Shown piece after piece: positions 1 through 64,000 of a stretch of DNA of 64,000 bases. Source of the stretch: a virus; IMG/VR virus record IMGVR_UViG_3300044739_000018, positions 99,482 through 163,481 of that record; one strand, written 5' to 3'. Position 1 is the stretch's first letter. The number at the start of each line of letters is the position of its first letter. Position numbers and translations under genes: made by a program. Below the pieces are notes generated by a model. That model had not been told where the DNA came from, made no database searches, and was given only the letters and a program-made list of their open reading frames with translations.

Positions 1-347
1 AGACCGAAGGGCCGCTGAAGCACGACATTCTCAAGGCCATCCTGCGCGAACTCAAGGTCCATGCTTCTGCCGAGGAGGAAGTGGTGTACTCCGAGCTTGC
101 CATCATCGACCAAGAGAAGACGAAACATGCTGCGGAGGAGCACGATCGCATCATGAACTTGATGACCGAGGTCGACATGGCCCCGGCTCCCACTCACGCA
201 ACGTACGTTGCCAAGCTGGAAGCTGAGGTCACCCATCATGTCGAGGAGGAGGAAGGCTCGGCGCTCCCCTTGCTGGAGAACTCCCTCACCGACGACCAAC
301 TTGAGGAGCTTGGCCGCAAGTTCGTGGAGCGCAAGTCTGAAATCTAA
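1..347 (+). CDS. Hemerythrin-like (HHE) protein, 5'-truncated by window edge
   Basis: The reading frame is open from base 3 and begins outside the window. The visible part reads as helices with the spaced His/Glu pattern of HHE cation-binding domains: an HD pair near the start, then EHDRI, then HHVEEEE. Such domains form a four-helix bundle that binds a non-heme di-iron centre and senses or carries O2 or NO. A phage copy could buffer oxidative or nitrosative stress, which is inference. The TAA stop lies in a 13-bp tandem duplication (333-358) that repeats the last codons. One CAACGNNCGTTG palindrome (199-210) lies inside the gene. Confidence 0.75.
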   Translation, partial: TEGPLKHDILKAILRELKVHASAEEEVVYSELAIIDQEKTKHAAEEHDRIMNLMTEVDMAPAPTHATYVAKLEAEVTHHVEEEEGSALPLLENSLTDDQLEELGRKFVERKSEI

Positions 348-529
348 GTCTGAAATCTAAGTGGTGGGTCCACCAGGATTATCCCTTTCGCTGCTCATCC
401 ACGTTTGAGGGCTGCGCTCCACGGTTCAGCTAGCTATCTTGCCGTGGACAGCCTTGACACGCGTACTGCTGCTACTCAGTACCTGGACCTCGGAGATCAA
501 CCCGCGGTCTAGTTGAACCTACAGACCCG

Positions 530-602
530 CGCCCTCCCTCGGATTCGAACCGAGAACCTACGGCGTTAGAAACCGCTGCTCTGCCAGTTGAGCTAGGAAG
601 GC
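530..602 (-). tRNA. tRNA with CUA anticodon (putative amber suppressor)
   Basis: Complete cloverleaf on the minus strand: acceptor GCCTTCC/GGAGGGC, D-stem GCTC/GAGC, anticodon stem GCGGT/GCCGT closing the loop TTCTAAC, T-arm CTCGG-TTCGAAT-CCGAG, discriminator G. U33 and A37 are present, so the anticodon reads CUA and would decode UAG. CCA is not encoded. The acceptor and D region overlap the last bases of the HNH gene, whose TAG stop lies at tRNA positions 8-10. The charged amino acid cannot be inferred. Confidence 0.85.
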
Positions 603-943
603 TTGCGTAGCCGTGCGTGTTCTCGCCGGTGACAGTTCGAGCACAACACGACGCACTTCTTGATTTCTTCTTCGAGGCGCTCACGGCTGATCGACCGTCC
701 TTGGCCTCTGACCGAAAAGCTTTTCGTCGCTGGATCTACATGATGGAAGTCGAGACACACGGGATCGGCCTCGCCGCAAGCGGCACAGGGCGTTTTCTGC
801 GTCTCCACCCATGCCGCTATCTCGGCCCGCCGTGATGCGGCAGCTTGGCGGCGCTGATTCCTGTAGTCCTCGTCTTCTTGATACCTCCGATTCCTGGTCT
901 CGCGGTTGTGTTGGAGGTGGTACTCGTAATCCTTGAAGGGCAT
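593..943 (-). CDS. HNH homing-type endonuclease
   Basis: A 116-residue protein with a basic, Tyr/Arg-rich N-terminus, followed by a zinc-binding HNH core: CAAC near residue 54, LDFHHVDP near 68, then CVVLCSNCHRREH at the C-terminus. HNH enzymes of this size cut DNA and often mobilise themselves into tRNA or essential loci. The gene ends with TAG inside the downstream amber-reading tRNA. A second HNH protein of the same architecture (20482-20823) also ends with TAG inside a tRNA. Confidence 0.85.
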   Translation of the reverse strand: MPFKDYEYHLQHNRETRNRRYQEDEDYRNQRRQAAASRRAEIAAWVETQKTPCAACGEADPVCLDFHHVDPATKSFSVRGQGRSISRERLEEEIKKCVVLCSNCHRREHARLRKPS

Positions 944-1166
944 GAACTCTTATCGGATTCGATACCAACCTAATTCAGCGCCCTCTGCTGTCTCGAACAG
1001 CTTGCTGGCCTGGATACCAGGAGGGCTTGGTGCCCCTGCGAGTAACGAACTCCACCGACCCTCGGGTCAGACCGGCTCTGTTGCCGGACAGGGGCATGGT
1101 GGGAGGCGGAGACTGGGCCTGCTACCCAAACGGTACGGTCCCTCTTACCTCTGGGCCGACCTCCCA

Positions 1167-1238
1167 TGGAGCGCACGGAGGGAATCGAACCCTCGCCCCC
1201 GGCCTTTAGAGGGCCTAGACCTGACCAACAGCGCGCGC
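1167..1238 (-). tRNA. Second tRNA with CUA anticodon, reduced D-arm
   Basis: Acceptor GCGCGCG/CGTGCGC, T-arm GAGGG-TTCGATT-CCCTC, encoded CCA (1167-1169), anticodon stem GGCC/GGCC around the loop CTCTAAA with U33 and anticodon CUA. Only 15 nt separate acceptor and anticodon stem, so the D-arm is short (CTG-TTGGT-CAG). Position 27-43 is A-G. It starts 8 nt after the stop of the PTH2 reading frame and would be co-transcribed with it. Confidence 0.72.
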
Positions 1239-1245
1239 ATTGATA

Positions 1246-1605
1246 TCACACCATGGCCTTCTCCTTGAGCGCAAGGGGGAGGTTGGCGCAAAGCTTGCTC
1301 GCCGCATCGCCAGGCTCCAGGGCCATTGCCGTTGCGGGCTTGCCCTGCCAGTCAGGCTCCTCGATCAAGCAGAACGGGATGCCCCGACGATGCGCCTCTG
1401 CGGCAAGATCGAGAAGGGCAGGCTCGTCATCGACGGCGACGAGAACCAGGAAGTTCGATTCGTTGTGCCACGCCTGCGTGGCGGTTGGGTGAGCACAGGC
1501 ATAAGAAAAAGCCGCGTGAGCGGCCTGGGCAGCCTGATCTCCAGCGCGAAGATCGGCTCGGGTGACGATGTAGAGCTTGTCCTTCTGAACCTACGTGGGC
1601 GTCAT
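1246..1605 (-). CDS. pth2: Peptidyl-tRNA hydrolase PTH2-like, in-frame TAG at codon 5
   Basis: From the ATG at 1605 the frame reads MTPT, then TAG (1593-1591), then 114 codons to TGA. After the TAG the product reads VQKDKLYIVTRADL and continues with a GDQAAQAAHAA helix and a C-terminal GDAASKLCANLPLAL segment. This matches the PTH2 fold, which recycles peptidyl-tRNA that has dropped off ribosomes. No ATG, GTG or TTG occurs in frame between the TAG and the conserved KLY start, so normal initiation cannot bypass it. AGGAG lies 10 nt before the ATG. With two CUA-anticodon tRNAs just downstream, amber readthrough is the simplest functional model. A pseudogene is the alternative. Confidence 0.7.
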
Positions 1606-1709
1606 GTCTTTCGTTCTCCTATCGGGTAGTGCGTCCAGTGAGCACTCTTTCACAGCCTCATCGGTTTGTCAAGCACCAATTCTGAGAAACTTACGCCGAT
1701 ACATAATCC

Positions 1710-1961
1710 ATGAAGGTGTGGATCGACCAGGACCTCTGCACGGGTGACGGCCTATGCGCCGAGATCTGCCCCGAGATCTTCTTCATGCACGACGATGGCC
1801 TCGCCTACGTGAAAGAAGTGGGAGATTCAGGCATGGAAGGCGGGGAACCAAAGCTTAAAATGGCTACCGGCTTGGCATCCGTGCCAGAGCGCCTGGAGGA
1901 AGCCGTCATCGAATCCGCCGAGGAATGCCCCGGCGATTGCATCTTCATCGAAGCCGACTAG
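1710..1961 (+). CDS. Ferredoxin, actinobacterial 3Fe-4S/4Fe-4S type
   Basis: An 83-residue acidic protein opening MKVWIDQDLCTGDGLC and then EICPEIF, with a C-terminal ECPGDCIFI segment. These cysteines (residues 10, 16, 20 and the final CPxxC) match the single-cluster ferredoxins common in actinobacteria, which pass electrons to P450s and other oxidoreductases. In a phage it may redirect host electron flow, which is inference. The segment between residues 45 and 65 is a little longer than in compact ferredoxins. It is first in a plus-strand run of small genes and divergent from the PTH2/amber tRNA unit. Confidence 0.9.
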   Translation: MKVWIDQDLCTGDGLCAEICPEIFFMHDDGLAYVKEVGDSGMEGGEPKLKMATGLASVPERLEEAVIESAEECPGDCIFIEAD

Positions 1962-1973
1962 CAAGGAGCAAGC

Positions 1974-2036
1974 ATGTACATCAGCGCCGGAGCAATCATC
2001 ATCATCATCATTCTCCTCCTGATCTTCGTCGTTTGA
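1974..2036 (+). CDS. 20-residue membrane micro-protein
   Basis: ATG follows AAGGAGCAAGC. The product is almost a single Ile/Leu-rich transmembrane helix with no catalytic residues. Similar one-helix peptides occur at 3056, 7639, 10854, 25447, 26446 and 26979, always with good ribosome binding sites or stop-start overlaps. Function unknown. Confidence 0.6.
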   Translation: MYISAGAIIIIIILLLIFVV

Positions 2037-2040
2037 GGAC

Positions 2041-2241
2041 GTGGGGTTCCTCAAGTGGCCGTGGATGACAGTCCTGGAGGATGATCCAGCGCCGAAGCCG
2101 CGGTGCGGCCTGGTGGACGCGATCACCGGAGCCATCTGCACTCTCGCGTACGACCACACCCGCCCACACCGGGATGACTCCGATTGGAGAATCCTGCTCG
2201 AATTCCCCGACCCACCGAAGCCAATCATTGTCTCTCGGTGA
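2041..2241 (+). CDS. Hypothetical protein
   Basis: GTG start 4 nt after the micro-protein stop; 66 residues. It has CGLVDAITGAICTL and a DHTRPHRDDSDW segment, with two Cys and several His, but no motif I can assign. The position suggests the same transcript as the ferredoxin. Confidence 0.6.
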   Translation: MGFLKWPWMTVLEDDPAPKPRCGLVDAITGAICTLAYDHTRPHRDDSDWRILLEFPDPPKPIIVSR

Positions 2242-2263
2242 CCTCGCGAGGTACTCTGCAAGC

Positions 2264-2707
2264 ATGGGTAAGTCCGGTAAGGGCCTGCGAGACTTCGCGA
2301 AGCAGATGGATGAGTCTCAGAAGGCCCTAGAACGCACCAGGATCGCCGCAAGCGCCTTCAAGGGAGCACCGGGCCGTATTCGCCCTGAAAAGGTACAGAA
2401 CGCCATAGACAGCGCCCGCGAGCTGGCAGATTCGATGAACGCGGAATACTCCATCGAGAAGTTCCACCCCAACAAGGTCACCATCGACCGGAAACGGTAC
2501 GAGGCCATGGAGAAGGTGATCTCCCTCGCCATGGTTGTGTGCGACCGTGGCACGAACAAGCCGCCCGACAAGGATGTCCAGAGGTTGCGCACCGTCGTCA
2601 ACGAGCTGCTGCTCTACAACGGAGACCGGGAGGCGATTATCGCCAGCCTGTTGCAGATGGAGGAGGCGTTGAGTGAGCAAAATGCTGCATCAGAGCACTC
2701 CGTATAA
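2264..2707 (+). CDS. Helical hypothetical protein
   Basis: ATG 2264 opens MGKSGKGLRDFAKQMDES; 147 residues, highly charged and predicted helical, with no cysteines forming a zinc site. The 3' end overlaps the next gene by 35 nt. Not recognised. Confidence 0.7.
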   Translation: MGKSGKGLRDFAKQMDESQKALERTRIAASAFKGAPGRIRPEKVQNAIDSARELADSMNAEYSIEKFHPNKVTIDRKRYEAMEKVISLAMVVCDRGTNKPPDKDVQRLRTVVNELLLYNGDREAIIASLLQMEEALSEQNAASEHSV

Positions 2708-2858
2708 GCACGAGACCGTCACGTTCGGGAACTTCGGGATCGCCGTGCTTGGAGATCCCACAGCGACCGCATGGGTGGAGCCGGACGAACGCTTCCCCTG
2801 CCCGTGTCCGAACTGCACGTACCACCGTGAGCGCAGGGACTCAGACTCCGAACGCTGA
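2673..2858 (+). CDS. Small protein with CPCPNC motif
   Basis: GTG start; 61 residues ending FPCPCPNCTYHRER, a likely metal-binding knuckle. It overlaps the preceding gene. The CPC-xx-C pattern recalls the three small proteins at 21.4-22.3 kb. Confidence 0.6.
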   Translation: MSKMLHQSTPYKHETVTFGNFGIAVLGDPTATAWVEPDERFPCPCPNCTYHRERRDSDSER

Positions 2859-2875
2859 TCTCCGATCTTCTCACC

Positions 2876-3046
2876 ATGGTTCTATGGTGTCGCTGTGGTG
2901 AGGACGACTGCGATGCGATTGCCGAGATGATCGGTGAGTTCGTCGCAGCCACGCCTGAGGGCACGGTCAACCACCACTTCATCGTCCGGTGCTCACAGGG
3001 CCATGTCGGCTCTCCCATCGCGGAGATGGTGAGCCTGGACGTGTAG
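2876..3046 (+). CDS. Small Cys/His-rich hypothetical protein
   Basis: 56 residues from ATG 2876 to TAG, opening MVLWCRCGEDDCDAIAEMI and containing NHHFIVRCSQGHVGS. Two CxC/CxxxxC groups and HH suggest a zinc site. The ribosome binding site is weak. Neighbours overlap or abut in the same direction. Confidence 0.55.
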   Translation: MVLWCRCGEDDCDAIAEMIGEFVAATPEGTVNHHFIVRCSQGHVGSPIAEMVSLDV

Positions 3047-3055
3047 CCTTCGGGT

Positions 3056-3121
3056 GTGGGCCTATTCTTCTTCCTCGTAGTCTTTGTGGTCATCCTGATC
3101 CTGGTGAGCAATGGCCGCTGA
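3056..3121 (+). CDS. 21-residue membrane micro-protein
   Basis: GTG start, one strongly hydrophobic helix (FFFLVVFVVILILV) and a TGA that overlaps the start of the next gene. One of a series of single-helix peptides in this phage. Confidence 0.45.
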   Translation: MGLFFFLVVFVVILILVSNGR

Positions 3122-3428
3122 CCTTCGCGACATCATCCTCGACGCTCTCGGCTGGACGGAGTTCCCCCGGGGCGACGACTTCGAGTTCTTCGAGGAGCCG
3201 GAGCCGTGCGACAACTGCGACGAGGGCCTCGTCACGGTCTTCAACTACGAGAACCGCCGCCTATGCCGTCGCTGCATGATTGAGCATGCCGATTCGATGG
3301 GCTGGATGGAAGCTCCGAAGGACGCCGAGGTAAAGTGGTTCGTTCTGGAGGCTCCCGTTGGCGAACCAGAAGTTCAGGATTCTGAAGAACCGGAACAGCC
3401 AACCTCTGGACAAGACAGCCTCTGGTAG
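3111..3428 (+). CDS. Acidic zinc-ribbon protein
   Basis: 105 residues with a four-cysteine zinc ribbon, EPCDNCDEGL then RRLCRRCMIEH, flanked by acidic segments. Ends TAG. Such ribbons usually bind nucleic acid or proteins; the target is unknown. Confidence 0.75.
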   Translation: MAADLRDIILDALGWTEFPRGDDFEFFEEPEPCDNCDEGLVTVFNYENRRLCRRCMIEHADSMGWMEAPKDAEVKWFVLEAPVGEPEVQDSEEPEQPTSGQDSLW

Positions 3429-3441
3429 CTACCGTCCCGGA

Positions 3442-4032
3442 ATGATCGACATAGAGACGGTGGTGGAGGAAGCGGCTCTCAAGTTCTGCAACATGAACGT
3501 GATGACGCCGTGTGAGAATCAGCCCTGCGACCAGCACCTCGCGCTGGCGGGAATCGCCGCCGATGCCATGGCGAAGCACCTTCCCTCTGGCGTCGTGTAT
3601 GGAGGCGACTGGCGAACCTGCGAGACGCTCTGGACGGGCAGGAAGCTCTATCACATTGATCAGCGCAAGCGCGAGCGGGGCTATGACCGCAGTGCGCGGG
3701 ACGAGATCCTCTCCGAGCGCAGCGCACCGGAAGCTGACCTCATCAGTTCCCGGGTGCTTGGCATCGAGGGCGATATGCACATGCCCGCCATCGACATCGA
3801 CTTCCCGGTCTACGCCGTGCAGTCCGACACGCCAGGTCACTCCCACCTCTACATCAACCGCCAGTTGCCGTGGGAGGCGTACGTGAAGCTGCTTCACGCC
3901 ATGGCGGAAGCGGGCCTCGTGGAGAAGGAGTACGCCAACATGTCCGAGGCCCGCGGCGCCAGCTTCCTCTACATGCCCGGGAAGGGCAACGGCCCCAAGC
4001 GGGAGAAGGCTTCTTCCGACTACTGGGGCTAG
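3442..4032 (+). CDS. Conserved-looking hypothetical protein
   Basis: The ATG at 3442 opens MIDIETVVEEAALKFC. A TTG at 3358 with GGAGG seven bases upstream would add 28 residues and overlap the preceding gene, so the start is uncertain. The 196-residue product has no catalytic motif I know. A C-terminal stretch HLYINRQLPWEAYVKLL followed by a basic tail is notable. Ends TAG. Confidence 0.7.
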   Translation: MIDIETVVEEAALKFCNMNVMTPCENQPCDQHLALAGIAADAMAKHLPSGVVYGGDWRTCETLWTGRKLYHIDQRKRERGYDRSARDEILSERSAPEADLISSRVLGIEGDMHMPAIDIDFPVYAVQSDTPGHSHLYINRQLPWEAYVKLLHAMAEAGLVEKEYANMSEARGASFLYMPGKGNGPKREKASSDYWG

Positions 4033-4044
4033 CCTTAGTCCGGT

Positions 4045-4887
4045 TTAGCTGCTAAGTCGGACGAAGGACTTCCCTTGGTCCGACTTAGTGAGCACACGGG
4101 CCTGGAGGTAGGGACGCCCGAGCATCCACGAGTGGCTGCCCACCACATACACCGGATCACCACCGGCGAGGTCACAGAATTCCTCCGCTGCTGCGGGCGG
4201 CGTGATCTGGTCGAACTTGCCCCACACGCACAACATCGGAAGCGCACGATCATGCAGTTCCGCCACCTCATCACGCATGTCGATGCTGAGAAGCTCGAAC
4301 GCGGCGGGCATGGTCGTCCTTGGCGAACGAACGTTGGTGGAGAAGTCGGGGAACACAGCTCTCGCAGTGGACACCATCCTGCCCATGAGGAGGTCAGCCG
4401 TTTCGATGGGGCTGAGCACGAATCGGCGCATCGTCGGCTTTCTCCATGCGGGCGTGGCTGCACCATCGCGGTAGATGATTCCGCTCACCCTGTCCGGGTG
4501 GTTGGCAGCCAGATCCACGGCTACTGCTCCGCCCATGGAGTGCCCGAGCACGACGGCGCTGTCAATGCCCAGTCGGTCCATCAATCCGACGATGGTGTCA
4601 GCCATCCCGCTAATGCAGCCCCGCTCCAACACTGGATCGGAGCCTCCGAAGCCCGGCAGACTGGGGTTGACGACTTTCCAGCCAAGCTTCTCGGCCAAGA
4701 TGCTGCTCTCTCGCCAGTACATGCCGCCACCGGCGAACCACCCGTGGATGTTGATAGCAAATCCGCTATCACGGTGGCTGTTGTTCGAAACTGCGTAAAC
4801 GAGCCGCCGACCAGCGATGTCCACTGCGGCGGGCTGCATTCGCGGCCGCATGATGAGAACGTCGACCGTAACTTCCACAAGTATCAA
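4045..4887 (-). CDS. Alpha/beta hydrolase
   Basis: Contains INIHGWFAGG (oxyanion-hole HGxxxGG), the nucleophile elbow GHSMGGAV, an acid in WGKFDQITPP and a late histidine in VGSHSWM, giving the full Ser-Asp-His triad of the fold. Size (up to 280 residues) is typical of esterases and haloperoxidase-like lipases. TTG 4887 gives the longest frame, and ATG 4851 (MRPRMQPAAVDIAG) is the likelier start. It is the only minus-strand gene between 1.7 and 22 kb. A CAACGNNCGTTG palindrome at 4900 lies between it and the divergent 5008 gene. The substrate is unknown; a role in lysis or cell-envelope lipid attack is possible. Confidence 0.85.
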   Translation of the reverse strand: MILVEVTVDVLIMRPRMQPAAVDIAGRRLVYAVSNNSHRDSGFAINIHGWFAGGGMYWRESSILAEKLGWKVVNPSLPGFGGSDPVLERGCISGMADTIVGLMDRLGIDSAVVLGHSMGGAVAVDLAANHPDRVSGIIYRDGAATPAWRKPTMRRFVLSPIETADLLMGRMVSTARAVFPDFSTNVRSPRTTMPAAFELLSIDMRDEVAELHDRALPMLCVWGKFDQITPPAAAEEFCDLAGGDPVYVVGSHSWMLGRPYLQARVLTKSDQGKSFVRLSS

Positions 4888-4899
4888 TCACAGTTTTCC

Positions 4900-4911
4900 C
4901 AACGGACGTTG
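4900..4911. promoter_or_regulatory. CAACGNNCGTTG palindrome, divergent intergenic
   Basis: CAACGGACGTTG in the 120-bp gap between the minus-strand hydrolase and the plus-strand 5008 gene. It is one of 14 exact copies in the window and is placed where a repressor could control both directions. Confidence 0.55.
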
Positions 4912-5007
4912 AGCATTCTGACCGCGTACGAGAAAACCTACCGTCCTGATCTGTCCGGCATTTCCCTCAGAAAATCCGTGCAGACGGAAAACTTCTAGAG
5001 GCTTGAC

Positions 5008-5214
5008 ATGCAAGACATGACATCTGATGCACTTTGGGAGCGTTTGGAGACAGCCATCGAAACCGCAATCTTGGCGCGCCGTCGAATGAATCTTGCAACG
5101 CCGGGCACCAAGGAGGATGATGTGGCGGCCGCCATCGCCTTCAAGACGAAGTGCAAGGCGCACGTGGCCCTCATCAAGCTCATCGACGGAGAAGCAGCTA
5201 CCCCACAACCATGA
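5008..5214 (+). CDS. Small helical hypothetical protein
   Basis: ATG with GAGG six bases upstream; 68 residues, helical, no motif. It overlaps the methyltransferase start by ATGA, so the two are translationally coupled. Confidence 0.7.
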   Translation: MQDMTSDALWERLETAIETAILARRRMNLATPGTKEDDVAAAIAFKTKCKAHVALIKLIDGEAATPQP

Positions 5215-5717
5215 ACACTGCACAGAAGAAACCGAAGGAGCTGAACCGTGAACGTCGTCGCACGCGCCGTTGCTACGACCATCTATACGTTGCTCCACTC
5301 TGGGTTGCCTTCGAGGCGAACCTCGGAACCCTCCTCAGGACTTGCGATGCTGTGGGGGCGTGCATGGCCCTTCCGAGCACGCCGTACTATCGCCAAGCCC
5401 TTGCTCGCGGTCGAACCCTCAACGGGAAGCAGACCTGCGTCCACTGGGTCCAGAAGGGCACCTACGTCGAGTCCATGAAGGGCAAGGCCCGCATCATCGG
5501 AGTCGAACTTGCCGATGACGCAACGATGTTGGGCGACGTGCGGCCCGCACGGGAACGCACCATCGTCTGCCTCGGACATGAGCACGAAGGTCTTCCGGCA
5601 AAGGTCTATCCGCTGCTGGACGAGGTTGTGGAGATCCCCATGATTGGCGTGGGTAGCAGCCTTAACGTTGCCGTCGCAGGGTCCCTTGTCTTGTACAAGT
5701 TGAGCGGCTTGATCTAA
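5211..5717 (+). CDS. SpoU/TrmH-type RNA 2'-O-methyltransferase
   Basis: 168 residues carrying all three SPOUT knot motifs: NLGTLLRTCDAVG (motif 1 with Asn and the catalytic Arg), VCLGHEHEGLP (motif 2) and IPMIGVGSSLNVAVAGSLVLYK (motif 3, the SAM-binding knot). The family methylates ribose 2'-OH in tRNA (for example Gm18) or rRNA. In a phage with over 40 tRNA genes, phage tRNA is the natural substrate, which is inference. The basic N-terminus (NRERRRTRR) suits RNA binding. Starts ATGA-coupled to the 5008 gene. Confidence 0.88.
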   Translation: MNTAQKKPKELNRERRRTRRCYDHLYVAPLWVAFEANLGTLLRTCDAVGACMALPSTPYYRQALARGRTLNGKQTCVHWVQKGTYVESMKGKARIIGVELADDATMLGDVRPARERTIVCLGHEHEGLPAKVYPLLDEVVEIPMIGVGSSLNVAVAGSLVLYKLSGLI

Positions 5718-5742
5718 CACAGATTACCTCCGATTCTATAGA

Positions 5743-5922
5743 TGGAAAGGAGGTACCATGGACCCCATTCTGGTAGCAGTCTTTCTAGTCATCGCGTTCG
5801 TAGTCTTCCTGTACGCCGCGCTGGCAAAGACGCCGCGCTTTGACCGCGTGCAACTGATCGCTGGAGGCAGCGCCGCCTTCATCGCACCCGTTGTGTACGA
5901 AGCCGTAAAAGCAGCGGCCTAA
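5743..5922 (+). CDS. Small membrane protein, start ambiguous
   Basis: The frame encodes a long hydrophobic helix (ILVAVFLVIAFVVFLYAAL) followed by a second weaker hydrophobic stretch. The only ATG in frame (5743) has no ribosome binding site. A perfect GGAAAGGAGG sits before ATG 5759, but that ATG is in another frame and meets TAG after five codons. ATT 5767 in the membrane frame could be the real start. Confidence 0.55.
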   Translation, partial: WKGGTMDPILVAVFLVIAFVVFLYAALAKTPRFDRVQLIAGGSAAFIAPVVYEAVKAAA

Positions 5923-6032
5923 CCACTTCCCGACGTGCCCTGGCTGATAAAGTCGGGGCACGTCCGCGCCCCAACAGCCCTCGATCTACAACACGCCCTT
6001 CATCCTCTGGGGCCAAGCCTACGTCTGAGCCA

Positions 6033-6425
6033 CTGGAGTTCCGCGTCCTCATCTGCGGTGACCGCAACTGGACCGACTACTGGGGCATCAGAATGCTCGT
6101 TGAGGGCTTGCACCGACAGGCTGTCTCAAATAAGCAGACACTCGTCATCATTCACGGTGCTGCCCGTGGCGCAGACCTAATCGCTGGTGAGATTGCCCTC
6201 AGCATCGAGGGTGTGAAGGTGGAGGAGTACCCGGCCCAATGGGAGAAGCACGGGAAGAAGGCCGGGCCGCTCCGCAACGTCCAGATGCTGCAAGAAGGTC
6301 AGCCGGAGCTTGTCATCGCTTTCCACGACGATCTTGCGAACTCCAAGGGAACTCGTCATATGGCGACCATAGCCGCCAAACAAGGTCTTGATGTGTACGT
6401 CGTGCGCCGCTATTCTGGCGGCTAA
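6033..6425 (+). CDS. SLOG/YspA-like (DprA-fold) nucleotide-binding protein
   Basis: The frame reads LEFRVLICGDRNWTD, then VIIHGAARGADLIAG, then PAQWEKHGKKAGPLRN and MLQEGQPELVIAF. This is the Rossmann-like SLOG pattern (GxRxW, GxARGAD, GPxRN) of YspA/DUF2493 proteins that bind nucleotides or nucleotide-derived ligands. The conserved first strand lies upstream of the first ATG (6093), and no ATG, GTG or TTG precedes it in frame nearby, so CTG 6033 is my working start. Ends 18 nt before the VWA gene. Confidence 0.75.
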   Translation: MEFRVLICGDRNWTDYWGIRMLVEGLHRQAVSNKQTLVIIHGAARGADLIAGEIALSIEGVKVEEYPAQWEKHGKKAGPLRNVQMLQEGQPELVIAFHDDLANSKGTRHMATIAAKQGLDVYVVRRYSGG

Positions 6426-6443
6426 CCGAACAAGGAGGAAGTA

Positions 6444-7175
6444 ATGAGTGACACGCTCCCCGAGCCTGAGGTCGATCTCATCGACGAGGCTCTTGACCAG
6501 ATGAGGGAGGCGCTGTCCCACGAGGACATCCTGATCGCCTTTCTCCTGGATCGCTCTGGCAGCATGGCCTCGATCCGCACAGCGACCATCGACGGCTTCA
6601 ACGAGTTCAAGGGCGAGCAGTCCAAGAACCCTGGCAAGGCATGGGTCTCGCTCTATCAGTTCGACACGCAGTACCAGACGGACTACGAGATGGTCGAGAT
6701 CGCGAAGACTCCCTTCCTCGATGAGACCACCTTCGTGCCCCGTGGAGGCACTGCTCTCTACGACGGCATCGGCCACATGGTCACGCAGGTCGAGAACAGC
6801 CTGGCGCAGATGCCGGAGAAGCCCGGCTCCATCCTCATGGTCATCATGACGGACGGCGGCGAGAACAGCAGCACTGAAATGACTGGGCCTGCCGTCAAGA
6901 CGATGATCCAGGACAAGCAGAAGGAAGGCTGGGACTTCGTGTACCTCGGCGCCAACGTGGACGCGTTCCAGGAGGCTGCCAAGGTCGGCATCCCCAAGGG
7001 CTTCGCTGCTCAGTACGCGTCGACCCGTGCCAGCACGCAGGCTGTGTACGCCGCCTCGTCTGTCGGCACCACGACCATGCGTTCCACTGCGCGCAAGAAG
7101 GGCGCATCGCTCACGTCGAGCGGCGTGGACTTCTTCGCCTCCGAGACCGACACGAGTGACGCCAAGGACGAGTGA
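6444..7175 (+). CDS. VWA-domain protein with MIDAS
   Basis: Strong AAGGAGG site. The 243-residue product has DRSGSM near residue 36 (MIDAS DxSxS), a conserved Thr in RGGTALYDG and VIMTDGGENSS, completing the metal-ion-dependent adhesion site. The tail after residue 190 is Ser/Thr rich. VWA proteins mediate protein-protein contacts and often pair with a MoxR ATPase. None is visible here. Its GTGA end couples it to the deaminase. Confidence 0.88.
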   Translation: MSDTLPEPEVDLIDEALDQMREALSHEDILIAFLLDRSGSMASIRTATIDGFNEFKGEQSKNPGKAWVSLYQFDTQYQTDYEMVEIAKTPFLDETTFVPRGGTALYDGIGHMVTQVENSLAQMPEKPGSILMVIMTDGGENSSTEMTGPAVKTMIQDKQKEGWDFVYLGANVDAFQEAAKVGIPKGFAAQYASTRASTQAVYAASSVGTTTMRSTARKKGASLTSSGVDFFASETDTSDAKDE

Positions 7176-7642
7176 ACCTCCCGACCGGGCGTGATCTAAA
7201 GCACCTTCGGTCGTGCATCCGAGACGCCAAAGAGTTCTCGACGTGCGCGAAGGCGCAGTACTTCTCCGTGATCGTGGACACACACGACTACGTGATCGGC
7301 ACGGGGTACAACGGAAGTCCGAAGGGCATGCCTCATTGCACGGATGGGGCGTGCCCTCGGGCGCTCAACCAACCGCCATCAGGCGGTGGGTACTCGGACT
7401 GCATCAGCATTCACTCCGAGGCCAACGCTCTCCTGCACAGCAACTACACGCAGCGGCGGGACGGCGGGACCCTCTACATCAATGGCCGACCATGCTGGGA
7501 TTGCGCCAAGCTGATCGCGAACAGCGGTCTGAGGCGAGTTGTCGCTCTCGATGACGGCAGCAAACGTGACTATCCCAAGGTCGATGACTTCCTGGATGAA
7601 GCGGGCATCGCCCTCATCCTCGTGACCCCGGAGGAACTGTGA
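7172..7642 (+). CDS. dCMP/cytidine deaminase-family protein
   Basis: A zinc deaminase with HSEANAL (His plus the proton-shuttling Glu) and PCWDCAKLI (PCxxC zinc ligands), plus GYNGSPKGMPHC typical of ComEB/dCMP deaminases. It would convert dCMP to dUMP for dTTP synthesis. The 156-residue length is usual. GTG start overlaps the VWA stop. Confidence 0.9.
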   Translation: MNLPTGRDLKHLRSCIRDAKEFSTCAKAQYFSVIVDTHDYVIGTGYNGSPKGMPHCTDGACPRALNQPPSGGGYSDCISIHSEANALLHSNYTQRRDGGTLYINGRPCWDCAKLIANSGLRRVVALDDGSKRDYPKVDDFLDEAGIALILVTPEEL

Positions 7643-7755
7643 TCGAGACTTACGCCGAGGCGGCGAAGCGGGCACAGCAGAACTTGGTTGACGTACTCAT
7701 CATGGCCGACGCCCTGCTGTTCTTCGGCAGCCTGGTCGCCCTGTTCCTGGCATGA
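7639..7755 (+). CDS. 38-residue membrane protein
   Basis: GTG start with GGAGG five bases upstream, an N-terminal amphipathic helix and one C-terminal transmembrane helix (ALLFFGSLVALFLA). Stop overlaps the next ATG. Confidence 0.6.
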   Translation: MIETYAEAAKRAQQNLVDVLIMADALLFFGSLVALFLA

Positions 7756-7940
7756 GCTACCCGCCCGACTCCATGCGGCCCGGCGACAAGACAGTGCCGA
7801 ACACTGACCCCGATCTGGGCAGGATGCTGCGCACCTTCTCGGACGCCATGGACCAGTGGATTGCCCGTAGGAAAGAGTCAAGGAAAGAGGAACGCCAGTT
7901 CAAGCGCGTTCAACGTAAGTTGAAGCGACAGTACAAATGA
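7752..7940 (+). CDS. Small basic protein
   Basis: 62 residues with an Arg/Lys-rich C-terminal half (RRKESRKEERQFKRVQRKLK) likely to form a coiled or nucleic-acid-binding helix. Coupled by ATGA overlaps on both sides. Confidence 0.65.
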   Translation: MSYPPDSMRPGDKTVPNTDPDLGRMLRTFSDAMDQWIARRKESRKEERQFKRVQRKLKRQYK

Positions 7941-8242
7941 CACGTTTCCGCATCGAACACAGGTTCGGAGGCAACCCAACCGTCGAATACCGCGATTCCA
8001 TCTACACGGCGATGTGGCTCGTGGAGAAGTACCTGAACCTTGACGTGAAGCTCGTCATGGTCGAACGCATGGAGGAAGATTGCGAATCGAAGTCGTCTAC
8101 CGAGGCGTCGTCATCGGAACCATCCACGACGCAGGAAGCAGACACACCCTCACCACCCCCTGCGTCATCGAGCGAAACGACGCCCTCAACATCAACGTCT
8201 ACGACGGACCCGCCGCCACCCCCAGCAACTACAACGTCCTGA
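7937..8242 (+). CDS. Hypothetical protein with Ser/Thr/Pro-rich tail
   Basis: Opens MTRFRIEHRFGGNPTVEYRDS. The last half is low-complexity Ser/Thr/Pro and overlaps the next gene by 163 nt in another frame. Either dual coding is real or the functional protein is only the N-terminal half. Confidence 0.55.
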   Translation: MTRFRIEHRFGGNPTVEYRDSIYTAMWLVEKYLNLDVKLVMVERMEEDCESKSSTEASSSEPSTTQEADTPSPPPASSSETTPSTSTSTTDPPPPPATTTS

Positions 8243-8442
8243 CCCAGATCGCCGCTGGCTTGGATCGGCAGGCGTCTGCAACAGAACGGATGGCGAACTT
8301 CCAGGGCAATATCGAGCGCGCCATCAACGAGGAGTTCACTTTCCTCCACGAGCAGTGCCGTGTGCAACAGGCCATCATCGACAAGTTGAATGTCGAGCTT
8401 GCGGCGTCGAGGGGAGGGGATGAAAGTGAACCTGCTGCGTGA
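8080..8442 (+). CDS. Helical hypothetical protein
   Basis: TTG start with GGAGG four bases upstream; opens MRIEVVYRGVVIGTIHDAGS. 120 residues with a beta-rich N-terminus and a coiled-coil-like C-terminal half. It overlaps both neighbours. Confidence 0.65.
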   Translation: MRIEVVYRGVVIGTIHDAGSRHTLTTPCVIERNDALNINVYDGPAATPSNYNVLTQIAAGLDRQASATERMANFQGNIERAINEEFTFLHEQCRVQQAIIDKLNVELAASRGGDESEPAA

Positions 8443-8590
8443 GATCTGCCACGGTGCAACACTCGTTGCGGAGTTCTGGATCTACGGTGCCGCGTACGCC
8501 CTCGCACAGCTTCTGACCTGGGATGATGACGATTTCCGCAGGCCCTTCGAAAATCAGTTGGTGCCCGCTCCAGAAGTCGCTATCGTCTGA
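8420..8590 (+). CDS. Small hypothetical membrane-associated protein
   Basis: ATG 8420 after GGGGAGGG; opens MKVNLLREICHGATLVAEF. 56 residues with a moderately hydrophobic helix and an acidic WDDDD turn. Last gene before the tRNA-locus promoter. Confidence 0.65.
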   Translation: MKVNLLREICHGATLVAEFWIYGAAYALAQLLTWDDDDFRRPFENQLVPAPEVAIV

Positions 8591-8626
8591 TCGCTAAAGA
8601 AATTCCGGCTCGTTGCCGAAAACTTG

Positions 8627-8654
8627 TTGACATCCCGAGAACTAGGGGTAAGGT
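8627..8654 (+). promoter_or_regulatory. Sigma70-like promoter ahead of the tRNA locus
   Basis: TTGACA (8627-8632), 16-bp spacer, TAAGGT (8649-8654). It lies directly upstream of a 50-codon gene and the 13-kb tRNA/rnpB/tmRNA region, and is the clearest promoter in the window. Confidence 0.65.
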
Positions 8655-8664
8655 AGCAAACGCT

Positions 8665-8817
8665 ATGACGCAGAACATGACCACCGAGCGATTCCAGGGG
8701 ACATCCCTCCTGTCGAGTCCCGTGGCCGCGTCTGCCTACCCGCAGCCCGTCCATGAGACGAAGCGGGAATTGGGCATCCAGGCGAATCGCCCGGATACCA
8801 AGTGCCTCACCTGGTAA
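8665..8817 (+). CDS. 50-residue hypothetical protein
   Basis: ATG 11 nt after the promoter -10 box, so the mRNA may be nearly leaderless, as is common in actinobacteria. Opens MTQNMTTERFQGTSLL; no recognised motif. Confidence 0.5.
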   Translation: MTQNMTTERFQGTSLLSSPVAASAYPQPVHETKRELGIQANRPDTKCLTW

Positions 8818-8826
8818 AGACTCACC

Positions 8827-8880
8827 TGTAGGGGAGTACAACCAGAAAGGCACAAGGGACCAATAGGTCTCTCCCCTACA
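8827..8880 (+). repeat. Inverted repeat TGTAGGGGAG/CTCCCCTACA
   Basis: Ten-base perfect arms separated by 34 nt, between the small gene and the first tRNA. It could be an attenuator or an RNA processing signal. Confidence 0.5.
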
Positions 8881-8905
8881 TAGCAGACCAACAACTGAAT
8901 ATCAT

Positions 8906-8973
8906 ACGCCGGAGTCAAGGTGATCATCGGGTCTCCAAAACCCGTGGAGTGGGTTCGATTCCTACCCGGCGTG
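8906..8973 (+). tRNA. tRNA-Trp(CCA), reduced D-arm
   Basis: Acceptor ACGCCGG/CCGGCGT, anticodon stem CGGGT/ACCCG with loop CTCCAAA, T-arm GTGGG-TTCGATT-CCTAC. Only 15 nt join acceptor and anticodon stems, so the D-arm is a 3-bp stub. No CCA encoded. Confidence 0.85.
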
Positions 8974-9076
8974 CAAGGAGAATGTACCTCCGGCGTCATA
9001 CGGAGTGAGGATCTCCAGCAGGCGATAGTCCGGTACCGAACATAACCCGGACGCATAGGCATCGGAAATGAAGTAC

Positions 9077-9110
9077 CCCGGGAGGGGCGGTTACGGCTGT
9101 CCCTCCTGGG
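9077..9110 (+). terminator. Hairpin upstream of tRNA-Tyr
   Basis: CCCGGGAGGG pairs with CCCTCCTGGG across a 14-nt loop. No U-run follows, so it may be an RNA-processing hairpin instead of a terminator. Confidence 0.4.
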
Positions 9111-9114
9111 TCAT

Positions 9115-9197
9115 GGGTCGGTATGCAAACGGTGAAGCAAGCTGGCTGTAAACCAGTGACGTAAGAGACGTTGGGGGTTCGAATCCCTCCTGGCCCA
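9115..9197 (+). tRNA. tRNA-Tyr(GTA)
   Basis: Acceptor GGGTCGG/CTGGCCC, anticodon loop CTGTAAA, class II variable arm, T-arm GGGGG-TTCGAAT-CCCTC, discriminator A. Confidence 0.92.
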
Positions 9198-9322
9198 CAA
9201 ATCCGACGAGAACCTCGCTGTTGTGAGACAAACTGTTGTAGCAGGACCGTCCGTGAGCCGGAGGTTATAGGCCCGGACATAGAGGCGGTCTACGCGACCA
9301 GGAGGTCACTCATCGGAAGCAT

Positions 9323-9396
9323 GCTCCACTAACTCAATTGGCTAGAGTACCTGCCTCTTAAGCAGGGAGTTCAGGGTTCGAGTCCCTGGTGGAGTA
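9323..9396 (+). tRNA. tRNA-Lys(CTT)
   Basis: Acceptor GCTCCAC/GTGGAGT with a G-U first pair, anticodon arm CCTGC-CTCTTAA-GCAGG, T-arm CAGGG-TTCGAGT-CCCTG. Confidence 0.92.
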
Positions 9397-9399
9397 CGA

Positions 9400-9479
9400 G
9401 CAGGAAGTTCCGGTTCAATTCCGGAGGCCGTGGCGCAAGCCAGGGTTTGGTGTAACGGCAGCACACCTGCGTTGTTCAC
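9400..9479 (+). other. Candidate circularly permuted tRNA or pair of tRNA halves
   Basis: Between tRNA-Lys and tRNA-Asp the order is a 3' half (GCAGG, AAGT, T-arm TCCGG-TTCAATT-CCGGA, GGCCGTG) followed by a 5' half (CAGGGTT, TG, D-arm GTG-TAACGGCAG-CAC, A, CCTGC). Put together, GCAGG pairs with CCTGC as an anticodon stem and CAGGGTT with GGCCGTG as an acceptor stem (6 of 7 pairs), with canonical spacing throughout. The junction is a GCAA-type loop closed by TGGC/GCCA. The anticodon cannot be fixed. Two leftover halves of deleted tandem tRNAs is the alternative. Confidence 0.4.
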
Positions 9480-9553
9480 GGTCCTATAGATCAGATGGTT
9501 AGATCGCTACCCTGTCAAGGTAGAGGCCGCGGGTTCGAGTCCCGTTAGGACCG
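9480..9553 (+). tRNA. tRNA-Asp(GTC)
   Basis: Acceptor GGTCCTA/TAGGACC, anticodon arm CTACC-CTGTCAA-GGTAG, T-arm GCGGG-TTCGAGT-CCCGT, discriminator G. Confidence 0.93.
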
Positions 9554-9580
9554 CGCAAGTAATGGTGAAGCTGAACTGAA

Positions 9581-9632
9581 GCTCGCAGAGGGAACTGGAC
9601 TGTGAATCCAGGGCCACCAGTCTGGAACGAGC
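9581..9632 (+). other. tRNA-His-like element without a T-arm
   Basis: Outer stem GCTCG/CGAGC encloses a perfect anticodon arm CTGGA-CTGTGAA-TCCAG (GTG, His), but no TTCRA T-loop is present and the D region is only 9 nt. A full tRNA-His exists at 16940. It may be a remnant or a non-tRNA structured RNA. Confidence 0.35.
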
Positions 9633-9758
9633 CGAAGGAATGCCCAAGCCTTGCTCCGCCAGTCGTCGGCCGACTGACATGCCTGTGATGACATATTGGG
9701 CTTCATGCCCTCGGGACCACCAGCGATAGCCGATGGGCGTCCTAAGCTGATGTGCCGA

Positions 9759-9788
9759 AATACCCGCCCAACTTCTTCGGGAGTTGGG
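9759..9788 (+). terminator. Stem-loop with UUCG tetraloop
   Basis: CCCAACTTC and GGAGTTGGG form a 9-bp stem capped by TTCG, a very stable RNA hairpin, upstream of tRNA-Arg(ACG). No U-run, so processing or stabilisation is as likely as termination. Confidence 0.45.
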
Positions 9789-9814
9789 ATTGCGCCTTGA
9801 AGCGCAGCAGTCTA

Positions 9815-9889
9815 GTCTCGATGGTGAAATGGAGATCATTGCGGTCTACGAAACCGCCGTTAGAGGTTCGAATCCTCTTCGAGACGCCA
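9815..9889 (+). tRNA. tRNA-Arg(ACG)
   Basis: Acceptor GTCTCGA/TCGAGAC, anticodon arm GCGGT-CTACGAA-ACCGC, T-arm AGAGG-TTCGAAT-CCTCT, encoded CCA. A34 would need deamination to inosine by the host enzyme. Confidence 0.93.
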
Positions 9890-9895
9890 CCACAC

Positions 9896-9972
9896 GTCGA
9901 TGTAGCTCAGCCGGACAGAGCGCGGGCCTCCGAAGCCCGAGGCCAGAGGTTCGAACCCTCTCATCGACGCCA
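9896..9972 (+). tRNA. tRNA-Arg(CCG)
   Basis: Acceptor GTCGATG/CATCGAC, anticodon arm CGGGC-CTCCGAA-GCCCG, T-arm AGAGG-TTCGAAC-CCTCT, encoded CCA whose last A is also the first base of the next gene's ATG. Confidence 0.93.
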
Positions 9973-10361
9973 TGAAGATCCAAGGTTGGCTCGACTGGTT
10001 CCGCGAGCACGCTTTGCCCAGGGACACGTTCATCGAGAAGGTGACCGACCACGTGGGCAACGTCAGCCGGACCCGTGAAACCAAGATCAAGGTTCCTCGC
10101 CGTGCCCGCATGGACGAGATCGACAAGCTCCTGGCTGCGGCCAAGGGCGTGAAGCTCGATACCGAGATCATCGTTCCGGCCCATGCCGTGGCTGCGGAGG
10201 GGGCGACAACGACGATTCAGATGAATTGCGCTGACTGCAACGAACGTTGCAACGGAAGCGTGAAGACTTCCTGGCTCACCAGTCAGGCAGCAGGAGATCT
10301 AGTGAGGTGGCAGTGCGCCAAGTGCGGACTGGAGCAGTTTTGCAGTATCACGCCGCAGTAG
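9972..10361 (+). CDS. Zinc-ribbon protein nested between tRNAs
   Basis: 129 residues opening MKIQGWLDWFREHALPRDTF, with a basic middle and a C-terminal four-Cys ribbon (NCADCNERC, then CAKCGLEQFC). ATG overlaps the CCA of tRNA-Arg and the TAG stop (10359-10361) lies inside the acceptor of tRNA-Thr, so RNase P cleavage at the tRNA 5' end would remove the stop codon from the mRNA. Function unknown; nucleic-acid binding is likely. Confidence 0.75.
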   Translation: MKIQGWLDWFREHALPRDTFIEKVTDHVGNVSRTRETKIKVPRRARMDEIDKLLAAAKGVKLDTEIIVPAHAVAAEGATTTIQMNCADCNERCNGSVKTSWLTSQAAGDLVRWQCAKCGLEQFCSITPQ

Positions 10362-10424
10362 CGTCAACGGTTAGCGCGCGTCCTTGGTACGGACGAAGTT
10401 CAGGTTCGATTCCTGACTGTGGCT
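10352..10424 (+). tRNA. tRNA-Thr(GGT)
   Basis: Acceptor GCCGCAG/CTGTGGC, anticodon arm CGTCC-TTGGTAC-GGACG, T-arm TCAGG-TTCGATT-CCTGA. Overlaps the 3' end of the zinc-ribbon gene by 10 nt. Confidence 0.92.
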
Positions 10425-10521
10425 CTCGGAGTGTCGGGTACCAGTGATGGCCCGAAGCGACCTGCCCCCAAAGTACCGGTTGAGGGGACGGTTGTATCGA
10501 GCACTCCTATCCCGGGTGGTG

Positions 10522-10544
10522 GCGGGCTGGTAGCTCCAGCCCGC
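10522..10544 (+). terminator. Strong intergenic hairpin
   Basis: GCGGGCTGG pairs with CCAGCCCGC across a TAGCT loop in the spacer before tRNA-Arg(CCT). No clear U-run. Confidence 0.4.
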
Positions 10545-10557
10545 TGCTTCCCATCAC

Positions 10558-10629
10558 GTCTCTGTAGTTCAAAGGAAAGAACACGAGTTTCCTAAACTTG
10601 CGATGGGGGTTCGAGTCCTCCCAGAGACG
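10558..10629 (+). tRNA. tRNA-Arg(CCT)
   Basis: Acceptor GTCTCTG/CAGAGAC, anticodon arm CGAGT-TTCCTAA-ACTTG, T-arm GGGGG-TTCGAGT-CCTCC. Confidence 0.92.
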
Positions 10630-10658
10630 CTCAAGCCAGTGGATGCCATCATGCCGTT

Positions 10659-10740
10659 GGAAGGGAACATCCGGCTGCGTAGTAGCCGTCCTGAAAGACG
10701 TTCGTGCGGGCATCGGCGGGTTCGACCCCCGTAGCTTCCA
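10659..10740 (+). pseudogene. Degenerate tRNA-Ser-like element (TGA)
   Basis: A good T-arm GCGGG-TTCGACC-CCCGT and 5-bp acceptor GGAAG/CTTCC enclose a D-like stem GGCT/AGCC and a cramped anticodon hairpin CGTC-CTGAAA-GACG with a 6-nt loop. A normal tRNA-Ser(TGA) is at 12550, so this is probably a decaying copy. Confidence 0.4.
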
Positions 10741-10853
10741 CAACGAGGGAGCTTGCTGCCGGTGCAGCCCTGGCACATTGTATTTCGAGCGGATAGTGCC
10801 GATCTTTAGGTGAGCAGATCACCCCAGACCCTGGTGATTGGACTGGGGAATCT

Positions 10854-10946
10854 GTGCGCTATCGACACTACGAACTCAAGACGATCTTCATGGTTGCCTT
10901 TGTGGCCTTCGTAGTCATCAACCTCGTAATGGTGGTGGCTATATGA
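10854..10946 (+). CDS. 30-residue membrane micro-protein
   Basis: GTG start. A charged N-terminus (RYRHYELK) is followed by a hydrophobic helix IFMVAFVAFVVINLVMVVAI. The stop overlaps the ATG of the coiled-coil gene (ATGA). Confidence 0.55.
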   Translation: MRYRHYELKTIFMVAFVAFVVINLVMVVAI

Positions 10947-11353
10947 GCGGTGAAACCGAACAGCAGGTCAGTGGGTGGACAGTTGACACCCTGAATGAGC
11001 ACCTCCAGCGCATCATTGATGAGAAGCTGGCAGCTCAGGACGTGCTTATTACGGAGCGCGACCGCCGTTACGAACAACGCTTTGAGGCCCAAGAGAAGGC
11101 CATCCAGAAGGCGGAAACCGCGACCGAGAAGCGGTTCGAATCGGTCAACGAGTTCCGATCCGTGCTTTCGGACCAGACGAGGAGCTTCCTCCCTCGTGAA
11201 GAGTACAATCGTGCTCACACAGATCTGGCTAGCCGGTTGGATGAGGCGACCAAGAGTACCAACGAGAAGTTGGAACAGGCCGTGAAGACCCTTGAGAGTC
11301 GCATTGCCTCTCTCCAGCAGCAGCTCAACGCCGTCGAAGCGGTGGTGAAGTAA
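10943..11353 (+). CDS. Coiled-coil protein
   Basis: 136 residues from ATG 10943 (MSGETEQQVSGWTVDTLNEH), nearly all helical with heptad-like spacing and many Glu/Lys/Arg. Followed by two membrane proteins (11353, 11568) coupled by overlaps, so the three may form one membrane-linked complex. Lysis regulation or superinfection exclusion are possible roles, but nothing is specific. Confidence 0.7.
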   Translation: MSGETEQQVSGWTVDTLNEHLQRIIDEKLAAQDVLITERDRRYEQRFEAQEKAIQKAETATEKRFESVNEFRSVLSDQTRSFLPREEYNRAHTDLASRLDEATKSTNEKLEQAVKTLESRIASLQQQLNAVEAVVK

Positions 11354-11571
11354 TGCCCGTCGTGACCTTGGGGACGCTGGCCGAGAAGCTGATCGCTGCC
11401 CAGACTGGCATTGACCAGATCCAGGTAGAACTCAGGAAGGTCAACGAGCAAGCTCTTGACCGGCGAGTCTCCAAGCTGGAAGACACCGTAAAGTTCTTGA
11501 GCCGCACAGTCGCCGCCACGCTCATTTCGGCCATAGGGTCGGCCATCCTCGCGGTGGTGATGTCCCGATGA
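11353..11571 (+). CDS. Coiled coil plus C-terminal membrane helix
   Basis: 72 residues: an N-terminal helix, a heptad segment (QVELRKVNEQALDRRVSKLE) and a C-terminal transmembrane helix (LISAIGSAILAVVMSR), a layout shared with small holin-like and DUF7201-type phage proteins. ATG overlaps the preceding stop. Confidence 0.7.
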   Translation: MPVVTLGTLAEKLIAAQTGIDQIQVELRKVNEQALDRRVSKLEDTVKFLSRTVAATLISAIGSAILAVVMSR

Positions 11572-11912
11572 ACGAAAAAATGGATGAGACAAAGGCGGAC
11601 TCCCGCTTCAATGGAGTGCGTGTCCTCGTCACCGCCATCATTGTCGGCGTATTGGCCGTGGCGGTATTCGTGTCGGCCAGCCTCCTGACGAGAGTGCCGA
11701 AGAACGCTCAGGATCTCCGAGAGCGGTGCGTGTCATCAAACCTGGCGATCCAGCAGTTCAACACCAAGTTCTCGCAGTTGGTTGACTTGTTCGACCAGTC
11801 GCTGGCAAACCCGGACCCGAACAGGCCACCGCCGTCGCCGGAGGTCCTTGCTCTTTACGCCGAGTTCAAAAAGCCCGTCCCTCTCATCAAGTGCGAGGAC
11901 GACGGCCGCTAA
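11568..11912 (+). CDS. Single-pass membrane protein
   Basis: 114 residues with one transmembrane helix near residues 20-42 (VTAIIVGVLAVAVFVSASLL) and a soluble C-terminal domain with a Pro-rich turn. Coupled by ATGA to the coiled-coil membrane protein. Confidence 0.7.
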   Translation: MNEKMDETKADSRFNGVRVLVTAIIVGVLAVAVFVSASLLTRVPKNAQDLRERCVSSNLAIQQFNTKFSQLVDLFDQSLANPDPNRPPPSPEVLALYAEFKKPVPLIKCEDDGR

Positions 11913-12113
11913 GTTTTCGTGAACCCAAGCTCAGTAGGCAGAGTAGCCTTCAGGGGCCGGAGGTCGTGGGTGGGATTCCCACCGAGTCCATCATGAGTCG
12001 TCACTCGGGTGTAGCGCCGCCAGGCTGCCTACAGTGACGGTTCATCGTGGGGTCGTAGCTCAGTACCCAGAGCACCGTCTGGAACCTACGAAAGTGCGGG
12101 TAACACAACACCT

Positions 12114-12196
12114 GGAGAGATACCCAAGTGGTGAAGGGGACGGTTTGCTAAACCGTTAGGTCGAAAGGCGCGTGGGTTCGAACCCCACTCTCTCCG
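12114..12196 (+). tRNA. tRNA-Ser(GCT)
   Basis: Acceptor GGAGAGA/TCTCTCC, anticodon arm ACGGT-TTGCTAA-ACCGT, class II variable arm, T-arm GTGGG-TTCGAAC-CCCAC. Confidence 0.93.
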
Positions 12197-12274
12197 CGCT
12201 GGTGGGTATGCGGACTATAGGCGTGCATGCGCGCTTGGTCGTCCCGGCGCCGGGATGGCTGCCCACCGGATTCT

Positions 12275-12543
12275 TGAGATAGCCGGGTGACCGCGGCACG
12301 ACTTGATCGTGTCGAGGAAGGTCGGGACTCCACAGGACGAGGGAGCCAACGAGAGTTGGGCGGGCGTGAGCTTGCGGCTCTGCAACAGAGACGAGCCGGT
12401 TAAGTCCGGGTGAAACGGGCAACCCCCTGGAGCAACTTCATACAGAGGTCGCTGGTCCGGCGATAACCTCGGGTAGAAGGCTTAGATGGATGGTCACCGC
12501 GCTACATGCTGGCGTACAGAATCCCGCCTACAAGCTATCTCAG
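12275..12543 (+). ncRNA. rnpB: RNase P RNA (compact type A), phage-encoded
   Basis: About 269 nt matching the bacterial type A core in order. P1 is TGAGATAGC with 3' GCTATCTCA. P2 is GGTGACC with GGTCACC. P3 hairpin GCACGA/TCGTG follows. CR-I reads GAGGAAGGTCGGGACTCC, then CAACAGAGA, GGGTGAAACGGG, CTGGAGCAA, GGGTAG, TTAGATGGATGG and CR-V ACAGAATCCCGCCTACA. P4 (CGGGA with TCCCG) differs from the usual CCGGG/CCCGG on both sides, and P2 is also compensated, so the fold is under selection. It is far shorter than actinobacterial rnpB (about 400 nt), with peripheral helices reduced. It lies 7 nt before tRNA-Ser(TGA). RNase P removes tRNA 5' leaders; this RNA would need the host RnpA protein. Confidence 0.92.
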
Positions 12544-12549
12544 TATCTC

Positions 12550-12636
12550 GGAGCGATGGCAGAGTCTGGTTGATTGCACCTGCCTTGAAAGCAGACGTGG
12601 GGTAACTCACCGGGGGTTCGAATCCCTCTCGCTCCG
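12550..12636 (+). tRNA. tRNA-Ser(TGA)
   Basis: Acceptor GGAGCGA/TCGCTCC, anticodon loop CTTGAAA on stem CTGC/GCAG, class II variable arm, T-arm GGGGG-TTCGAAT-CCCTC. Confidence 0.93.
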
Positions 12637-12641
12637 CTCGC

Positions 12642-12653
12642 CAACGTTCGTTG
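12642..12653. promoter_or_regulatory. CAACGNNCGTTG palindrome with extended arms
   Basis: GCCAACG-TT-CGTTGGC, 7-base arms, in the non-coding spacer after tRNA-Ser(TGA). Confidence 0.5.
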
Positions 12654-12791
12654 GCAAACCCGTACTCATTCCTAGTACCGCTACGCAATGTTAGTCCTCG
12701 TAACTATCCGCCTGGCTGACCTGCGGTTTTAACGTCCTCCCACCTGTTCAAACGTGTGGCCGGTACTAGACATGAGTACATGACTCACCTC

Positions 12792-12875
12792 GGAAGGCAT
12801 CCGAATTGGAGAGGAACCCGCCTCGAAAGCGGGCACGGTGTAACAGCCTTGTGGGTTCGAGTCCCACGCCTTCCG
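12792..12875 (+). tRNA. tRNA-Ser(CGA)
   Basis: Acceptor GGAAGGC/GCCTTCC, anticodon arm CCCGC-CTCGAAA-GCGGG, class II variable arm, T-arm GTGGG-TTCGAGT-CCCAC. Confidence 0.93.
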
Positions 12876-12904
12876 CTTTGACAACCCGATGTGACAGAGC
12901 AGTC

Positions 12905-12976
12905 TGTATCGTAGCTCAGTTGGATAGAGCGCCGCCCACAAGGCGGAGGTCGCAGGTTCGAGTCCTGCCGAACACT
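12905..12976 (+). pseudogene. Degenerate tRNA (Val CAC-like)
   Basis: Good D-arm GCTC/GAGC and T-arm GCAGG-TTCGAGT-CCTGC. The acceptor TGTATCG/CGAACAC pairs only with a bulge, and the anticodon hairpin CCGCC-CACAA-GGCGG lacks two loop bases including U33. Probably inactive, or matured in an unusual way. Confidence 0.5.
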
Positions 12977-13011
12977 GGAACTCTCGAATGTGCGGGCGAG
13001 TCAATAACCTC

Positions 13012-13357
13012 GGGGCTGACAGGTTTCGACGGTGCAAGTGAAGCTAGGAGTGCGACCGGTCTTGGGCAGAGACCTAAAACGGCCTACCAAAAACAAACGA
13101 CAACGACATCGTTGCCGAGGCAGAGGCCGTCCTGGCTTCTGCTGCTCTCGCTACTGTCTGACAGTAGCTTGCGGGGAAGCCCATCCTTGAGATCCAAACG
13201 GGCATGTGACATGACTCTCAGGAAAGACTGAGTGGCGCTCCGTGAAATGCGGGCTGACAGCCGGAAAGACGGCACACTGGCCCGACAGTAAACGGGAATG
13301 GTCGTATCACAAGTAGTGAATCTGCAACGGACGTGGGTTCGAATCCCACCAGCTCCA
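13012..13357 (+). ncRNA. ssrA: tmRNA
   Basis: The tRNA-like domain is intact: 5' GGGGCTG with GACAGGTTTCGACGG, 3' GTGGG-TTCGAAT-CCCAC and CAGCTCC. The tag frame that ends in TGA reads toward its end NDNDIVAEAEAVLASAALATV, acidic then hydrophobic. This recalls the Bxz1 phage tag, which ends AALV, more than the usual host ALAA ending. The resume codon is not certain. tmRNA rescues ribosomes stalled on broken mRNA and tags the product for proteolysis. CCA is not encoded. Confidence 0.95.
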
Positions 13358-13582
13358 CGTGTATGCGCAACGAAAGGTTGGCTTAGAGGCAGCCATCCTA
13401 TAATGAGTGGGGTAACGGTCCATCTTGGCAGTAGCTGGGGTGGACCTCCGGGCAATACCGTTGGAGACAGCGAGTACGTCCGGGATCAGGTACGTGGGGA
13501 CTAGCCTGCCCATCGGTAACCGCTTTCTCCGTTCCTCGGAACCGCCCTTTGGCGTAATAGCACATCCTTGCGTGACACACCT

Positions 13583-13665
13583 GGAGAGGACCCGAACGGT
13601 CAGGAGCCTCGTTGGAAGCGAGGTACGGGTGCAAGCCCTAGTGGGTTCGACCCCCACCCTCTCCG
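13583..13665 (+). tRNA. tRNA-Ser(GGA)
   Basis: Acceptor GGAGAGG/CCTCTCC, anticodon arm CCTCG-TTGGAAG-CGAGG, class II variable arm, T-arm GTGGG-TTCGACC-CCCAC. Confidence 0.93.
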
Positions 13666-14028
13666 CTCCACATAGCGGGACGACAACTAATCGCGTTACA
13701 GGAAGTCGTTCTGCACGACCAAGGAGGTGAGTGAAGGTTATCAGCACCTACATCCGGTGGCATCAAGCTTCCGTTTGGAGCCTTCTCTCACACCGCAACC
13801 TGATCTGAAAGTGGTACGACCGGCCCGACAAGAGGCTACCCTCCTCAGCGTCCCGCCTCCCTGGCTCGGTGCCCGCATGCGTGCGGGCTTACCTGCGGTG
13901 TGATTCCTCAGGTGAGAGTGGTCGTGAATCCACGTGATTTGACGGTAAGCCAACGCTCGTTGCAGTGAGAACGTGGCTTCGCAGGAACAAGATGTCGGAA
14001 TGCTGAACTGGCCGTGACGGTGCAGTCG
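13666..14028 (+). other. 363-nt spacer without a convincing gene
   Basis: Holds AAGGAGGTGA at 13721 followed by short GTG frames of 26 and 55 codons that I cannot support, a GCCCGCA/TGCGGGC hairpin (13872-13889) and a CAACGCTCGTTG palindrome at 13951. It could carry a structured RNA. Confidence 0.3.
13951..13962. promoter_or_regulatory. CAACGNNCGTTG palindrome
   Basis: CAACGCTCGTTG in the non-coding spacer before tRNA-Gln(TTG). Confidence 0.5.
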
Positions 14029-14099
14029 TTGGGATTCGTATATCGGTAGTACACCCGGCTTTGAACCGGGTGGAGTGGGTTCGACTCCCGCATCCCCCC
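14029..14099 (+). tRNA. tRNA-Gln(TTG), first copy, mismatched acceptor tip
   Basis: Anticodon arm CCCGG-CTTTGAA-CCGGG and T-arm GTGGG-TTCGACT-CCCGC are good. The acceptor TTGGGAT/ATCCCCC has U-C mismatches at pairs 1-72 and 2-71. A sound second Gln(TTG) is at 21848. Confidence 0.75.
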
Positions 14100-14148
14100 T
14101 TGAACGGAGACTGAAACACCTGATCCAAAGGTAACAGCGTTCCATCAT

Positions 14149-14222
14149 GCCCCCATCGTTTATGGGTAGGACATCAGCCTTTCAAGCTGATAGACAGGGT
14201 TCGAGTCCCTGTGGGGGTACCA
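14149..14222 (+). tRNA. tRNA-Glu(TTC)
   Basis: Acceptor GCCCCCA/TGGGGGT, anticodon arm TCAGC-CTTTCAA-GCTGA, T-arm CAGGG-TTCGAGT-CCCTG, encoded CCA. The next tRNA starts 2 nt later. Confidence 0.93.
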
Positions 14223-14223
14223 A

Positions 14224-14294
14224 GGCGCATTAGTTTAGTGGGAAAACAACTGGTTCTCAGCCAGTCGTCAGGAGTTCGATCCTCCTATGCGCTA
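14224..14294 (+). tRNA. tRNA-Glu(CTC)
   Basis: Acceptor GGCGCAT/ATGCGCT, anticodon arm ACTGG-TTCTCAG-CCAGT, T-arm AGGAG-TTCGATC-CTCCT. Confidence 0.92.
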
Positions 14295-14351
14295 CTCATA
14301 GCAACGGCTCCGTGGCTCCTCCATCGGTACACCCGATGAGAGGGGGTGAAC

Positions 14352-14513
14352 GTGCCCAAGTATCACAGAGTAACGGGAGCCACCCGCTGCTATGTCTGCG
14401 GCCAGCGTCTGACGCTGACCGACTATGACGACGGCGATGAGGTCATCGCTAGTCACATAGACAAGACTCACATGAGAGTCATCAAGGCTCTCATTCGTTT
14501 CGCCCGCTCCTAG
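14352..14513 (+). CDS. C2H2 zinc-finger micro-protein
   Basis: GTG start after GAGGGGGTGAAC; 53 residues with CYVCG and, 22 residues later, HIDKTH, the spacing of a classical C2H2 finger, plus a basic C-terminus (KALIRFARS). Ends TAG. Likely DNA or RNA binding. A second C2H2 protein lies at 17347. Confidence 0.7.
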   Translation: MPKYHRVTGATRCYVCGQRLTLTDYDDGDEVIASHIDKTHMRVIKALIRFARS

Positions 14514-14572
14514 CTGGCGGCCCGGCGACACCTGCCGTAAGTGGTGTGACGTGGGGGAGAGACCTCATCCAT

Positions 14573-14649
14573 TGCCGGGTAGCTCAGATAGGCAGAGCAG
14601 CCGCCTGTTAAGCGGAAGCGCGTGGGTTCGATCCCCACCCTGGCAGCCA
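14573..14649 (+). tRNA. tRNA-Asn(GTT)
   Basis: Acceptor TGCCGGG/CCTGGCA, anticodon arm CCGC-CTGTTAA-GCGG, T-arm GTGGG-TTCGATC-CCCAC, encoded CCA. Confidence 0.93.
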
Positions 14650-14650
14650 T

Positions 14651-14725
14651 GGGACGATAGCCAAGTGGTAAGGCGACGGATTGCAACCCCGTCATTCGTC
14701 GGTTCGATTCCGACTCGTCCCTCCA
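14651..14725 (+). tRNA. tRNA-Cys(GCA)
   Basis: Acceptor GGGACGA/TCGTCCC, loop TTGCAAC with an A31-C39 mismatch, T-arm GTCGG-TTCGATT-CCGAC, encoded CCA. One base after tRNA-Asn. Confidence 0.9.
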
Positions 14726-14775
14726 TGTGATACAGAACCCGATCCTGACCTAGCAGGAGCAGTCGCCGCGGGGTC

Positions 14776-14827
14776 CCCCATGTATCCACAAACTGAGAGA
14801 TACTATTCAGAATGTGGATAGATGGGG
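14776..14827. repeat. 52-bp imperfect palindrome with two DnaA-box-like TATCCACA arms
   Basis: CCCCAT-G-TATCCACA-AA-CTGA, 10-nt loop, TCAG-AA-TGTGGATA-G-ATGGGG. The internal mismatches are placed symmetrically. The TATCCACA arms resemble DnaA boxes in inverted orientation. A second hairpin GTCCTCC-GGT-GGAGGAC overlaps its end (14827-14843). Confidence 0.55.
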
Positions 14828-14878
14828 TCCTCCGGTGGAGGACTGAAACTGGTGATGGTAGGGTAACTGTCTCAACTT

Positions 14879-14951
14879 GTGCGTGTAGCTCAACTGGCAG
14901 AGCACGACGTTGCCAACGTCGAGGTCGAGGGTTCGAACCCCTTCACGCACT
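14879..14951 (+). tRNA. tRNA-Gly(GCC)
   Basis: Acceptor GTGCGTG/CACGCAC, anticodon arm CGACG-TTGCCAA-CGTCG, T-arm GAGGG-TTCGAAC-CCCTT. Confidence 0.93.
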
Positions 14952-14956
14952 CGCAT

Positions 14957-15029
14957 GCGGGAGTGATGTCAACGGTTAGCATCTCTGCCTTCCAAGCAGA
15001 TCGTGCCGGTTCGAATCCGGTCTCCCGTT
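14957..15029 (+). tRNA. tRNA-Gly(TCC)
   Basis: Acceptor GCGGGAG/CTCCCGT, anticodon arm TCTGC-CTTCCAA-GCAGA, T-arm GCCGG-TTCGAAT-CCGGT. Confidence 0.93.
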
Positions 15030-15204
15030 CTTGACGCTGGCACCGGCGTGTCATAAAATGGGCGTTGGCGGAGAAGCCTACGGGGCGACTCCGAGTGTAA
15101 TCCGATCAGTCGAACCTCAGCCTCACGGTGAAGGCCCACTACTTACTCAAAGCCGGAACCTAAAGGCGGGCACCGTAATCGGGTTGCCGCGCAAAGAAAG
15201 TACC

Positions 15205-15230
15205 GAGAAGGGGCCGCAAGGCCCCTTCTC
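15205..15230 (+). terminator. Perfect 11-bp stem with GCAA tetraloop
   Basis: GAGAAGGGGCC-GCAA-GGCCCCTTCTC. Very stable, no U-run; it sits 5 nt before tRNA-Thr(TGT) and could be a processing or partial termination signal. Confidence 0.55.
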
Positions 15231-15234
15231 ACTA

Positions 15235-15309
15235 GCCTTCGTGATGTCAACGGCAGCATTCCTGTCTTGTAAACAGGTCGTGGCGGTTCGAATCCGTCCG
15301 GAGGCTCCA
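15235..15309 (+). tRNA. tRNA-Thr(TGT)
   Basis: Acceptor GCCTTCG/CGGAGGC, anticodon arm CCTGT-CTTGTAA-ACAGG, T-arm GGCGG-TTCGAAT-CCGTC, encoded CCA. Confidence 0.93.
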
Positions 15310-15446
15310 AGCAGTTGTGATGAAGCAGCATGTAAGCCGCCTGGCGGTGGAAACTCGCGGTCCGAATCTCAGGCTGGCAGAAATGCCAAGGGAACGGTGG
15401 CACTGGGAGCCGTTGGGGTGTTGGAACTTCTTGAATGACTGCTCAT

Positions 15447-15521
15447 GGTTCAGTAGCTCAGACTGGTTAGAGCGTCCGGTTGAAACCCGGGAGGTCGTCC
15501 GTTCGATCCGGACCTGAACCA
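15447..15521 (+). tRNA. tRNA-Phe(GAA)
   Basis: Acceptor GGTTCAG/CTGAACC, anticodon loop TTGAAAC, T-arm GTCCG-TTCGATC-CGGAC. Confidence 0.93.
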
Positions 15522-15536
15522 CGCCGATAGAGTCTC

Positions 15537-15770
15537 ATGGCTTCTATCACCATCACCATCCCCGATGCTCAGGTTCAACGAGTGTTGGACGCCTTCAGCC
15601 ATCGTTACGGCTACCAAGACCAGATTGACGGCGCACCAAACCCTCAAACGAAGGTCCAGTTCGCCAAGCAGCAGGTGGCACTCTGGATCAAGCGAGAGAC
15701 CGAGGACTACGAGCGGGCAATCCGAATCGCAGCAGCCGAGGCGGCTGCCATTGCACTCGACGCCACCTGA
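15537..15770 (+). CDS. Small phage protein, Ala-rich C-terminus
   Basis: 77 residues opening MASITITIPDAQVQRVLDAF. It resembles small phage proteins with a beta strand and two helices that follow tail genes, but I cannot name it. The C-terminus is Ala-rich helical. Confidence 0.65.
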   Translation: MASITITIPDAQVQRVLDAFSHRYGYQDQIDGAPNPQTKVQFAKQQVALWIKRETEDYERAIRIAAAEAAAIALDAT

Positions 15771-15784
15771 CGTAGAATCAGACC

Positions 15785-16135
15785 ATGTGTGGTGGAGGGA
15801 AGTGCAACCCCGATCCTCAGGTCGCCGCCAGCTTCCACCGCCTGGAGGAGCAGCGTCTGGCTGACATCGAGCGGTGGGGCCAGTGCGAGGAGATCAGCTA
15901 CCGCAACAAACGGTGCCACTACCCAATCGGTCACGACCGCGGGCACCATGCCGGTGACGGAATCACCTGGGCAACGGACGTTGAACATGAGGGCGGCCAG
16001 GCGGCAGAGCTGAAGAAGTTGTTCGAGACGTGCAAGACGATCATCCCCGGCATCGAGCTGCCCGCATGGGTGGAGTTCCAGGCCGACTTGTCTCACCTGG
16101 GCTTTCTGCTGGGGATCAAGAACGAGGACGCGTAA
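15785..16135 (+). CDS. Cys/His-rich hypothetical protein
   Basis: Opens MCGGGKCNPDP; 116 residues with CEEISYRNKRCHYPIGHDRGHH in the middle, a probable metal site. It contains an exact palindrome CAACGGACGTTG (15972-15983). Its TAA stop is at tRNA-Val positions 8-10, so transcript processing would separate the two. Confidence 0.7.
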   Translation: MCGGGKCNPDPQVAASFHRLEEQRLADIERWGQCEEISYRNKRCHYPIGHDRGHHAGDGITWATDVEHEGGQAAELKKLFETCKTIIPGIELPAWVEFQADLSHLGFLLGIKNEDA

Positions 16136-16197
16136 CTCAGAGGCAGAGTGCCAGGACGACACCCTGGTGGTCATTGGTTCGAATCCAATCGTGTCCA
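16126..16197 (+). tRNA. tRNA-Val(GAC) with C33
   Basis: Acceptor GGACGCG/CGTGTCC, anticodon arm CCAGG-ACGACAC-CCTGG, T-arm ATTGG-TTCGAAT-CCAAT. Position 33 is C in place of the near-universal U. Confidence 0.85.
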
Positions 16198-16415
16198 CGC
16201 AGCAAAATGCCAACTCAAGTTGAAGAGGCACCCATACCGAGAGCACATCGTCTTCATAAGACGCCCTGTGCGGATTAAGAGTTTACCAACGGTAGGCTGC
16301 TACATCATTGTGTCGATGTAGTTTGATCAGGACCCTCGGGGCAGGTAGCGCACTCGGCAGATAACCGGGGAGGCGGCCATGGTGGAACCTTGGAAACACG
16401 AGCCAAGCACTGCGG

Positions 16416-16485
16416 TGCCGTGTGATTTGGTAATCAAGGCTGGCTTATATCCAGCCCCTCTCGGGTTCGACTCCCGGCGCGGCTA
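16416..16485 (+). tRNA. tRNA-Ile(TAT), U-U at pair 1-72
   Basis: Acceptor TGCCGTG/CGCGGCT pairs except 1-72, anticodon arm GCTGG-CTTATAT-CCAGC, T-arm TCGGG-TTCGACT-CCCGG. Short D-arm TGAT/ATCA. Confidence 0.82.
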
Positions 16486-16564
16486 CGTCATGACCTACCT
16501 CCGAGAGTTCTCCACAGTGAGTGGGTAGTGTCGGCAGGAAAACTCGGCTGACTGTCGGCCACTT

Positions 16565-16639
16565 GCGTAACAAGCCAACTAGGTTGGAGGCGCTACCCTG
16601 ATAAGGTAGATATGCGAGGTTCGAATCCTCGGTTACGCA
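16565..16639 (+). tRNA. tRNA-Ile(GAT)
   Basis: Acceptor GCGTAAC/GTTACGC, anticodon arm CTACC-CTGATAA-GGTAG, T-arm CGAGG-TTCGAAT-CCTCG. Confidence 0.93.
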
Positions 16640-16680
16640 CTCAGAAATACGACTGATGCAGCAATAGAAACAGCGACCAG

Positions 16681-16745
16681 GAGGGGCCTGAAACCCCTTC
16701 GGCCTGCCGAGGTCAGCATGCGGCTCTTAACCGCCTCGCCCCTCT
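16681..16745 (+). other. tRNA-Lys-like element without a T-arm
   Basis: Outer stem GAGGGGC/GCCCCTC encloses an anticodon-like arm GCGG-CTCTTAA-CCGC (CTT), but the stretch before it holds overlapping hairpins (AGGGG-CCTGAAA-CCCCT and TTCGG-CCTG-CCGAG) and no T-loop follows. Confidence 0.35.
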
Positions 16746-16781
16746 CTGCTGAAACTGTTGAAGGCGTATCAACTGAAGCAA

Positions 16782-16854
16782 GCCTCTCTGGCGTAATGGA
16801 TAGCGTGTCGGCCTTTTAAGCCGGTCGGTCAGGGTTCGAATCCCTGGGGGGGCA
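16782..16854 (+). tRNA. tRNA-Lys(TTT)
   Basis: Acceptor GCCTCTC/GGGGGGC with two G-U pairs, anticodon arm CGGC-CTTTTAA-GCCG, T-arm CAGGG-TTCGAAT-CCCTG. Confidence 0.92.
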
Positions 16855-16862
16855 CTTTTCAT

Positions 16863-16938
16863 AGGCGGGTAGCTCAGAGGCCAGAGCAGCACCCTTACAA
16901 GGTGAAGTGCGAGGGTTCGACTCCCTCTCCGCCTACCA
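16863..16938 (+). tRNA. tRNA-Val(TAC)
   Basis: Acceptor AGGCGGG/TCCGCCT, anticodon arm CACC-CTTACAA-GGTG, T-arm GAGGG-TTCGACT-CCCTC, encoded CCA. Confidence 0.93.
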
Positions 16939-16939
16939 T

Positions 16940-17017
16940 GGTGGCCGTAGCTCAGTTGGTTAGAGCGCCAGGTTGTGATCCTGGATGTCGGGGGTTCGAG
17001 TCCCCTCGGTCACCCCA
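16940..17017 (+). tRNA. tRNA-His(GTG)
   Basis: Acceptor GTGGCCG/CGGTCAC with G at -1 opposite C73, the histidine identity element; anticodon arm CAGG-TTGTGAT-CCTG; encoded CCA. The final A is also the A of the next gene's ATG. Confidence 0.93.
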
Positions 17018-17169
17018 TGAGCACCAAAGTCAAAGAGATCACGTCGAATCCCAACGGGGACCGGCGACGGTGCCAGCTCTGCAATCCAACCCCTGACCGA
17101 ATTCCACTGGACAAGGTGTGGGCCTGGTCGCTAGAACATCCAGGAGAACCTTGGAGGCGAAGTGGCTGA
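17017..17169 (+). CDS. Small protein starting on a tRNA CCA end
   Basis: 50 residues opening MSTKVKEITSNPNGDRRRCQL; the ATG uses the terminal A of tRNA-His CCA. Has CQLC near residue 19. Overlaps the next GTG start. Confidence 0.6.
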   Translation: MSTKVKEITSNPNGDRRRCQLCNPTPDRIPLDKVWAWSLEHPGEPWRRSG

Positions 17170-17347
17170 GACCCTGACGGACGTTTCCCAGCACTACCGG
17201 GAGCGGGCAGAAGTCAGCATGTACTGGTGGGACGAGGACGACGAGGTTGCCATGGAGATCGTGCAGGACGCCATGAAGAACCTCATGTTCGCCTTCAAGC
17301 GGGCAGGAGTACGAGTACCGGCCCTGCACGTCACGGGCAGGAAGTAA
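17162..17347 (+). CDS. Small acidic helical protein
   Basis: GTG start, 61 residues opening MAETLTDVSQHYRERAEVSM, with WWDEDDEVAM and no motif. Stop-start overlap TAATG to the zinc-finger gene. Confidence 0.65.
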   Translation: MAETLTDVSQHYRERAEVSMYWWDEDDEVAMEIVQDAMKNLMFAFKRAGVRVPALHVTGRK

Positions 17348-17607
17348 TGGGCGACCCGTTCCGCTGTGGACGTTGCGACACGTGGTTCGACTACTACGAG
17401 GCCCTGGAGCGGCACATCGCGAAGGAGCATCCCAAGCCCTCGGACAAGTCGGTCCTCGCCACCATGCAGTATGAATTGAAGGAGGCGCTGCTTGAAATCC
17501 AGCGGCATCATGCCGACTTCAAGAAGGTCAGTCAGGCCCTCGACGACTACGAGGAGCATGGCGATGCGAAATTGCTTTACAAGACGGTCAGGAGCGTTGT
17601 AGGATGA
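17347..17607 (+). CDS. C2H2 zinc-finger protein with helical tail
   Basis: 86 residues. FRCGRCDTWFDYYEALERH then IAKEH fits CxxC-x12-HxxxxH, a classical finger, followed by a charged helix. Probable DNA- or RNA-binding protein encoded inside the tRNA locus. Confidence 0.75.
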   Translation: MGDPFRCGRCDTWFDYYEALERHIAKEHPKPSDKSVLATMQYELKEALLEIQRHHADFKKVSQALDDYEEHGDAKLLYKTVRSVVG

Positions 17608-17616
17608 TTCCCACGT

Positions 17617-17689
17617 TGCGGTGGGAGGGGACGGAGACCCTGTCAGGCTCATAACCTGGACTATGCGAGTTCGATTCTCGCCGCCGCTA
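17617..17689 (+). tRNA. tRNA-Met(CAT), U-U at pair 1-72
   Basis: Acceptor TGCGGTG/CGCCGCT pairs except 1-72, anticodon loop CTCATAA, T-arm GCGAG-TTCGATT-CTCGC. A mismatched 1-72 pair is the hallmark of initiator tRNA, but the three G-C pairs of the initiator anticodon stem are absent. Confidence 0.82.
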
Positions 17690-17713
17690 CTAAGCAGTAC
17701 AGCTTAACCTCTT

Positions 17714-17789
17714 GCCGGGAGGGTGAAACGGTTTCCACGGGGGCCTCATAAGCCTCAGACATGCGGTTCGACTCCGCTTCCCGCCACCA
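17714..17789 (+). tRNA. tRNA-Met/Ile2(CAT)
   Basis: Acceptor GCCGGGA/TCCCGCC with C-C at 2-71, anticodon arm GGGGC-CTCATAA-GCCTC, T-stem GCGG/CCGC, encoded CCA. It could be elongator Met or a lysidine-modified Ile tRNA. Confidence 0.82.
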
Positions 17790-17912
17790 TCTAAGGGACG
17801 CCTCCAAGGAGGTGAGTCCGATGTAGCAGCAACAACTAACATGCGAAGACACTCAACGGAGTGCCAGGAGTAACTCGGTAACACGGGCGCTGCTCCACAG
17901 GTCAATCGGGAG

Positions 17913-17931
17913 GCCAGGCCCCGCAAGTCGG
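17913..17931 (+). terminator. Hairpin before tRNA-Ala(GGC)
   Basis: GGCCCCG-CAAGT-CGGGGCC, 7-bp GC stem without a U-run. Confidence 0.4.
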
Positions 17932-17947
17932 GGCCGCTCCAATTCTT

Positions 17948-18023
17948 GGGGACGAAGCTCAGCAGGTTGAGCATCTGTCTGGCAGACAGAAGGTCGAGGG
18001 TTCGAATCCCTTCGTCTCCACCA
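17948..18023 (+). tRNA. tRNA-Ala(GGC)
   Basis: Acceptor GGGGACG/CGTCTCC, anticodon arm TCTGT-CTGGCAG-ACAGA, T-arm GAGGG-TTCGAAT-CCCTT, encoded CCA. Confidence 0.92.
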
Positions 18024-18025
18024 TC

Positions 18026-18265
18026 ATGGCATCAGCAACCGAAGGCAAAATCGACGTAGAGGTTACGCACGCATTCTGTATTGACCGTGCAGTCAAGACC
18101 TTGAAGTCGGTCTACAAGGCGGGTTTGAGTGCCGAGATCATCGAGCACACGCTGGCAACAGTGGACCGCTGGTTGAAGATTGCCGCAGAGATCCGAGCGG
18201 GTGACGAGCTTGCTAGCTACAAGTTCAACGCCCTGAAGAGGCAGTTGGAAGAGGAGAGTATGTAG
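18026..18265 (+). CDS. Helical hypothetical protein
   Basis: ATG two bases after tRNA-Ala CCA; 79 residues opening MASATEGKIDVEVTHAFC, otherwise all helical. No motif. Confidence 0.65.
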   Translation: MASATEGKIDVEVTHAFCIDRAVKTLKSVYKAGLSAEIIEHTLATVDRWLKIAAEIRAGDELASYKFNALKRQLEEESM

Positions 18266-18483
18266 TACGAACTCGGTGCGGACGTGATTCCGCCACTGCC
18301 TTCTGCCAACGCCTGGGCCGAACCGTGACGAACGGTGACTGCAAGGGAAGGTGCCGACATGGGAACTCCGGCCGGGTTACCTGTGAGCGGATAGAGGGGT
18401 CAGTGAAGAAATGACCCGATAGGGGAACGCTGTGCCGCGGAGGCGGCGGTCCCTTTCTTATCCATCCTTTATCTCCGCAACAC
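18266..18483 (+). other. 218-nt spacer rich in hairpins
   Basis: Contains GCGGA/TCCGC, ACCGT-GACGA-ACGGT, GGGTCA/TGACCC and GCCGC-GGAG-GCGGC hairpins in a row and no supported reading frame. A structured RNA is possible. Confidence 0.3.
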
Positions 18484-18556
18484 GGGCCTGTAGCTCCAAC
18501 GGTAGAGCAACTGCTTTGCAAGCAGAGGGTTGTCGGTTCGAATCCGACCTGGTCCA
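18484..18556 (+). tRNA. tRNA-Ala(TGC)
   Basis: Acceptor GGGCCTG/CTGGTCC with U-U at 6-67, anticodon loop TTTGCAA, T-arm GTCGG-TTCGAAT-CCGAC. Confidence 0.9.
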
Positions 18557-18561
18557 CGCAA

Positions 18562-18644
18562 GGGCGAGTGGCGTAATTGGCAGCCGCGCTGGTCTTAGGA
18601 ACCAGTGTCTATATGACGTGCGGGTTCGAGTCCCGCCTTGCCCA
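18562..18644 (+). tRNA. tRNA-Leu(TAG)
   Basis: Acceptor GGGCGAG/CTTGCCC, anticodon arm CTGGT-CTTAGGA-ACCAG, class II variable arm, T-arm GCGGG-TTCGAGT-CCCGC. Confidence 0.93.
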
Positions 18645-18645
18645 C

Positions 18646-18927
18646 GTGACGGCACGAGCAGGAACAGCAAGGAAGTCCACCGGAGCGGTAGCCAAGGGAG
18701 CCACTCGGCGGATATCAGTAGCTCGCACGGGAGGGTATCCGTGTGGCTTCTGTGGTGGCGGGAAACCGAACGGGCAGCGGTACTGTGCCCAGTGCATTGA
18801 CGAGTATGCCGACTTCATGGAAGTCACTGGCATCGACGAGTCACCGCACAGTGCCGACCTCTACAAGCTCTATCGCTTCATGTCTATGAAGGATGAAGTC
18901 GAGCGCATCAAAGAGAAGTACAGCTAG
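18646..18927 (+). CDS. Basic zinc-ribbon protein
   Basis: GTG immediately after tRNA-Leu; 93 residues with a basic N-terminus, then PCGFCGGGKPNGQRYCAQC, a CxxC-x10-CxxC ribbon, and a C-terminal helix (DEVERIKEKY). The TAG stop overlaps the first base of the next tRNA. A ribosome binding site is not visible. Confidence 0.65.
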   Translation: MTARAGTARKSTGAVAKGATRRISVARTGGYPCGFCGGGKPNGQRYCAQCIDEYADFMEVTGIDESPHSADLYKLYRFMSMKDEVERIKEKYS

Positions 18928-19004
18928 CTGACGTAGCCCAATCCGGCAGAGGCACATGGTTCAGAACCATGCCAGTGGAGGTTCGAGTCCTCTCGTCAGC
19001 ACCA
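18927..19004 (+). tRNA. tRNA with Leu anticodon (CAG) on a class I body
   Basis: Acceptor GCTGACG/CGTCAGC, anticodon arm CATGG-TTCAGAA-CCATG, five-base variable region, T-arm GGAGG-TTCGAGT-CCTCT, encoded CCA. Bacterial Leu tRNAs normally have long variable arms, so charging is uncertain. Confidence 0.85.
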
Positions 19005-19005
19005 A

Positions 19006-19081
19006 GCCTCTGTAGTGCTAATGGTTATCACGTCGGTTTCGTAAACCGAAGGACTCAGTTCGACTCTGAGCAGAGGCTCCA
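19006..19081 (+). tRNA. tRNA-Thr(CGT)
   Basis: Acceptor GCCTCTG/CAGAGGC, anticodon arm TCGGT-TTCGTAA-ACCGA, T-arm CTCAG-TTCGACT-CTGAG, encoded CCA. Confidence 0.93.
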
Positions 19082-19082
19082 C

Positions 19083-19165
19083 GCGAACGTGGCGGAATGG
19101 TATACGCGCTAGGTCGAGAGCCTAGTGCCCGCAAGGGATTGAGGGTTCGACTCCCTCCGTTCGCA
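19083..19165 (+). tRNA. tRNA-Leu(GAG) with C33
   Basis: Acceptor GCGAACG/CGTTCGC, anticodon arm CTAGG-TCGAGAG-CCTAG with C at position 33, class II variable arm, T-arm GAGGG-TTCGACT-CCCTC. Confidence 0.9.
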
Positions 19166-19202
19166 CAAATCGTTGACCCGCTCGCCCTCCAATGTTAGGG
19201 TC

Positions 19203-19218
19203 AGGTTCAACTGAACCT
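19203..19218. promoter_or_regulatory. Palindrome AGGTTCA-AC-TGAACCT
   Basis: Seven-base perfect arms 20 nt upstream of the likely GTG start of the zinc-ribbon gene. Candidate operator or translation-control hairpin. Confidence 0.4.
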
Positions 19219-19237
19219 CAAGACCATGGAGGCGGCG

Positions 19238-19513
19238 GTGGACGAGTACGTGGCGCTGTTCTGCCCGCACTGCGGCGTGCATCTCAACGAGGTTGAGACG
19301 GACGACGAGACCCTGGTTGCCCTCACTCCTGAGCCTGGGACCAGTGTGAAGTGCGGCCACTGTGGTATCGAGACCGACGACTGGAACCACATCGTCCAGT
19401 GCCGTCGCACGCTTGGCGCTGTGGGGGAGCTTCGGTTCCGTCAGGCGGCTGAGCGTCTTGCCGCTCTGGAGCAAGAGCTTGCCCTCGGCACGGAAGCTAC
19501 GCGGGCCTTCTAA
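19238..19513 (+). CDS. Zinc-ribbon protein whose stop is a tRNA anticodon loop
   Basis: GTG 19238 has GGAGG five bases upstream (ATG 19226 is an alternative). The product carries LFCPHCGVHLN and VKCGHCGIETD, a double CxxC ribbon, and a helical C-terminus. The last 33 nt are also tRNA-Arg(TCT), and the TAA stop forms the last bases of that tRNA's anticodon loop. Making mature tRNA would therefore destroy the mRNA, and a translating ribosome would block tRNA folding. Confidence 0.7.
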   Translation: MDEYVALFCPHCGVHLNEVETDDETLVALTPEPGTSVKCGHCGIETDDWNHIVQCRRTLGAVGELRFRQAAERLAALEQELALGTEATRAF

Positions 19514-19550
19514 GCCTGTGGACCGGGTTCGATTCCTGGCGGGGGTGCCA
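19481..19550 (+). tRNA. tRNA-Arg(TCT), embedded in a coding gene, reduced D-arm
   Basis: Acceptor GCCCTCG/CGGGGGT, anticodon arm CGGGC-CTTCTAA-GCCTG, T-arm CCGGG-TTCGATT-CCTGG, encoded CCA. Only 14 nt join acceptor and anticodon stems. Confidence 0.82.
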
Positions 19551-19552
19551 TC

Positions 19553-19699
19553 ATGATTGTCGCACTTCTGCTCGGCCTGTTCTGCCTCATTTTTGGCATC
19601 GGGCTTTACTTCGACAGCTACACTCACAACTGGTGCGACCTGCACCATTGGGATAGGTGTGAGCAACAATGCTCAGGACGAAGGTGGCGGGGCTGGTGA
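19553..19699 (+). CDS. 48-residue membrane protein
   Basis: ATG 19553; one N-terminal hydrophobic helix (IVALLLGLFCLIFGIGLY) then a Cys/His/Trp-rich tail. The 3' end overlaps the next gene in another frame. Confidence 0.5.
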   Translation: MIVALLLGLFCLIFGIGLYFDSYTHNWCDLHHWDRCEQQCSGRRWRGW

Positions 19700-19959
19700 C
19701 AGAAACAGAGAATGCAACCCACACGCTGTTTACCTGGATCACGCCGTCAGGCACTCAGGCTCGGATCAAGGTCGTCCTTGGTGCGGGCACACAGCGCGAG
19801 GTGTGGGACATGGCGGCGAACGTCTTGAAGTTCGAGATGGTGGACAACCTTCACATGGAGCGCACGAACGGAGATGCTCCGCCCGCCGACGACATCTTCG
19901 CCATGTGGATTCAGTTCGCTATCGCCCACTGCAAGCAGATGAGTGGCGTCGAAGACTAA
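19669..19959 (+). CDS. Hypothetical protein
   Basis: 96 residues opening MLRTKVAGLVTETENATHTL, mixed alpha/beta, no motif. Stop is immediately followed by tRNA-Pro(TGG). Confidence 0.65.
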   Translation: MLRTKVAGLVTETENATHTLFTWITPSGTQARIKVVLGAGTQREVWDMAANVLKFEMVDNLHMERTNGDAPPADDIFAMWIQFAIAHCKQMSGVED

Positions 19960-20030
19960 CGGGTCGAGTTGTTACGGAAGCATCCGGGGTTTGGAACCCC
20001 GTGGCCGGGGTTCGACTCCCTGCGACCCGA
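19960..20030 (+). tRNA. tRNA-Pro(TGG)
   Basis: Acceptor CGGGTCG/CGACCCG, anticodon arm CGGGG-TTTGGAA-CCCCG, T-arm CGGGG-TTCGACT-CCCTG. Confidence 0.93.
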
Positions 20031-20043
20031 CGTAGTAATGCAA

Positions 20044-20117
20044 CTGGGTATGGCTCAGCTAGGTAGAGCGCCGCGTTCGGGACGCGGAGGCCGTTGGTTC
20101 GAATCCAACTACCCAGA
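20044..20117 (+). tRNA. tRNA-Pro(CGG)
   Basis: Acceptor CTGGGTA/TACCCAG, anticodon arm CCGCG-TTCGGGA-CGCGG, T-arm GTTGG-TTCGAAT-CCAAC. Confidence 0.93.
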
Positions 20118-20217
20118 CTCACCAGGTAGGTGACACGAAAGGATGCTCACCATGAGCAAGCGCGTGGACTGTAGGGAGGTGCCGCTGATGACCCTGTCGT
20201 AAGGGAGGTGATCATCA

Positions 20218-20388
20218 ATGGCAGCCAAACAGTCCAACAAGAAGAAGGGTGGCAACAAGCACTCTTCAAATCTTCGTCGGCACGAACGGAAGGCACTTCA
20301 CAACCGTCGTATTAACTACACGCCCGTTCCCGGCAAGTGCGGTAGCTCGTTCTGCGAGAAGCGCACCGGCTGTGAACCCTGGAAGTAA
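20218..20388 (+). CDS. Small basic Cys-containing protein
   Basis: AAGGGAGGTG eight bases before ATG; 56 residues opening MAAKQSNKKKGGNKHSSNLR, very basic, ending with three Cys around a FCEKRTGCEPW segment. A 16-codon ATG frame (20152-20202) just upstream may be a leader peptide. Likely nucleic-acid binding. Confidence 0.65.
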   Translation: MAAKQSNKKKGGNKHSSNLRRHERKALHNRRINYTPVPGKCGSSFCEKRTGCEPWK

Positions 20389-20481
20389 TCCTGGGCACGG
20401 CGTTAGCGGTATCTCCTAGAAACCAACCGGCTCAACGGCTTGGGGCCTCAAATTGGTGGTCCCAGCCGTCGAGACCTGTTC

Positions 20482-20823
20482 ATGCCCTACAAGAATCCGG
20501 AAGATCAACGTGCAAGTGAACGCCGGTACTATGCAGCACACCGAGAGCAGGCGCTTGAGAAGCAGCGCAGGCATCGAGCGGCGTTGAAGTTGCACGTGAA
20601 CGGCATCAAGGCGTCCACTCCCTGCACAGACTGTGGCGTCTCATACCCCTACTACGTCATGGACTTCGATCACGTTCGTGGTGAGAAGATCGGTGACTTG
20701 AATCGCCTCGTTGCCACTGGCCGCAAAGCACTTGTGCTCGCAGAAATGGAGAAGTGCGAGCTTGTCTGTGCTAACTGCCATCGGGAACGAACACATCAAC
20801 GGGCATTGGCTCAGTTTGGTTAG
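20482..20823 (+). CDS. HNH endonuclease ending inside tRNA-Pro(GGG)
   Basis: 113 residues from MPYKNPEDQRASERRYYAAH. The HNH core is CTDCGVSYPYYVMDFDHVRG and then CELVCANCHRERTH. Same architecture as the 593-943 HNH protein, though divergent. The TAG stop lies in the D-loop of the overlapping tRNA-Pro, 22 nt into it, consistent with a tRNA-targeting homing element that has fused to its target. Confidence 0.85.
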   Translation: MPYKNPEDQRASERRYYAAHREQALEKQRRHRAALKLHVNGIKASTPCTDCGVSYPYYVMDFDHVRGEKIGDLNRLVATGRKALVLAEMEKCELVCANCHRERTHQRALAQFG

Positions 20824-20874
20824 AGCGCCGGTCTGGGGGACCGGAGGCCGCAAGTTCGAATCTTGCATGCCCGA
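20800..20874 (+). tRNA. tRNA-Pro(GGG)
   Basis: Acceptor CGGGCAT/ATGCCCG, anticodon arm CCGGT-CTGGGGG-ACCGG, T-arm GCAAG-TTCGAAT-CTTGC. First 24 nt shared with the HNH gene. Confidence 0.93.
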
Positions 20875-20934
20875 CGCAACACTCCTGTCTGTCGCATTCT
20901 CGATTGGATGTTCCAATCAGACAAGGAGGATACA

Positions 20935-21315
20935 ATGAGCATCTACTACAGTCCTGAGGACCACGGTCTTGAGGTCTTTGGAGAGCTTGACGAGCCGAAT
21001 ATGTCCTACGAGTTCCACATGCTCGTCGTGTGGCAGTCGAAGGACGGGCGGCTCTGGTATGCAGAGGACAGTGGGTGCTCGTGCCCCAGCCCTTTCGAGG
21101 ACTGCCACAGCACCGATGACCTCATCGAGATCACGCACGCCAGCCTTGACCAGTTCTGGGCCGACGTAAACGACTTCTCCGGCTACAGCAACGAAGGCAT
21201 CCTCGCCTGCGAGAAGACCCGGCTTCTCTCTGAGGTGACAAGTGCCTTGCCTCCGCTCGATGTCAGTGGCACCATTGCTGGCTTGGAGCGGATTGCTCGG
21301 GACCTCGCGTCCTGA
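20935..21315 (+). CDS. Hypothetical protein (DUF7574-like)
   Basis: ATG after AAGGAGGATACA. 126 residues opening MSIYYSPEDHGLEVFGEL, an acidic mixed alpha/beta protein with CSCPSPFEDC in the middle. It resembles a conserved family in actinobacteriophages; no function is known. Confidence 0.7.
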   Translation: MSIYYSPEDHGLEVFGELDEPNMSYEFHMLVVWQSKDGRLWYAEDSGCSCPSPFEDCHSTDDLIEITHASLDQFWADVNDFSGYSNEGILACEKTRLLSEVTSALPPLDVSGTIAGLERIARDLAS

Positions 21316-21323
21316 GCACCCAT

Positions 21324-21396
21324 TGGCAGATAGTGTAACCGGCAACACACTTGGCTCTGAACCAAGAGACTCCAGGTTCGAACCCTGGTCTGCCAG
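21324..21396 (+). tRNA. tRNA-Gln(CTG)
   Basis: Acceptor TGGCAGA/TCTGCCA, anticodon arm CTTGG-CTCTGAA-CCAAG, T-arm CCAGG-TTCGAAC-CCTGG. Confidence 0.93.
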
Positions 21397-21399
21397 CTT

Positions 21400-21666
21400 A
21401 TGGATGAGTGGAAAGCGGCAACGTTTATTCCGAACGTGATGGATGAAGCCGTTGAGAGCAAGAATGACGCCGTAAGAGCAGAACTCATCTACTGGCTACA
21501 TACGACCTGGCCTGAGCATTGCCCGTGCAATTCCTGTATCGAGCAGCGAGAGGACATACAGGCCATCGTCGAAGGACGACCACACTCCTACAGCGGAACG
21601 AAGGTGCGTCGTGGGCAAGAAGGTAACATCGACAGCGAAACAAGAGAAGGCAGCACGCCTTCATGA
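21400..21666 (+). CDS. CPCxxC paralog 1
   Basis: 88 residues with HTTWPEHCPCNSCIEQRED near residue 34. The same block recurs in the next two proteins (21920, 22101): H-xx-FPE-x-CPCxxC-xE-x-R, then a helix ending xxI. A three-Cys knuckle plus His suggests metal binding. The C-terminus is out of register with the paralogs and low complexity. Confidence 0.65.
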   Translation: MDEWKAATFIPNVMDEAVESKNDAVRAELIYWLHTTWPEHCPCNSCIEQREDIQAIVEGRPHSYSGTKVRRGQEGNIDSETREGSTPS

Positions 21667-21712
21667 GAAGAAGAAGCTGCGTAAGCAGAAGCGACGTGGT
21701 AACCCAAGCTGA
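21611..21712 (+). CDS. 33-residue very basic protein
   Basis: GTG 21611; Lys/Arg-rich throughout (EKKKLRKQKRRG), overlapping the end of CPCxxC paralog 1. Probable nucleic-acid binder, weakly supported. Confidence 0.4.
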   Translation: MGKKVTSTAKQEKAARLHEKKKLRKQKRRGNPS

Positions 21713-21847
21713 ATGGGCAGTTCCGATTAGCTGTGGGGATGCCGGGGTTAGCCTCCCGGCCGCGGGCACAGGCTCGTGTAGCTCAAAGTGGCGAGCACGC
21801 AGAGGCGTGGCTGAAACCCAGGAAGTACGGATCAACCAGTCCATCAT

Positions 21848-21918
21848 TCGGGAGTCGTTTAACGGCAGGACAGCGGGCTTTGAACCCGCGAGTGAGGGTT
21901 CGAATCCTTCCTCCCGAG
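21848..21918 (+). tRNA. tRNA-Gln(TTG), second copy
   Basis: Acceptor TCGGGAG/CTCCCGA, anticodon arm GCGGG-CTTTGAA-CCCGC, T-arm GAGGG-TTCGAAT-CCTTC. Intact acceptor, unlike the copy at 14029. Confidence 0.92.
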
Positions 21919-21919
21919 C

Positions 21920-22135
21920 GTGAATCAAGCTGACCGAGGCAGACTCAAAGAGATCATAGAGCTGGAGCGCGGGCTGACATACAGGGAAGCCGTGCATGCC
22001 ATCGAGATGCAAGAGAAGCTCTCAAAGTTGCAGGTCATCGCATCAACCCACGAGAACTTCCCTGAGATTTGCCCATGCGTGGACTGCAAGGAGCAGCGCC
22101 ATGACCTCAAGGTCATCCGATCTCACTACGGATGA
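21920..22135 (+). CDS. CPCxxC paralog 2
   Basis: GTG one base after tRNA-Gln; 71 residues with HENFPEICPCVDCKEQRHD near residue 44. Overlaps paralog 3 by 35 nt. Confidence 0.65.
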   Translation: MNQADRGRLKEIIELERGLTYREAVHAIEMQEKLSKLQVIASTHENFPEICPCVDCKEQRHDLKVIRSHYG

Positions 22136-22286
22136 GCTGATCGCCTTCGTCCGGCGCAGGATGGTCAACCTGGACGAGTTGGCCCAGTTCCTCCACAACC
22201 ACTTCCCCGAGGAGTGCCCGTGCTGGCTCTGCTCTGAGCACAGGCACCAGATCAGGGAGATCAAGCACAAGTACAGGCTGGCGTAG
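22101..22286 (+). CDS. CPCxxC paralog 3
   Basis: ATG 22101; 61 residues with HNHFPEECPCWLCSEHRHQ near residue 32. The TAG stop (22284-22286) lies inside tRNA-Leu(CAA) just after its acceptor stem. Confidence 0.65.
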   Translation: MTSRSSDLTTDELIAFVRRRMVNLDELAQFLHNHFPEECPCWLCSEHRHQIREIKHKYRLA

Positions 22287-22353
22287 CCCAATTGGTAGAG
22301 GCCGCGGAGTCAAATCCCGTGGGTTGTCGGTTCGAATCCGTCCGCCAGTACCA
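22277..22353 (+). tRNA. tRNA with Leu anticodon (CAA) on a class I body
   Basis: Acceptor GCTGGCG/CGCCAGT, loop GTCAAAT on a stem with A31-C39, short variable region, T-stem GTCGG/CCGTC with one U-U mismatch, encoded CCA. Body is close to the Leu(CAG) tRNA at 18927. Confidence 0.8.
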
Positions 22354-22483
22354 AATCCGATGCCTATGTCGCCTTCTGTCTGAATCTTTCAGACACTCCA
22401 CGTGCCCGCGTGGGTTGTCTTCTCGCCCCCCGGGGCATACTCTAGGAGTACCTGCCTTCCTCCATGGCTGGTTGGTGCGTTAT

Positions 22484-22516
22484 GAAGCCCCGCGGCAGAT
22501 CCCGCGGGGCTTCTTT
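22484..22516 (+). terminator. Rho-independent terminator closing the tRNA locus
   Basis: GAAGCCCCGCGG pairs with CCGCGGGGCTTC over a 6-nt loop and is followed by TTT. It separates the plus-strand tRNA region from convergent minus-strand genes. Confidence 0.8.
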
Positions 22517-22520
22517 GCGT

Positions 22521-22700
22521 CTAGGCCCCGACGCTGGCGAGGATCCGACTCGGCCAGAACTCCTCCAGGCCAAGCTGCCTCACAAGTTCGAGACGGTCTT
22601 CTGGTCGTGCCGCCATCGCGATGAACTTGATGAAGGCAATGTCCAGGTAGCGGAGCGGAACGTCGTGCAAGTTGGCGACGAGCCACGGATCAGGAATCAC
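22521..22700 (-). CDS. Small helical hypothetical protein
   Basis: GTG start at 22700, TAG stop; 59 residues opening MIPDPWLVANLHDVPLRYL, amphipathic helices, no motif. Start overlaps the stop of the upstream gene. Confidence 0.6.
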   Translation of the reverse strand: MIPDPWLVANLHDVPLRYLDIAFIKFIAMAARPEDRLELVRQLGLEEFWPSRILASVGA

Positions 22701-22944
22701 GGAGCCTCTTGACCTCTGCGATCAGGGCCAGAATGACCGACTGTGGCGACCAGCCGCCGAGGTGGCGCTTGCAGTCCACGGCGTCGATGAAGTGCTCGTC
22801 CTCGACGCACGTACACGGCTGGGTCGTGTCATCGGGCTGGTCGAGCACGTCGTACAGGTGTGTTCGACCGTCGTCACTCGTGCCGCAGGCGGACTCCAAG
22901 ATTGCCAGCGTCATGTCGTCAGTGGGGAACATCAGCCGTTCCAA
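22690..22944 (-). CDS. Hypothetical protein with CTC motif
   Basis: 84 residues opening MERLMFPTDDMTLAILES, with TQPCTCVEDEHFIDAVDC. Overlaps both neighbours in a minus-strand run. Not recognised. Confidence 0.6.
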   Translation of the reverse strand: MERLMFPTDDMTLAILESACGTSDDGRTHLYDVLDQPDDTTQPCTCVEDEHFIDAVDCKRHLGGWSPQSVILALIAEVKRLRDS

Positions 22945-23174
22945 GTCTTCGGGTCCTCCACGATGTAGGTCCAGACGTTTTTCACGTCCGAGGACATCTT
23001 CTTGATCCTGTCCTGCTGGACCATCTTCGCCAAGATGCGGTTCACGGCGAAGTACGTGATCCCCAATTCGGTTGCCAACGTCCGTTGAACGATTCGAATT
23101 CTGTGCAGTCGGTCGGACTTTCGGAACAAGTACGCGTGGAGGGCGTCAATGTCAATCGCTTGCCCGCGCGGCAT
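22932..23174 (-). CDS. Small winged-helix-like protein
   Basis: 80 residues. Helices around RTLATELGITYFAVNRILAK resemble a helix-turn-helix recognition segment, followed by a basic stretch and a C-terminal strand typical of winged-helix domains. Probable DNA-binding regulator. A CAACGTCCGTTG palindrome lies inside (23076-23087), so it could bind its own gene. Confidence 0.6.
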   Translation of the reverse strand: MPRGQAIDIDALHAYLFRKSDRLHRIRIVQRTLATELGITYFAVNRILAKMVQQDRIKKMSSDVKNVWTYIVEDPKTWNG

Positions 23175-23892
23175 TCTCCTCCTTCAAGCGTTCACGAAGC
23201 TTGTGGTAGCGCAGTTCAAGCTCCTCGTTGTAGCGCCGGAGTTGGCGCTCCTCCTTGACGGTGATGAACTGCCCCCCGGATACGCACCCCTTGCAGCCAC
23301 GGAAACGTCCGTTGCCACTCTCCTCCCACGCCGTTGTCATCTCTGACTTTCGGAACCACATGTCGCATAGTGGGCAATGCTCCCACGATGGCTGCTTTGC
23401 GCAGTCCTCGCACAGCACTGCCGCGATCTTGTGCTTGCCGACGTAGACCCTGTAGTGCCCGCCATGGTGGCGATCCCTCGTCTCCACTCGGCTGCGGCAG
23501 TCGTGGCAGAGCCGAAAGAACTTCTGCTCGGCCCCGTCGAGGTGCTGACGGTTCACCATGTCCCAAATGTCCTGGAACCCGGTGTCCCGGACGATGCACT
23601 CTGGATGGCCGAAGGTCTTCTTCTCGAAGATCACGCCGCCCTTGGGCACCTTGTATGACCTCGGCAGCCGAATGACGAAGATCAGGCGAAGGGACTTGGC
23701 TCGTATCGGCTGGGAGCAAATCTGGCACGTCGATGCCCGCTTGGACGAATCGGCGTAGATGCGGAACAGGGCACTCCGCGGATTGCAGCCATTAGGAAAG
23801 ACGCAGACCAGGCGAGCGCCCTTAGGGTGCGGGTCGCGGGGAGGCTTCGGCTTCTCGTAAGTCTGTGGGCCGAAGTCGTCATCGTCAGCCAT
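23152..23892 (-). CDS. Multi-zinc-ribbon protein
   Basis: 246 residues with at least three Cys pairs: STCQICSQPI, RLCHDC, LCEDC/HCPLC and FRGCKGC. A His-rich stretch (RDRHHGGHYR) sits between them and the C-terminus is a coiled coil. It looks like a scaffold of several zinc ribbons for nucleic-acid or protein binding. Starts 8 nt inside the HU-like gene end. Confidence 0.7.
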   Translation of the reverse strand: MADDDDFGPQTYEKPKPPRDPHPKGARLVCVFPNGCNPRSALFRIYADSSKRASTCQICSQPIRAKSLRLIFVIRLPRSYKVPKGGVIFEKKTFGHPECIVRDTGFQDIWDMVNRQHLDGAEQKFFRLCHDCRSRVETRDRHHGGHYRVYVGKHKIAAVLCEDCAKQPSWEHCPLCDMWFRKSEMTTAWEESGNGRFRGCKGCVSGGQFITVKEERQLRRYNEELELRYHKLRERLKEENAARASD

Positions 23893-24187
23893 TCAACCGT
23901 CCCTTCAACCCCGGTGCCGGATGGAAACCAAGAACACGGTGCTCGGGAACAACAACTTCTGCACCAGTGGCTGGGTTCCTGCGAACCATGGCCTTGCGGA
24001 CATGGGTTTCGAAACGCCCAAACCCCCGGATGGTCACATTCTGTCCATCCTCCAGGGCAACTGCAAGCGATTCCAGAAAAGCCCTCATGACGCGAGCCGC
24101 CACCGCAGGGTCGACGCCCTCCTGGGCGCAGACGGCGGTGATCAAGTCGGTTGCGTTCAATCCGCCGTCTCCATGGCTTGCAGGCAC
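23885..24187 (-). CDS. HU/IHF-family DNA-binding protein
   Basis: About 100 residues with the HU pattern: N-terminal helices, then NVTIRGFGRFETHVRKAM, the beta-arm RRNPATGAEVVVPEH, and RVLGFHPAPGLK. HU proteins bend DNA and could organise phage DNA for replication or packaging. The N-terminal MPASHGDGG is atypical, and an internal start is possible. Confidence 0.88.
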   Translation of the reverse strand: MPASHGDGGLNATDLITAVCAQEGVDPAVAARVMRAFLESLAVALEDGQNVTIRGFGRFETHVRKAMVRRNPATGAEVVVPEHRVLGFHPAPGLKGRLNG

Positions 24188-24228
24188 CTATCCGCCACTG
24201 CCTGGTCCTGCCACTTTAGACTCTCGGC

Positions 24229-24552
24229 GTGGACAGTCAAGACCGGTTCTCCCGTGCCCAGTTCGAAGCCGCCCGTATGTTCGTAGCCCGGATGCGAGCG
24301 GAGGCCAACCAGGAGATGTTCGAGTTCGATGACATCGGCATGCTATGGCTACCAGACCTCGACGGTGAAGATCCCATCGTGGCCGATGTGGATGGCAGGC
24401 CCATAAGCGCCGGGGACTTCGTGCGGGCGGCTCTGGTCATGATGTGGAGCATGCTGCTGGAGACAGCCCAGCTTCAAGACCTCGACCCTGGTGCCCTCGT
24501 GACGCAGCTTGGTTTGAGCCTGGCTCAGTACGAACCGCCAGAAGGTACTTGA
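24229..24552 (+). CDS. Acidic hypothetical protein
   Basis: GTG start divergent from the HU gene (41-bp gap); 107 residues opening MDSQDRFSRAQFEAARMFVA, acidic and helical, no motif. Confidence 0.65.
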   Translation: MDSQDRFSRAQFEAARMFVARMRAEANQEMFEFDDIGMLWLPDLDGEDPIVADVDGRPISAGDFVRAALVMMWSMLLETAQLQDLDPGALVTQLGLSLAQYEPPEGT

Positions 24553-24640
24553 CAGGAATGCCACGCGTGTGATTCACTTCCGCACGCGACGCGACAGGCC
24601 AGGGGCCGGTCCCAAGTACGAAGGTCGGAAAAGCGGGATT

Positions 24641-24712
24641 AGCGCCGGTGAGCAGTAGCCGGTTGGGGCAAAGCCCCTCCAGAGAGTCCGGGTGATGCCG
24701 GACCAAGGCGCT
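24641..24712 (+). ncRNA. Candidate structured RNA with four-way junction
   Basis: An outer stem AGCGCC/GGCGCT encloses three consecutive hairpins: CCGG/CCGG with a 10-nt loop, GGGGC-AAA-GCCCC, and GTCCGG-GTGATG-CCGGAC. It lies in a 544-bp gene-free stretch upstream of the holin. I do not recognise an Rfam family; riboswitch, small RNA or packaging element are possible. Confidence 0.4.
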
Positions 24713-25096
24713 CGCAGAATGTTGGCCTCGGATAAGTCAAGGTCTAGATGGAGTCAACTCCCATCTAGCTCCGAGTCGCGCATTACGGCATCCCTTAACA
24801 CGGGGGGCGGCCGGGGTCTTCGACACCCTGCCCCCCGGACCCCCCGCTCGCTGCCGCTCGCAAAAAGACCAACTTCGTTCTGCTGCAAGAAGCAAGTTGC
24901 TTTCCACCTCGGACAGACTCCGGCTCGTCTACCTATATGTCGATTGAGCGGGCCTGAACGAAAGCAAATTTTCGGAAAAGCCTGTGACCAGGGACGATGC
25001 GAGTCCGTAGTGCAAGTTTTACGCACTTAAGCAGGTCGGCTAAGTGCCGGTTGTGAGGCCGTCGAACTCAACGTGCGTTCAGCCGATACAGATGGC
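24713..25096 (+). other. Gene-free stretch upstream of the holin
   Basis: Contains a near-palindrome CTAGATGG...CCATCTAG, a G-run/C-run pair (GGGGGG about 24805, CCCCCC about 24840), short repeats of AAGTTGC/AAGCAAG type and a near-match palindrome CAACGTGCGTTC at 25069. No supported gene. It could hold a promoter or replication element. Confidence 0.35.
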
Positions 25097-25444
25097 ATGA
25101 CTGACGCACTACGCCGGGCAATCCGGACATTCATCCAGGCGTTCCTGGGTTCGATCATCTCCTCAGGCGTGCTCTCTGCCGTTGCCACAACTGGTGCGGT
25201 GGACTTGTCGAACTTGCAGAAGGTTGGTGCCGCGGGTCTTGCCGCTGGCCTGATCGCTCTTGTTTCGTTCGCACAGAACGCTCTGGAAGATGGCGGCCAG
25301 ATCCCTGCATTGCTGAAGGCTCCTGCCTCTGACGGGGCGGATCCCGTACCGGATCCCGAGCCTGAGCCTCCCGCACCTGTGAAGCGGGCAGCCCGCAAGA
25401 AGGCTGCTGCTCCCCGGAAGGCCGCACCCCGGAAGAAGGCATAA
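25097..25444 (+). CDS. Holin
   Basis: 115 residues. The N-terminal part reads RRAIRTFIQAFLGSIISSGVL, then a short acidic/polar turn and AAGLAAGLIALVSFAQNAL, giving two transmembrane helices typical of small phage holins that permeabilise the membrane for lysis timing. A Pro/Lys/Ala-rich cytoplasmic tail (AARKKAAAPRKAAPRKKA) follows. GTG 25073 is an alternative start. A 24-residue hydrophobic peptide follows. Confidence 0.8.
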   Translation: MTDALRRAIRTFIQAFLGSIISSGVLSAVATTGAVDLSNLQKVGAAGLAAGLIALVSFAQNALEDGGQIPALLKAPASDGADPVPDPEPEPPAPVKRAARKKAAAPRKAAPRKKA

Positions 25445-25446
25445 CC

Positions 25447-25521
25447 GTGGGAGTGCTAGTGGGCATCTTCCTTGCCGTCTTCCTGATCTGGCTCGTCTGG
25501 GTCATCTTCGGCGGAGCCTGA
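25447..25521 (+). CDS. 24-residue membrane peptide beside the holin
   Basis: GTG 25447 two bases after the holin stop; one helix (LVGIFLAVFLIWLVWVIF). Its position suggests a holin partner or antiholin. Confidence 0.5.
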   Translation: MGVLVGIFLAVFLIWLVWVIFGGA

Positions 25522-25524
25522 TCC

Positions 25525-26016
25525 ATGGCGTACCCCCGGTTTCAGCAGGCCCGCGCCTTCAAGGCCATTAAGCGCACGGCGGGAGATGTCACTTTCACCC
25601 AGTCCACGACATGGGTGAAGGCGAACGCGTTGTTCGAACTTCCCTTGGCTGCGCAGGTGGGCGACTATCTGGAGGCCAGCCTCAACTGCATGAGCGGCAA
25701 CGAGGCCCAGAACCTGTTCCCGGACGTGTTGACGCTCAGTGGAGCTGCCGGAACCGCTGTGACCTTCTTTGGCAGCGGGGGCACCACGGCCAACGAGGGC
25801 ATCGAAGGTTGGGTGGCAGAGACGGGCGTCTACAAGCGGTATGGGGCCAACGTGATCGTCGGCCCGCTGACTGCCACCGAGATAGTCAGCGGTATTTGCT
25901 ACGTGACGCTGGGGTACCGCACGAACAGTTCAGGTGGATCCAAGACGTTGTTCGCCAACGCCAACAACCCGCTGTTCTGGTCCGTCAAGAACCTTGGTCC
26001 GGCAGATCCGAACTAA
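25525..26016 (+). CDS. Beta-rich probable virion protein
   Basis: 163 residues opening MAYPRFQQARAFKAIKRTAGD, Gly/Ser/Thr-rich beta strands ending LFWSVKNLGPADPN. Composition is like the tail-associated proteins at 51.4-53.5 kb. Its 3' end overlaps the convergent minus-strand gene. Confidence 0.6.
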   Translation: MAYPRFQQARAFKAIKRTAGDVTFTQSTTWVKANALFELPLAAQVGDYLEASLNCMSGNEAQNLFPDVLTLSGAAGTAVTFFGSGGTTANEGIEGWVAETGVYKRYGANVIVGPLTATEIVSGICYVTLGYRTNSSGGSKTLFANANNPLFWSVKNLGPADPN

Positions 26017-26449
26017 GCGCCTGTAGCTGCTCCAGTAGGGCCAGCAGTCGCTCGGTAGTCGCAGCGATCTCCTTGGGGTCAACAGGCCGTCCGTTTGTGG
26101 GTACGTTGCCCCCCCAACCCTCAATCGTGTCGAGCGGGCGTACCCGTTCCGCAGGGCACTGGATCTTCGACGGGTCCTTGTGGCCGGTGAAGTTGATTCC
26201 CCAGATGTGGCGGAGGTACTGCCACTCCGGATGGTGGTCGCAGTACTCACACTCGTTCGGAGCGTGGAGGACTCCGGAGTCGCAGTGTGGGAACTGGACC
26301 TTCCCCGCACGTAGTTCGGTCTGCAAATCCACGTCAACGAAGCTCTCGACCAGATCGGGGTCGAAGTTCATGCCTTCGGCCCAGTGGGTGGGAGCGGTGG
26401 CGTCGTGGACCTTGCGCTTGAGTCTGGTCACCTTGCCCTGGAAGCTCAT
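25985..26449 (-). CDS. Hypothetical protein with Cys/His cluster
   Basis: 154 residues opening MSFQGKVTRLKRKVHDATAP, with FPHCDSGVLHAPNECEYCDHH, a plausible zinc site, and a helical C-terminus. Convergent overlap of about 30 nt with the 25525 gene. Confidence 0.65.
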   Translation of the reverse strand: MSFQGKVTRLKRKVHDATAPTHWAEGMNFDPDLVESFVDVDLQTELRAGKVQFPHCDSGVLHAPNECEYCDHHPEWQYLRHIWGINFTGHKDPSKIQCPAERVRPLDTIEGWGGNVPTNGRPVDPKEIAATTERLLALLEQLQALSSDLPDQGS

Positions 26450-26556
26450 GAGAACATCCTGTATAGCTCGCCACCGATGGCGCGTCCAACGCCCATGGCG
26501 AAGCCAAAGAGTATGGCGACGAAGACCCAGTAGGTGACAGCGGCAACAGTCTTCAT
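26446..26556 (-). CDS. 36-residue membrane protein
   Basis: GAGGAGGTCGT precedes the ATG; one helix (YWVFVAILFGFAMGVG). Stop overlaps the next gene's ATG. Confidence 0.6.
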   Translation of the reverse strand: MKTVAAVTYWVFVAILFGFAMGVGRAIGGELYRMFS

Positions 26557-26816
26557 ACGACCTCCTCGTAGGTTGCTTCGAAGATGGACTGCTTCACGGG
26601 CCAGCAGTCACCAGCGTCACCCACGCAAAGGTAGTCGCCGGGGTTGGCGACCATCGTGCCCTCCAGCGTGTGAACGATGAACGGCTCCGGGACTTGCAGC
26701 GCCCGAGTTGTGGCCGTCTTCTTGTAGGTCTTCCACGGCTCTGCGCTGGCGGCCACGAGCAACTTCTCGTCACCGTGGCTGAAGATCAGGCGACCGTGCT
26801 CGTCGCGCTCAGTCAT
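26553..26816 (-). CDS. Conserved-looking small phage protein
   Basis: 87 residues. The C-terminal part reads NPGDYLCVGDAGDCWPVKQS and FEATYEEVV, a pattern common in small phage proteins (PGDxxxxGxxGexxPxxxxxFxxtY). No biochemical role known. Confidence 0.7.
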   Translation of the reverse strand: MTERDEHGRLIFSHGDEKLLVAASAEPWKTYKKTATTRALQVPEPFIVHTLEGTMVANPGDYLCVGDAGDCWPVKQSIFEATYEEVV

Positions 26817-26982
26817 CGTCCACCTTCCTTGCTGCGAAGAACGTGAGATCGGCGTCGTGCCAAACCTTGGTCAACCAGCCAACGCCACCATCGAGATATT
26901 CAGCGGCGAGGGCCTGAGTGATTAGGCGGTCGACTTCTAGCTCAGACAGGCAGACTCGGAATTCGCCGTCCTCGACGCTCAT
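26809..26982 (-). CDS. Small hypothetical protein
   Basis: 57 residues from MSVEDGEFRVCLSELEVDRL. No motif. Overlaps genes on both sides. Confidence 0.6.
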   Translation of the reverse strand: MSVEDGEFRVCLSELEVDRLITQALAAEYLDGGVGWLTKVWHDADLTFFAARKVDDD

Positions 26983-27065
26983 GGCCCCATCTCCGCAATC
27001 AGGACGTACACCGTGCAGAGAACCCAGGCGCACAGTGTGATGATGATGGCTGTCCGTTCGCTCAC
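26979..27065 (-). CDS. 28-residue membrane peptide
   Basis: GGAGGTCAA precedes GTG; a single hydrophobic helix (AIIITLCAWVLCTVYVLIAE). Confidence 0.5.
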   Translation of the reverse strand: MSERTAIIITLCAWVLCTVYVLIAEMGP

Positions 27066-27691
27066 TTGACCTCCCCAATTGTGATACCCCGCGGCGTGGG
27101 GAACCTAAGTATGTTCAGATCCCCAGATAGTTCAGCAACGATTTCGTCATGCAGGTCGCGACCACTGGGGATCCGGTGCGAACCATGTTCCGGAGCAGAG
27201 TCATGGAAGGCCACGATGGTGCCCGCTCGCATGTACGGCCGATACCGCTGGAACTCCGGCACTCGAAGCTCGTACAAGCTGTCGAAGAACGCGAAGTCGA
27301 TGGGAGTCTGTGTGGGCCACCATTCCATGGAACTCGTGTGGTGGACCCGCACCGGCAGCGTGACGGAAACCGAAGGACACATGCGCTCCTCCGTCTCTCG
27401 GCAGCGTTCGATGTCGGCATCCATGGTGTCGAGGAACCCATGCCCGTTCCGCAGCAGTGCCGCACCGATGGCTACGGTCGTCTGACCGAAGGCGCACCCG
27501 GTCTCGACGCAGTAGTCAGGCTGAAGCCCACGGACGAGGCCGCCGATCATTGCCGACACCTCAACTTCCGTTGAGTCGCCGTCCGTGCTGGTCCAGTACT
27601 CCGGATGCGGGCACAGGGGCGTAGCCCACGTGAACCGATCCTCTGGTGCAGGCTCGCCAGGGATGTCGATGCCCGGTACTAGTCGAGCCAT
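27062..27691 (-). CDS. Class I SAM-dependent methyltransferase
   Basis: About 209 residues from MARLVPGIDIPGEP. It has VETGCAFGQTTVAIGAALL (motif I), DTMDAD (motif II acidic residue) and IDFAFFDSLYE (motif IV), matching the Methyltransf_24/cephalosporin-hydroxylase group that often acts on sugars or polysaccharides. It lies some 5 kb from the glycosyltransferase operon and may serve the same pathway. Confidence 0.8.
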   Translation of the reverse strand: MARLVPGIDIPGEPAPEDRFTWATPLCPHPEYWTSTDGDSTEVEVSAMIGGLVRGLQPDYCVETGCAFGQTTVAIGAALLRNGHGFLDTMDADIERCRETEERMCPSVSVTLPVRVHHTSSMEWWPTQTPIDFAFFDSLYELRVPEFQRYRPYMRAGTIVAFHDSAPEHGSHRIPSGRDLHDEIVAELSGDLNILRFPTPRGITIGEVK

Positions 27692-28734
27692 ACCCTGTAT
27701 TCCGCCGTGATTCCGTTGTCCGGGTGCATGAAGAACAACCACTGGTTCGGGAATCCGACCGCAGCTAGCTGCTCCATGGCATAGGTGTTCGTGCTCTCTG
27801 TGGAGCCGTTCACGTAGACCATCTTGGTGTTGAGCACGAAGCTGGTCGGCTGGTGCCAGTGTCCGCACACGGCGTAGTCGAAGTGCTCGGGGATGGCACC
27901 GACGCCCCAGCCCAGCACCTTCTTGTTGAATCCATACCAGGGCATGCCAGCAAAGCCGCCCCTGATCTGGTCGCCATGGAACAGCAGCGCCGACTTCTTG
28001 CCATAGGTGTCGACCGCATACCAGTTCCGGTCATGCTGTCCATCCGGAATGGTCCAAGTGATACGGGTTTCGGCAGCTAGTAGCTGCTGAACGATGCGAT
28101 ACAACATGCGGTCGGCATTCGTCTCTGGGTCATAGTCCCGCCGCGACCTGCCACCCAGTGCGCCGTGGTTGCCGATAACGGCCGTTACATGGATGGTGTC
28201 GAATCTGGTCAGCATCTTGCGCAGGAAGTTGACCATGATGCGTGGGCCGTCCACGGTGACCTGTCGGTACAAGCTGGCGTCGATGAGGTGCTGCTGACCC
28301 GGGAAGATGAGTTCACCCTCCACGATGTCACCCAGCACCCAGCACCGCAGCTCGTTCACCGGATGGTGCGAACCCTGGATGTCGGCAAGCTCGATCACCT
28401 TGTCGCCGTACTGCTCGATGCGCTTCTCGCACACATCAGAGTCGTAGTCCGGAGTGATCTTGGCTAGCTGCCAGTCGGATAGCACCGCAATCGCAGCTTC
28501 GGGTGTTGTGGCCTGCTTCTTGGTCGGCTTCTTGACCCGAGGAACCTTGGGGATACGCAGGCCCTGATGTGCGTCCTTCACGGCGGCGTAGATGGCTTCG
28601 ACAAGTTCAGCCTTTGATGACTTCGCCTTGTCCAGCGCCCTCAACGTCCGTGCATGAGCAGAGCGGAGTTCGTCGAGCTGCTGTATCGAGTCGATCTGTT
28701 CCTTGATGGCGTCCCGTGCGTTGGGCTTAGCCAT
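27679..28734 (-). CDS. Calcineurin-like metallophosphoesterase
   Basis: About 351 residues from MAKPNARDAIKEQ. After a helical N-terminal domain it shows LSDWQLAKI, LGDIVEG, VIGNHGALGGR, LFHGDQIRGG and VCGHWHQPTS, which is the metallophosphoesterase order DxH/GDxxE/GNHG/H/GHxH with the first motif altered to DWQ. Phage homologs act as DNA nucleases or 2',3'-cyclic phosphodiesterases. The altered first motif should be checked. Confidence 0.82.
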   Translation of the reverse strand: MAKPNARDAIKEQIDSIQQLDELRSAHARTLRALDKAKSSKAELVEAIYAAVKDAHQGLRIPKVPRVKKPTKKQATTPEAAIAVLSDWQLAKITPDYDSDVCEKRIEQYGDKVIELADIQGSHHPVNELRCWVLGDIVEGELIFPGQQHLIDASLYRQVTVDGPRIMVNFLRKMLTRFDTIHVTAVIGNHGALGGRSRRDYDPETNADRMLYRIVQQLLAAETRITWTIPDGQHDRNWYAVDTYGKKSALLFHGDQIRGGFAGMPWYGFNKKVLGWGVGAIPEHFDYAVCGHWHQPTSFVLNTKMVYVNGSTESTNTYAMEQLAAVGFPNQWLFFMHPDNGITAEYRVWLD

Positions 28735-28990
28735 GTGAACCTGCCGGGCACGTGCAAACTCCACGACGATGCCGCTGGATGGCAGGAGACGAGATCTCGA
28801 ATCCCTTGGACCTCAGCACCTTGGAGATGGTCGTTCCGTAGATCACGGGGTCTGACATGGCTTCTGCCAAGGCTCCTCTGTCTGCGGGTGGAAGCTTCTC
28901 CAGGGCTTTCTTCACTGGGCAATGCACGTTGGACGTAAGTTGCGCGTCCTTGGCCGACTTCAACATCGCTGCCAAGCTGTCGCTCGCCAT
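28727..28990 (-). CDS. Small phage protein with HRRGxCxC tail
   Basis: 88 residues from MASDSLAAMLKSAKDAQLTS. The pattern CPVKKALEKLP, a helix-turn-helix-like middle (YGTTISKVLRSKGFEISSPA) and the tail RHRRGVCTC is common in actinobacteriophages. Probable DNA-binding protein. Confidence 0.7.
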   Translation of the reverse strand: MASDSLAAMLKSAKDAQLTSNVHCPVKKALEKLPPADRGALAEAMSDPVIYGTTISKVLRSKGFEISSPAIQRHRRGVCTCPAGSHG

Positions 28991-29109
28991 GCACGTCTCC
29001 TTGTTCGCCTCACTATCCGTCGACGTGCGTGTCGCTCTATTTGAGCTTCTGACGATTGGTTCGGTCGCGTGGTAGGCCGATACCTCTAGTGAGGATGAGG
29101 AGGAGCGCC

Positions 29110-29361
29110 ATGGCGGAGGAAAGCAAGCCCGTAGAGGAGCCGAAGCTGGACGAGGCACTGGTCGAGGATCTGGACCTCACGGAGATCGTCTCGGTCGTAC
29201 AGCGCCCCGGGGAGTTCATCGAGGTGGACGCGGGGGACACGGATCCGGACACGGCAATCGCCATGCTCGTCAAGGGCCTTTTCTCATACGTCATGGACGA
29301 ACTCTGCTACGAGGAAGACCTGGACTTCGAGGACGATCCGGACGAGGAAACTCCCGCCTGA
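29110..29361 (+). CDS. Very acidic hypothetical protein
   Basis: GAGGAGGAG precedes ATG; 83 residues, about one third Asp/Glu, opening MAEESKPVEEPKLDEALVED. It could be a DNA mimic or a small regulatory protein; no motif. Confidence 0.7.
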   Translation: MAEESKPVEEPKLDEALVEDLDLTEIVSVVQRPGEFIEVDAGDTDPDTAIAMLVKGLFSYVMDELCYEEDLDFEDDPDEETPA

Positions 29362-29368
29362 CGCGAAA

Positions 29369-29401
29369 CAGCCCACCTCCGCGGATGGAAAAGGTGGGCT
29401 G
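29369..29401. terminator. Bidirectional terminator-like hairpin
   Basis: CAGCCCACCT and AGGTGGGCTG form a 10-bp stem over a 13-nt loop, between the plus-strand 29110 gene and convergent minus-strand lysis genes. Confidence 0.65.
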
Positions 29402-29452
29402 CTTCGGTCAACGGTGGGGGGGTTGACCCGGGCACCGTATCAGGCGGGCTGG

Positions 29453-29758
29453 TCAGTCGCCAGTCCGATCCTCCTGCTCCTCGGACTCCTGCGTCTCCGG
29501 CTGAGCCTGCTCGGGCGTCTCGCCCGGGGTCTCCTCCGTGGTGGCCTCGTCGCTGGTAGCTCCCATGGTTGTCTTCGCTCCTCTGCTGATTCGGTTTAGG
29601 TCCATACCCAGCCGGTCGAAGTCGGCCTTCAACTCGTTGATCTCGCGGAACTGCGTGTTCAAGGTTGGTTCGGTTGGCTGGCGGAACAACAGTAGCCCAG
29701 ACAACCCCAGAATGAACAGGATTGAGAAGGTGAGACAGGCGATGGCGAATCGTCTCAC
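29453..29758 (-). CDS. Single-pass membrane protein with acidic tail
   Basis: 101 residues: short basic N-terminus, transmembrane helix (IACLTFSILFILGLSGLLLF), coiled-coil-like middle and a Glu/Thr/Gln-rich tail. The GTGA-type overlap couples it to the Rpf transglycosylase, suggesting a lysis accessory or spanin-like role. Confidence 0.65.
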   Translation of the reverse strand: MRRFAIACLTFSILFILGLSGLLLFRQPTEPTLNTQFREINELKADFDRLGMDLNRISRGAKTTMGATSDEATTEETPGETPEQAQPETQESEEQEDRTGD

Positions 29759-30495
29759 CGGACGAGGCTCCGCCGCAGGCGTTCAACCGCCATTCCGAGG
29801 TAGACGGCCATGAAGATCATGCCCAGGACGTGCAGGAACCCAGGGCCGCTGTTGACGATGACTGGCGGGCGTTCGTCCAGGATCATGGGAAGTTCAGGAG
29901 ACGCGACCTCGGTGGCCCGCAGTCCGAGCTTGCGGGCGCAGTAGGGCCACTGGCCCCAACCGCTTCGGGCCTGGAGCTTCTGTGCCAGCGCGAGTTGCGT
30001 CCCATACGGATGGTCGATGGGGTTGCCGGTTCCCCCGACAGACCGCCAGGTGCCCACCGTGAACTGGAAGGCACCGAAGTACTTCCCGCCGCCACCGACC
30101 GCGCGGGGATTGCCGCCCGATTCGCAGGCAGCGAGTCGGCCCCAAATGTCACCGGAAACGACTCGTTCGGGTGCAGCCTGGGGGGCAACACGGGGACGGC
30201 TTCGAGCGGCCTGCTTCGCCTGTTCTTGTGCTGCTGCAACTCGCTGGGCGCGGGCCTTGGCTCGTGCGTCTTCTTCGATCTGCTCCCGATAGGCGGCGCC
30301 AGCGGCTTCTCGTTCTGCCTGTTCTGCGACGAAACGAGCTTCGCTAGCTTTCTGCTCGTTGCTCAACCGCAGCAGTTCATCGACGCCTGGACCGGTTACC
30401 ATCCCGACTTCCGTCTTGGGGCTTTCCGGGGCAAACTGGATAATTCCACCTACTACGGCTGCCATTAGGCATGCCGCTACCAAGGCTCGTTTCAT
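29755..30495 (-). CDS. Rpf-type lytic transglycosylase with two membrane anchors
   Basis: 246 residues. The N-terminal hydrophobic helix (ALVAACLMAAVVGGIIQF) is followed by a coiled coil of about 80 residues. The catalytic domain reads GDIWGRLAACESGGN with the essential Glu, then YFGAFQFTVGTWRSVGG and WGQWPYC, as in actinobacterial resuscitation-promoting factors that cleave peptidoglycan glycan strands. A C-terminal helix (FLHVLGMIFMAVYLGMAV) adds a second anchor, unusual for Rpf. It is either the endolysin or a virion-independent wall-remodelling enzyme. AAGGGAG precedes the ATG. Confidence 0.87.
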   Translation of the reverse strand: MKRALVAACLMAAVVGGIIQFAPESPKTEVGMVTGPGVDELLRLSNEQKASEARFVAEQAEREAAGAAYREQIEEDARAKARAQRVAAAQEQAKQAARSRPRVAPQAAPERVVSGDIWGRLAACESGGNPRAVGGGGKYFGAFQFTVGTWRSVGGTGNPIDHPYGTQLALAQKLQARSGWGQWPYCARKLGLRATEVASPELPMILDERPPVIVNSGPGFLHVLGMIFMAVYLGMAVERLRRSLVR

Positions 30496-30583
30496 GGGGA
30501 CTCCCTTCTCACCGGCAGCGGGGCGCGCCGGACTAGTCCTGATGGGCCGGGAAGTGAATGACCCTAGTACATCGACAGGGGGA

Positions 30584-30612
30584 TTGACAAGACCGAGGAT
30601 TTGTGATCAAGT
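30584..30612 (+). promoter_or_regulatory. Possible promoter for the 30.6-34.4 kb gene run
   Basis: TTGACA (30584-30589), 17-bp spacer, TCAAGT as a weak -10, 33 nt before the first gene. The -10 match is poor. Confidence 0.4.
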
Positions 30613-30644
30613 GTTTGGCAACCGAACAGTGATGGAGGAAATGG

Positions 30645-31007
30645 ATGACGAACAAGCGCAAGGGTGACGACGAGAAGCGCAAGGCCGAGGCTGAGAAGTT
30701 TCGGGAGAAGGTCGAGGAGCTTGCCGATGGCGCTCGCAAGATCGGCCTCTACTTGGAGGATGCCGGTGTCGTTCCCGGGCCTGATGACGCCTTCGATCAG
30801 CCGACGATGGTGCTCGTCTGCAACTTCAACGTGGGCGACCAGGCTTGGTCCACCCGCGTGCAGGAAGGTGCCGACTTCGAGAAGATGGAGACCAACGTCA
30901 AGCAGTTGGAGCGCGAGATGGACCAGTCCGAGTTCAACGCCCTCCAGGAGCGCCTGGCGCGTGGCGAAATCTTCAAGCCGCTGGATGAGGAGGAGGGCGA
31001 CGAGTGA
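30645..31007 (+). CDS. Charged coiled-coil protein
   Basis: ATG after GGAGGAAATGG; 120 residues opening MTNKRKGDDEKRKAEAEKFR, acidic C-terminus. It starts a run of overlapped genes. Not recognised. Confidence 0.7.
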   Translation: MTNKRKGDDEKRKAEAEKFREKVEELADGARKIGLYLEDAGVVPGPDDAFDQPTMVLVCNFNVGDQAWSTRVQEGADFEKMETNVKQLEREMDQSEFNALQERLARGEIFKPLDEEEGDE

Positions 31008-31252
31008 GGCAACAGAAGGTCACTACGCGCAGCAAGCTGAACGGAAAGCAGTGCCCGCTCTGCCGACGCGTCCTTCGCATTGATGAGGCGGCGCTCGTCG
31101 TCGGTGAGGCATTCAACGGCTACGTCTATCACCGAGACTGCATCGAGCGCCTGCTCGCAGATACGCCGTATGATGGTAACCCGTCTGCGGCGGTGCAGGT
31201 AGAGGAGCAGTTCGAATCGCTGCGTCAGCAGTTGACAGAGAGGTACTCGTGA
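31004..31252 (+). CDS. Zinc-ribbon protein
   Basis: GTG start, 82 residues with QCPLCRRVL near residue 17 and YHRDC near 43, a C2HC-type site. Overlaps both neighbours by 4 nt. Confidence 0.7.
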   Translation: MRQQKVTTRSKLNGKQCPLCRRVLRIDEAALVVGEAFNGYVYHRDCIERLLADTPYDGNPSAAVQVEEQFESLRQQLTERYS

Positions 31253-31677
31253 ACCCTGAGTGCCGCTTGTGTGGCAACTGTCATCCATATGACGTGTATT
31301 GCGAGGATCATCTACAGGAGACCTATATGTGGAGTACTACGACCAAGAAACAGATCTACACGCAGTCCCGGGAGGACCCTTGGGCTGACATGCTGCCCGA
31401 GGATGGCAAGGTCGTGGAGCTTCGCAGAGTCAAGGCGGGGGATGAGCTTCACGACCAGCAATGCTCTGCCTGTGGAGAAAGGACCAAGGCTCGTCAGACA
31501 GTGCTGGCCCTGCTCACCATGGATGGTTCGTACAAGCGAGCCATCATTCACCTGACCTGTCTGGAGCTTTACCTGGACGAGCTTCCTGACGAGACGGGCT
31601 TCGCAACGAAGCGTCGGGAAAAGGCAACCGCTGGGCTGGTTGCCCTGGAGAAAGACCTGGCGGCAAAGGCAGTATGA
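31249..31677 (+). CDS. Two-zinc-site protein
   Basis: GTG start, 142 residues. CRLCGNCHPYDVYC at the N-terminus and QCSACGERTKAR in the middle. The tail is helical. Likely paralogous in style to the 31004 product. Confidence 0.7.
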   Translation: MNPECRLCGNCHPYDVYCEDHLQETYMWSTTTKKQIYTQSREDPWADMLPEDGKVVELRRVKAGDELHDQQCSACGERTKARQTVLALLTMDGSYKRAIIHLTCLELYLDELPDETGFATKRREKATAGLVALEKDLAAKAV

Positions 31678-31913
31678 CGAACGACCGGCTCGACAAGGTT
31701 GTGCCGTTCATCGAAACGTACATGGCCGAGCGCGGCTTCGCGCCGTCCACCCGCGAGCTTGCTGCGGGCCTCGGGTTCAAATCCACCGAGAGCATCCACC
31801 GATACCTCATTCGGTTGCGTGATGATGGCGCAATCGAATGGGAGCCGGGAAAGGCCCGGACTCTAAGGGTGGTTGCTCATGGCGACACAGGGGATTACGG
31901 AGAGCGGATATAG
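31674..31913 (+). CDS. LexA-type winged-helix DNA-binding protein
   Basis: 79 residues matching the LexA N-terminal domain: VVPFIETYMAERGFAPSTRE, LAAGLGFKSTESIHRYLIRL, DDGAIEWEPGKARTLRV. The autoproteolytic domain is absent, so it could bind SOS-like operators without RecA-driven cleavage. It may repress host SOS genes or phage promoters. Confidence 0.85.
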   Translation: MTNDRLDKVVPFIETYMAERGFAPSTRELAAGLGFKSTESIHRYLIRLRDDGAIEWEPGKARTLRVVAHGDTGDYGERI

Positions 31914-32331
31914 CCGCGCCCTAAATGCTGCGTGTTCAGGTGGCGGAGCGGGCACCGGCACGGCCACTTCTGGCGCTGCATGGGACCCGAGCAGTTTCGT
32001 CAGCAGCAGCACGATCACGTTCGGCAACACCCCTGTACCAGTATGTCCTGCGGGCCATGTGGCGGGAGAGAACTACGCCGAGTATCTCGACGGCGAGATC
32101 GCTACCAACTGTGAGTCCTGCGGGCAGCGCATCACCTTCAAGTCCTTGCCGGGTGGGGTACCACTACTCCGCCTGAAGTTCCTGCTGGAACAGGTGATGG
32201 GCGCAGAGGAAGTCACGAGCCGCATGCTTGAGGACTTCGGCGCCGTCAAGGACGCGCTCCAGACCGAGCGACAGGTGCTAGATGCCGCCGATGCACTCCT
32301 CGCCGTCGCGCAGGCGCTGCTGGAAAAGTGA
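31879..32331 (+). CDS. Hypothetical protein with Cys knuckle
   Basis: ATG 31879 (TTG 31873 also possible), 150 residues. Ser/Gly-rich N-terminus, then VCPAGHVAGENYAEYLDG and CESCGQR, then helices. Overlaps the LexA-like gene by 35 nt. Confidence 0.65.
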   Translation: MATQGITESGYSRALNAACSGGGAGTGTATSGAAWDPSSFVSSSTITFGNTPVPVCPAGHVAGENYAEYLDGEIATNCESCGQRITFKSLPGGVPLLRLKFLLEQVMGAEEVTSRMLEDFGAVKDALQTERQVLDAADALLAVAQALLEK

Positions 32332-32741
32332 TGCAAGTGGAACTGCGGTTCCCGGTGCCCAATCGACCCCTCAGCATCAACGAGGCCAACTCGATGCGTC
32401 ACTGGGCTGCGAAGAAGCGTCGACTCGATCCGTGGAAGGAAGCGGTTCAGTGGGCCTGGCGTGACGCGCAGTCGTACCAGTGGATCGTGCGAGACAAGCC
32501 AACGCTCGTTGAGATCGAGATTCCCTTCAACACGAAGCGTCGGCGGGACCCGCACAACTACACGGGCACCATCATGAAGACGGTGGTGGATGCCCTCGTC
32601 ACCAAGACGAAGGGCGGCGAGGTCGTGTGGAACGGGGCTTGGCCGGACGACACTCCGGAGTGGATCGAGACGGCTGAACCCGTGCTCGTAGAGGGGGACG
32701 AAGTGGTCATTCGCCTTACTCCGAGGCGTGCCGGTGCTTGA
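32328..32741 (+). CDS. RusA-like Holliday junction resolvase
   Basis: GTG start, 137 residues. RRRDPHNYTGTIMKTVVDAL and then WNGAWPDDTPEW match the RusA pattern of a central DPxN helix and a downstream DD metal site. RusA enzymes resolve four-way junctions during recombination-driven phage replication. An exact CAACGNNCGTTG copy is at 32500. Confidence 0.8.
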   Translation: MMQVELRFPVPNRPLSINEANSMRHWAAKKRRLDPWKEAVQWAWRDAQSYQWIVRDKPTLVEIEIPFNTKRRRDPHNYTGTIMKTVVDALVTKTKGGEVVWNGAWPDDTPEWIETAEPVLVEGDEVVIRLTPRRAGA

Positions 32742-33447
32742 TTTCGCTGTTGGCTGCCCCGTGCGGAAGCGGGCATGGATCTTGCCTCTCTGGTTCGAGC
32801 ACATCGAAGCCGCATGTGCAGAGGTCAGCGTGTCACCAACGTACGTTTTCGTCGTTGACATGGAGGACCTCGAAACCACCGAATGCATCTTGCAAGAGAC
32901 CTCGAAGCGTCGCCGGGAAGTTGTTCTCGTGCCCGCTCAGGAGCCATCACGACCTGACATTCGGGTGTGGAACGAGGACCGCTACCACCACATGGTCTAC
33001 CTGCGGAACCTCCTCCTCGACAGCGTTCGGACCATTGGGCCAGATCTGTTCTGGTCGGTGGACAGCGACATGCTCGTCCATCCGGAGGCGTTGATGTACG
33101 CCATCGACGCTCTCCGGCGGTTCGATGCAGTCGCGTCCCGGGCCTATCTCTCGGAGGGGCAGGACACTCGCTGTCCCAATTGGGCCACCTACACGCGCAT
33201 GGGCGGGTTGTCGCGGCAGGACATGGATGGCGGCTCGTTTGCGGTCGGCGTAATCATGGCGATCAAGCTCATGACGCCCCCTGCGTACAAGGTGGACTAC
33301 TCGTGGAATCACCAGGGCGAGGACATCGGCTGGAGCTTGGCAGCCAAGCGACTGGGACTGACTCTCGGTTGGGATTCTCGCACCACGTCGAAGCACGTCT
33401 TCCATCCATGGGAACTGGACAAGGTGGATATCCGATGCGGCTACTAG
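32728..33447 (+). CDS. GT-A glycosyltransferase 1
   Basis: 239 residues; VGCPVRKRAWILPLWFEH at the N-terminus, LFWSVDSDMLVHPEAL carrying the DxD nucleotide-sugar metal site, and a C-terminal GEDIGWSLAAKRLG segment typical of GT2-like folds. First of six transferases in the operon. Ends TAG, overlapping the next ATG. Confidence 0.82.
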   Translation: MPVLDFAVGCPVRKRAWILPLWFEHIEAACAEVSVSPTYVFVVDMEDLETTECILQETSKRRREVVLVPAQEPSRPDIRVWNEDRYHHMVYLRNLLLDSVRTIGPDLFWSVDSDMLVHPEALMYAIDALRRFDAVASRAYLSEGQDTRCPNWATYTRMGGLSRQDMDGGSFAVGVIMAIKLMTPPAYKVDYSWNHQGEDIGWSLAAKRLGLTLGWDSRTTSKHVFHPWELDKVDIRCGY

Positions 33448-34238
33448 AACCCGGTCTCGACATCGTGATGGTGAACTATCGGACACCAGACGATTTCGAG
33501 TCCTGGCTGAACTCGTTTCTCAAGAACGAGCCGTCGTATCCATATGACCTCTGGCTAGCCAACGTGGAACCAAGGGACTGGGACCAACGGCATGGCCGGT
33601 TCATGCACGACCTCATGCCGTTGGCGACGTACGCCGAGTTCCCCACCAACGTGGGCTATGCCACCGCTGTGAACCGGTGCCTGGAAGAAGGCAGCCGCAT
33701 GGTGATCGCTGCGTTCAATGCTGATACGCGGATCACCCCAGGCGTACTGGATGCGTGTTACGAGAAGCTACTGGCTCGCCCCGACTGGGGCATCCTAGGC
33801 CCTCGCAGCACCGATGAGATGTTGCGTATCACGCATGGTGGCATCTTGGGATCACCCCAGAGACCGCAACTTCGTGGCTGGATGCAGCGTGATACCGGAC
33901 AGTTCAATGATGTCCGTGATGACGCCGTCTCGGTGAGCGGCTCAGCCTACTTCTGCAAGCGGGCAGTGTGGGAGGAGCTAACCAACTGCCCCATCTACCA
34001 GGAGGTAGCGGAAGGCGCCGAGGGTGCCTTCCTGCCAACTCAGCACTACTACGAGGAGACAGCGTGCTCGTACCACGCCGTAGCCCACGGCTACAAGGTC
34101 GTCTATGACGGCGAGGACCATCTGGTCCACATATGGCACCGTGCCTCCCCCGTGGGTGGCTGGGCCGAGCAGCAGATGGGTGCCAGCCGCGAGTTCTTCC
34201 GAGTCTTCTGTGATGCCCACGGCATCCCTCACGACTGA
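33435..34238 (+). CDS. GT2 glycosyltransferase 2
   Basis: 267 residues from MRLLEPGLDIVMVNYRTPDD. FPTNVGYATAVNRCLEEG and MVIAAFNADTRITPG are the GT2 donor-binding pattern, with NAD replacing the usual DxD, and YYEETACSYHAVAHGYKVVY near the C-terminus. The altered DxD leaves activity uncertain. Confidence 0.82.
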   Translation: MRLLEPGLDIVMVNYRTPDDFESWLNSFLKNEPSYPYDLWLANVEPRDWDQRHGRFMHDLMPLATYAEFPTNVGYATAVNRCLEEGSRMVIAAFNADTRITPGVLDACYEKLLARPDWGILGPRSTDEMLRITHGGILGSPQRPQLRGWMQRDTGQFNDVRDDAVSVSGSAYFCKRAVWEELTNCPIYQEVAEGAEGAFLPTQHYYEETACSYHAVAHGYKVVYDGEDHLVHIWHRASPVGGWAEQQMGASREFFRVFCDAHGIPHD

Positions 34239-34248
34239 GGGGAGGGAG

Positions 34249-34362
34249 ATGCGCAAGCTTCGCAAGGCGAAGAAGCGGTTGGAAGCACGTCGGGAGGCGT
34301 ACGACGGCAGCAAGATCGCCAACACGTCGGGCTATCACCGCCCGGGTTCACTCAAGAAGTAA
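34249..34362 (+). CDS. 37-residue basic protein
   Basis: GGGGAGGGAG precedes ATG; opens MRKLRKAKKRLEARREAYDG, an extended basic helix. The tail NTSGYHRPGSLKK recalls a phage packaging or head-associated peptide, but it is unassigned. Confidence 0.6.
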   Translation: MRKLRKAKKRLEARREAYDGSKIANTSGYHRPGSLKK

Positions 34363-34366
34363 CTCT

Positions 34367-34384
34367 GTCACCGTGCGGTGACAT
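34367..34384. terminator. Perfect hairpin TGTCACCG-TG-CGGTGACA
   Basis: Eight-base arms just after the 34249 gene and before two CAACGNNCGTTG palindromes. Likely end of the upstream transcript. Confidence 0.5.
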
Positions 34385-34392
34385 TTCCAGCT

Positions 34393-34404
34393 CAACGGAC
34401 GTTG
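34393..34404. promoter_or_regulatory. CAACGNNCGTTG palindrome with 9-bp arms
   Basis: CAACGGACGTTG extends to AGCTCAACG-GA-CGTTGAGCT (34390-34409), the longest version in the window, in the gene-free region upstream of the glycosyltransferase genes. Confidence 0.6.
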
Positions 34405-34588
34405 AGCTTCACAAGTCCTAATCGACAAGCAATTAGGAGTTACAAAAGTGCTGGTCAGAGAGGTGCGCTCCGAGCTAGACGATTTTGAGGCCCTTGAAAC
34501 CGGGTCAAATCGGACGCGTTTTGACCGTAGCTCTTGTTTTCGCGGGCAAATGGGACGAATCCGTCTCGACATTAACTAGCCGAAATCT

Positions 34589-34600
34589 CAACGCTCGTTG
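34589..34600. promoter_or_regulatory. CAACGNNCGTTG palindrome overlapping a ribosome binding site
   Basis: CTCAACG-CT-CGTTGAG; the right arm runs into GAGGAG, the ribosome binding site of the 34611 gene. A protein bound here would block the promoter or the message start. Confidence 0.6.
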
Positions 34601-34610
34601 AGGAGATCAG

Positions 34611-35336
34611 ATGAGGCTGCTAGCCACGATGGTGACCAAGGATGAGGCCGGTCGCTACCTCGCGGACTGTCTCGGGTGGCTGAAGACATGCGTAGACGAG
34701 ATCCATGTGTTTGATGACAAGTCTGACGATGAGACACCCGAGATCGTTCTGTCTCACGAGTGTCGCCTGACGGTGCGGGCAGATGATCAGCCGAGCTTCC
34801 TTGATCATGAGGGCAGGTTCAGACAGGCGGCCTGGCACGCGTTTGAACAGAAGATAAAGCCCGAGATAAACGACTGGGTTCTAGCGATTGACGCTGACGA
34901 GTTTCTCGTCGCGGATGGAAAAGAGCGTCTAGAGCTGGTTCATGCGGCCACGGAAGCGAACTTTCGTGCGGCGAAGTCTGTGATCCTCAAGTTCCAAGAA
35001 GTCTTCGGTTTTCGTGGCGACATTCCACTGGTTCGTACGGATGGTTACTGGGATTCCATTACCCATCCCCGCTTCTTCCAGTATGAGCCGAACGGGGCGT
35101 TCCTCGACCGACCCATGGCCTGTGGCAGCGAGCCGACGTACGTGCGGGCATCGCCGTACGTGGATGCGCCGAACCTCTCTGTCCTTCATTACGGATACGC
35201 CAAACCGGAAGATCAGGCACAGAAGTTCCAAAGGTACTCCGAGGCAACGGGGCACAATTCACGACATATCGACTCGATCTTGCAACAGGGTCGGCTCATT
35301 CCGTGGCAGGGAAGGCGACCATGTTTGACCTCGTGA
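34611..35336 (+). CDS. GT2 glycosyltransferase 3
   Basis: 241 residues opening MRLLATMVTKDEAGRYLADC, with HVFDDKSDDETPEI (donor-binding Asp) and LAIDADEFLV (DxD). Similar in style to the 37735 protein. Controlled by the palindrome at 34589. Confidence 0.88.
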   Translation: MRLLATMVTKDEAGRYLADCLGWLKTCVDEIHVFDDKSDDETPEIVLSHECRLTVRADDQPSFLDHEGRFRQAAWHAFEQKIKPEINDWVLAIDADEFLVADGKERLELVHAATEANFRAAKSVILKFQEVFGFRGDIPLVRTDGYWDSITHPRFFQYEPNGAFLDRPMACGSEPTYVRASPYVDAPNLSVLHYGYAKPEDQAQKFQRYSEATGHNSRHIDSILQQGRLIPWQGRRPCLTS

Positions 35337-35899
35337 CGGTCTTCCACAACGACAGGAACCACAAGCAGGCCAAACAGCTAGAAGCAGACCTCCACTTCCA
35401 CGCCGATGCTGACTACGTGCTCTGGAATGTGGATAACCGTGAGGAGAACCGTGGATTCTCCAAAGGTTCGAACTTGGGAGCCTCTTGGGGAAGTCAGCCG
35501 TTCATCGGCTTCCTGAATCCCGACTCCCAGGTCAGCGGCCCGCTTCTCAGCCCCGTGCTGCGCTCCTTTCAGGACGAGAACGTGGTCATCACGGGGGAGA
35601 GGTTCAATAAGCCACAGTCCGAACTCCGAACTTGGGGAGTCAGGGATTGGGTGTGTGGAGCCTGCTTCTTTGTGCGCCGATCCTTCTGGGAGGAAGCGGG
35701 AGGCTTTGACGAGCAGTTTGTCTGGGGCTGGGAGGAGACGGATCTCATTCGGTATGCAGAGATCTCGGGTCGCTGCGTTCGTTCGATCTCCCTTCCCGTC
35801 TACCACGAGAGTCCGCAAGAGGAAACACAAGAGGACTTCGCATATAAACGTAAGCACTTTGCCGAAGGTGCTGCTCTGTTCTATAGGAAGTGGCGATGA
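35321..35899 (+). CDS. GT2 glycosyltransferase 4
   Basis: 192 residues from ATG 35321 (AGGGAAGG upstream). RGFSKGSNLGASWGSQPFIG and FLNPDSQVSG are the rhamnosyltransferase-like donor motif, followed by CGACFFVRRSFWEEAGGFDE and WEETDL. Typical of GT2 enzymes that add deoxy-sugars. Confidence 0.88.
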   Translation: MFDLVTVFHNDRNHKQAKQLEADLHFHADADYVLWNVDNREENRGFSKGSNLGASWGSQPFIGFLNPDSQVSGPLLSPVLRSFQDENVVITGERFNKPQSELRTWGVRDWVCGACFFVRRSFWEEAGGFDEQFVWGWEETDLIRYAEISGRCVRSISLPVYHESPQEETQEDFAYKRKHFAEGAALFYRKWR

Positions 35900-36498
35900 C
35901 TGTTTCGATAATTGTCAGCACCTTCGGGGACCGCAGCATTTGGCACCCGCTCGCCTGTCGTGCCATAGGCTCGGCTGAGAAGCAGACCGTGAAGTCGCAG
36001 GTGATCTACGTTCATGGCGCGTCTTTGCAGGATGCCAGGAACGCCGGTGCTGCGCGAGCAGAGGGGGATTGGCTGATCTTCCTTGATGCTGACGACGAAC
36101 TCGATCCTGGGTACGTGGAAGCGATGGAAGCGGGCACCGGTGACCTTCGACAACCGGCGACCCTTGGGGTCGTGGACGGCAGAGAAGATCCGTTTCCTGT
36201 GGTGATCCCGAAGAAGCCGCTACTGGATGGCAATTACATGGTCATAGGAACCATGTGTCGTAAGGACTTGTTCGGTCAGGTGGGGGGCTTTGACGACTGG
36301 CCCATCTACGAGGACTGGGACCTCTGGATCCGCATGTGGCTACTAGGGGCGGTCCCTGCGCCCTGCCCCGAGGCCATCTACCGTGTGCATGTGCAGCAAG
36401 AGGGCCGAAACAGTCAAGACCGAGCAACCCAGGTGAAGTACTACAACGCGATTCGACAGAAGCACCTGCCGGTCGCACGAGCAAAGAGGCTCGCATGA
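35896..36498 (+). CDS. GT2 glycosyltransferase 5
   Basis: 200 residues; VSIIVSTFGDR start, DARNAGAARAEGDWLIFLDA then DDELDPGY, and GGFDDWPIYEDWDLWIRM. All core GT2 motifs are present, including DADD and the ED acid pair. Confidence 0.9.
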   Translation: MTVSIIVSTFGDRSIWHPLACRAIGSAEKQTVKSQVIYVHGASLQDARNAGAARAEGDWLIFLDADDELDPGYVEAMEAGTGDLRQPATLGVVDGREDPFPVVIPKKPLLDGNYMVIGTMCRKDLFGQVGGFDDWPIYEDWDLWIRMWLLGAVPAPCPEAIYRVHVQQEGRNSQDRATQVKYYNAIRQKHLPVARAKRLA

Positions 36499-37157
36499 AG
36501 ACGACCTTGTTGATGTTCACTGATGGCAGGAGGGAGTGTCTCAAGCATACTCTCGACTCAGCGTCAGAGATGCTGTCGGGCAAGATCGACCACCGAATCA
36601 TCGTGAACGATTGCCTTGATCCCGACTACGCCGACTGGCTGCGGAAGACCTGTTACGACTTCGAGATCATTCGTCACACGGACAAGCGCGGCTTCTGCGG
36701 CGCTATCCAGAGTGGCTGGGCGGCGATCCCGCCTGACACGGACTTCGTGTTCCACCTGGAGGATGACTTCACGTTCAACCGTCCGGTGCCCCTGAAGGAC
36801 ATGGCAGCAGTACTCCAGGCCAACGCCCATCTCGTGCAACTGGCGTTGAGGCGGCAGCCGTGGAACGCCGAGGAGGTGCTGGCCGGTGGCGTCATCGAGA
36901 TGTGGCCTGACGAGTATGTGCAGGAGAGCAGCACCTTCGGTTCGTGGCTGGAGCACCGGCTGTTCTTCACGACCAACCCGTCGATGTACCACGTTCGTTG
37001 GACGCGTGAGGGCTGGCCTGACGCGCCAGCATGTGAGCGCGCTTTCACTGACAAGTTGCTGACGGACGAGGACGTGCGCTTTGGCTTCTGGGGCAAGCGA
37101 ACCGATGATCCGTGGGTCCACCACATCGGGGATGTGCGGGCGGGAAGCGGCTACTAG
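36495..37157 (+). CDS. GT2 glycosyltransferase 6
   Basis: 220 residues opening MKTTLLMFTDGRRECLKHTL, with RGFCGAIQSGWAAIPPDTDF and FHLEDDFTFN (EDD in place of DxD). ATGA overlap upstream, TAGTG overlap downstream. Confidence 0.85.
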   Translation: MKTTLLMFTDGRRECLKHTLDSASEMLSGKIDHRIIVNDCLDPDYADWLRKTCYDFEIIRHTDKRGFCGAIQSGWAAIPPDTDFVFHLEDDFTFNRPVPLKDMAAVLQANAHLVQLALRRQPWNAEEVLAGGVIEMWPDEYVQESSTFGSWLEHRLFFTTNPSMYHVRWTREGWPDAPACERAFTDKLLTDEDVRFGFWGKRTDDPWVHHIGDVRAGSGY

Positions 37158-37738
37158 TGATCTTTCTGGATGTGGGCGGGCACCGAGGCCAGACCCTTGA
37201 GGAAGTACTGAAGCACAAGTTCACGTGGGTGCATTGCTTCGAGCCGATGCCAGCGGAGTACGCCTATTTGCAAGAGACCTACGGCCATCTGTCCAAGCTC
37301 ACGCTGCACAACTTCGGCCTGGCTGAAAGCACCGGGCAGCGCAACGTGTATGGAACAAATGCTGGCATGGAGGCATCCCTGTTTGCGGACAAGGTGGACG
37401 CTGATGCGGGCACGGTGACGGTGTGTGAATTCGTTGAGGCATCTGAGTTCTTTCGTACCAATCTCGGCGGCAGCGCGATCGTGAAGCTCAACTGTGAGGG
37501 GTCAGAGACGCTGATCCTCAACAACCTGATCGACTCAGGCGAGATCTGGAAGATCGTTGAGGTGATGATCGACTTTGATGTCCGCAAGATCCCCAAGATG
37601 AAGAAGGAAGAAAAGCGAACGCTCGACCGGCTGCGGGCTATGAAGTTTGATCGCTTCGTGCTGTCCGAGAAGGTCATGATCGGTGAAACGCACCAGGACC
37701 GTATTGCCAACTGGCTGCGGGCAGGAGGCTGGATATGA
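37157..37738 (+). CDS. FkbM-family SAM methyltransferase
   Basis: GTG 37157, 193 residues. IFLDVGGHRGQTLEEVL is the motif I loop, CFEPMPAEYAYL the ribose-binding acid, and VKLNCEGSETLIL plus MIDFD the C-terminal FkbM signature. FkbM enzymes O-methylate sugars, so the product is likely a methylated glycan. Confidence 0.9.
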   Translation: MIFLDVGGHRGQTLEEVLKHKFTWVHCFEPMPAEYAYLQETYGHLSKLTLHNFGLAESTGQRNVYGTNAGMEASLFADKVDADAGTVTVCEFVEASEFFRTNLGGSAIVKLNCEGSETLILNNLIDSGEIWKIVEVMIDFDVRKIPKMKKEEKRTLDRLRAMKFDRFVLSEKVMIGETHQDRIANWLRAGGWI

Positions 37739-38532
37739 GCGTGTGGGGCATCACCATGATGCGCGACGAAGAAGATGTGGCAGAACATGTCATCAGGCAC
37801 ATGTTCGGAGAGGGCCTCGCTGGCATCATCGTTGCCGACAACAACTCCAAGGACGGCACACTGGCGGCCCTTCATCGGGCCAGCAGGTATGGGAACCTCA
37901 TTGTCCAGGACGACCCGGAGATGGGTTACTACCAATCCAAGAAGATGACGACCCTGGCGCATCAGGCGGCGGGCAACGGGGCGACGTGGATCGTTCCCTT
38001 CGACGCCGATGAGCTTTGGTATGCCGTGGACAGGCTGTCGATCACTCTCATGAACATGCCGGAGGAAGTGCGGGTGGTGCGCGCTCCGCTGTGGAACCAC
38101 TTCCCCTCCGCCATCGACCCCGAGGGCAAGACGCCCTTCCAGCGCATCGCCTACCGGCAGCTAGAGTCTGGGGCGCTCCCCAAGGTGTGCTTCCGATACC
38201 ACGAGAGCTGCTGGATCTTGCAGGGCAACCACGGGGTGACCATGGAGGACACCAGGTGGCCGGAGGACAGCGTCCAGGGAGATGTGAAGCTGCGCCACTT
38301 TCCGTACCGCTCCTTTGAGCAGTTCATGCGCAAGGCTACGAACGGAGCCGAGGCGTACAGGGCCACAGACCTGCCGCCCGAGGAGGGCGCGCACTGGCGT
38401 CAGTATGGCGAGATTCTGGAGCGTCACGGGGAGGCAGCTTTGCGTGATGTATTTGAGAAGTGGTTCCACTTTCCAGCACCCGTGACAGCCGGATTGGTGC
38501 TGGACCCGGCCCCTTATTGTCGCTGGGAGTAG
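37735..38532 (+). CDS. GT2 glycosyltransferase 7 (SunS/LPS-core type)
   Basis: 265 residues; WGITMMRDEEDVAEHVIRHM, DNNSKDGTLAAL, VPFDADELW. This is the group of glycosyltransferases that modify proteins or lipid A cores. It closes the operon. In total the run has the transferases at 32728, 33435, 34611, 35321, 35896, 36495 and this one, with FkbM between the last two. Confidence 0.88.
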   Translation: MSVWGITMMRDEEDVAEHVIRHMFGEGLAGIIVADNNSKDGTLAALHRASRYGNLIVQDDPEMGYYQSKKMTTLAHQAAGNGATWIVPFDADELWYAVDRLSITLMNMPEEVRVVRAPLWNHFPSAIDPEGKTPFQRIAYRQLESGALPKVCFRYHESCWILQGNHGVTMEDTRWPEDSVQGDVKLRHFPYRSFEQFMRKATNGAEAYRATDLPPEEGAHWRQYGEILERHGEAALRDVFEKWFHFPAPVTAGLVLDPAPYCRWE

Positions 38533-38569
38533 TAACTGTCTGGGATTCTCAGACAAACCTGCCGAAGAT

Positions 38570-38587
38570 AGTTACACACGTGTAACT
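38570..38587. promoter_or_regulatory. Palindrome AGTTACAC-AC-GTGTAACT
   Basis: Perfect 8-base arms 13 nt before the start of the structural operon. A TGTCTG-x7-CAGACA hairpin (38537-38555) precedes it. Candidate operator of the late genes. Confidence 0.5.
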
Positions 38588-38600
38588 CCGGAGGTAGGTT

Positions 38601-39275
38601 GTGGAAGTGACAGACGAAGATTCTCCACAGGCAGAGGAAGAATCCGATCCAGGCATTGTCGTCCCTATGGACGATCAACGTCCGGTCACCTTGCCCTCAG
38701 GCGGCACGTTCTTCGTGGACAAGCGGGAGACTGCTTACTTCAGTGAGCGCGTGCGCCGCTACCTCAGTGACAACCACTTCACCAACGTGGCTGACCTGGC
38801 TTCGCTGGACCAGATCCTGGTTCTGGAACTCTTGGTCTGGCGTTGGGGTATCTGGGTGTCGCAGCAGCGGGACTACTGGGGCGACCCGATTGACGAGAAG
38901 GGCTACGGCAAGCAGATCAAGGAGCTTGCCGGTGAGCTTCGCCAGCTAAAGGCTTCCCTGGGCATCGACAAGGTGACCCGGGACAAGCAGCGTGGTGAGG
39001 AGTCGGTAGATAAGTACCTCGCCAACCTTCGTGCCCGCGCCAAGGACTTCGGCGTGAAGCGGGAAAAGGAACTTGGCAAGGCTCTGGAGTTGTTCAACGA
39101 ACTCAAGTCCCTGGTGGTGCTGCATTACAACTCCACGGACGACGAGCGTCGTGAAATGAAGGTCAAGGCAACGGACGTGTTGGAGTGGATCCGCGACGTA
39201 GCCATGCCTGAGTACGACAAGATCGACGACCACTTCCGGAAGAACAATCAACGATTCTGGATTCGTGACATGTGA
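38601..39275 (+). CDS. Structural/packaging protein upstream of terminase
   Basis: GTG start, 224 residues. Acidic N-terminus, then a helical domain (YFSERVRRYLSDNHFTNVAD) and a long coiled coil. Position directly before the HTH and terminase genes suits a small-terminase or packaging accessory role, but there is no diagnostic motif. Confidence 0.65.
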   Translation: MEVTDEDSPQAEEESDPGIVVPMDDQRPVTLPSGGTFFVDKRETAYFSERVRRYLSDNHFTNVADLASLDQILVLELLVWRWGIWVSQQRDYWGDPIDEKGYGKQIKELAGELRQLKASLGIDKVTRDKQRGEESVDKYLANLRARAKDFGVKREKELGKALELFNELKSLVVLHYNSTDDERREMKVKATDVLEWIRDVAMPEYDKIDDHFRKNNQRFWIRDM

Positions 39276-39832
39276 TGAAGCACGACCTCTCCATGTTCGA
39301 GGAAGCGAACAAGAAGAAGATTCCGTGGGACAAGCGCGCCGTGATGATCAAAGAGCGGTTCCCGTCCACCGGGAAGCTGAACTGGAACGTTGCGTTCGAC
39401 CGCGACCTCGATCTCTTCGCCCGCATCGTCCGGGACATCCTGAAGCTAGATCAGGCACAACCGGGTCGCCCTGGACCACGCCCGTCACTCGACTACGGGC
39501 AGGCTACGCACCGACTACGCCAGTTCATGGGGCAGGACTACGCCATGCTGCCCTTCCCGGAAGCGTTGAAGGCGCTGACCGGTGGCCTGTCGATTCGCAA
39601 GCTCTCTGAGAAGACCGGGCTAGAGCGCAACCTCGTCCACCAGCTACTTCGTGGTGAGCGGGAACCCGATGTCTATGCCATGACGCAGATTGCGAAAGCG
39701 TACGAGAAGCACCCGAGTTACTTCATGGAGTACCGGATCCTATTCATCACGAGCGCCATCGTCGGTCGCATTGAAGACGTTCCAGAAGCGACGATCAACC
39801 TGTACCGGAAGATGGTCGAGGAGCGAGACTAA
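39272..39832 (+). CDS. HTH protein, putative terminase small subunit
   Basis: 186 residues with a helix-turn-helix LSIRKLSEKTGLERNLVHQL near residue 112 and a tight ATGA overlap with the large terminase. It would recognise packaging sites on phage DNA. A transcriptional regulator is the alternative. Confidence 0.7.
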   Translation: MMKHDLSMFEEANKKKIPWDKRAVMIKERFPSTGKLNWNVAFDRDLDLFARIVRDILKLDQAQPGRPGPRPSLDYGQATHRLRQFMGQDYAMLPFPEALKALTGGLSIRKLSEKTGLERNLVHQLLRGEREPDVYAMTQIAKAYEKHPSYFMEYRILFITSAIVGRIEDVPEATINLYRKMVEERD

Positions 39833-41472
39833 TGGCAGTTCTAGAAGATCTCTCCGAGGAGGAGTGTTACCTGTGGGCCATCTTGCAGGATCCGAGTGGT
39901 CTGGATCTTGCGGAGTGGTCCTGGCACGACCCCGACGACGACAACGGGACGTGGCGTGCCTGGCCCTACCAGTGGTCGTGGTTCCGTAACACCGATCCGC
40001 TACAGATCGACCAATGTGCCCGCTCGGTGGGCAAGTCGCTCTCCATCAAGATGCGTATGTTTGCCTTCCCGTTCCTGTATCCGGGGCAGGAGGCGGTCGT
40101 TACTGCTCCCGAACTTGTTCACCTTCACCCGATCACCGGCCTCATTGAGAGCCAGTTCAACCACACGCGGCTGGGCCGCGAGATGCTCCCCAAGGGCAGG
40201 AACATGGGGATCACCCACCGTCCATTCCAGATGGACTTCAACAATGGTGCCCGCATCCTGGGCCGTATTCCGCAGCGAGACGGCAAGGGCGTTAAGGGAC
40301 TCCACCCCATCTGGCTGGAGTTGGACGAGGGCCAGGACTACCCCGCGCCAGGCTGGATCGAGCTAACCGAGACCTTGAAGCGAGGTCACGAAGGTGCCGT
40401 CTGGCGGGCACATGGTGTTACGCGCGGCGTCCGCGACCACTTCTACAAGTACACGCAGCCCGAGTCCTCATGGACAGTTCACCGCTTCACGGCCATGCAC
40501 CGTCCGAACTGGTCTGATGAGGAGCGCCAGGAGAAGATTGAACAGTACGGGTCCAAGGAGCACCCCGACTATCGACGCAACGTACTGGGCCTGCATGGTG
40601 ACGCCACCAATCCGTTGTTCGTGCTGCATCGCCTCATGCAGTGCGTCGACTCTGACGAAACCAGCGACTACAACCAGAAGGAGTACTTCCAAGTCCGTCT
40701 GTCGGACGAGGTGCTCCGGGACATGGGCAATGACATCGTTGGCCTGCTGGACTTTCCCCACAGCCACAAGTCGAGTAAGTACCTGAACTACTGGATGGGG
40801 ATGGACGTTGGGTATACGTCACACCCGTCCGAGATCCTCATTTTTGGGGAACACCGACCAACGCAAAGCAAGCCCAGCAAACTTCGGCTCCTCACGCGCC
40901 TGCACTTGGAGCGCATCAACCACAAGGACCAGGTGGCCGCAATTATGTGGGCCATCGACTTCTATCGGCCCAAGGTCTTCGCCATGGACAAGACCGGGCT
41001 GGGCCTGCCCTTGTTCCAGGACATCCAAAACAAGGCCGAGGAACAGGTTCACCTGAAGGACACCCTTGAGACGATCAAGGGCTACAACTTCAGCAGCAAG
41101 ATCCTCGTGGACTTCGACAGCACTATCGAGGTTGACCAGTTCGGGCCGACGCCCAAAGAGGATCTCATCAAGCAGTCGGGGATCCAGCGCAACGTCTTGG
41201 AGTACTCAACCGACAAGCTGCGTGAGCTGGTGGACCACGAACGTGTGGAACTTCCTTGGGACCGAGACCTGATCGGAGAGTTCCAGGGCCAGACGTACAT
41301 CGTGGTCAAGACGGAGATGGACTCCTACGGGCGCCGTCGCTACAGCGAGGGCCAGTTCCACGCGCTGGATGCTGCCCGCATGGCGGCACTTGGCTACGCC
41401 CAGTTCTCCATCGAGGAGTTTGTTCGTGAGGTTGACGACGAACCGGTCTTCGATTCGTTTGTTGCCTTCTAA
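39832..41472 (+). CDS. Terminase large subunit
   Basis: 546 residues. ATPase: CARSVGKSLSIKMRMF is the Walker A variant, PIWLELDEGQDYP the Walker B with catalytic Glu, followed by a coupling Thr/Ser region. Nuclease: MGMDVGYTSHPSEIL, FAMDKTGLGLPL and a late HALDAARMAA give the three acidic positions of the RNase H-like fold. It powers DNA translocation into the prohead. Confidence 0.92.
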   Translation: MAVLEDLSEEECYLWAILQDPSGLDLAEWSWHDPDDDNGTWRAWPYQWSWFRNTDPLQIDQCARSVGKSLSIKMRMFAFPFLYPGQEAVVTAPELVHLHPITGLIESQFNHTRLGREMLPKGRNMGITHRPFQMDFNNGARILGRIPQRDGKGVKGLHPIWLELDEGQDYPAPGWIELTETLKRGHEGAVWRAHGVTRGVRDHFYKYTQPESSWTVHRFTAMHRPNWSDEERQEKIEQYGSKEHPDYRRNVLGLHGDATNPLFVLHRLMQCVDSDETSDYNQKEYFQVRLSDEVLRDMGNDIVGLLDFPHSHKSSKYLNYWMGMDVGYTSHPSEILIFGEHRPTQSKPSKLRLLTRLHLERINHKDQVAAIMWAIDFYRPKVFAMDKTGLGLPLFQDIQNKAEEQVHLKDTLETIKGYNFSSKILVDFDSTIEVDQFGPTPKEDLIKQSGIQRNVLEYSTDKLRELVDHERVELPWDRDLIGEFQGQTYIVVKTEMDSYGRRRYSEGQFHALDAARMAALGYAQFSIEEFVREVDDEPVFDSFVAF

Positions 41473-41511
41473 GAAGTTCGATTAACCGCTAAGGAAGGCC
41501 GACAAACTGCT

Positions 41512-41868
41512 ATGGCTCAATTCGAACTAGCTGAAGCCGTGGTGCCTGCTGCCTCAACGAACGTTGGGTGCGTTCAGAAGGCTACCTGGGTCGACTCTTG
41601 GCGGGCCGAGCTTGATGAGGGCTACACGACCATGCGCAAGTTCGGGTCCATGGACATCACCGATGTGCTCCTCTGCCTCTCTGCCTTCTCCGCACGAGCA
41701 GCGGAGATGCGGGCACAGTGCAATCGCGTCGAGAACCGCAAGGCCGCTGCCTTCCGGACCCGCGAGGTTGACCCCTTCCTTGAGGAAGTCGACCGCCAGT
41801 TCCGTATCCACAGTCGACTCCAGGCTGTTCGTCAGATGGAGTGGGATGCGATGCGAGGTCAGGTCTGA
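41512..41868 (+). CDS. Small structural-operon protein
   Basis: 118 residues, helical, opening MAQFELAEAVVPAASTNVGC; an exact CAACGAACGTTG falls in codons 12-16 (41555). TGATG overlap to the portal gene. Function unknown. Confidence 0.65.
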   Translation: MAQFELAEAVVPAASTNVGCVQKATWVDSWRAELDEGYTTMRKFGSMDITDVLLCLSAFSARAAEMRAQCNRVENRKAAAFRTREVDPFLEEVDRQFRIHSRLQAVRQMEWDAMRGQV

Positions 41869-43610
41869 TGGCTACCGAGATCATGACCGACAAGGAAATG
41901 GGAACGGTTGTCCTCAACGACACCGAGATCTCTAACGACGTAATCATGAAGCACCTTGGGGATCAAGAACCCGAGATCGCTGCCCTGGTCCGCTGGACGG
42001 CGGGCACCCAGTCACAGGGGCGTCATGGTGGGCTGTTCGACCGCGACCGTTACGTCACTCCCGAGACTCTCTTTGACGAGTTCAAGGTGGCGTATGACGC
42101 CGCTGAACAGGACGACGTGGTATCTGGTGTTCTGGAGACAACCGAGGCGCTGGCCTTCGGCAAGATGTCGCTGGACTGTGACGACCCTGACGAGACGGAT
42201 GTCTGGAACCAGGTGGCGGCCGACTTGGATTTGGACTCTCGCCTTCGTGAAATGTGGAGGGAGCTGTTCATCGTCTCCCAGTTCTACGCCGCCGTCTGGT
42301 GGGGCAGGAAGACCTACAAGGTGCGCGGCAAGAGCAGTGACACCGGGGTGAAGCGCAAGAAGACGTTCTCCAACCTCTATGTGCCACGAGGCATCACCGT
42401 CCTCGATCCCACCAAGGTCGTCCCGGTCGGAAGCTTCATGTTCAACCAGGAGAAGCTGGCATACATCTCCGACCGCATCGAGGGCGACGAGATCGACAAG
42501 GTTCTGAATCGTGAGAAGTCAGACCCAATGATCGAGCAGCTAATTGTCGGCCCTTACGAGCCAAGCCGTGACGAAATGAAGCGGTTGGCTGAGTTCGGCA
42601 TCGGCAGCATGGATCGGCTGTTCCTGATGAACCCGAAGAACGTTTTCCGCCACACCGCCACTCGGCCCCAGTACAAGAAGATGGCGACAGTGCGGCTCAA
42701 GAGCGTCTTTGAGCTTCTGGACATGAAGCATCAACTCCGCCAGATGGACCGCGCTCACCTGATCGGTGGCACCAACTTCATCGTTCTGGTCAAGAAGGGC
42801 ACCGACCAGATGCCCGCCAAGCCCGCCGAGATCGCGAACTTGCAGGCACAGGTTCGCACGGTTGCTCGCGTTCCCGTGCTGGTGGGCGACCACCGCCTTG
42901 AAGTCGAGATCGTTACTCCGAAGCTGGACACGACCTTGCAGCCAGACAAGTACAACGGCCTCGACGCCCGCATCACCGCTCGGCTCTACCAGATGTTCAT
43001 GACCGGCAACTTCTCTGCCGGAGCCAAGGGCGACGACTCGATCAAGCTCGCCCGCGTCGTCGCCCGGTCGATGGAGTCACGGCGCCACATGCTGCGCCGT
43101 TCCATTGAAACGTTCATTCTAAAGCCCTGCTTCGAGATGAACGATGACCTGGTTGCCGAGGCTCCCAAGTTGCGGTTCCACCCCAAGCGCATCGCTCTCG
43201 ACTTCGACCCGGCCCTGGCGAATTACCTGCTCGACCTTCGTGACCGTGGCGACCTCAGCCGCCAGTCGGTGCTTGAGGAGGTCGATTACAACCAGGACGA
43301 CGAGGCCAAGCGGCGTAAGCGTGAGGCCGAGGAGGGCATGGACGAACTGTTCGCCCCAACGAACGTTCCGTTCGACGGCGCTCCTGCTCCTGGACAGCCT
43401 GGCGTTCCGGGTGCTCCGAACAACAACGTGCCCAAGGGCGCGGTGCGTGCTCCTGGGCAGCCCAACAAGCCTGGAGCGAAAAATTTGGTCCCGCGTGTCG
43501 ATCCTAAAGCGCAGGGACGAACCAAGGGCGGTAACCGGAACGGCGGAGGCTCTGCCCCCGGCACCGGTCAGGGTAAGCCGTCGACCGACCCAAGGAGGAA
43601 ATCGAAGTGA
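41868..43610 (+). CDS. Portal protein
   Basis: 580 residues. Between terminase and protease, with mixed alpha/beta core (LREMWRELFIVSQFYAAVWW) and long C-terminal helices followed by a Pro/Gly/Lys-rich unstructured tail, as in many large siphophage portals. It forms the dodecameric DNA channel. Confidence 0.85.
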   Translation: MATEIMTDKEMGTVVLNDTEISNDVIMKHLGDQEPEIAALVRWTAGTQSQGRHGGLFDRDRYVTPETLFDEFKVAYDAAEQDDVVSGVLETTEALAFGKMSLDCDDPDETDVWNQVAADLDLDSRLREMWRELFIVSQFYAAVWWGRKTYKVRGKSSDTGVKRKKTFSNLYVPRGITVLDPTKVVPVGSFMFNQEKLAYISDRIEGDEIDKVLNREKSDPMIEQLIVGPYEPSRDEMKRLAEFGIGSMDRLFLMNPKNVFRHTATRPQYKKMATVRLKSVFELLDMKHQLRQMDRAHLIGGTNFIVLVKKGTDQMPAKPAEIANLQAQVRTVARVPVLVGDHRLEVEIVTPKLDTTLQPDKYNGLDARITARLYQMFMTGNFSAGAKGDDSIKLARVVARSMESRRHMLRRSIETFILKPCFEMNDDLVAEAPKLRFHPKRIALDFDPALANYLLDLRDRGDLSRQSVLEEVDYNQDDEAKRRKREAEEGMDELFAPTNVPFDGAPAPGQPGVPGAPNNNVPKGAVRAPGQPNKPGAKNLVPRVDPKAQGRTKGGNRNGGGSAPGTGQGKPSTDPRRKSK

Positions 43611-43765
43611 CCAGTGAGCAGATGGACAATTACCTGAACGACCTAAAGGAACACGCTCGCGAAATCGGCGTCGAGCGTAACACCGCTGCACAGCAAGGCG
43701 TGGATCTGATCCAGGCCAAGGAAGTCGGCATGCTGGAGCACGATGAGGACGAGGATGACGACTAA
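43607..43765 (+). CDS. 52-residue acidic protein
   Basis: AAGGAGG before GTG; helical with a C-terminal run of Asp/Glu (EHDEDEDDD). TAATG overlap to the protease gene. Possible head assembly factor. Confidence 0.6.
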   Translation: MTSEQMDNYLNDLKEHAREIGVERNTAAQQGVDLIQAKEVGMLEHDEDEDDD

Positions 43766-44538
43766 TGACCGTCCTCTACGAATCCAAGAGCGCCTTCTGG
43801 TTTGGCGCGCAGGCTGTGCTCCTGGACAGCACGATGGAGCGCGCTTGGGCTGAGAAGTATGTCCGAGAGAATGCTGCCTACAAGTGGGTTCTGGGCAAGT
43901 TCGTGGAAGCGGACAATGCCAACTCCAACAAGCAGTACTTCTCCATGGATGGCCTCCGGATGGGTCAGCCCACAATCTCGCACGCTCCAATGAACATCAA
44001 TCATGCGCCCCGGCGCATCGTTGGTGCCTATGTAGCGAGCGAGTTCCAGTACCCAGTCGAAGGTGCTGCTGAAGGACAGATTCACAATCCCTACATCGAG
44101 GCACTAGCCGTCTTCTGGCGGCACTACTTCCCCGAGGAGTTCGCCGTCGTCCAAATGGCGAATGACACCGGCAATCTGTTCTTCTCTATGGAGTGCATCC
44201 CGCAGGAGATCAAGTGTGACGGTGAGTCTGGATGCGGGCAGCAGTTCGCCTATGAAGGCCGCTACTCCCACAGCTATTGCGACCACCTGAACGAGCCGGG
44301 TAGCGGCGTAATCAAGAACCTGGTCAAGCCTCACTTCACCGGTGGAGCACTGATCGTTCCGCCCGAAAGGCCAGGTTGGAAGAACGCTTCTGTGGACCAG
44401 TTCTCACAGCTTCTGAAGGACAATGCGAAGGAAGCTGAGATGGCATACGAGGGTATCGAGGAGGAGTTTCCGACCCTTGATCCTGCCAAGTGGGAAGCCA
44501 TGATGTTCGAGCTTTTGAAGCTGGGTGCAAAGTCATAG
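43765..44538 (+). CDS. Putative capsid maturation protease
   Basis: 257 residues. INHAPRRIVGAYVASEFQYP and MANDTGNLFFSMECIPQEIK recall the His and Ser segments of prohead proteases (U35/S78 type), and the gene sits between portal and scaffold. A Cys-rich insertion (IKCDGESGCGQQF) is unusual. Ends TAG, one of three structural genes to do so. Confidence 0.65.
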   Translation: MTVLYESKSAFWFGAQAVLLDSTMERAWAEKYVRENAAYKWVLGKFVEADNANSNKQYFSMDGLRMGQPTISHAPMNINHAPRRIVGAYVASEFQYPVEGAAEGQIHNPYIEALAVFWRHYFPEEFAVVQMANDTGNLFFSMECIPQEIKCDGESGCGQQFAYEGRYSHSYCDHLNEPGSGVIKNLVKPHFTGGALIVPPERPGWKNASVDQFSQLLKDNAKEAEMAYEGIEEEFPTLDPAKWEAMMFELLKLGAKS

Positions 44539-44585
44539 CACGGAAAATTTGAATTAGCCGTGTCTTTTTGCCGAAGACTTCCTCG

Positions 44586-45281
44586 ATGCTAAAAGAGCTT
44601 CACGACCTGCTAATGGCTGAGAAGCCCGAGGGTGCATCGCATCCCGAGGAAGCCAACTGCCCATTCTGCAAGTCAGACGCCGAGCCGAAAGAGGCGAAGG
44701 AGGTATCCGTGTCCTACACCGAGGAAGAGTTGAAGGCCAAGGTGGACGAAGCAGTTGCGTCGGCCACCAAGGATCTTGAGACCAAGGTGAAGGAGCTGGA
44801 AGAGGTGCGCAGTGCCTCTGAGGTTGAGGCGAAGCTTGCCGAGGCCAAGGCTGAATTCGAGACCAAGGTTTCGGAGATCCAGGCCCAGCTCGACACCGCG
44901 GTTCTGGAGGCCGAAAAGGCCAAGACCGAGAAGGAAGAGATTGTTGCTTTCCTAGAGGCGGAAGCAACCAAGGCAGAGGAGCAGGCTCAGCTTGTTGCTC
45001 GCCGGGATGAGCGGCTGAAGCAGGTCGCTGAAGTTGCCTCCTTCCCCCAGGAGTACGTCGAGGCCAACGCAGATCGTTGGGCTGGCCTGGACGACGAGCA
45101 GTTCGCTGCACTGCTGGAGGATTACAAGGCTGTTGGCGCAAAGAAGGAAGACGGCGAGGAGCAGATTCCCGCTGGCACTTCTGCCATGACCGCTAGCCGC
45201 GAATCAAAGGGCGACAAGAAGGTGATGGCAGAAGTCATTCGTGGCTTCCGCACAGCCGGTGTCGACCCTCGGACGCTCTAA
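44586..45281 (+). CDS. Scaffold protein
   Basis: 231 residues from ATG 44586 (TTG 44568 also open). A Cys-pair near the start (NCPFC) is followed by a long Glu/Lys/Ala coiled coil and a C-terminal capsid-binding-like helix. The composition and position before capsid genes are typical of scaffolds. Confidence 0.8.
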   Translation: MLKELHDLLMAEKPEGASHPEEANCPFCKSDAEPKEAKEVSVSYTEEELKAKVDEAVASATKDLETKVKELEEVRSASEVEAKLAEAKAEFETKVSEIQAQLDTAVLEAEKAKTEKEEIVAFLEAEATKAEEQAQLVARRDERLKQVAEVASFPQEYVEANADRWAGLDDEQFAALLEDYKAVGAKKEDGEEQIPAGTSAMTASRESKGDKKVMAEVIRGFRTAGVDPRTL

Positions 45282-45301
45282 CCCGAAGGGGGTGTATGTA
45301 A

Positions 45302-45874
45302 ATGTCCTACGGCCGTAATTTCGAGTTCCGCGTTCCCCCCGTACATGGTGAGCGTTCCGCTCGGCATTCGACTCCGACTACTGGCACGCCGCTTCCCATC
45401 GGCGCTCCGGTCAGGATCAACCGTGCTGCTGACGACGATACGTTCGGCAACAAGCCCGTTGAACTGGCTCCCGCTGGTGCTCCCCCCCGCAAGGGCGAGA
45501 GTGGCATTGCCATCTACGAACACGCACCGGCAGCGTATGCCGGGACCGATCCGTTCCTGACTACTTACAGCGACATCGACACGATTCCGCTGGGCAAGAT
45601 GGTCCAGGTTGTTTTCGGTGACACGGTGAAGGTTGTTCTCCGCAACACAGAGGACCGCACCTTCCTGAACACCCGGGAGTATGCGGGCAAGACCATGATC
45701 GCTGGCCTAGGTGCCACGCCGACCGTGGTTGTCGGTGACTACCTGGAGCCTGCAACAACTCCGAACGATACCAACGGGTATTGGCAGGAGACTTCAACAG
45801 CCGCCAACGCGTGGCTCGTCGTTACCAAGGTCGATGCTGACCGCGGTGAGGTCGAAGCCCGGATGCTCTTCTAA
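45302..45874 (+). CDS. Capsid decoration-like protein
   Basis: 190 residues opening MSYGRNFEFRVPPVHGERSA, beta-rich, with GIAIYEHAPAAYAGTDPFLT. Placement between scaffold and major capsid protein matches head decoration or stabilising proteins. Confidence 0.7.
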   Translation: MSYGRNFEFRVPPVHGERSARHSTPTTGTPLPIGAPVRINRAADDDTFGNKPVELAPAGAPPRKGESGIAIYEHAPAAYAGTDPFLTTYSDIDTIPLGKMVQVVFGDTVKVVLRNTEDRTFLNTREYAGKTMIAGLGATPTVVVGDYLEPATTPNDTNGYWQETSTAANAWLVVTKVDADRGEVEARMLF

Positions 45875-45890
45875 GGGGAGGTGTAAGAAA

Positions 45891-46841
45891 GTGACCACCA
45901 CCACTGTTGATCCCGGCCGAAGTGAGGCCGAGCGCAAGGAGCTACGGGACAAGGTCGCGAAGTTGAACCAGGAGGCATCGGCTAACTGGGACAACCCGAC
46001 ATGGCGTCGTGAGATGGCTCAGGAAGTTACTGAGACGATTTACGAAGGCTTCGACCACGAGAACCTGCTGTCGCTGCTTGCCGACGTGGAGAATGCGCCC
46101 TTTGATGGGCGTGTCTTCGTGAAGGAAGTCAGGGGTCTGCGTGCCTTCTGGGTAGCCCGAGGTGGCTACATCGAGGCCAGCACACTCCAGGCCGAGGTCA
46201 TGGAGATCGAGCGAGACACCATCGGATTCCACGTCACGGAGTTCGAGGACAAGCTGCGGACCAACTTCGCAGAGACGCAGAGGACTCTTGTCGATCTCGG
46301 CATCCGCCGGATGGACGCTGAGGTCAACCTGCGCCTCCTGAAGCTGCTCCAGGCTTCCATTCCCTCTGGTCATGACTCCTATGTGGGCATGACCGGCTTC
46401 AGCCTCGACGCCCTCAACGCCGCACTACGCGCCGTTGCGGACGCAACGCTGGAGCAGGGAGCCATCACGATTGTGGGCCGTCGCACCATGACGGACCAGA
46501 TCATCGACGCCATTGTCAGCACGCCTGCTTACGGCGCGTTCCTCCCGGAGACCAACGAACAACTGCTTCGGCAGGGCGTTCTTGGTACCTACCGGGGTGC
46601 CCGCATCGTCAGCCTGCGGAACTTCAAGGACGCAGACGATGTGTCCTTCTTCCCGGCCAACGAGATGTATGTCCTTGCCCGGGACGCCAGCAAGTTCGCC
46701 TTCTGGGGCGGCCTTCTGTCGAAGGAGTTCGACGAGCAGGACAACTGGTACTGGCACTACCTGGCACGCCGGGACTTCGGTGGAACCGTTCACCGTCCCG
46801 ACCGTGTTCGTCGCCTGGTCGACACCAACCTCGCACCGTAA
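45891..46841 (+). CDS. Major capsid protein (HK97-like)
   Basis: 316 residues from GTG 45891 with GGGGAGGTG upstream. N-terminal helices, then YIEASTLQAEVMEIERDTIG, a long spine-like helix (NLRLLKLLQASIP) and a C-terminal VRRLVDTNLAP. Position, size and a strong terminator 40 nt downstream support the call. Confidence 0.85.
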   Translation: MTTTTVDPGRSEAERKELRDKVAKLNQEASANWDNPTWRREMAQEVTETIYEGFDHENLLSLLADVENAPFDGRVFVKEVRGLRAFWVARGGYIEASTLQAEVMEIERDTIGFHVTEFEDKLRTNFAETQRTLVDLGIRRMDAEVNLRLLKLLQASIPSGHDSYVGMTGFSLDALNAALRAVADATLEQGAITIVGRRTMTDQIIDAIVSTPAYGAFLPETNEQLLRQGVLGTYRGARIVSLRNFKDADDVSFFPANEMYVLARDASKFAFWGGLLSKEFDEQDNWYWHYLARRDFGGTVHRPDRVRRLVDTNLAP

Positions 46842-46880
46842 GGCTGCCTTAGCCGACAAGGGCGGAGCGAGAGAAGCAAG

Positions 46881-46904
46881 GGGAGGGGACTTCGGTCTCC
46901 TCCT
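46881..46904 (+). terminator. Terminator-like hairpin after the capsid gene
   Basis: GGAGGGGAC-TTCG-GTCTCCTCC, stem capped by UUCG, followed by CTTGCGCGTTTG. Probably sets excess capsid mRNA. Confidence 0.65.
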
Positions 46905-46983
46905 CTTGCGCGTTTGATCTCAGCTTCGAATTCTCCGATGGTTAGTTCAGGAAGGCGCGAGCCTTATGGAAAAAGGAGCAACA

Positions 46984-47493
46984 ATGTCAGAGTACGAGAG
47001 CTGGAAGAACGCAACGAATGGGTTGCTGTTCATTCGCAAGTACAACAACCGTGGTGACCTCGGTCATGAGGCGGTCCATGCAAGGAAGACGTTTCACGTG
47101 ACACCACAAGAGCGTCGTATCAATCAGGAGATGGCCGCTGTGCCGTCCCAGGACTTTTTCAGCAACGGGATGCTGACCCCGGTACGTCTCATCGACACCG
47201 AGGAAGACGCAAAGGAGATTGCGTCCAACCCGAACCTCATGTCCGAGAGTGACATGAAGGGTCTGTTCAAGGCCCAGTGGAAGACCTTCGATGCCCGCAT
47301 CGACAGCATCACCAACGAGACCACGTTGAAGCGGCTGCTGGAGATGAGCCAGGACAACGAGGTTGGTGCGTCAGTGCGTCAGGCAGACGCCGTGCAGGCT
47401 CGGCTGCGTGAGGTCGCACCGCAAACGTTCATTGAGGTGCAGAGCGCCCCGATCTCCGAGAAGCAGACCCTCAAGCCGACTTCACCGCGGTAA
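46984..47493 (+). CDS. Head-associated protein
   Basis: 169 residues from MSEYESWKNATNGLLFIRKY (AAAAGGAGC upstream). A beta-rich N-terminus and a long helical C-terminus. Probably a minor head protein; no known motif. Confidence 0.65.
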   Translation: MSEYESWKNATNGLLFIRKYNNRGDLGHEAVHARKTFHVTPQERRINQEMAAVPSQDFFSNGMLTPVRLIDTEEDAKEIASNPNLMSESDMKGLFKAQWKTFDARIDSITNETTLKRLLEMSQDNEVGASVRQADAVQARLREVAPQTFIEVQSAPISEKQTLKPTSPR

Positions 47494-47502
47494 GGAGCAA
47501 TT

Positions 47503-47904
47503 GTGTCCGCACTTAGTGACTACGCCGAGAACAAGCTTCTCGACCACGCCGTGGGAACCACGTCGTTCACGATGCCTGCGACGGTTCGCGTGGCGCTATT
47601 CACAACTTCAGGTTCTCTTGCGAACCTTGAAGCGGGCACGCTTACCGGTGAGGTATCGGGTGGCTCGTATGCCCGTCAGACGCCGACATTCTCTGCTGCG
47701 TCTGGCGGGGCTACGAGTAACACCGGAGCACTCACTTTTACGAACATGCCAGCCAACACTGTGCGGTTTGTGGCCCTCATGGACAGCGCCACCGCTGGGG
47801 CAGGCAACGTGCTGTTCTATGGGCAGCTAGCGGCTGACAAGACGACTGGGGCTGGCGACACCTTCACCATCGCCATTGGTGACCTCGACGTAACCCTGGC
47901 CTAA
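47503..47904 (+). CDS. Beta-rich virion protein
   Basis: GTG start, 133 residues; DYAENKLLDHAVGTTSFTMP then Gly/Thr/Ala strands. It resembles phage proteins annotated as tail-fibre or decoration domains (ALSDYxENKLLDHxxG). An exterior head or tail location is likely. Confidence 0.75.
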   Translation: MSALSDYAENKLLDHAVGTTSFTMPATVRVALFTTSGSLANLEAGTLTGEVSGGSYARQTPTFSAASGGATSNTGALTFTNMPANTVRFVALMDSATAGAGNVLFYGQLAADKTTGAGDTFTIAIGDLDVTLA

Positions 47905-47940
47905 GTCGAATAACGCTCCCGGCAGGCCGATACCTGTTCT

Positions 47941-48135
47941 GTGGCTACTGACGGTCTGGACTATGTCGCACACGCTGTCGTGGAGAAGTGGTCTCCCGCG
48001 CAAATGGACAAAATCAAGGCCAAGCACCAGGGCAAGAACAAGTTCACTCGTGAGGAATTGCTTGCGGAGGAACCGCCCGACGAAATCACTGATGATGGAA
48101 CTGTGATCCCCGGCAAGGTCAAGGAGAAGAAGTAA
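47941..48135 (+). CDS. Small charged protein
   Basis: GTG start, 64 residues opening MATDGLDYVAHAVVEKWSPA. The motif VVEKWSPAQMDKIKAKHQGK is echoed in the next protein (IVEKWDPDQVAYASK), so the two share a small domain. Confidence 0.65.
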   Translation: MATDGLDYVAHAVVEKWSPAQMDKIKAKHQGKNKFTREELLAEEPPDEITDDGTVIPGKVKEKK

Positions 48136-48821
48136 TGGCGAATCTACTGATTCCTCGGGCCGAGGATCTGATCGCTGCCCGCCCTGGATGCGGGCCGGAC
48201 GATCTGAAGGATTTGGCTCGCGAGCTTTTCACCAACGGTAGTTTGGACCACGTTCCCGCAACGTGGATCAGCACTGGCATCGTCGAGAAGTGGGACCCCG
48301 ACCAGGTGGCCTATGCCAGCAAGATTCAGTCGGGACGCCTAGAGCGCGAAGACCTGTATCGGCTCGTCGGAACGCCTGAGTACACCGAGGACCCGCCCTC
48401 GAACTTGCTCGTCAACAACGGCATTAACCGGCTGCTGAACCTGCTGATCGGCACAGGCTCCATTGTGGCGTACACCAACGCCACCTCTCGCCTGGGCACG
48501 GGCAACTCGGCCACCGCCGAGGTCGCGTCACAGACCGACCTTCAGGCTGCTGCCGGTGCCGCCAACCGATACTTCCAGGCTGCTGCCGCCACCTACCCGC
48601 AGGTGTCAGCCCAGACCCTCACTCAGCAGGCCACTTTCGCCACAGGCGACGGCAACTACGTGTGGGCCGAATGGGGTATCGACGGTGGCGGCGCTTCGTC
48701 TGCTGTCGTCGGCACCAACGGCGCTTCTACCGCCGCCCTCCTGAACAGGAAGGTTGCAGCCCTGGGTACCAAGGCATCAGGTTCCACATGGACCCTGACC
48801 GTCACGATTGTGGTCTCGTAA
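48135..48821 (+). CDS. Virion protein with shared VEKW domain and beta-rich C-terminus
   Basis: 228 residues. Residues 40-75 repeat the VEKWxPxQ...REEL block of the 47941 product; the C-terminal 120 residues are Ala/Thr/Gly beta strands like the 47503 protein. It may be a fusion of the two preceding types. Confidence 0.65.
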   Translation: MANLLIPRAEDLIAARPGCGPDDLKDLARELFTNGSLDHVPATWISTGIVEKWDPDQVAYASKIQSGRLEREDLYRLVGTPEYTEDPPSNLLVNNGINRLLNLLIGTGSIVAYTNATSRLGTGNSATAEVASQTDLQAAAGAANRYFQAAAATYPQVSAQTLTQQATFATGDGNYVWAEWGIDGGGASSAVVGTNGASTAALLNRKVAALGTKASGSTWTLTVTIVVS

Positions 48822-49099
48822 TGCCCGCCCCCGAGGAAGGCGTCGAAGTCACCGAGTCGGCGCAGGTTGAGACGGACGAGACGAGCTTCTCGACAGAGAA
48901 CAAGGCATGTGCTTGTGAGTTCTGTGGTGAGAGTACGGATCTCGACATTCCGGAGAGCTATGCCTCCGACCTCAAGTGGGTGTGCCCGAAGTGCCAGGGA
49001 ACGAATGTTCTAGAGGGGCAGGGTCCAGCGGGTGTGCCCGAGGAACTCAAGAGCGTCACCCCGCACCTTCAGTCGGCACCCCCGCCCGACGAGGACTAA
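48821..49099 (+). CDS. Zinc-ribbon protein in the structural operon
   Basis: 92 residues with ACACEFCGES and WVCPKCQG, a four-Cys ribbon between acidic flanks. Unusual inside a tail/head operon. Confidence 0.7.
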   Translation: MPAPEEGVEVTESAQVETDETSFSTENKACACEFCGESTDLDIPESYASDLKWVCPKCQGTNVLEGQGPAGVPEELKSVTPHLQSAPPPDED

Positions 49100-49124
49100 C
49101 CATGCACCGCGAAGGCGGTGAGCC

Positions 49125-51377
49125 ATGGCGATAGATAGCGTCACCAATTTCGCGCGCTCGACCGTCAACTCGGGTGCCATGACAGCGGGATCTCCCGCCA
49201 ACGGCGCCACTTTCACGGTCGTTGACGGTTCGGCCTTCCCGGCCAGCAACTTCTATGTGGTGATCGACCTTGAGATCATCCTGATTTCGTCGCGCTCGAC
49301 CAACACCTTCACGGTCCACGCCACCACCGGCAGGGGACAACGCGGCACCTCTGCCGCTTCCCACAGCAACGGAGCACAGGTCTTCAACGGGCCGCTGGCT
49401 CATCATGTCTCAGAGTCGGCCTACACCACGCAGGCCAACGTGTTCACGCAGGCCACGACCTTTCAGGCCGACGTGGACATGGACGACTTTGACATCAATG
49501 ACCTTGGGCAAATCAGGTTTGGCACTGGTGTTACTGCTCCGAGCTTTGCCTACATCGACCAAGGCAATCTGACTGGCGGCAAGACACGCACCATCTCGTC
49601 GCCGGACATTCTGTACGGCTACGTCGGTGAGCCAGTCAACAACGGCAACGGCATCATCTACGGCTACAAGGTCACGCCCCAGACGAACTTCGCCGGGACG
49701 GTTGCGTCACTCGTCGGCATTAACGGCCAGGTCCGGCTGCTCAACGCTGCCTCTGTGGTGAGTGACGCCTACGGCGTTTTGTGCTCACCGCCCATCATGC
49801 AGGCAGGCTCCGCCATCACGAGGGCGTACGGCGTCTACGTGAACGCGCAGACCCATGCCAGCATCACGAACGGCTACGGAGTGGTGATCGAGTCGGCCAA
49901 GACGGTGGCACTGTGGCTCGGCGCCGAGGCCGCGGGCACCACCGCGACTGGTGGAATCTCTTGGGGATCTGGCCGTGATGTCAACTTGTTCCGCAGCGCG
50001 GCCAACACGCTGAACGTTACGGCCACAGGCACGCCTGTGTTGCAGGTTGGTGGCTCCACGGTCCTGACAGCAGCCACGGGCGCTGCTCTAGCAAGTGCGA
50101 ACACCTTCACGACAGCTCAGGTCATCGACGTTGCCTCGGACGTGGTGCCGATCACCCTGATCGGGCATTCGTCTCAGACGGCGGCGTATCTGATCGCTCG
50201 TAATGACGCCAATACGCGCACCTACGTCACGTTCGACCCGGAGATCATCCACAACCAATTCGCCTTCTCCTTCACCGGATATGACACAGGCGTTACTTCT
50301 GGGTTCGCGTTGGGAATTCGCAGTGAACTCATCATTGATCCCGCCGGAGCCTCTGCCACGGTTCACATTGCAGGCAACTCTTGGGCGACTGTCCCGACCA
50401 CAAATACGCAGAACTTTACGTCCGACATGGTTGGACACATCGGTCAGGTTAGCTACGGAAGCAGTGGAACGCATTCAGGGTTGATGGTTGGGTCGAAGGG
50501 AGCCATCGACCATAGTGCAGCCCACGGGGCCGTAACCACCCAGTATGGCGTGCTCGCTACCGTCGATGATATTTCGGCTGGAACTACGTCAGTGCTGTTC
50601 AAGGGGATGACTCCAGCCAGGGCGGGCACGGCCACCAACTTCTATGGCATGTGGATCGACCCGATTACCAAGGGCGGCACTCAGAGCATCGGTGTTCGCA
50701 TCGACACGCCCACCGGAGCTGGGGCGAAGTACGCCCTATGGGTTGGAGCTGATGCCGTTGGTACGACTACTGCTAGCGGCATTGCCTTTGGTTCAGCCCA
50801 GGATGTGACGTTGGCTCGTCAGGCTCCGTTGTTCACGGAGTTGGCGACCAACGTCATCTTCTCTGCTAGCGGCAGCCTCGTGAAGATCGGTGCAGTGGGT
50901 CCAGCCCTTGAGGCAGCGATCAACCTCAACGGGTCCACGATCTACCGTGATGGGGCACTTAGCCTCAGGACCGCGTCATCAATCAACGCCGATGCAGGCA
51001 TCGAGGACAACGGCGTACTCGTCACCAAGCAAGTTCCGTTGATGTTCTCCAAGGGTGGAACGCTGACCGTTGGTGCAGGCACACATCGGGCCTACATCGA
51101 CGGCGGCAACTGGACCATTATTTCGATCCGGGCCAGTGTTGGAACGGCTCCTACTGGGGCCTCACTCATCGTGGACGTGAACAAGAACGGCACCACCGTT
51201 CACACCACCCAGTCCAATCGGGCGACCATTGCTGCGTCCGGATTCACTGACCTGGCTGACTCAGTCCAGGTGAGCAGCGTGACCACTGGGGATTACCTGA
51301 CCGTTGATATCGACCAGGTTGGATCTGGTGTTGCTGGGTCTGACCTGACCGTCACTATCTGGCTGCAAAGGGCCTAA
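49125..51377 (+). CDS. Large tail-fibre or spike-like protein
   Basis: 750 residues. N-terminal FTVVDGSAFPASNFYVVIDL and TGRGQRGTSAASHSNGAQVF are typical of phage fibre attachment regions. The middle is repeated beta blocks in which a GYGVVIESAKTVALWLGAEA unit recurs later as GVRIDTPTGAGAKYALWVGA. The C-terminus is a compact beta domain. Likely host recognition. Confidence 0.75.
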   Translation: MAIDSVTNFARSTVNSGAMTAGSPANGATFTVVDGSAFPASNFYVVIDLEIILISSRSTNTFTVHATTGRGQRGTSAASHSNGAQVFNGPLAHHVSESAYTTQANVFTQATTFQADVDMDDFDINDLGQIRFGTGVTAPSFAYIDQGNLTGGKTRTISSPDILYGYVGEPVNNGNGIIYGYKVTPQTNFAGTVASLVGINGQVRLLNAASVVSDAYGVLCSPPIMQAGSAITRAYGVYVNAQTHASITNGYGVVIESAKTVALWLGAEAAGTTATGGISWGSGRDVNLFRSAANTLNVTATGTPVLQVGGSTVLTAATGAALASANTFTTAQVIDVASDVVPITLIGHSSQTAAYLIARNDANTRTYVTFDPEIIHNQFAFSFTGYDTGVTSGFALGIRSELIIDPAGASATVHIAGNSWATVPTTNTQNFTSDMVGHIGQVSYGSSGTHSGLMVGSKGAIDHSAAHGAVTTQYGVLATVDDISAGTTSVLFKGMTPARAGTATNFYGMWIDPITKGGTQSIGVRIDTPTGAGAKYALWVGADAVGTTTASGIAFGSAQDVTLARQAPLFTELATNVIFSASGSLVKIGAVGPALEAAINLNGSTIYRDGALSLRTASSINADAGIEDNGVLVTKQVPLMFSKGGTLTVGAGTHRAYIDGGNWTIISIRASVGTAPTGASLIVDVNKNGTTVHTTQSNRATIAASGFTDLADSVQVSSVTTGDYLTVDIDQVGSGVAGSDLTVTIWLQRA

Positions 51378-51385
51378 GGAGAACA

Positions 51386-52066
51386 ATGGCTAGTAGCTAC
51401 ATTCGGGTTCCACCCGACTCAACGGGCAAGAAACTGCGCACTCGTAACCGCACGGTCGGCGCGGACTCGGTCGAGGAGCAGTACCTCATCAAGCAGGACG
51501 AACGCATCATCAGTTACAAGGGGCGGTGCAATACGTTCCGCACTACTGGCCGTGCGGGCACCACGGGTCAGAAGCTGTTTGCCATCCACAATGCCACAGG
51601 TTCGTCGATTCTCGTGGATGTCAACCGAATCAGTGTGGACGTGATCAACACGGCTGTTCGTGCCATTACTGTCGAGCCAGTGTTGATTCGCCTCTGGCGA
51701 TTCACCGCGATCCCGACCAATGGTACGGCGCTCACGAAGGTGCCCTTGGACACAGCACTGTCCTCTAACGCGTCTGTCACCGTGTTCGGTGACGCGTCGG
51801 CCGACAAGACGGGATCAGGCACCACCTTGACGGTGACTCTGCCCGCTAACAACATCATCGGCCAGGAGTATGGCCCCCGAAACTTCACTGCTGTTGGTCA
51901 GGAAGCCGCCGATCGCGTGGAGTTCTTGGAGGATCCGCTGTCGGTGGTCACTCTGCGGGCGCTGGAAGGCATCTGCGTCTTTCTTGACTACGCCACGGCC
52001 ACGTTCAACCCTGTCACCGACTTCTGGACTGCCACTTGTGAGTGGGTGGAGTACACCCTCCCCTGA
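51386..52066 (+). CDS. Virion protein, tandem paralog A
   Basis: 226 residues opening MASSYIRVPPDSTGKKLRTR. VEEQYLIKQDERIISYKGR and the ending TCEWVEYTLP are shared with the next gene, showing tandem duplication. Beta-rich, probably surface exposed. Confidence 0.7.
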   Translation: MASSYIRVPPDSTGKKLRTRNRTVGADSVEEQYLIKQDERIISYKGRCNTFRTTGRAGTTGQKLFAIHNATGSSILVDVNRISVDVINTAVRAITVEPVLIRLWRFTAIPTNGTALTKVPLDTALSSNASVTVFGDASADKTGSGTTLTVTLPANNIIGQEYGPRNFTAVGQEAADRVEFLEDPLSVVTLRALEGICVFLDYATATFNPVTDFWTATCEWVEYTLP

Positions 52067-52755
52067 TGGCTGAAAGTTATGTCGCTCTCCCGAGGGACGG
52101 CACATCTGCTGGAAAGCAGGTGCGTAGTCGGCAACGCACTGTTGGCAGCACCGTTGTAGAGGAGCAGTACTTCATCGAGCAGGATGAACGGGTCCTCAGC
52201 TTTAAGGGTCGGGCAAGCACCTATCGCGCGCCGGGCCGAGCTGCAACACAGGACATCTTTGCTCTCTGGAACCAGACCGGATCAGGAGTGATCGTTGATG
52301 TTCAACGCATCACTGTTGACGTGGTCGGCACAGTGGTGAAGAACCCCATCACCGTTGAGGCGCCACTGGTTCGGCTTGTGGGCATTACTGCAATTCCGAC
52401 CGGTGGGCAGACCATGGTGACGGCTAAGACCTCTCTGGACACAGCACTCACGTCTGCCAATAACGTCATTCCATACCAAGACGCCACGGCGGATCGGGCA
52501 TTGATTGCTGGTGGGGGATTGACCATCAACCCTATCGTCATCATTTCTGAGGAGTATGGTCCTCGGGTTATCGCCACGGCGGTGGGTCAGGAGCAGTCTG
52601 ACTGTATAACGTTCCTGGGCCATAGCTGCACTCCCGTGACTCTCCAGGTGGGTGTTGGCATTGGCGTGCGAGTTGACATTGGAAGTGCTGGGACGAATCC
52701 GGCCACTGACCTGTGGACCGTAACTTGTGAATGGCTTGAGTACTCACTGCCATGA
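52066..52755 (+). CDS. Virion protein, tandem paralog B
   Basis: 229 residues. Shares VEEQYFIEQDERVLSFKGRA and TCEWLEYSLP with paralog A, with diverged middles. TGATG overlap to A and ATGA to the next gene, so all are co-translated. Confidence 0.7.
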   Translation: MAESYVALPRDGTSAGKQVRSRQRTVGSTVVEEQYFIEQDERVLSFKGRASTYRAPGRAATQDIFALWNQTGSGVIVDVQRITVDVVGTVVKNPITVEAPLVRLVGITAIPTGGQTMVTAKTSLDTALTSANNVIPYQDATADRALIAGGGLTINPIVIISEEYGPRVIATAVGQEQSDCITFLGHSCTPVTLQVGVGIGVRVDIGSAGTNPATDLWTVTCEWLEYSLP

Positions 52756-53483
52756 CCGCTACCTACGCTCCCTTTTGGGATGGCACCTGGGTCGAACCGG
52801 CGACAAGCATCAGCTTTGTCGGAGCCAACGCGACCCCCCAAACGGATACGACCACGATCACAACCAACGTGCCAGCGGGGACGACGACCGGTGATCTGGT
52901 GCTGTGTGTGGTGGCCTGCCGTGGCAACGGCGTCATTACTGGGCCTGCGACGTTTACTAACGAGGGCACGATTGCCAGCGGGGTTGGCAGTGCTGACGCT
53001 CAACTTTGCATCTTCTCGAAGCGGCTGACCGCTGGACCTCCGGCCAACTACACCGTGACAGATACCGCCGGTGTTAACAGGTGGGCGATGGGCCTGCTGG
53101 TGTACCGGGGGACCGACCCGATCACGCCAGTTGCCTATCAGGGGTCAGCGTCAAGCTCGGGGGGAGCGAACGCCATCGACATCGTGTTGTATGGAGGGTA
53201 CCCCACCCCCACGGGTACCGATCATTGGTACATCCCCATGTTGTCCAACCGAGGCAACGTCAACTCGGCCGATCAGGATTTGGGTGTGGTCACCAACCGA
53301 ATCTCCGAGAAGACGGCGGCTACAGATCTGCTGGTCTGGGACAGCAACGGGGGATTCAACCCGCCGTCATCCGATCATTACACTCGCATGGGGACCGCTG
53401 ACCGGTGGGCTGGTGTCCAGGTCTTCTTGCAGGGTACGGCTGGCGCCGCCACGGCGTTCACCGGCTGGGGCATCCCAATCTAA
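52752..53483 (+). CDS. Beta-rich virion protein
   Basis: 243 residues; NVPAGTTTGDLVLCVVACRG and WAMGLLVYRGTDPITPV are a pattern found in phage and bacterial surface beta-sandwich proteins. Probable tail or fibre component. Confidence 0.7.
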   Translation: MTATYAPFWDGTWVEPATSISFVGANATPQTDTTTITTNVPAGTTTGDLVLCVVACRGNGVITGPATFTNEGTIASGVGSADAQLCIFSKRLTAGPPANYTVTDTAGVNRWAMGLLVYRGTDPITPVAYQGSASSSGGANAIDIVLYGGYPTPTGTDHWYIPMLSNRGNVNSADQDLGVVTNRISEKTAATDLLVWDSNGGFNPPSSDHYTRMGTADRWAGVQVFLQGTAGAATAFTGWGIPI

Positions 53484-53537
53484 TGGAGAGCCTCCAGTGT
53501 CGATCTACTACTAGGACCCAGTGGTTACGGAGGAACG

Positions 53538-53771
53538 ATGGAATACACCAGGCTTTCTGAGGCAGATAAGCGCCAGATCGTGGAACAGCGGCTAGGCCAG
53601 CTTGAGGCCGAGCACTACAGCCAGACGATCTCCTGTGCGCAGCTTGCAACGACTGACGACGGCTCGGAACAGTCCAAGCAGGCCATCCACCTCGCCAACC
53701 AGCGCCTGGCTGCCCTGGATGTTGCTTACGAGCGCACCAAGGCAGAACTGGATTCCGCCGAGGAGACCTAA
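53538..53771 (+). CDS. Small helical protein
   Basis: 77 residues, two long helices with heptads, opening MEYTRLSEADKRQIVEQRLG. Possible trimerisation or chaperone factor for the neighbouring fibre genes. Confidence 0.7.
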   Translation: MEYTRLSEADKRQIVEQRLGQLEAEHYSQTISCAQLATTDDGSEQSKQAIHLANQRLAALDVAYERTKAELDSAEET

Positions 53772-53789
53772 ATGACCTGGGGGGGCTGA

Positions 53790-56700
53790 ATGGCCCGCCC
53801 AGCATTCGGTGAACAGGCATTTGGGGAACTCCCCTTTGGCCTTGATGACGCTGGCGCGACCCTGGTCGTCAGCAGCGACACGGGGTCAGGCTCTGACGCG
53901 TCTGCTGTCACACTCACGGCAACGGCTCCGGCCAGCAGCCAAACAGGCTCTGGTAGCGATGCGGCTACGCCAAACGTCGGGCAGGCGAACTCGGATGGCA
54001 ATGGTGTTGAGGTTGAAGCCTCGTCTATCGCGGCGACTATCCCGGGCGGCTCCCAGACCGGCTCTGGTTCGGACGCGGGCACCGCCAGCATCAGCCAGGC
54101 GTCGTCAGATGGCAATGGAACGGAAGTTGAAGCTGCCATCGTTGTCGTGCAGGTCTCTGGCTCGGACGTTGGTGCGGGCACCGAAGGTGTTCCGAACGTC
54201 AGGTTCACGGCCTCGGACGCCAACGGCACCACCATAGAAACAGCAACCTCGACGGCGAACCTGTCTGGTTCGGATGGCAATGGTGTTGAAGTTGAGAGCG
54301 CCACCCTCATTGCTACTGTCTCCTCCTCAGACAGCCAGGGCAACGAGGTCGAGAGTGCGACCCTGTCGGCTGCGCTGGCGTCATCGGATGCCCAGGGCAA
54401 CGAGGTCGAGAGTGCGACAGCGACCGTTGCAGTCCCTGGCTCGGAGACGGGATCTGGCGGTGAAGGCACGGCGGCGATTCGCCAGGCCGCTTCAGACGCC
54501 AATGGTGCGACCACTGAAGCTGCCACGGTCACTGTCGCAGTCTCGTCCTCGGATAGCGGATCTGGTGCTGAAGGCACGCCCAACATCCGCTTCACGTCGT
54601 CGGATGTCAACGGTTCCACCACTGAAGCTGGCGCGGTCAACGCGTCGCTCTCGGGCATTGACGCAGGTGGTGGCAACGATGGAACGCCAAACGTCAGGTT
54701 CCAGGCCGCCACGGACACAGGAACAGGCGTTGAAGGCACGCCGACCATCACGGTCAGTCAGTCTTCGTCTGATGTCGGTACCGGGGCAGAAGGAACTCCC
54801 GACATCCGCCAAAGCAGCTCTGACCTGGGGTCAGGGTTGGAGTCAACGAACGTTGTCAGCGCCCAGCTCTCCAGTTCGCAAACTGGCACCGGTACTGAGG
54901 GTGGAGCAAGCGTTACACAGGCCGCTTCTGATGCGGGCACGGGTGCAGAGGGCACGCCGTCGATCAGCCAGGCGTCGTCAGACGCAAACGGTAACGAAGT
55001 CGAGACGGCGGCGGTTGCCGCCAGTCTCTCGGGCGCCGATACGGGGTCGGGCCTGGAGGGCACTCCGAACGTCCGACTTGCCGGTGCAGATAGCGGAACC
55101 AGCACCGAGAATGGCACCACGGCGGTCAGTGCGCTCTCCTCGGATGCTGGCTCCGGGGCAGAAGGTACACCAAACGTTCGGGTCGTGGGAAGCGATACGG
55201 GTTCAGGCACGGAAGCTGCCGTTCTCACGGCCGCCATTGCATCCAGCGACACGTCAAGCGGCCTTGAGGGCACGCCTTCGATCCGGCTTTCTGGTGCAGA
55301 CTCGGGCACATCAACGGAGAACGGCGCTGCGTCAGCTTCTGCCGCCTCCTCTGACGCCGCCTCTGGTCTTGAGGGCACTGGGAATGTTGCACAAGCCTCC
55401 TCTGAAACCGCTACTGGTACGGAGACGGCAAGCATTGCCGCACAGATTGTCAGCTCGGAATCTGGAGCTGGACTCGAAGGAACTCCCAACGTCCGTTTGT
55501 CGTCAGCCGACGCGGCTACGGCCGCCGAGGGTTCACCGGCCGTCTCCGTCTCTGTCACGTCTATCGACGCGGGCATCGGAAACGATGGCACGCCTAACGC
55601 TGCCCAGGCGGCACAGGACTTTGCTACAGGATCCGAGGGTGCACTCACCCTCAGCAACCAGGTCTCGGGCGCTGATGCCGCTTCAGGAGTCGAGGGAACT
55701 CCTAATGTCAAGCTCAGCAGTAGCGAATCCGGAACATTCACGGAAGTGTCTGCCGTCGTTGCGGCAACTGTCTCTGATTCTCAGACAGCCACCGGGACGG
55801 AAGGAACGCCGTCTGTCAGCCTCGGCAACACGGACTCGAACGGTTCGACGACCGAGACCGCTGTGGTCTCCGCGTCTTGGGCGGGCGCCGATGCGGGCAC
55901 GGCAATCGAAACGGGACTGCCGTCCATCTCTCAGGCAAACTCCGATTCTGGAGTATCAGCAGAAACGTCTCTCGTCTTCGCTACCGCTTCTTCGAATGAT
56001 TCTTCGAGCGGAACCGAGCAAACGCCAGATATCAGGCACAGTAGTTCCGATTCTCTTATTGCTACTGACACTGCACTCTCACTGACGGCTACGTCAGTCG
56101 GCGCTGACACTGCTTCAGGCATTGAGGGAACTCCCGCTATTAGCCTCACAAGTTCCGAGAGCACTTCATCAGTTGAAGGAGCGCCGAACGTTTCCGCTAG
56201 TGCCGCAAGCTCTGATGCTGGCACGGCGACGGAACAGACCTCAACTCTCAGCCTCACAAGCTCCGAAACCCTAATTGCACAAGATCTGACACTCTCGCTG
56301 ACGGCTACGTCAGAGTCGTCTGACGCGACTACAGGCGCTGAAGGCACGCCTGACATTGCTCATGCCAGTAGTGAAACTGGGTTTTCGCTTGAGGCCGAGG
56401 TGCTTGAGGCTGCAAGTAGCTCGACGGAGTCAGGTGAGTTCCTTGAGGGGACTCCCAACGTCCGTTTGGCGGGCAGCGATGAAGCCAGTGCTCAGGAGAA
56501 CGCTTTTGCTGGCGTTCCGGTGGCGGACGATGACCAGGCGTCTGGAGTCGAGGGCACTCCGAGCATCTCTGCAAGTTCGGATGACGCTGCTTCAGGCGTC
56601 GAAACAGAGACTTTGTTCGCTACGACGTCTGGGCAAGATGCGGGCACAGGCATCGAGGTTGCACAGGCGATCACCCAGGCAGACAGCGACTCTGCGACGG

Positions 56701-57743
56701 GGCTGGAGACGGAGGCCGTATCGGCTGACGCCGCGTCGGCTGACGCTGCGTCGGGTGCCGAAGGCACGCCTCACATTGCTCTTGCCAGTGATGACGCGGG
56801 TACGGGGCAGGAAGCTGCACTCGTCACCGTTCCCGTCACATCCACGGATGCTGGTACAGCCCTGGAGAATGCGCCAAACATTGGAATCGCATCTTCTGAG
56901 GCTGGAACCTCTACCGAGACAGCCACCATTCAGGCCGCACTCGACGCGAGTGACGCGGCAAGTGGCCTGGACGAGCACTCGACCCTCGTTGTTGGCGCAT
57001 CGGATACTGGATCTGGCACAGAGGGTTCGGGCGACCTCTCGCTGGTCAGTTCGGACACGGGCACTGCCGCCGAGGAGCACGAACTCTTCGTAACTGTAGC
57101 CAGCTCGGACAGCGCAACGTTCGTTGAGGACGAAACTGTTAGTCAGGAGTCTGGAGCAATCGCGCTGGCGGGCGAGGCGACCCTCACGGCCAGCGGCACG
57201 GTCACCACCTTCGGGGCAACCTCGCTCGTTGCCAGCGCCACGCTCTCGGCAGCAGCCACGGTCACCGTCAGCGGATCCGCCGTCCTCGCCGGATCCTCCA
57301 GCCTGGCGGTCGTTGCCAAGAGTGAGCTGTTTGCCCAGATCAGCCTTATTGGCACGGCCACCCTCACGGTTATTCAGGGCCGAAGGTTCGTCGCTCTCGT
57401 TTTGGATACGGAAGTATTCAATTTCAGTCAGACTATCGAGGTCCGAAGCCGAGACATGAATGTGAATGTTGCGTCTCATCTGGCTACTCCGGTCAGCATT
57501 TCTAGCCCGCTGGTTCCGACTGTTACGTCTCATGCGATGGGCATTACCACTGGTAGTGCAGCGGATGAACTCGTTGTGGTTGAGAGTGCAGCGGTAACGG
57601 TCGGTGTCCCCGACCACGTGCTGGTCACCGTGGCCGCAGATTCGACCTTGACACCGGCAGCGTTGGCTCCGGATGAAGTGACATCGGTGGACGAGCAGGG
57701 CGTGGACACCGAGATCTGGGAAGTTCTCGACATCAACATCTAA
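53790..57743 (+). CDS. Giant repetitive Ser/Thr/Gly/Asp surface protein
   Basis: 1317 residues. After an N-terminal RPAFGEQAFGELPFGLDD segment come about sixty tandem units of 17-18 residues, alternating SxDxGSGxEGTPNVRLxG with SxxNGxxxExAxxxAxxS types, followed by an Ala/Val/Thr beta stretch (near 1130-1190) and a unique 120-residue C-terminal domain ending TEIWEVLDINI. The short period and hydrophobic/acidic alternation suggest a beta-roll or solenoid fibre. Abundant Ser and Thr make it an obvious target for the phage glycosyltransferases. Two exact CAACGNNCGTTG copies lie inside. Confidence 0.85.
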   Translation: MARPAFGEQAFGELPFGLDDAGATLVVSSDTGSGSDASAVTLTATAPASSQTGSGSDAATPNVGQANSDGNGVEVEASSIAATIPGGSQTGSGSDAGTASISQASSDGNGTEVEAAIVVVQVSGSDVGAGTEGVPNVRFTASDANGTTIETATSTANLSGSDGNGVEVESATLIATVSSSDSQGNEVESATLSAALASSDAQGNEVESATATVAVPGSETGSGGEGTAAIRQAASDANGATTEAATVTVAVSSSDSGSGAEGTPNIRFTSSDVNGSTTEAGAVNASLSGIDAGGGNDGTPNVRFQAATDTGTGVEGTPTITVSQSSSDVGTGAEGTPDIRQSSSDLGSGLESTNVVSAQLSSSQTGTGTEGGASVTQAASDAGTGAEGTPSISQASSDANGNEVETAAVAASLSGADTGSGLEGTPNVRLAGADSGTSTENGTTAVSALSSDAGSGAEGTPNVRVVGSDTGSGTEAAVLTAAIASSDTSSGLEGTPSIRLSGADSGTSTENGAASASAASSDAASGLEGTGNVAQASSETATGTETASIAAQIVSSESGAGLEGTPNVRLSSADAATAAEGSPAVSVSVTSIDAGIGNDGTPNAAQAAQDFATGSEGALTLSNQVSGADAASGVEGTPNVKLSSSESGTFTEVSAVVAATVSDSQTATGTEGTPSVSLGNTDSNGSTTETAVVSASWAGADAGTAIETGLPSISQANSDSGVSAETSLVFATASSNDSSSGTEQTPDIRHSSSDSLIATDTALSLTATSVGADTASGIEGTPAISLTSSESTSSVEGAPNVSASAASSDAGTATEQTSTLSLTSSETLIAQDLTLSLTATSESSDATTGAEGTPDIAHASSETGFSLEAEVLEAASSSTESGEFLEGTPNVRLAGSDEASAQENAFAGVPVADDDQASGVEGTPSISASSDDAASGVETETLFATTSGQDAGTGIEVAQAITQADSDSATGLETEAVSADAASADAASGAEGTPHIALASDDAGTGQEAALVTVPVTSTDAGTALENAPNIGIASSEAGTSTETATIQAALDASDAASGLDEHSTLVVGASDTGSGTEGSGDLSLVSSDTGTAAEEHELFVTVASSDSATFVEDETVSQESGAIALAGEATLTASGTVTTFGATSLVASATLSAAATVTVSGSAVLAGSSSLAVVAKSELFAQISLIGTATLTVIQGRRFVALVLDTEVFNFSQTIEVRSRDMNVNVASHLATPVSISSPLVPTVTSHAMGITTGSAADELVVVESAAVTVGVPDHVLVTVAADSTLTPAALAPDEVTSVDEQGVDTEIWEVLDINI

Positions 57744-57751
57744 GGGAATCC

Positions 57752-58057
57752 ATGCCGCTCTACACCGGTGAAACCACCCGAATCCAGACGAGCGCCACGG
57801 ACTACAACGGCGTCACGCTTGATGACGACAATGTGGACACGGCCCTGGTCACCATCTATCGCAAGTCAGACAACGCAATCATCGTTGAGGACGCCGCCAT
57901 GTCCTATGACCCGGACAATGGGGTCTTCTACTACGACTGGCAAACAGGAGCCACTCCGCAAGCCGCAGGCGCCTATCTGGCGAAGGTGTATCTGTCAGGC
58001 ACGGACTACGAGACCTGGGAGTACAAGCGGTTCAAGCTCCTAGCCAACCCGGTGTGA
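57752..58057 (+). CDS. Ig-like virion protein
   Basis: 101 residues opening MPLYTGETTRIQTSATDYNG; strands of an immunoglobulin-like fold (VFYYDWQTGATPQAAGAYLA, VYLSGTDYETW) as in phage baseplate or head fibre domains. Confidence 0.75.
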   Translation: MPLYTGETTRIQTSATDYNGVTLDDDNVDTALVTIYRKSDNAIIVEDAAMSYDPDNGVFYYDWQTGATPQAAGAYLAKVYLSGTDYETWEYKRFKLLANPV

Positions 58058-58065
58058 GGTAAACG

Positions 58066-58557
58066 ATGGCCGTTGATCTTTTTGACCTAGTGGAACCACT
58101 GCGGCGGGAGGTAAACCCTCCCGGCTCCAACGCGTTCCCGGATGCCACCGACGACGACTACTCGGGCTACCTCGCGGATGGCTTCTGGGAGGCCCGTCTG
58201 GACGGATTCCTGGCTGGCTACGAGGAGTCTGACGGAATCGTCACGCCCATTAGCGGCACCGACGACCTGGGTCGGGACTGGCAGCAACTCATCGTCATCT
58301 ATGCGGGCTTCCGTATTCTCAAGAACGCCCTACGACAGATGCGGACGGTCTTCCGTGCGCAGGCGGGTCCAGTCTCCTTCGAAACACAGCAGTCCGCTCA
58401 GCTTCTGCGTGAGATCATGATTGAACTGCGAGAGCGGCGCGACTGGTTGCTCGACAATCTTGCCTCCACTGGGCAGGTTCCGGCGTACTACATCGACGCT
58501 GTTGTTGCCCGCCATGACAGCTTGTACTTCGGGGACACCACCTGGGTTGGGTTCTAA
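58066..58557 (+). CDS. Head-tail connector protein (adaptor)
   Basis: 163 residues. An acidic N-terminus and helices LIVIYAGFRILKNALRQMRT and LREIMIELRERRDWLLDNLA match the all-helical adaptor ring that docks on the portal. First of three connector genes. Confidence 0.75.
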   Translation: MAVDLFDLVEPLRREVNPPGSNAFPDATDDDYSGYLADGFWEARLDGFLAGYEESDGIVTPISGTDDLGRDWQQLIVIYAGFRILKNALRQMRTVFRAQAGPVSFETQQSAQLLREIMIELRERRDWLLDNLASTGQVPAYYIDAVVARHDSLYFGDTTWVGF

Positions 58558-58560
58558 TCC

Positions 58561-59007
58561 ATGGCTGGGTCCAACGCCGCGTTCAACCCTGGCGAGTTCA
58601 GGACCGCTATTCGCGACGCCATGAACATGGGTTTGCCTGCGAATGTGTCGGAGCGGGCAACCTTCAAGTGGAACGTTGAGCGGACTTACACCGTTGCCGA
58701 CCCCGGTGACAACCCGTACGACTGGAATGACACTCCGGTCTCCACCACGACGCACGCTGATGTGCAGATTCCCGTGGCGGTGGAGTTCACGGCCCGTGCC
58801 TCGGATGCGGGAGCGAACAACATTGGGTCGTTCGACCCTTCTCGGGTCACGTTGACCGTTTTGGATGAGGACTATGCGCTGGTCCAGGGGGCTGACGAGG
58901 TGCTGCTGGGTGGCAACGCTTACGTCATCCGGTACGTGGCTCCGCCGCTTGGTCTCTTTGAGGTCACCGTCTACCAGATCTTTGCTGAAGCCAGGGACGA
59001 GAGCTAA
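58561..59007 (+). CDS. Head-tail stopper-like protein
   Basis: 148 residues; beta-rich C-terminal half (VTLTVLDEDYALVQGADEVL) with the ending VTVYQIFAEA. Placement between adaptor and terminator suits the stopper. TAATG overlap to the next gene. Confidence 0.7.
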   Translation: MAGSNAAFNPGEFRTAIRDAMNMGLPANVSERATFKWNVERTYTVADPGDNPYDWNDTPVSTTTHADVQIPVAVEFTARASDAGANNIGSFDPSRVTLTVLDEDYALVQGADEVLLGGNAYVIRYVAPPLGLFEVTVYQIFAEARDES

Positions 59008-59525
59008 TGGCTTACGTCGGTGGCCTTCGTGCCCGCCTCATCAGGGACTCGGTGTTTCGCATGCTGCGTGACGGTCTGGATGCTCTGGACTGGTTCGACC
59101 CCACGCGCAAGCACAAGCCCGTCACCATGCGGGCATCAGACGTGCCTCAGGATGAGGAGATTGCGCCAAACACGGTCGCCCTCGCTGACGAGGATCAGGA
59201 TGAGTTGGAGGACGAGCTTGGCAGCAACATGGCCGAGCACCGCTGGACCTTCTTTCTGGACTTCTATGCCGAGAACGACACCATCGGCATCCATCTCATC
59301 AACGACGTGAAGGCGATCCTCGGAGGCAGGATCCCGTCCATTGGTCGCACGGGTCCCTTCTGCCATGTGTACGACTACATGCAGGCAACTCCGCCGAAGA
59401 TCTTCACAGTGGAGATCGAGAACATTGTTCTGGATCGGGGGCACGACTTTCCGCAGGCGTGGCTCCGCTACTGGTATTCGTGTCGGTTCGAAATTGTTGA
59501 TCACTATGGGGACGAGATCGAATAA
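59007..59525 (+). CDS. Tail terminator-like protein
   Basis: 172 residues; RLIRDSVFRMLRDGLDALDW, a beta meander (WTFFLDFYAENDTIGIHLIN) and the ending RYWYSCRFEIVDHYG are typical of tail terminators that cap the tube. Confidence 0.75.
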   Translation: MAYVGGLRARLIRDSVFRMLRDGLDALDWFDPTRKHKPVTMRASDVPQDEEIAPNTVALADEDQDELEDELGSNMAEHRWTFFLDFYAENDTIGIHLINDVKAILGGRIPSIGRTGPFCHVYDYMQATPPKIFTVEIENIVLDRGHDFPQAWLRYWYSCRFEIVDHYGDEIE

Positions 59526-60766
59526 TGCCCATTGTTTACGCCACCATTGAGGACCCGAGTGGCAACCCACTTCGTCGCGCCTACGTCGAGGCGAGGGTTG
59601 CGGTGGATGATGCCACTCACGTTTACCGCCCGGCAGATGAAGTGAGTCTGGTCTCCCGGAGCAATGGTTACACTGACTCCAACGGACGTTGGGAACTGGA
59701 CCTTGCGCCTAACGAGGACCTGACCCCAGCGAACACGGTCTACGAAGTCATCGAGGCTCCCCAGACGGGCAGGTTCCGGGTCAGCTACATCCTCGTGCCC
59801 GACGAGGCTGGCCCGCTTTGGCTGGAGGATTTGCTGGTGGATCCACCGCAGGATCTTCCTGATCCTGTTGGTGAGATCCTGGCCGCAGATGTGACCTTCG
59901 CTCCCGCAGGCACCATTGAGGCAACGGACGTTCAGGCTGCCATCCTTGAGGCTGCGTCTGAAGGCGGTAGTAGCGGACCAACGATTCCCATGGGCGTAGT
60001 CACGACAGACGCCGACTACACGGTGCAGCCAGAGGACCGCTGGATCGTTGTTGACTCGTCGGTCAACCAGTGGGTCATCATTACGCTGCCCGACGCCGAC
60101 CCTGGCGCGGCTGTCACCATCATCCGGACTGACGAAGTGGACGAAGACGGCTCGGGGATTCAGGTGAATGGCACGAGCGTCTCTCAGATTAATGGCCGTC
60201 AGTTCACCATTCTGATGGAGGGCGCGTTCGAGTTCGTGTGCGTGGATGGCACGACCTGGCGGTGCGCTAGCAGTCCATTCGACTTCATAGCGTTGGTCGG
60301 CACCGTGGCTCCCAATGTCGTCTTTGTGCCGCGCTGGGAGTCCGGTGGCTTCGGCGGGGCGCAATGGACCGTCGACCAGTTGAGCCTCCAAAACCTCATG
60401 GGGATGGAGGCTGTGTCTCCCAGCGACGGCCAAGTCCTGTATTGGGAGTCCTCTATCCCGGGCTGGAGCACCAAGAGCGTCCCGGCGTACATCCCGCTCA
60501 ACAACTTCAGTGGTGATGTGGGTATCGGTGACGAGAGCAGCGGCATTTTCTTGGTTGACACCGATGGCGCACCGCGCACGGTGACGTTGCCGACCGCCAT
60601 GTATGGCCTACAAATCACGATCAAGAAGGTGGACACGTCAGCGGATTCGCTGACCATCACCACCTTGGATGGTGCCCTGATTGACGGCGAAGCTGCCGTA
60701 GTTCTTGACACCCCGTATCAGTCTCGCGACCTCGTTTGCGACGGAACGAATTGGTGGTTGGTATGA
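59525..60766 (+). CDS. Modular virion or fibre protein
   Basis: 413 residues. The N-terminal domain (YATIEDPSGNPLRRAYVEAR, GYTDSNGRWELDL) is a carboxypeptidase-regulatory-like beta sandwich. A short linker (ATDVQAAILEAASEGGSSGP) follows, as in phage fibre hinges, and then two similar beta modules (VVDSSVNQWVIITLPDADPG and FLVDTDGAPRTVTLPTAMYG). Exterior fibre likely. Confidence 0.75.
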   Translation: MPIVYATIEDPSGNPLRRAYVEARVAVDDATHVYRPADEVSLVSRSNGYTDSNGRWELDLAPNEDLTPANTVYEVIEAPQTGRFRVSYILVPDEAGPLWLEDLLVDPPQDLPDPVGEILAADVTFAPAGTIEATDVQAAILEAASEGGSSGPTIPMGVVTTDADYTVQPEDRWIVVDSSVNQWVIITLPDADPGAAVTIIRTDEVDEDGSGIQVNGTSVSQINGRQFTILMEGAFEFVCVDGTTWRCASSPFDFIALVGTVAPNVVFVPRWESGGFGGAQWTVDQLSLQNLMGMEAVSPSDGQVLYWESSIPGWSTKSVPAYIPLNNFSGDVGIGDESSGIFLVDTDGAPRTVTLPTAMYGLQITIKKVDTSADSLTITTLDGALIDGEAAVVLDTPYQSRDLVCDGTNWWLV

Positions 60767-61320
60767 GTTACGATCCGCCGCAGGACGGCACAACGCAGAC
60801 AAGTCCATACATTTCGGGGTTTTTCTATATCCCCACGACGGAGACGGCCAACTCGACTGGCGTTGCGTATGGCAACATCATCGTATTGGTTCCCTTCTGG
60901 TTCCCGGGACCGATCACGATTGATTCGCTGGCCGTTTGGACGAACTCAGCAGGTACGTCTGCCCGCCTGGGTCTCTACACGGTCGCTCCTACTGATCCTG
61001 TCATGACGAAGGTGGCCGACAGTGGTTCCGTTGCCCTGAACTCTGCTTCGGACACGATTCTGGACATCACGAACTATTCCGTATCAGCAGGCACGTTGTT
61101 GTTCACGGCCTACACGCCTACGTCTGGCAACCCGAACATTCAGTCAGTGAGTGCCTCTGGCGGCGTCGAGTTCCTTGGTATGCCGAGCGGTCTAAACAAC
61201 CAACGTCGGGCCTACCAGGTCAACTACAGCGCGGGAACACTGCCTGCCACGATCAACAAGGCCAGCCTACAAACGGCCATTGGCTCCGGGCAGCCGTATA
61301 TCTGGGTTCGGGCAGCGTAA
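60763..61320 (+). CDS. Beta-rich virion protein
   Basis: 185 residues opening MSYDPPQDGTTQTSPYISGF, beta-sandwich-like with GPITIDSLAVWTNSAGTSAR. ATGA overlap with the fibre gene. Confidence 0.7.
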   Translation: MSYDPPQDGTTQTSPYISGFFYIPTTETANSTGVAYGNIIVLVPFWFPGPITIDSLAVWTNSAGTSARLGLYTVAPTDPVMTKVADSGSVALNSASDTILDITNYSVSAGTLLFTAYTPTSGNPNIQSVSASGGVEFLGMPSGLNNQRRAYQVNYSAGTLPATINKASLQTAIGSGQPYIWVRAA

Positions 61321-61361
61321 TTGCCGATGAACTCCTAGGAGCTAATGCTTAAGGAGTCCCG

Positions 61362-61643
61362 ATGAACCCGGTGCTAGCCGACATCTTGAAGAAGCGCATG
61401 GACAAGGCTTGTGCCATCGTGCTCGGCGTCAAGGAGCGCGAGTGCGACAAGTACTTGCCGCCCGAGGCCCGCTCCAAGCTACGGAAGGTCGTTCTCGATC
61501 AGATGAACGAGTTCTATGACCTCTGCTGCGACGTTATGCGGTCGCTGGACCGCGGAGACACGGTGCTCAACGAGAAGTACCTGGAGAAGCTGGACGATAT
61601 TCATGATGCCGTCGTCCTGAACGGGCACAACAGGCGTGGCTAG
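61362..61643 (+). CDS. Small helical protein
   Basis: 93 residues, helical, with four Cys (ACAIVL, ECDKY, LCCDV) and no ribbon spacing. AAGGAG before the ATG. Ends TAG, overlapping the next start. Confidence 0.7.
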   Translation: MNPVLADILKKRMDKACAIVLGVKERECDKYLPPEARSKLRKVVLDQMNEFYDLCCDVMRSLDRGDTVLNEKYLEKLDDIHDAVVLNGHNRRG

Positions 61644-62655
61644 TGCGAACTATCCCGGGGGGCCGCCATTCTCGAATGACGCCCAAGCAGCCATCGCTGC
61701 CGAGGAGTACAGGGTCATTCTCGAACTGCGCAAGCACGTCGTTGACGCAGCAAAGAAGGGCCTCATGGGCCACAACAATCGAATCCAGAAGCTGGCCTCC
61801 GCTCTGGCTCTGAGTGGCACCAACAACCCTGCCGTTCTCAAGGCCAACCGGGCTATTGCTGAGAAAATGCACATCGCTGTGAAGAATGCTTTCCGGGCAC
61901 GGGTTGAGAACAAGAAGCGGGTTGCGTCCTATCGAGTCGGCAAGGGTCGACTCTCCGGCGGTGCCCTCAAGAGGGCCGTCTTCCATGAGTCTCAGGTGAA
62001 GGCTGATGGCACTGGAATCACGTACATCAACCAGAAGTTGCTGAACAGCGAGGCCCGACACTGGGCGCGACTGAACTTCGGTGCTGGTGCTGCCGGTGCC
62101 AAGACCGTTCAACGCAGAACGTATGACCTCACGTTCGGAGGAACCAGGAAGGGTGGCCCTTCGGCGCAGGGCACCAAGGTCAAGAAGGTCGGGTTTGGCA
62201 GTTTGCACGGGGCAAGGCCGCCGTTCTTCATGCCCCTGGGTATCTGGGGCACCGAGGACGAGCAGGGCAGGATTGGCAAGGGAACGCAGCGGCCTGGCTC
62301 CCTTGGTCGGCGGAGGTTCAAGAACACCAAGGGGAACTGGGTCGGCGGAGCGCCTATTGGCAACGCCAGTTTCAGAAACGACATGGGCTACGGAAACCGT
62401 CGCGGTGGCCGTGGCCGGTTCGCGAAGCGCAACAACGCCCAGTTCTTCCCTCTTGGGACTGGTCGGTTCTACAACAAGCCGACCATTGGTATCCGAGCAG
62501 CCAACTTCTTCAACGATGGCTTCGCCGCTCTCGTAAAGGAGTTCCCTCGGGAGTACTACAAGATGTATGACACCTGGGTGAAGCAGAAGAAGGCCCAGGG
62601 ACAGGTCATCAAGCGGACTGCGGTCAAAATCCGAGGCGGGCAGCCAGTCATTTAG
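61636..62655 (+). CDS. Basic connector or minor tail protein
   Basis: GTG start, 339 residues, strongly basic, Gly/Arg/Lys/Asn-rich in the C-terminal half (GYGNRRGGRGRFAKRNN). Position between tail terminator and tube genes recalls tail-completion proteins. Ends TAG. Confidence 0.65.
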   Translation: MASANYPGGPPFSNDAQAAIAAEEYRVILELRKHVVDAAKKGLMGHNNRIQKLASALALSGTNNPAVLKANRAIAEKMHIAVKNAFRARVENKKRVASYRVGKGRLSGGALKRAVFHESQVKADGTGITYINQKLLNSEARHWARLNFGAGAAGAKTVQRRTYDLTFGGTRKGGPSAQGTKVKKVGFGSLHGARPPFFMPLGIWGTEDEQGRIGKGTQRPGSLGRRRFKNTKGNWVGGAPIGNASFRNDMGYGNRRGGRGRFAKRNNAQFFPLGTGRFYNKPTIGIRAANFFNDGFAALVKEFPREYYKMYDTWVKQKKAQGQVIKRTAVKIRGGQPVI

Positions 62656-62786
62656 CTTGAACTGCTGCGCTCGTATGCCGATGACGATTATCAGATACGC
62701 AGGCAGATTTGGGCGCGTACGTCAGTATGCGATAACGGTGTAGTTCTTGGTTAGGAGGGTCTGCGTCCACCTTATAGGAGGCCACA

Positions 62787-64000
62787 ATGGCAATCAAGGC
62801 AGGCCAGATTCTCCACGACGCCAACGGATTCGTCATCGACAGGATCCAGACGGGTGGAATCTCTGGGCTTAACATCCCGGAAGAAAAGATCTACGAGCTA
62901 GGTAACTATCAGACGGTTGCGACCGTCCGAGACATTCCTGACCTGAGCTTCGAGATGGAGTCCCTGGACGTTTCAACGGAAGTTGAAGCTCTCCTCCACG
63001 GGCAGGATCCCACCACCACCAACGACGGCGACATGTTTGACTTCCTGGGCGCAATGCCTCTCGATGTCATCTCGCCTTTCAAGTCGGGCAACGGCAACTT
63101 CGACATCGTTCGCGGCATCGCCATTCCGTACTTGACCCTGGAGAATGCCACCTACCGCTTCGGTGTGCGGCAGAACTCCACCCAGTCCTTCACCCTGCGC
63201 GGCGACAGCGTGATGTATGCACCGGGCACGCCGAAGTTCCAGTCCTTCACCATCTCTGGTGCGGGTCCCTACACCTTCAGCGCCACTCCGACCATCCCGT
63301 ACGTCGAGGCTGGCGACACCCTCTACGCGTGGGGCGTCTGCCTGAAGAACCCGACCACAGGTGCCTACAAGCGGCTGTTCTTTGAGGCTGGCGGCTCCAG
63401 TGGCTACACGAACAACTCCACCACCTTCACCCTCCAGGCCGTTCCGGACGCTGCCTACACCGAGGTCCATGTGGTCTACGGAACCACGGCGGCCACGAGC
63501 TACCCGCAGACCGTCCACCAGGGAACGTCCGTTAAGCCCGCCACCGTCCGAGGCAAGGACATTGATGTCTACGTCTCCACGGCCAGCGCCACGACCGTTC
63601 TCGGTCGCTGGTCAGGCGTGCAGTCGGTCGAGGTCACCCGGTCAGTCGCCCTCGACAACGACGAGGAGTTCGGCAACGCCCACTATGTGGCGCAGGACTA
63701 CGACACCGCAGACGTAACCGGCAACATCACGATCAAGCCTGCCGACCCGGCAGACCTGTGGGCCAAGATCGCCCAGATCTCCAACGTTGCCACCAACGAG
63801 GCGGCTGGTGCCCTTACGAGCGCACCGCTGGCCGTCGAGATCCGTGTCTACGACCCGGACGACCACAGCAACCTGCTCAAGACCCTGTACGTCCCTGATG
63901 CCCGCTTCCAGGTTCCGGCCATCCAGGGCACCGTGCAGCAGAAGCTCACCACGCAGTTCAACTTCACCTCGGACGGTGGAGTGCTTGAGGTTTACCAGGG
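62787..64000 (+). CDS. Major tail (tube) protein, truncated by the window edge
   Basis: ATG after ATAGGAGGCCACA; open to the right edge (404 codons visible). MAIKAGQILHDANGFVIDRI, LNIPEEKIYELGNYQTVATV and DIPDLSFEMESLDVSTEVEA are the pattern of actinobacteriophage tail tube subunits, followed by further beta domains (FQSFTISGAGPYTFSATPTI), possibly Ig-like additions. Confidence 0.85.
   Translation, partial: MAIKAGQILHDANGFVIDRIQTGGISGLNIPEEKIYELGNYQTVATVRDIPDLSFEMESLDVSTEVEALLHGQDPTTTNDGDMFDFLGAMPLDVISPFKSGNGNFDIVRGIAIPYLTLENATYRFGVRQNSTQSFTLRGDSVMYAPGTPKFQSFTISGAGPYTFSATPTIPYVEAGDTLYAWGVCLKNPTTGAYKRLFFEAGGSSGYTNNSTTFTLQAVPDAAYTEVHVVYGTTAATSYPQTVHQGTSVKPATVRGKDIDVYVSTASATTVLGRWSGVQSVEVTRSVALDNDEEFGNAHYVAQDYDTADVTGNITIKPADPADLWAKIAQISNVATNEAAGALTSAPLAVEIRVYDPDDHSNLLKTLYVPDARFQVPAIQGTVQQKLTTQFNFTSDGGVLEVYQ

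Follow-up and report, generated by a model that had tools for sequence, protein, structure and literature searches.

The window analysed here, a stretch of 64,000 nucleotides comprising bases 99,482-163,481 of a 163,481-base IMG/VR virus record, carries a gene for a compact class A RNase P RNA (rnpB) within a long same-strand array of tRNA genes that also includes a tmRNA (Table 1). ARAGORN places 38 tRNAs and the tmRNA on the plus strand between 9115 and 22353, and three further tRNAs detected with Rfam bring the number to about 41; the initial annotation, made from the sequence alone, had counted 42 and put a tRNA 7 nt away, which is the distance we find between the end of P1 and position 12550. 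On the other side, 77 nt separate tRNA-Ser(GCT) from rnpB, and this spacer (12198-12274) is predicted, on folding energy alone, to form a strong long hairpin of -41 kcal/mol. At the ends assigned by ARAGORN, CCA is lacking in 26 of the 38 window tRNAs and present in the other 12. Two tRNAs with the anticodon CTA (529-602 and 1167-1236, minus strand) lie outside the main array, and TAG is the stop codon of three of the 23 window ORFs checked. The predicted tag of the window tmRNA ends in ALATV (ARAGORN), the usual ending being ALAA; an SmpB gene was not found in the 163,481-base record. As this record is linear and possibly incomplete, the phage could still have an SmpB of its own.

We take the record to be that of a phage because of its IMG/VR classification together with two PHROGs matches in the window, one to a head protein (phrog_240, 1.8e-19) and a weak one to a terminase (phrog_5909, 6.1e-5). 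The PHROGs scan matched nine of 18 window proteins, mostly to families of unknown function. Pfam Terminase_6N has no match in the window record; across 35 records the Pfam terminase search gave three matches and is too insensitive to decide phage identity. Close relatives by the terminase-like protein were not found among the viral contigs searched, a collection that may not include the nearest records.

Table 1. Features of the rnpB locus in window coordinates; the last three rows give YrlA matches at other loci
Feature	Position	Strand	Basis or remark
Same-strand array, about 41 tRNAs, rnpB and tmRNA	8906..22353	+	ARAGORN and Rfam
tRNA-Ser(GCT), upstream neighbour	12114..12197	+	ARAGORN
rnpB, class A, compact	12275..12546	+	RF00010, 120.2 bits, E 3.3e-36, model 1-367
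P1 5' arm	12275..12283	+	pairs with 12534-12542, 9 bp
P2 5' arm	12286..12292	+	pairs with 12492-12498, 7 bp
P3 hairpin	12295..12313	+	7 bp; RF00010 alignment and pairing check
CR-I: J3/4, P4 5' strand with bulged U12322, P5 5' strand	12314..12331	+	identical string in Acidimicrobiia
P6 5' strand GGAC	12335..12338	+	pairs with L17 GTCC 12455-12458, type A pseudoknot
Compact S-domain core: J11/12, mini-P12 (12396-12399 with 12406-12409), J12/13; without P13/P14	12385..12417	+	
GGGTAG	12471..12476	+	aligned to RF00010 model
CR-V with P4 3' strand	12516..12528	+	pairing check
P1 3' arm	12534..12542	+	pairs with 12275-12283
tRNA-Ser(TGA), downstream neighbour, 7 nt past P1	12550..12637	+	ARAGORN
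tmRNA, array member	13012..13358	+	ARAGORN; RF00023, 89 bits
YrlA matches, L179	10205-10350, 14393-14540, 16741-16890		
YrlA match, L174	12500-12569		
YrlA match, L191	15474-15544		

Two further kinds of structured RNA may accompany such arrays. Directly after the tmRNA, positions 13372-13424 and 13551-13566 (plus strand) match helices 43/44 of 23S rRNA, the GTPase-associated centre; the match (LSU_rRNA_archaea, 27.5 bits, E 8.3e-5) is below the gathering score of 50 and falls into two parts, with some 125 inserted nucleotides between them. This two-part arrangement is shared by the window, L163, L374 and the pair L373/L375, which look alike; in L163, another rnpB phage, the match is to LSU_rRNA_bacteria (16.7 bits, E 0.0062), and tRNAs accompany four of the five loci, L374 being the exception. 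A free-standing RNA that imitates the factor-binding site of the ribosome would, if true, be a surprising thing for a phage to carry. Matches to YrlA, a Y RNA-like RNA, also occur in phage tRNA arrays, with scores under the gathering threshold (best E 1.4e-7), one of them 8 nt from rnpB.

Identity and fold of the RNA

In the Rfam covariance search of the window, the RF00010 match spans the entire model and lies above the gathering score of 100, which bears out the earlier assignment to bacterial type A RNase P RNA, and no second match to RF00010 occurs elsewhere in the 163,481-base record, which was scanned as a whole. The signature blocks that had been listed are present, including CR-I, CR-V and GGGTAG. 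The strong reduction noted at the outset (about 269 nt) is also evident, as the gene measures 272 nt by the model and is thus 72-91 nt shorter than six chromosomal genes of the Acidimicrobiia kind (344-363 nt). Membership in the family is clear; what is new is the carrier and the compact form.

The helices P1, P2, P3, P5 and P15 and the 5-bp core of P4 are fully paired as written, in line with the perfect pairing first reported for P1, P2 and P4. In P4, GG at 12320-12321 faces CC at 12527-12528, with U12322 between, as read from the sequence. The RF00010 alignment further shows J18/2, CR-V and GGGUAG intact, the last of these (in L15, GGU-type) presumably being the site for the RCCA 3' end of tRNA; it also contains several non-standard pairs, chiefly in P7-P11. 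A folding check, which had been proposed along with the covariance-model search, agreed in part: the unconstrained fold is better than that of shuffled sequences (z -2.45; 3 of 200 as good), yet it forms neither P2 nor the complete canonical core.

The pseudoknot between P6 and L17 could be followed across phage RNAs. The complement of the P6 tetramer is found in the RNA's own L17 in 24 of 26 cases, as against 55 of 570 mismatched pairings, in which the L17 was taken from RNAs with a different tetramer. The 26 are those RNAs, some of them close relatives, in which the script placed both strands, 12 others being left out, and eleven different P6 tetramers occur among the RNAs tested. With a wider, partly misplaced search region the counts were 27 of 33 for own and 217 of 932 for mismatched pairings. 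This pattern is as would be expected from a maintained type A fold.

The shortening of the window RNA is concentrated in the S-domain, where P13, P14 and the tip of P12 are absent: 43 model positions are deleted between J12/13 and P11, in addition to most of P12. P18 is missing as well (24 model positions), as it is in all six aligned chromosomal genes of the Acidimicrobiia kind, which keep P12-P14. The remaining mini-P12 is paired in 40 of 40 cells in ten distinct phage rows, and two of its four pairs have changed on both sides. None of 500 shuffles reached the number of paired cells, that of doubly changed cells or the covariation score, while the count of two pairs changed on both sides was reached by 34 and the number of pair types by 155 of the 500.

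Searching IMG/VR with a pattern for the short S-domain that is independent of CR-I gave 20 records, 19 of them new to the set, and the phage compact S-domain was found to accompany several different catalytic domains. A single origin of all compact phage RNAs received p 0.301 in the AU test, an analysis from which four long rows had been removed. The notion that this S-domain is exclusive to phages is ruled out by its occurrence in bacteria: of 396 sampled genomes in the phylum to which an Acidimicrobiales genome (G035) belongs, 11 have it. These bacterial RNAs share with the window RNA an S-domain with J11/12 GACGA, a short P12 and J12/13 GGTGAAACG, but differ from it in having a very different catalytic domain and in their surroundings, with 0-2 tRNAs per stretch examined in ten of the 11 genomes; their compact rnpB looks chromosomal. 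RF00010 matches the compact RNA in ten of the 11, each time with a score under the gathering threshold, and Rfam detects no better P RNA there; one genome (G327) has an additional weak partial match. As a side observation, these 11 genomes (loci L351-L361) thus hold a very aberrant P RNA. Since the full set of P12, P13 and P14 is also lacking from the chromosomal P RNAs of these 11 of 396 genomes, we do not take this part of the S-domain as defining class A.

Recurrence in viral records and descent

The window rnpB is not unique, as dozens of other viral sequences also carry the gene. A degenerate CR-I scan of IMG/VR returned at least 120 stretches, and among those listed our script flagged 41 other loci; scans for CR-I followed by CR-V at a spacing of 165-288 yielded 26 rows. 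The first set combined 26 of the 41 flagged loci with eight from the CR-I-to-CR-V scans, and the remaining 15 were added later; of these, 11 match RF00010 (ten over the cut-off) and four do not. Altogether, RF00010 matches (E <= 0.001) were obtained in 64 of the 68 IMG/VR records tested, 57 of them above the gathering score. As seven of the 64 fall below this cut-off, truncated or degenerating genes may be among them.

Although tRNA context played no part in the selection of records, same-strand tRNAs are present in 50 of the 62 matching neighbourhoods examined, a number that excludes two matching records (G017 and G024), and absent in 12. By set, they occur in 29 of 32 neighbourhoods of the first, four of 11 of the later (L011, L037, L069 and L117; none in the other seven) and 17 of 19 of the compact records, the last representing 14 distinct stretches as cut. 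At the 29 array loci, which hold 24 distinct rnpB sequences owing to five identical pairs, the distance to a tRNA is at most 200 nt in 27; it is at most 10 nt on one side or both in 21, of which nine have such a close tRNA on either side. The length of rnpB there ranges from 200 to 365 nt, and the most reduced phage copies (G002, G007, G014 and G027) measure 200-260 nt. Where rnpB occurs without tRNAs, the record may be bacterial or stem from the edge of a prophage: in the tree, G012 falls among Acidimicrobiia rnpB, yet G013, one of the three records with a Pfam terminase match, likewise has no nearby tRNA. The other IMG/VR genes thus resemble that of the window in their same-strand tRNAs and in the lack of a detectable RnpA (none in the 68 records tested, at E <= 0.1), whereas their catalytic domains are of other descent and many keep P13/P14.

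Among 50,697 records of named phages, nine rnpB queries and a 2-kb stretch of the window identified no convincing isolate. The matches obtained are of two kinds: contigs that seem to be bacterial although classed as phage, and unannotated faecal scaffolds, among which L196 has one tRNA and L197 none. The rnpB region of MW495066.1 (Microcystis phage MaAM05) looks bacterial, with glyS, fabI, engB and fliM annotated nearby, and so do those of the phage-collection records CAKLQF020000022.1 and AGRM01000002.1.

The bases of P2 and P4 had been described as departing from the bacterial norm on both strands and had been read as covariation that speaks against recent copying. They do differ from the general consensus; however, they are usual in Acidimicrobiia, and the argument is therefore rejected. 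At least 120 bacterial contigs contain the exact window CR-I with NNAG directly after it, and the window CR-V is common to the four chromosomal sequences aligned. Among the 120 CR-I contigs listed, 111 belong to Actinomycetota (77 labelled Acidimicrobiia, 26 Actinomycetes), two to Acidobacteriota and one to Methylomirabilota, with six lacking a phylum. Being normal in Acidimicrobiia, the P2/P4 bases suggest that the gene descends from a host of this kind, and a chromosomal source in or near this class would be our best guess; the host of the phage is probably a member of it too, as judged from sequence.

In the tree of catalytic domains the window groups with Acidimicrobiia (94/93, and 91/91 after four long rows were dropped), a placement whose support of 91-94/91-93 is below the starred level; 20 rows of the first tree had not been cut by the script. 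The window branch is long (0.56-0.64 versus about 0.01-0.22 for chromosomal genes), and this length, together with the loss of the P12 tip, P13 and P14, is better evidence against a recent copy. The window gene is thus like chromosomal rnpB of Acidimicrobiia in the letters of CR-I and CR-V, in P1-P5, the P6/P17 pseudoknot, GGGUAG and the missing P18, and unlike it in length, in its short P12 without P13/P14 and in its place in a phage tRNA array, the chromosomal gene standing alone: among the CR-I matches listed, only one of 120 chromosomal loci has any tRNA within at most 8 kb.

Proposed function and its alternatives

The core of the family is intact in the window gene, the gene lies in a tRNA array, it recurs in phage records, and pairs are maintained across copies. 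Probably, then, it encodes a working phage P RNA with a shortened form and a catalytic domain derived from Acidimicrobiia, which would act on the RNAs of the array with the help of the host RnpA. We favour this reading because of the match to the full model, the pairing of P1-P5 and P15, the compensation in P6/P17 and mini-P12, the array setting, and the fact that no RnpA was found. The latter (PF00825) was sought in the 163,481-base record, which, being linear and possibly a fragment, leaves room for an RnpA of the phage's own; the protein partner is presumed to be supplied by the host.

According to this proposal, a phage would have taken rnpB, or at least its catalytic domain, from an actinobacterial chromosome, probably of Acidimicrobiia; the gene would have been placed in the phage tRNA array and would then have lost the P12 tip, P13 and P14. 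It would be transcribed together with the array, its 3' end being freed by an RNase P cut at the tRNA-Ser 7 nt downstream, and the phage P RNA, bound to host RnpA, would form a holoenzyme that processes the phage tRNAs and the tmRNA at their 5' ends. The gain would be a tRNA-processing capacity of the phage's own for periods in which tens of tRNAs have to be produced together or the host no longer makes RNA.

Rather than adding plain capacity, the compact S-domain could make for a phage-specific enzyme with altered substrate preference, for phage pre-tRNAs or in escape from a host defence. One S-domain form combined with diverse catalytic domains in many phages would fit this, as would the majority of window tRNAs that lack a CCA end; on the other hand, 12 of the 38 do end in CCA, other phages keep P13/P14, and the compact S-domain of the 11 bacterial genomes belongs in ten of them to the best P RNA found by Rfam and so can serve in a general enzyme. 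We regard this version as somewhat unlikely, while altered tRNA processing by the phage P RNA, taken more broadly, is a fair hypothesis on sequence grounds. An RNA that acts as a decoy or dominant inhibitor, taking up host RnpA or pre-tRNAs and thereby lowering host tRNA maturation, is an unlikely explanation for the window gene: the four most reduced phage copies could bind without cleaving, and RnpA was found neither in the window record nor in the 68 tested, but the window RNA keeps the catalytic core (J3/4, P4 with its bulged U, CR-V, J18/2 and GGGUAG), and the phage's own tRNAs, about 41 in number, need processing.

It is slightly less probable still that rnpB is a functionless passenger acquired along with host tRNA genes. 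Clusters of tRNA genes gain and lose members readily, and the nearest chromosomal genes among those compared are those of Acidimicrobiia, as a passenger would have it; yet co-transfer with tRNAs is not expected given how seldom chromosomal rnpB lies near them, and the compensatory changes in P6 and P12 across phages and the recurrence in many arrays speak for maintenance. Some of the records collected may be assembly chimeras or mis-binned bacterial DNA, as suggested by the 12 neighbourhoods without a same-strand tRNA, by the grouping of G012 and by the bacterial stretches inside named phage records. For the window itself this origin is highly improbable, since its copy is distinctly shorter than the chromosomal ones and lies between tRNAs and tmRNA, with the head and terminase matches in the same window and the layout repeated in many records.

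The initial annotation knew of no described phage carrying rnpB, and among the open-access papers listed in our searches, which mostly do not extend to subscription papers, none likewise describes an RNase P RNA carried by a phage; exact phrases such as "phage-encoded RNase P" gave no match in this literature. The huge phages described in PMC7162821 resemble the window phage in carrying tRNAs and tmRNA; neither RNase P (also under the name ribonuclease P) nor rnpB is mentioned in the main text of that paper, and the passage of its methods on phage annotation covers tRNA and tmRNA only. Annotation limited to these two classes, as in that passage, can miss other structured RNAs of the same arrays.

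The phage copies provide natural reduced P RNAs of 200-290 nt for ribozyme work. As a tentative generalization, tRNA-rich or huge phages might run their own tRNA maturation by means of a recurrent and selected rnpB, repeatedly derived from hosts, compact, dependent on host RnpA, preferring phage precursors and freeing its own 3' end; lying beside tmRNA and an RNA resembling the 23S GTPase centre, it would form part of a takeover of translation at the level of RNA. With rnpB recurring in the tRNA arrays of phages, the idea that phages control how tRNAs mature becomes open to testing, and this step may belong among the functions that phages supply themselves.
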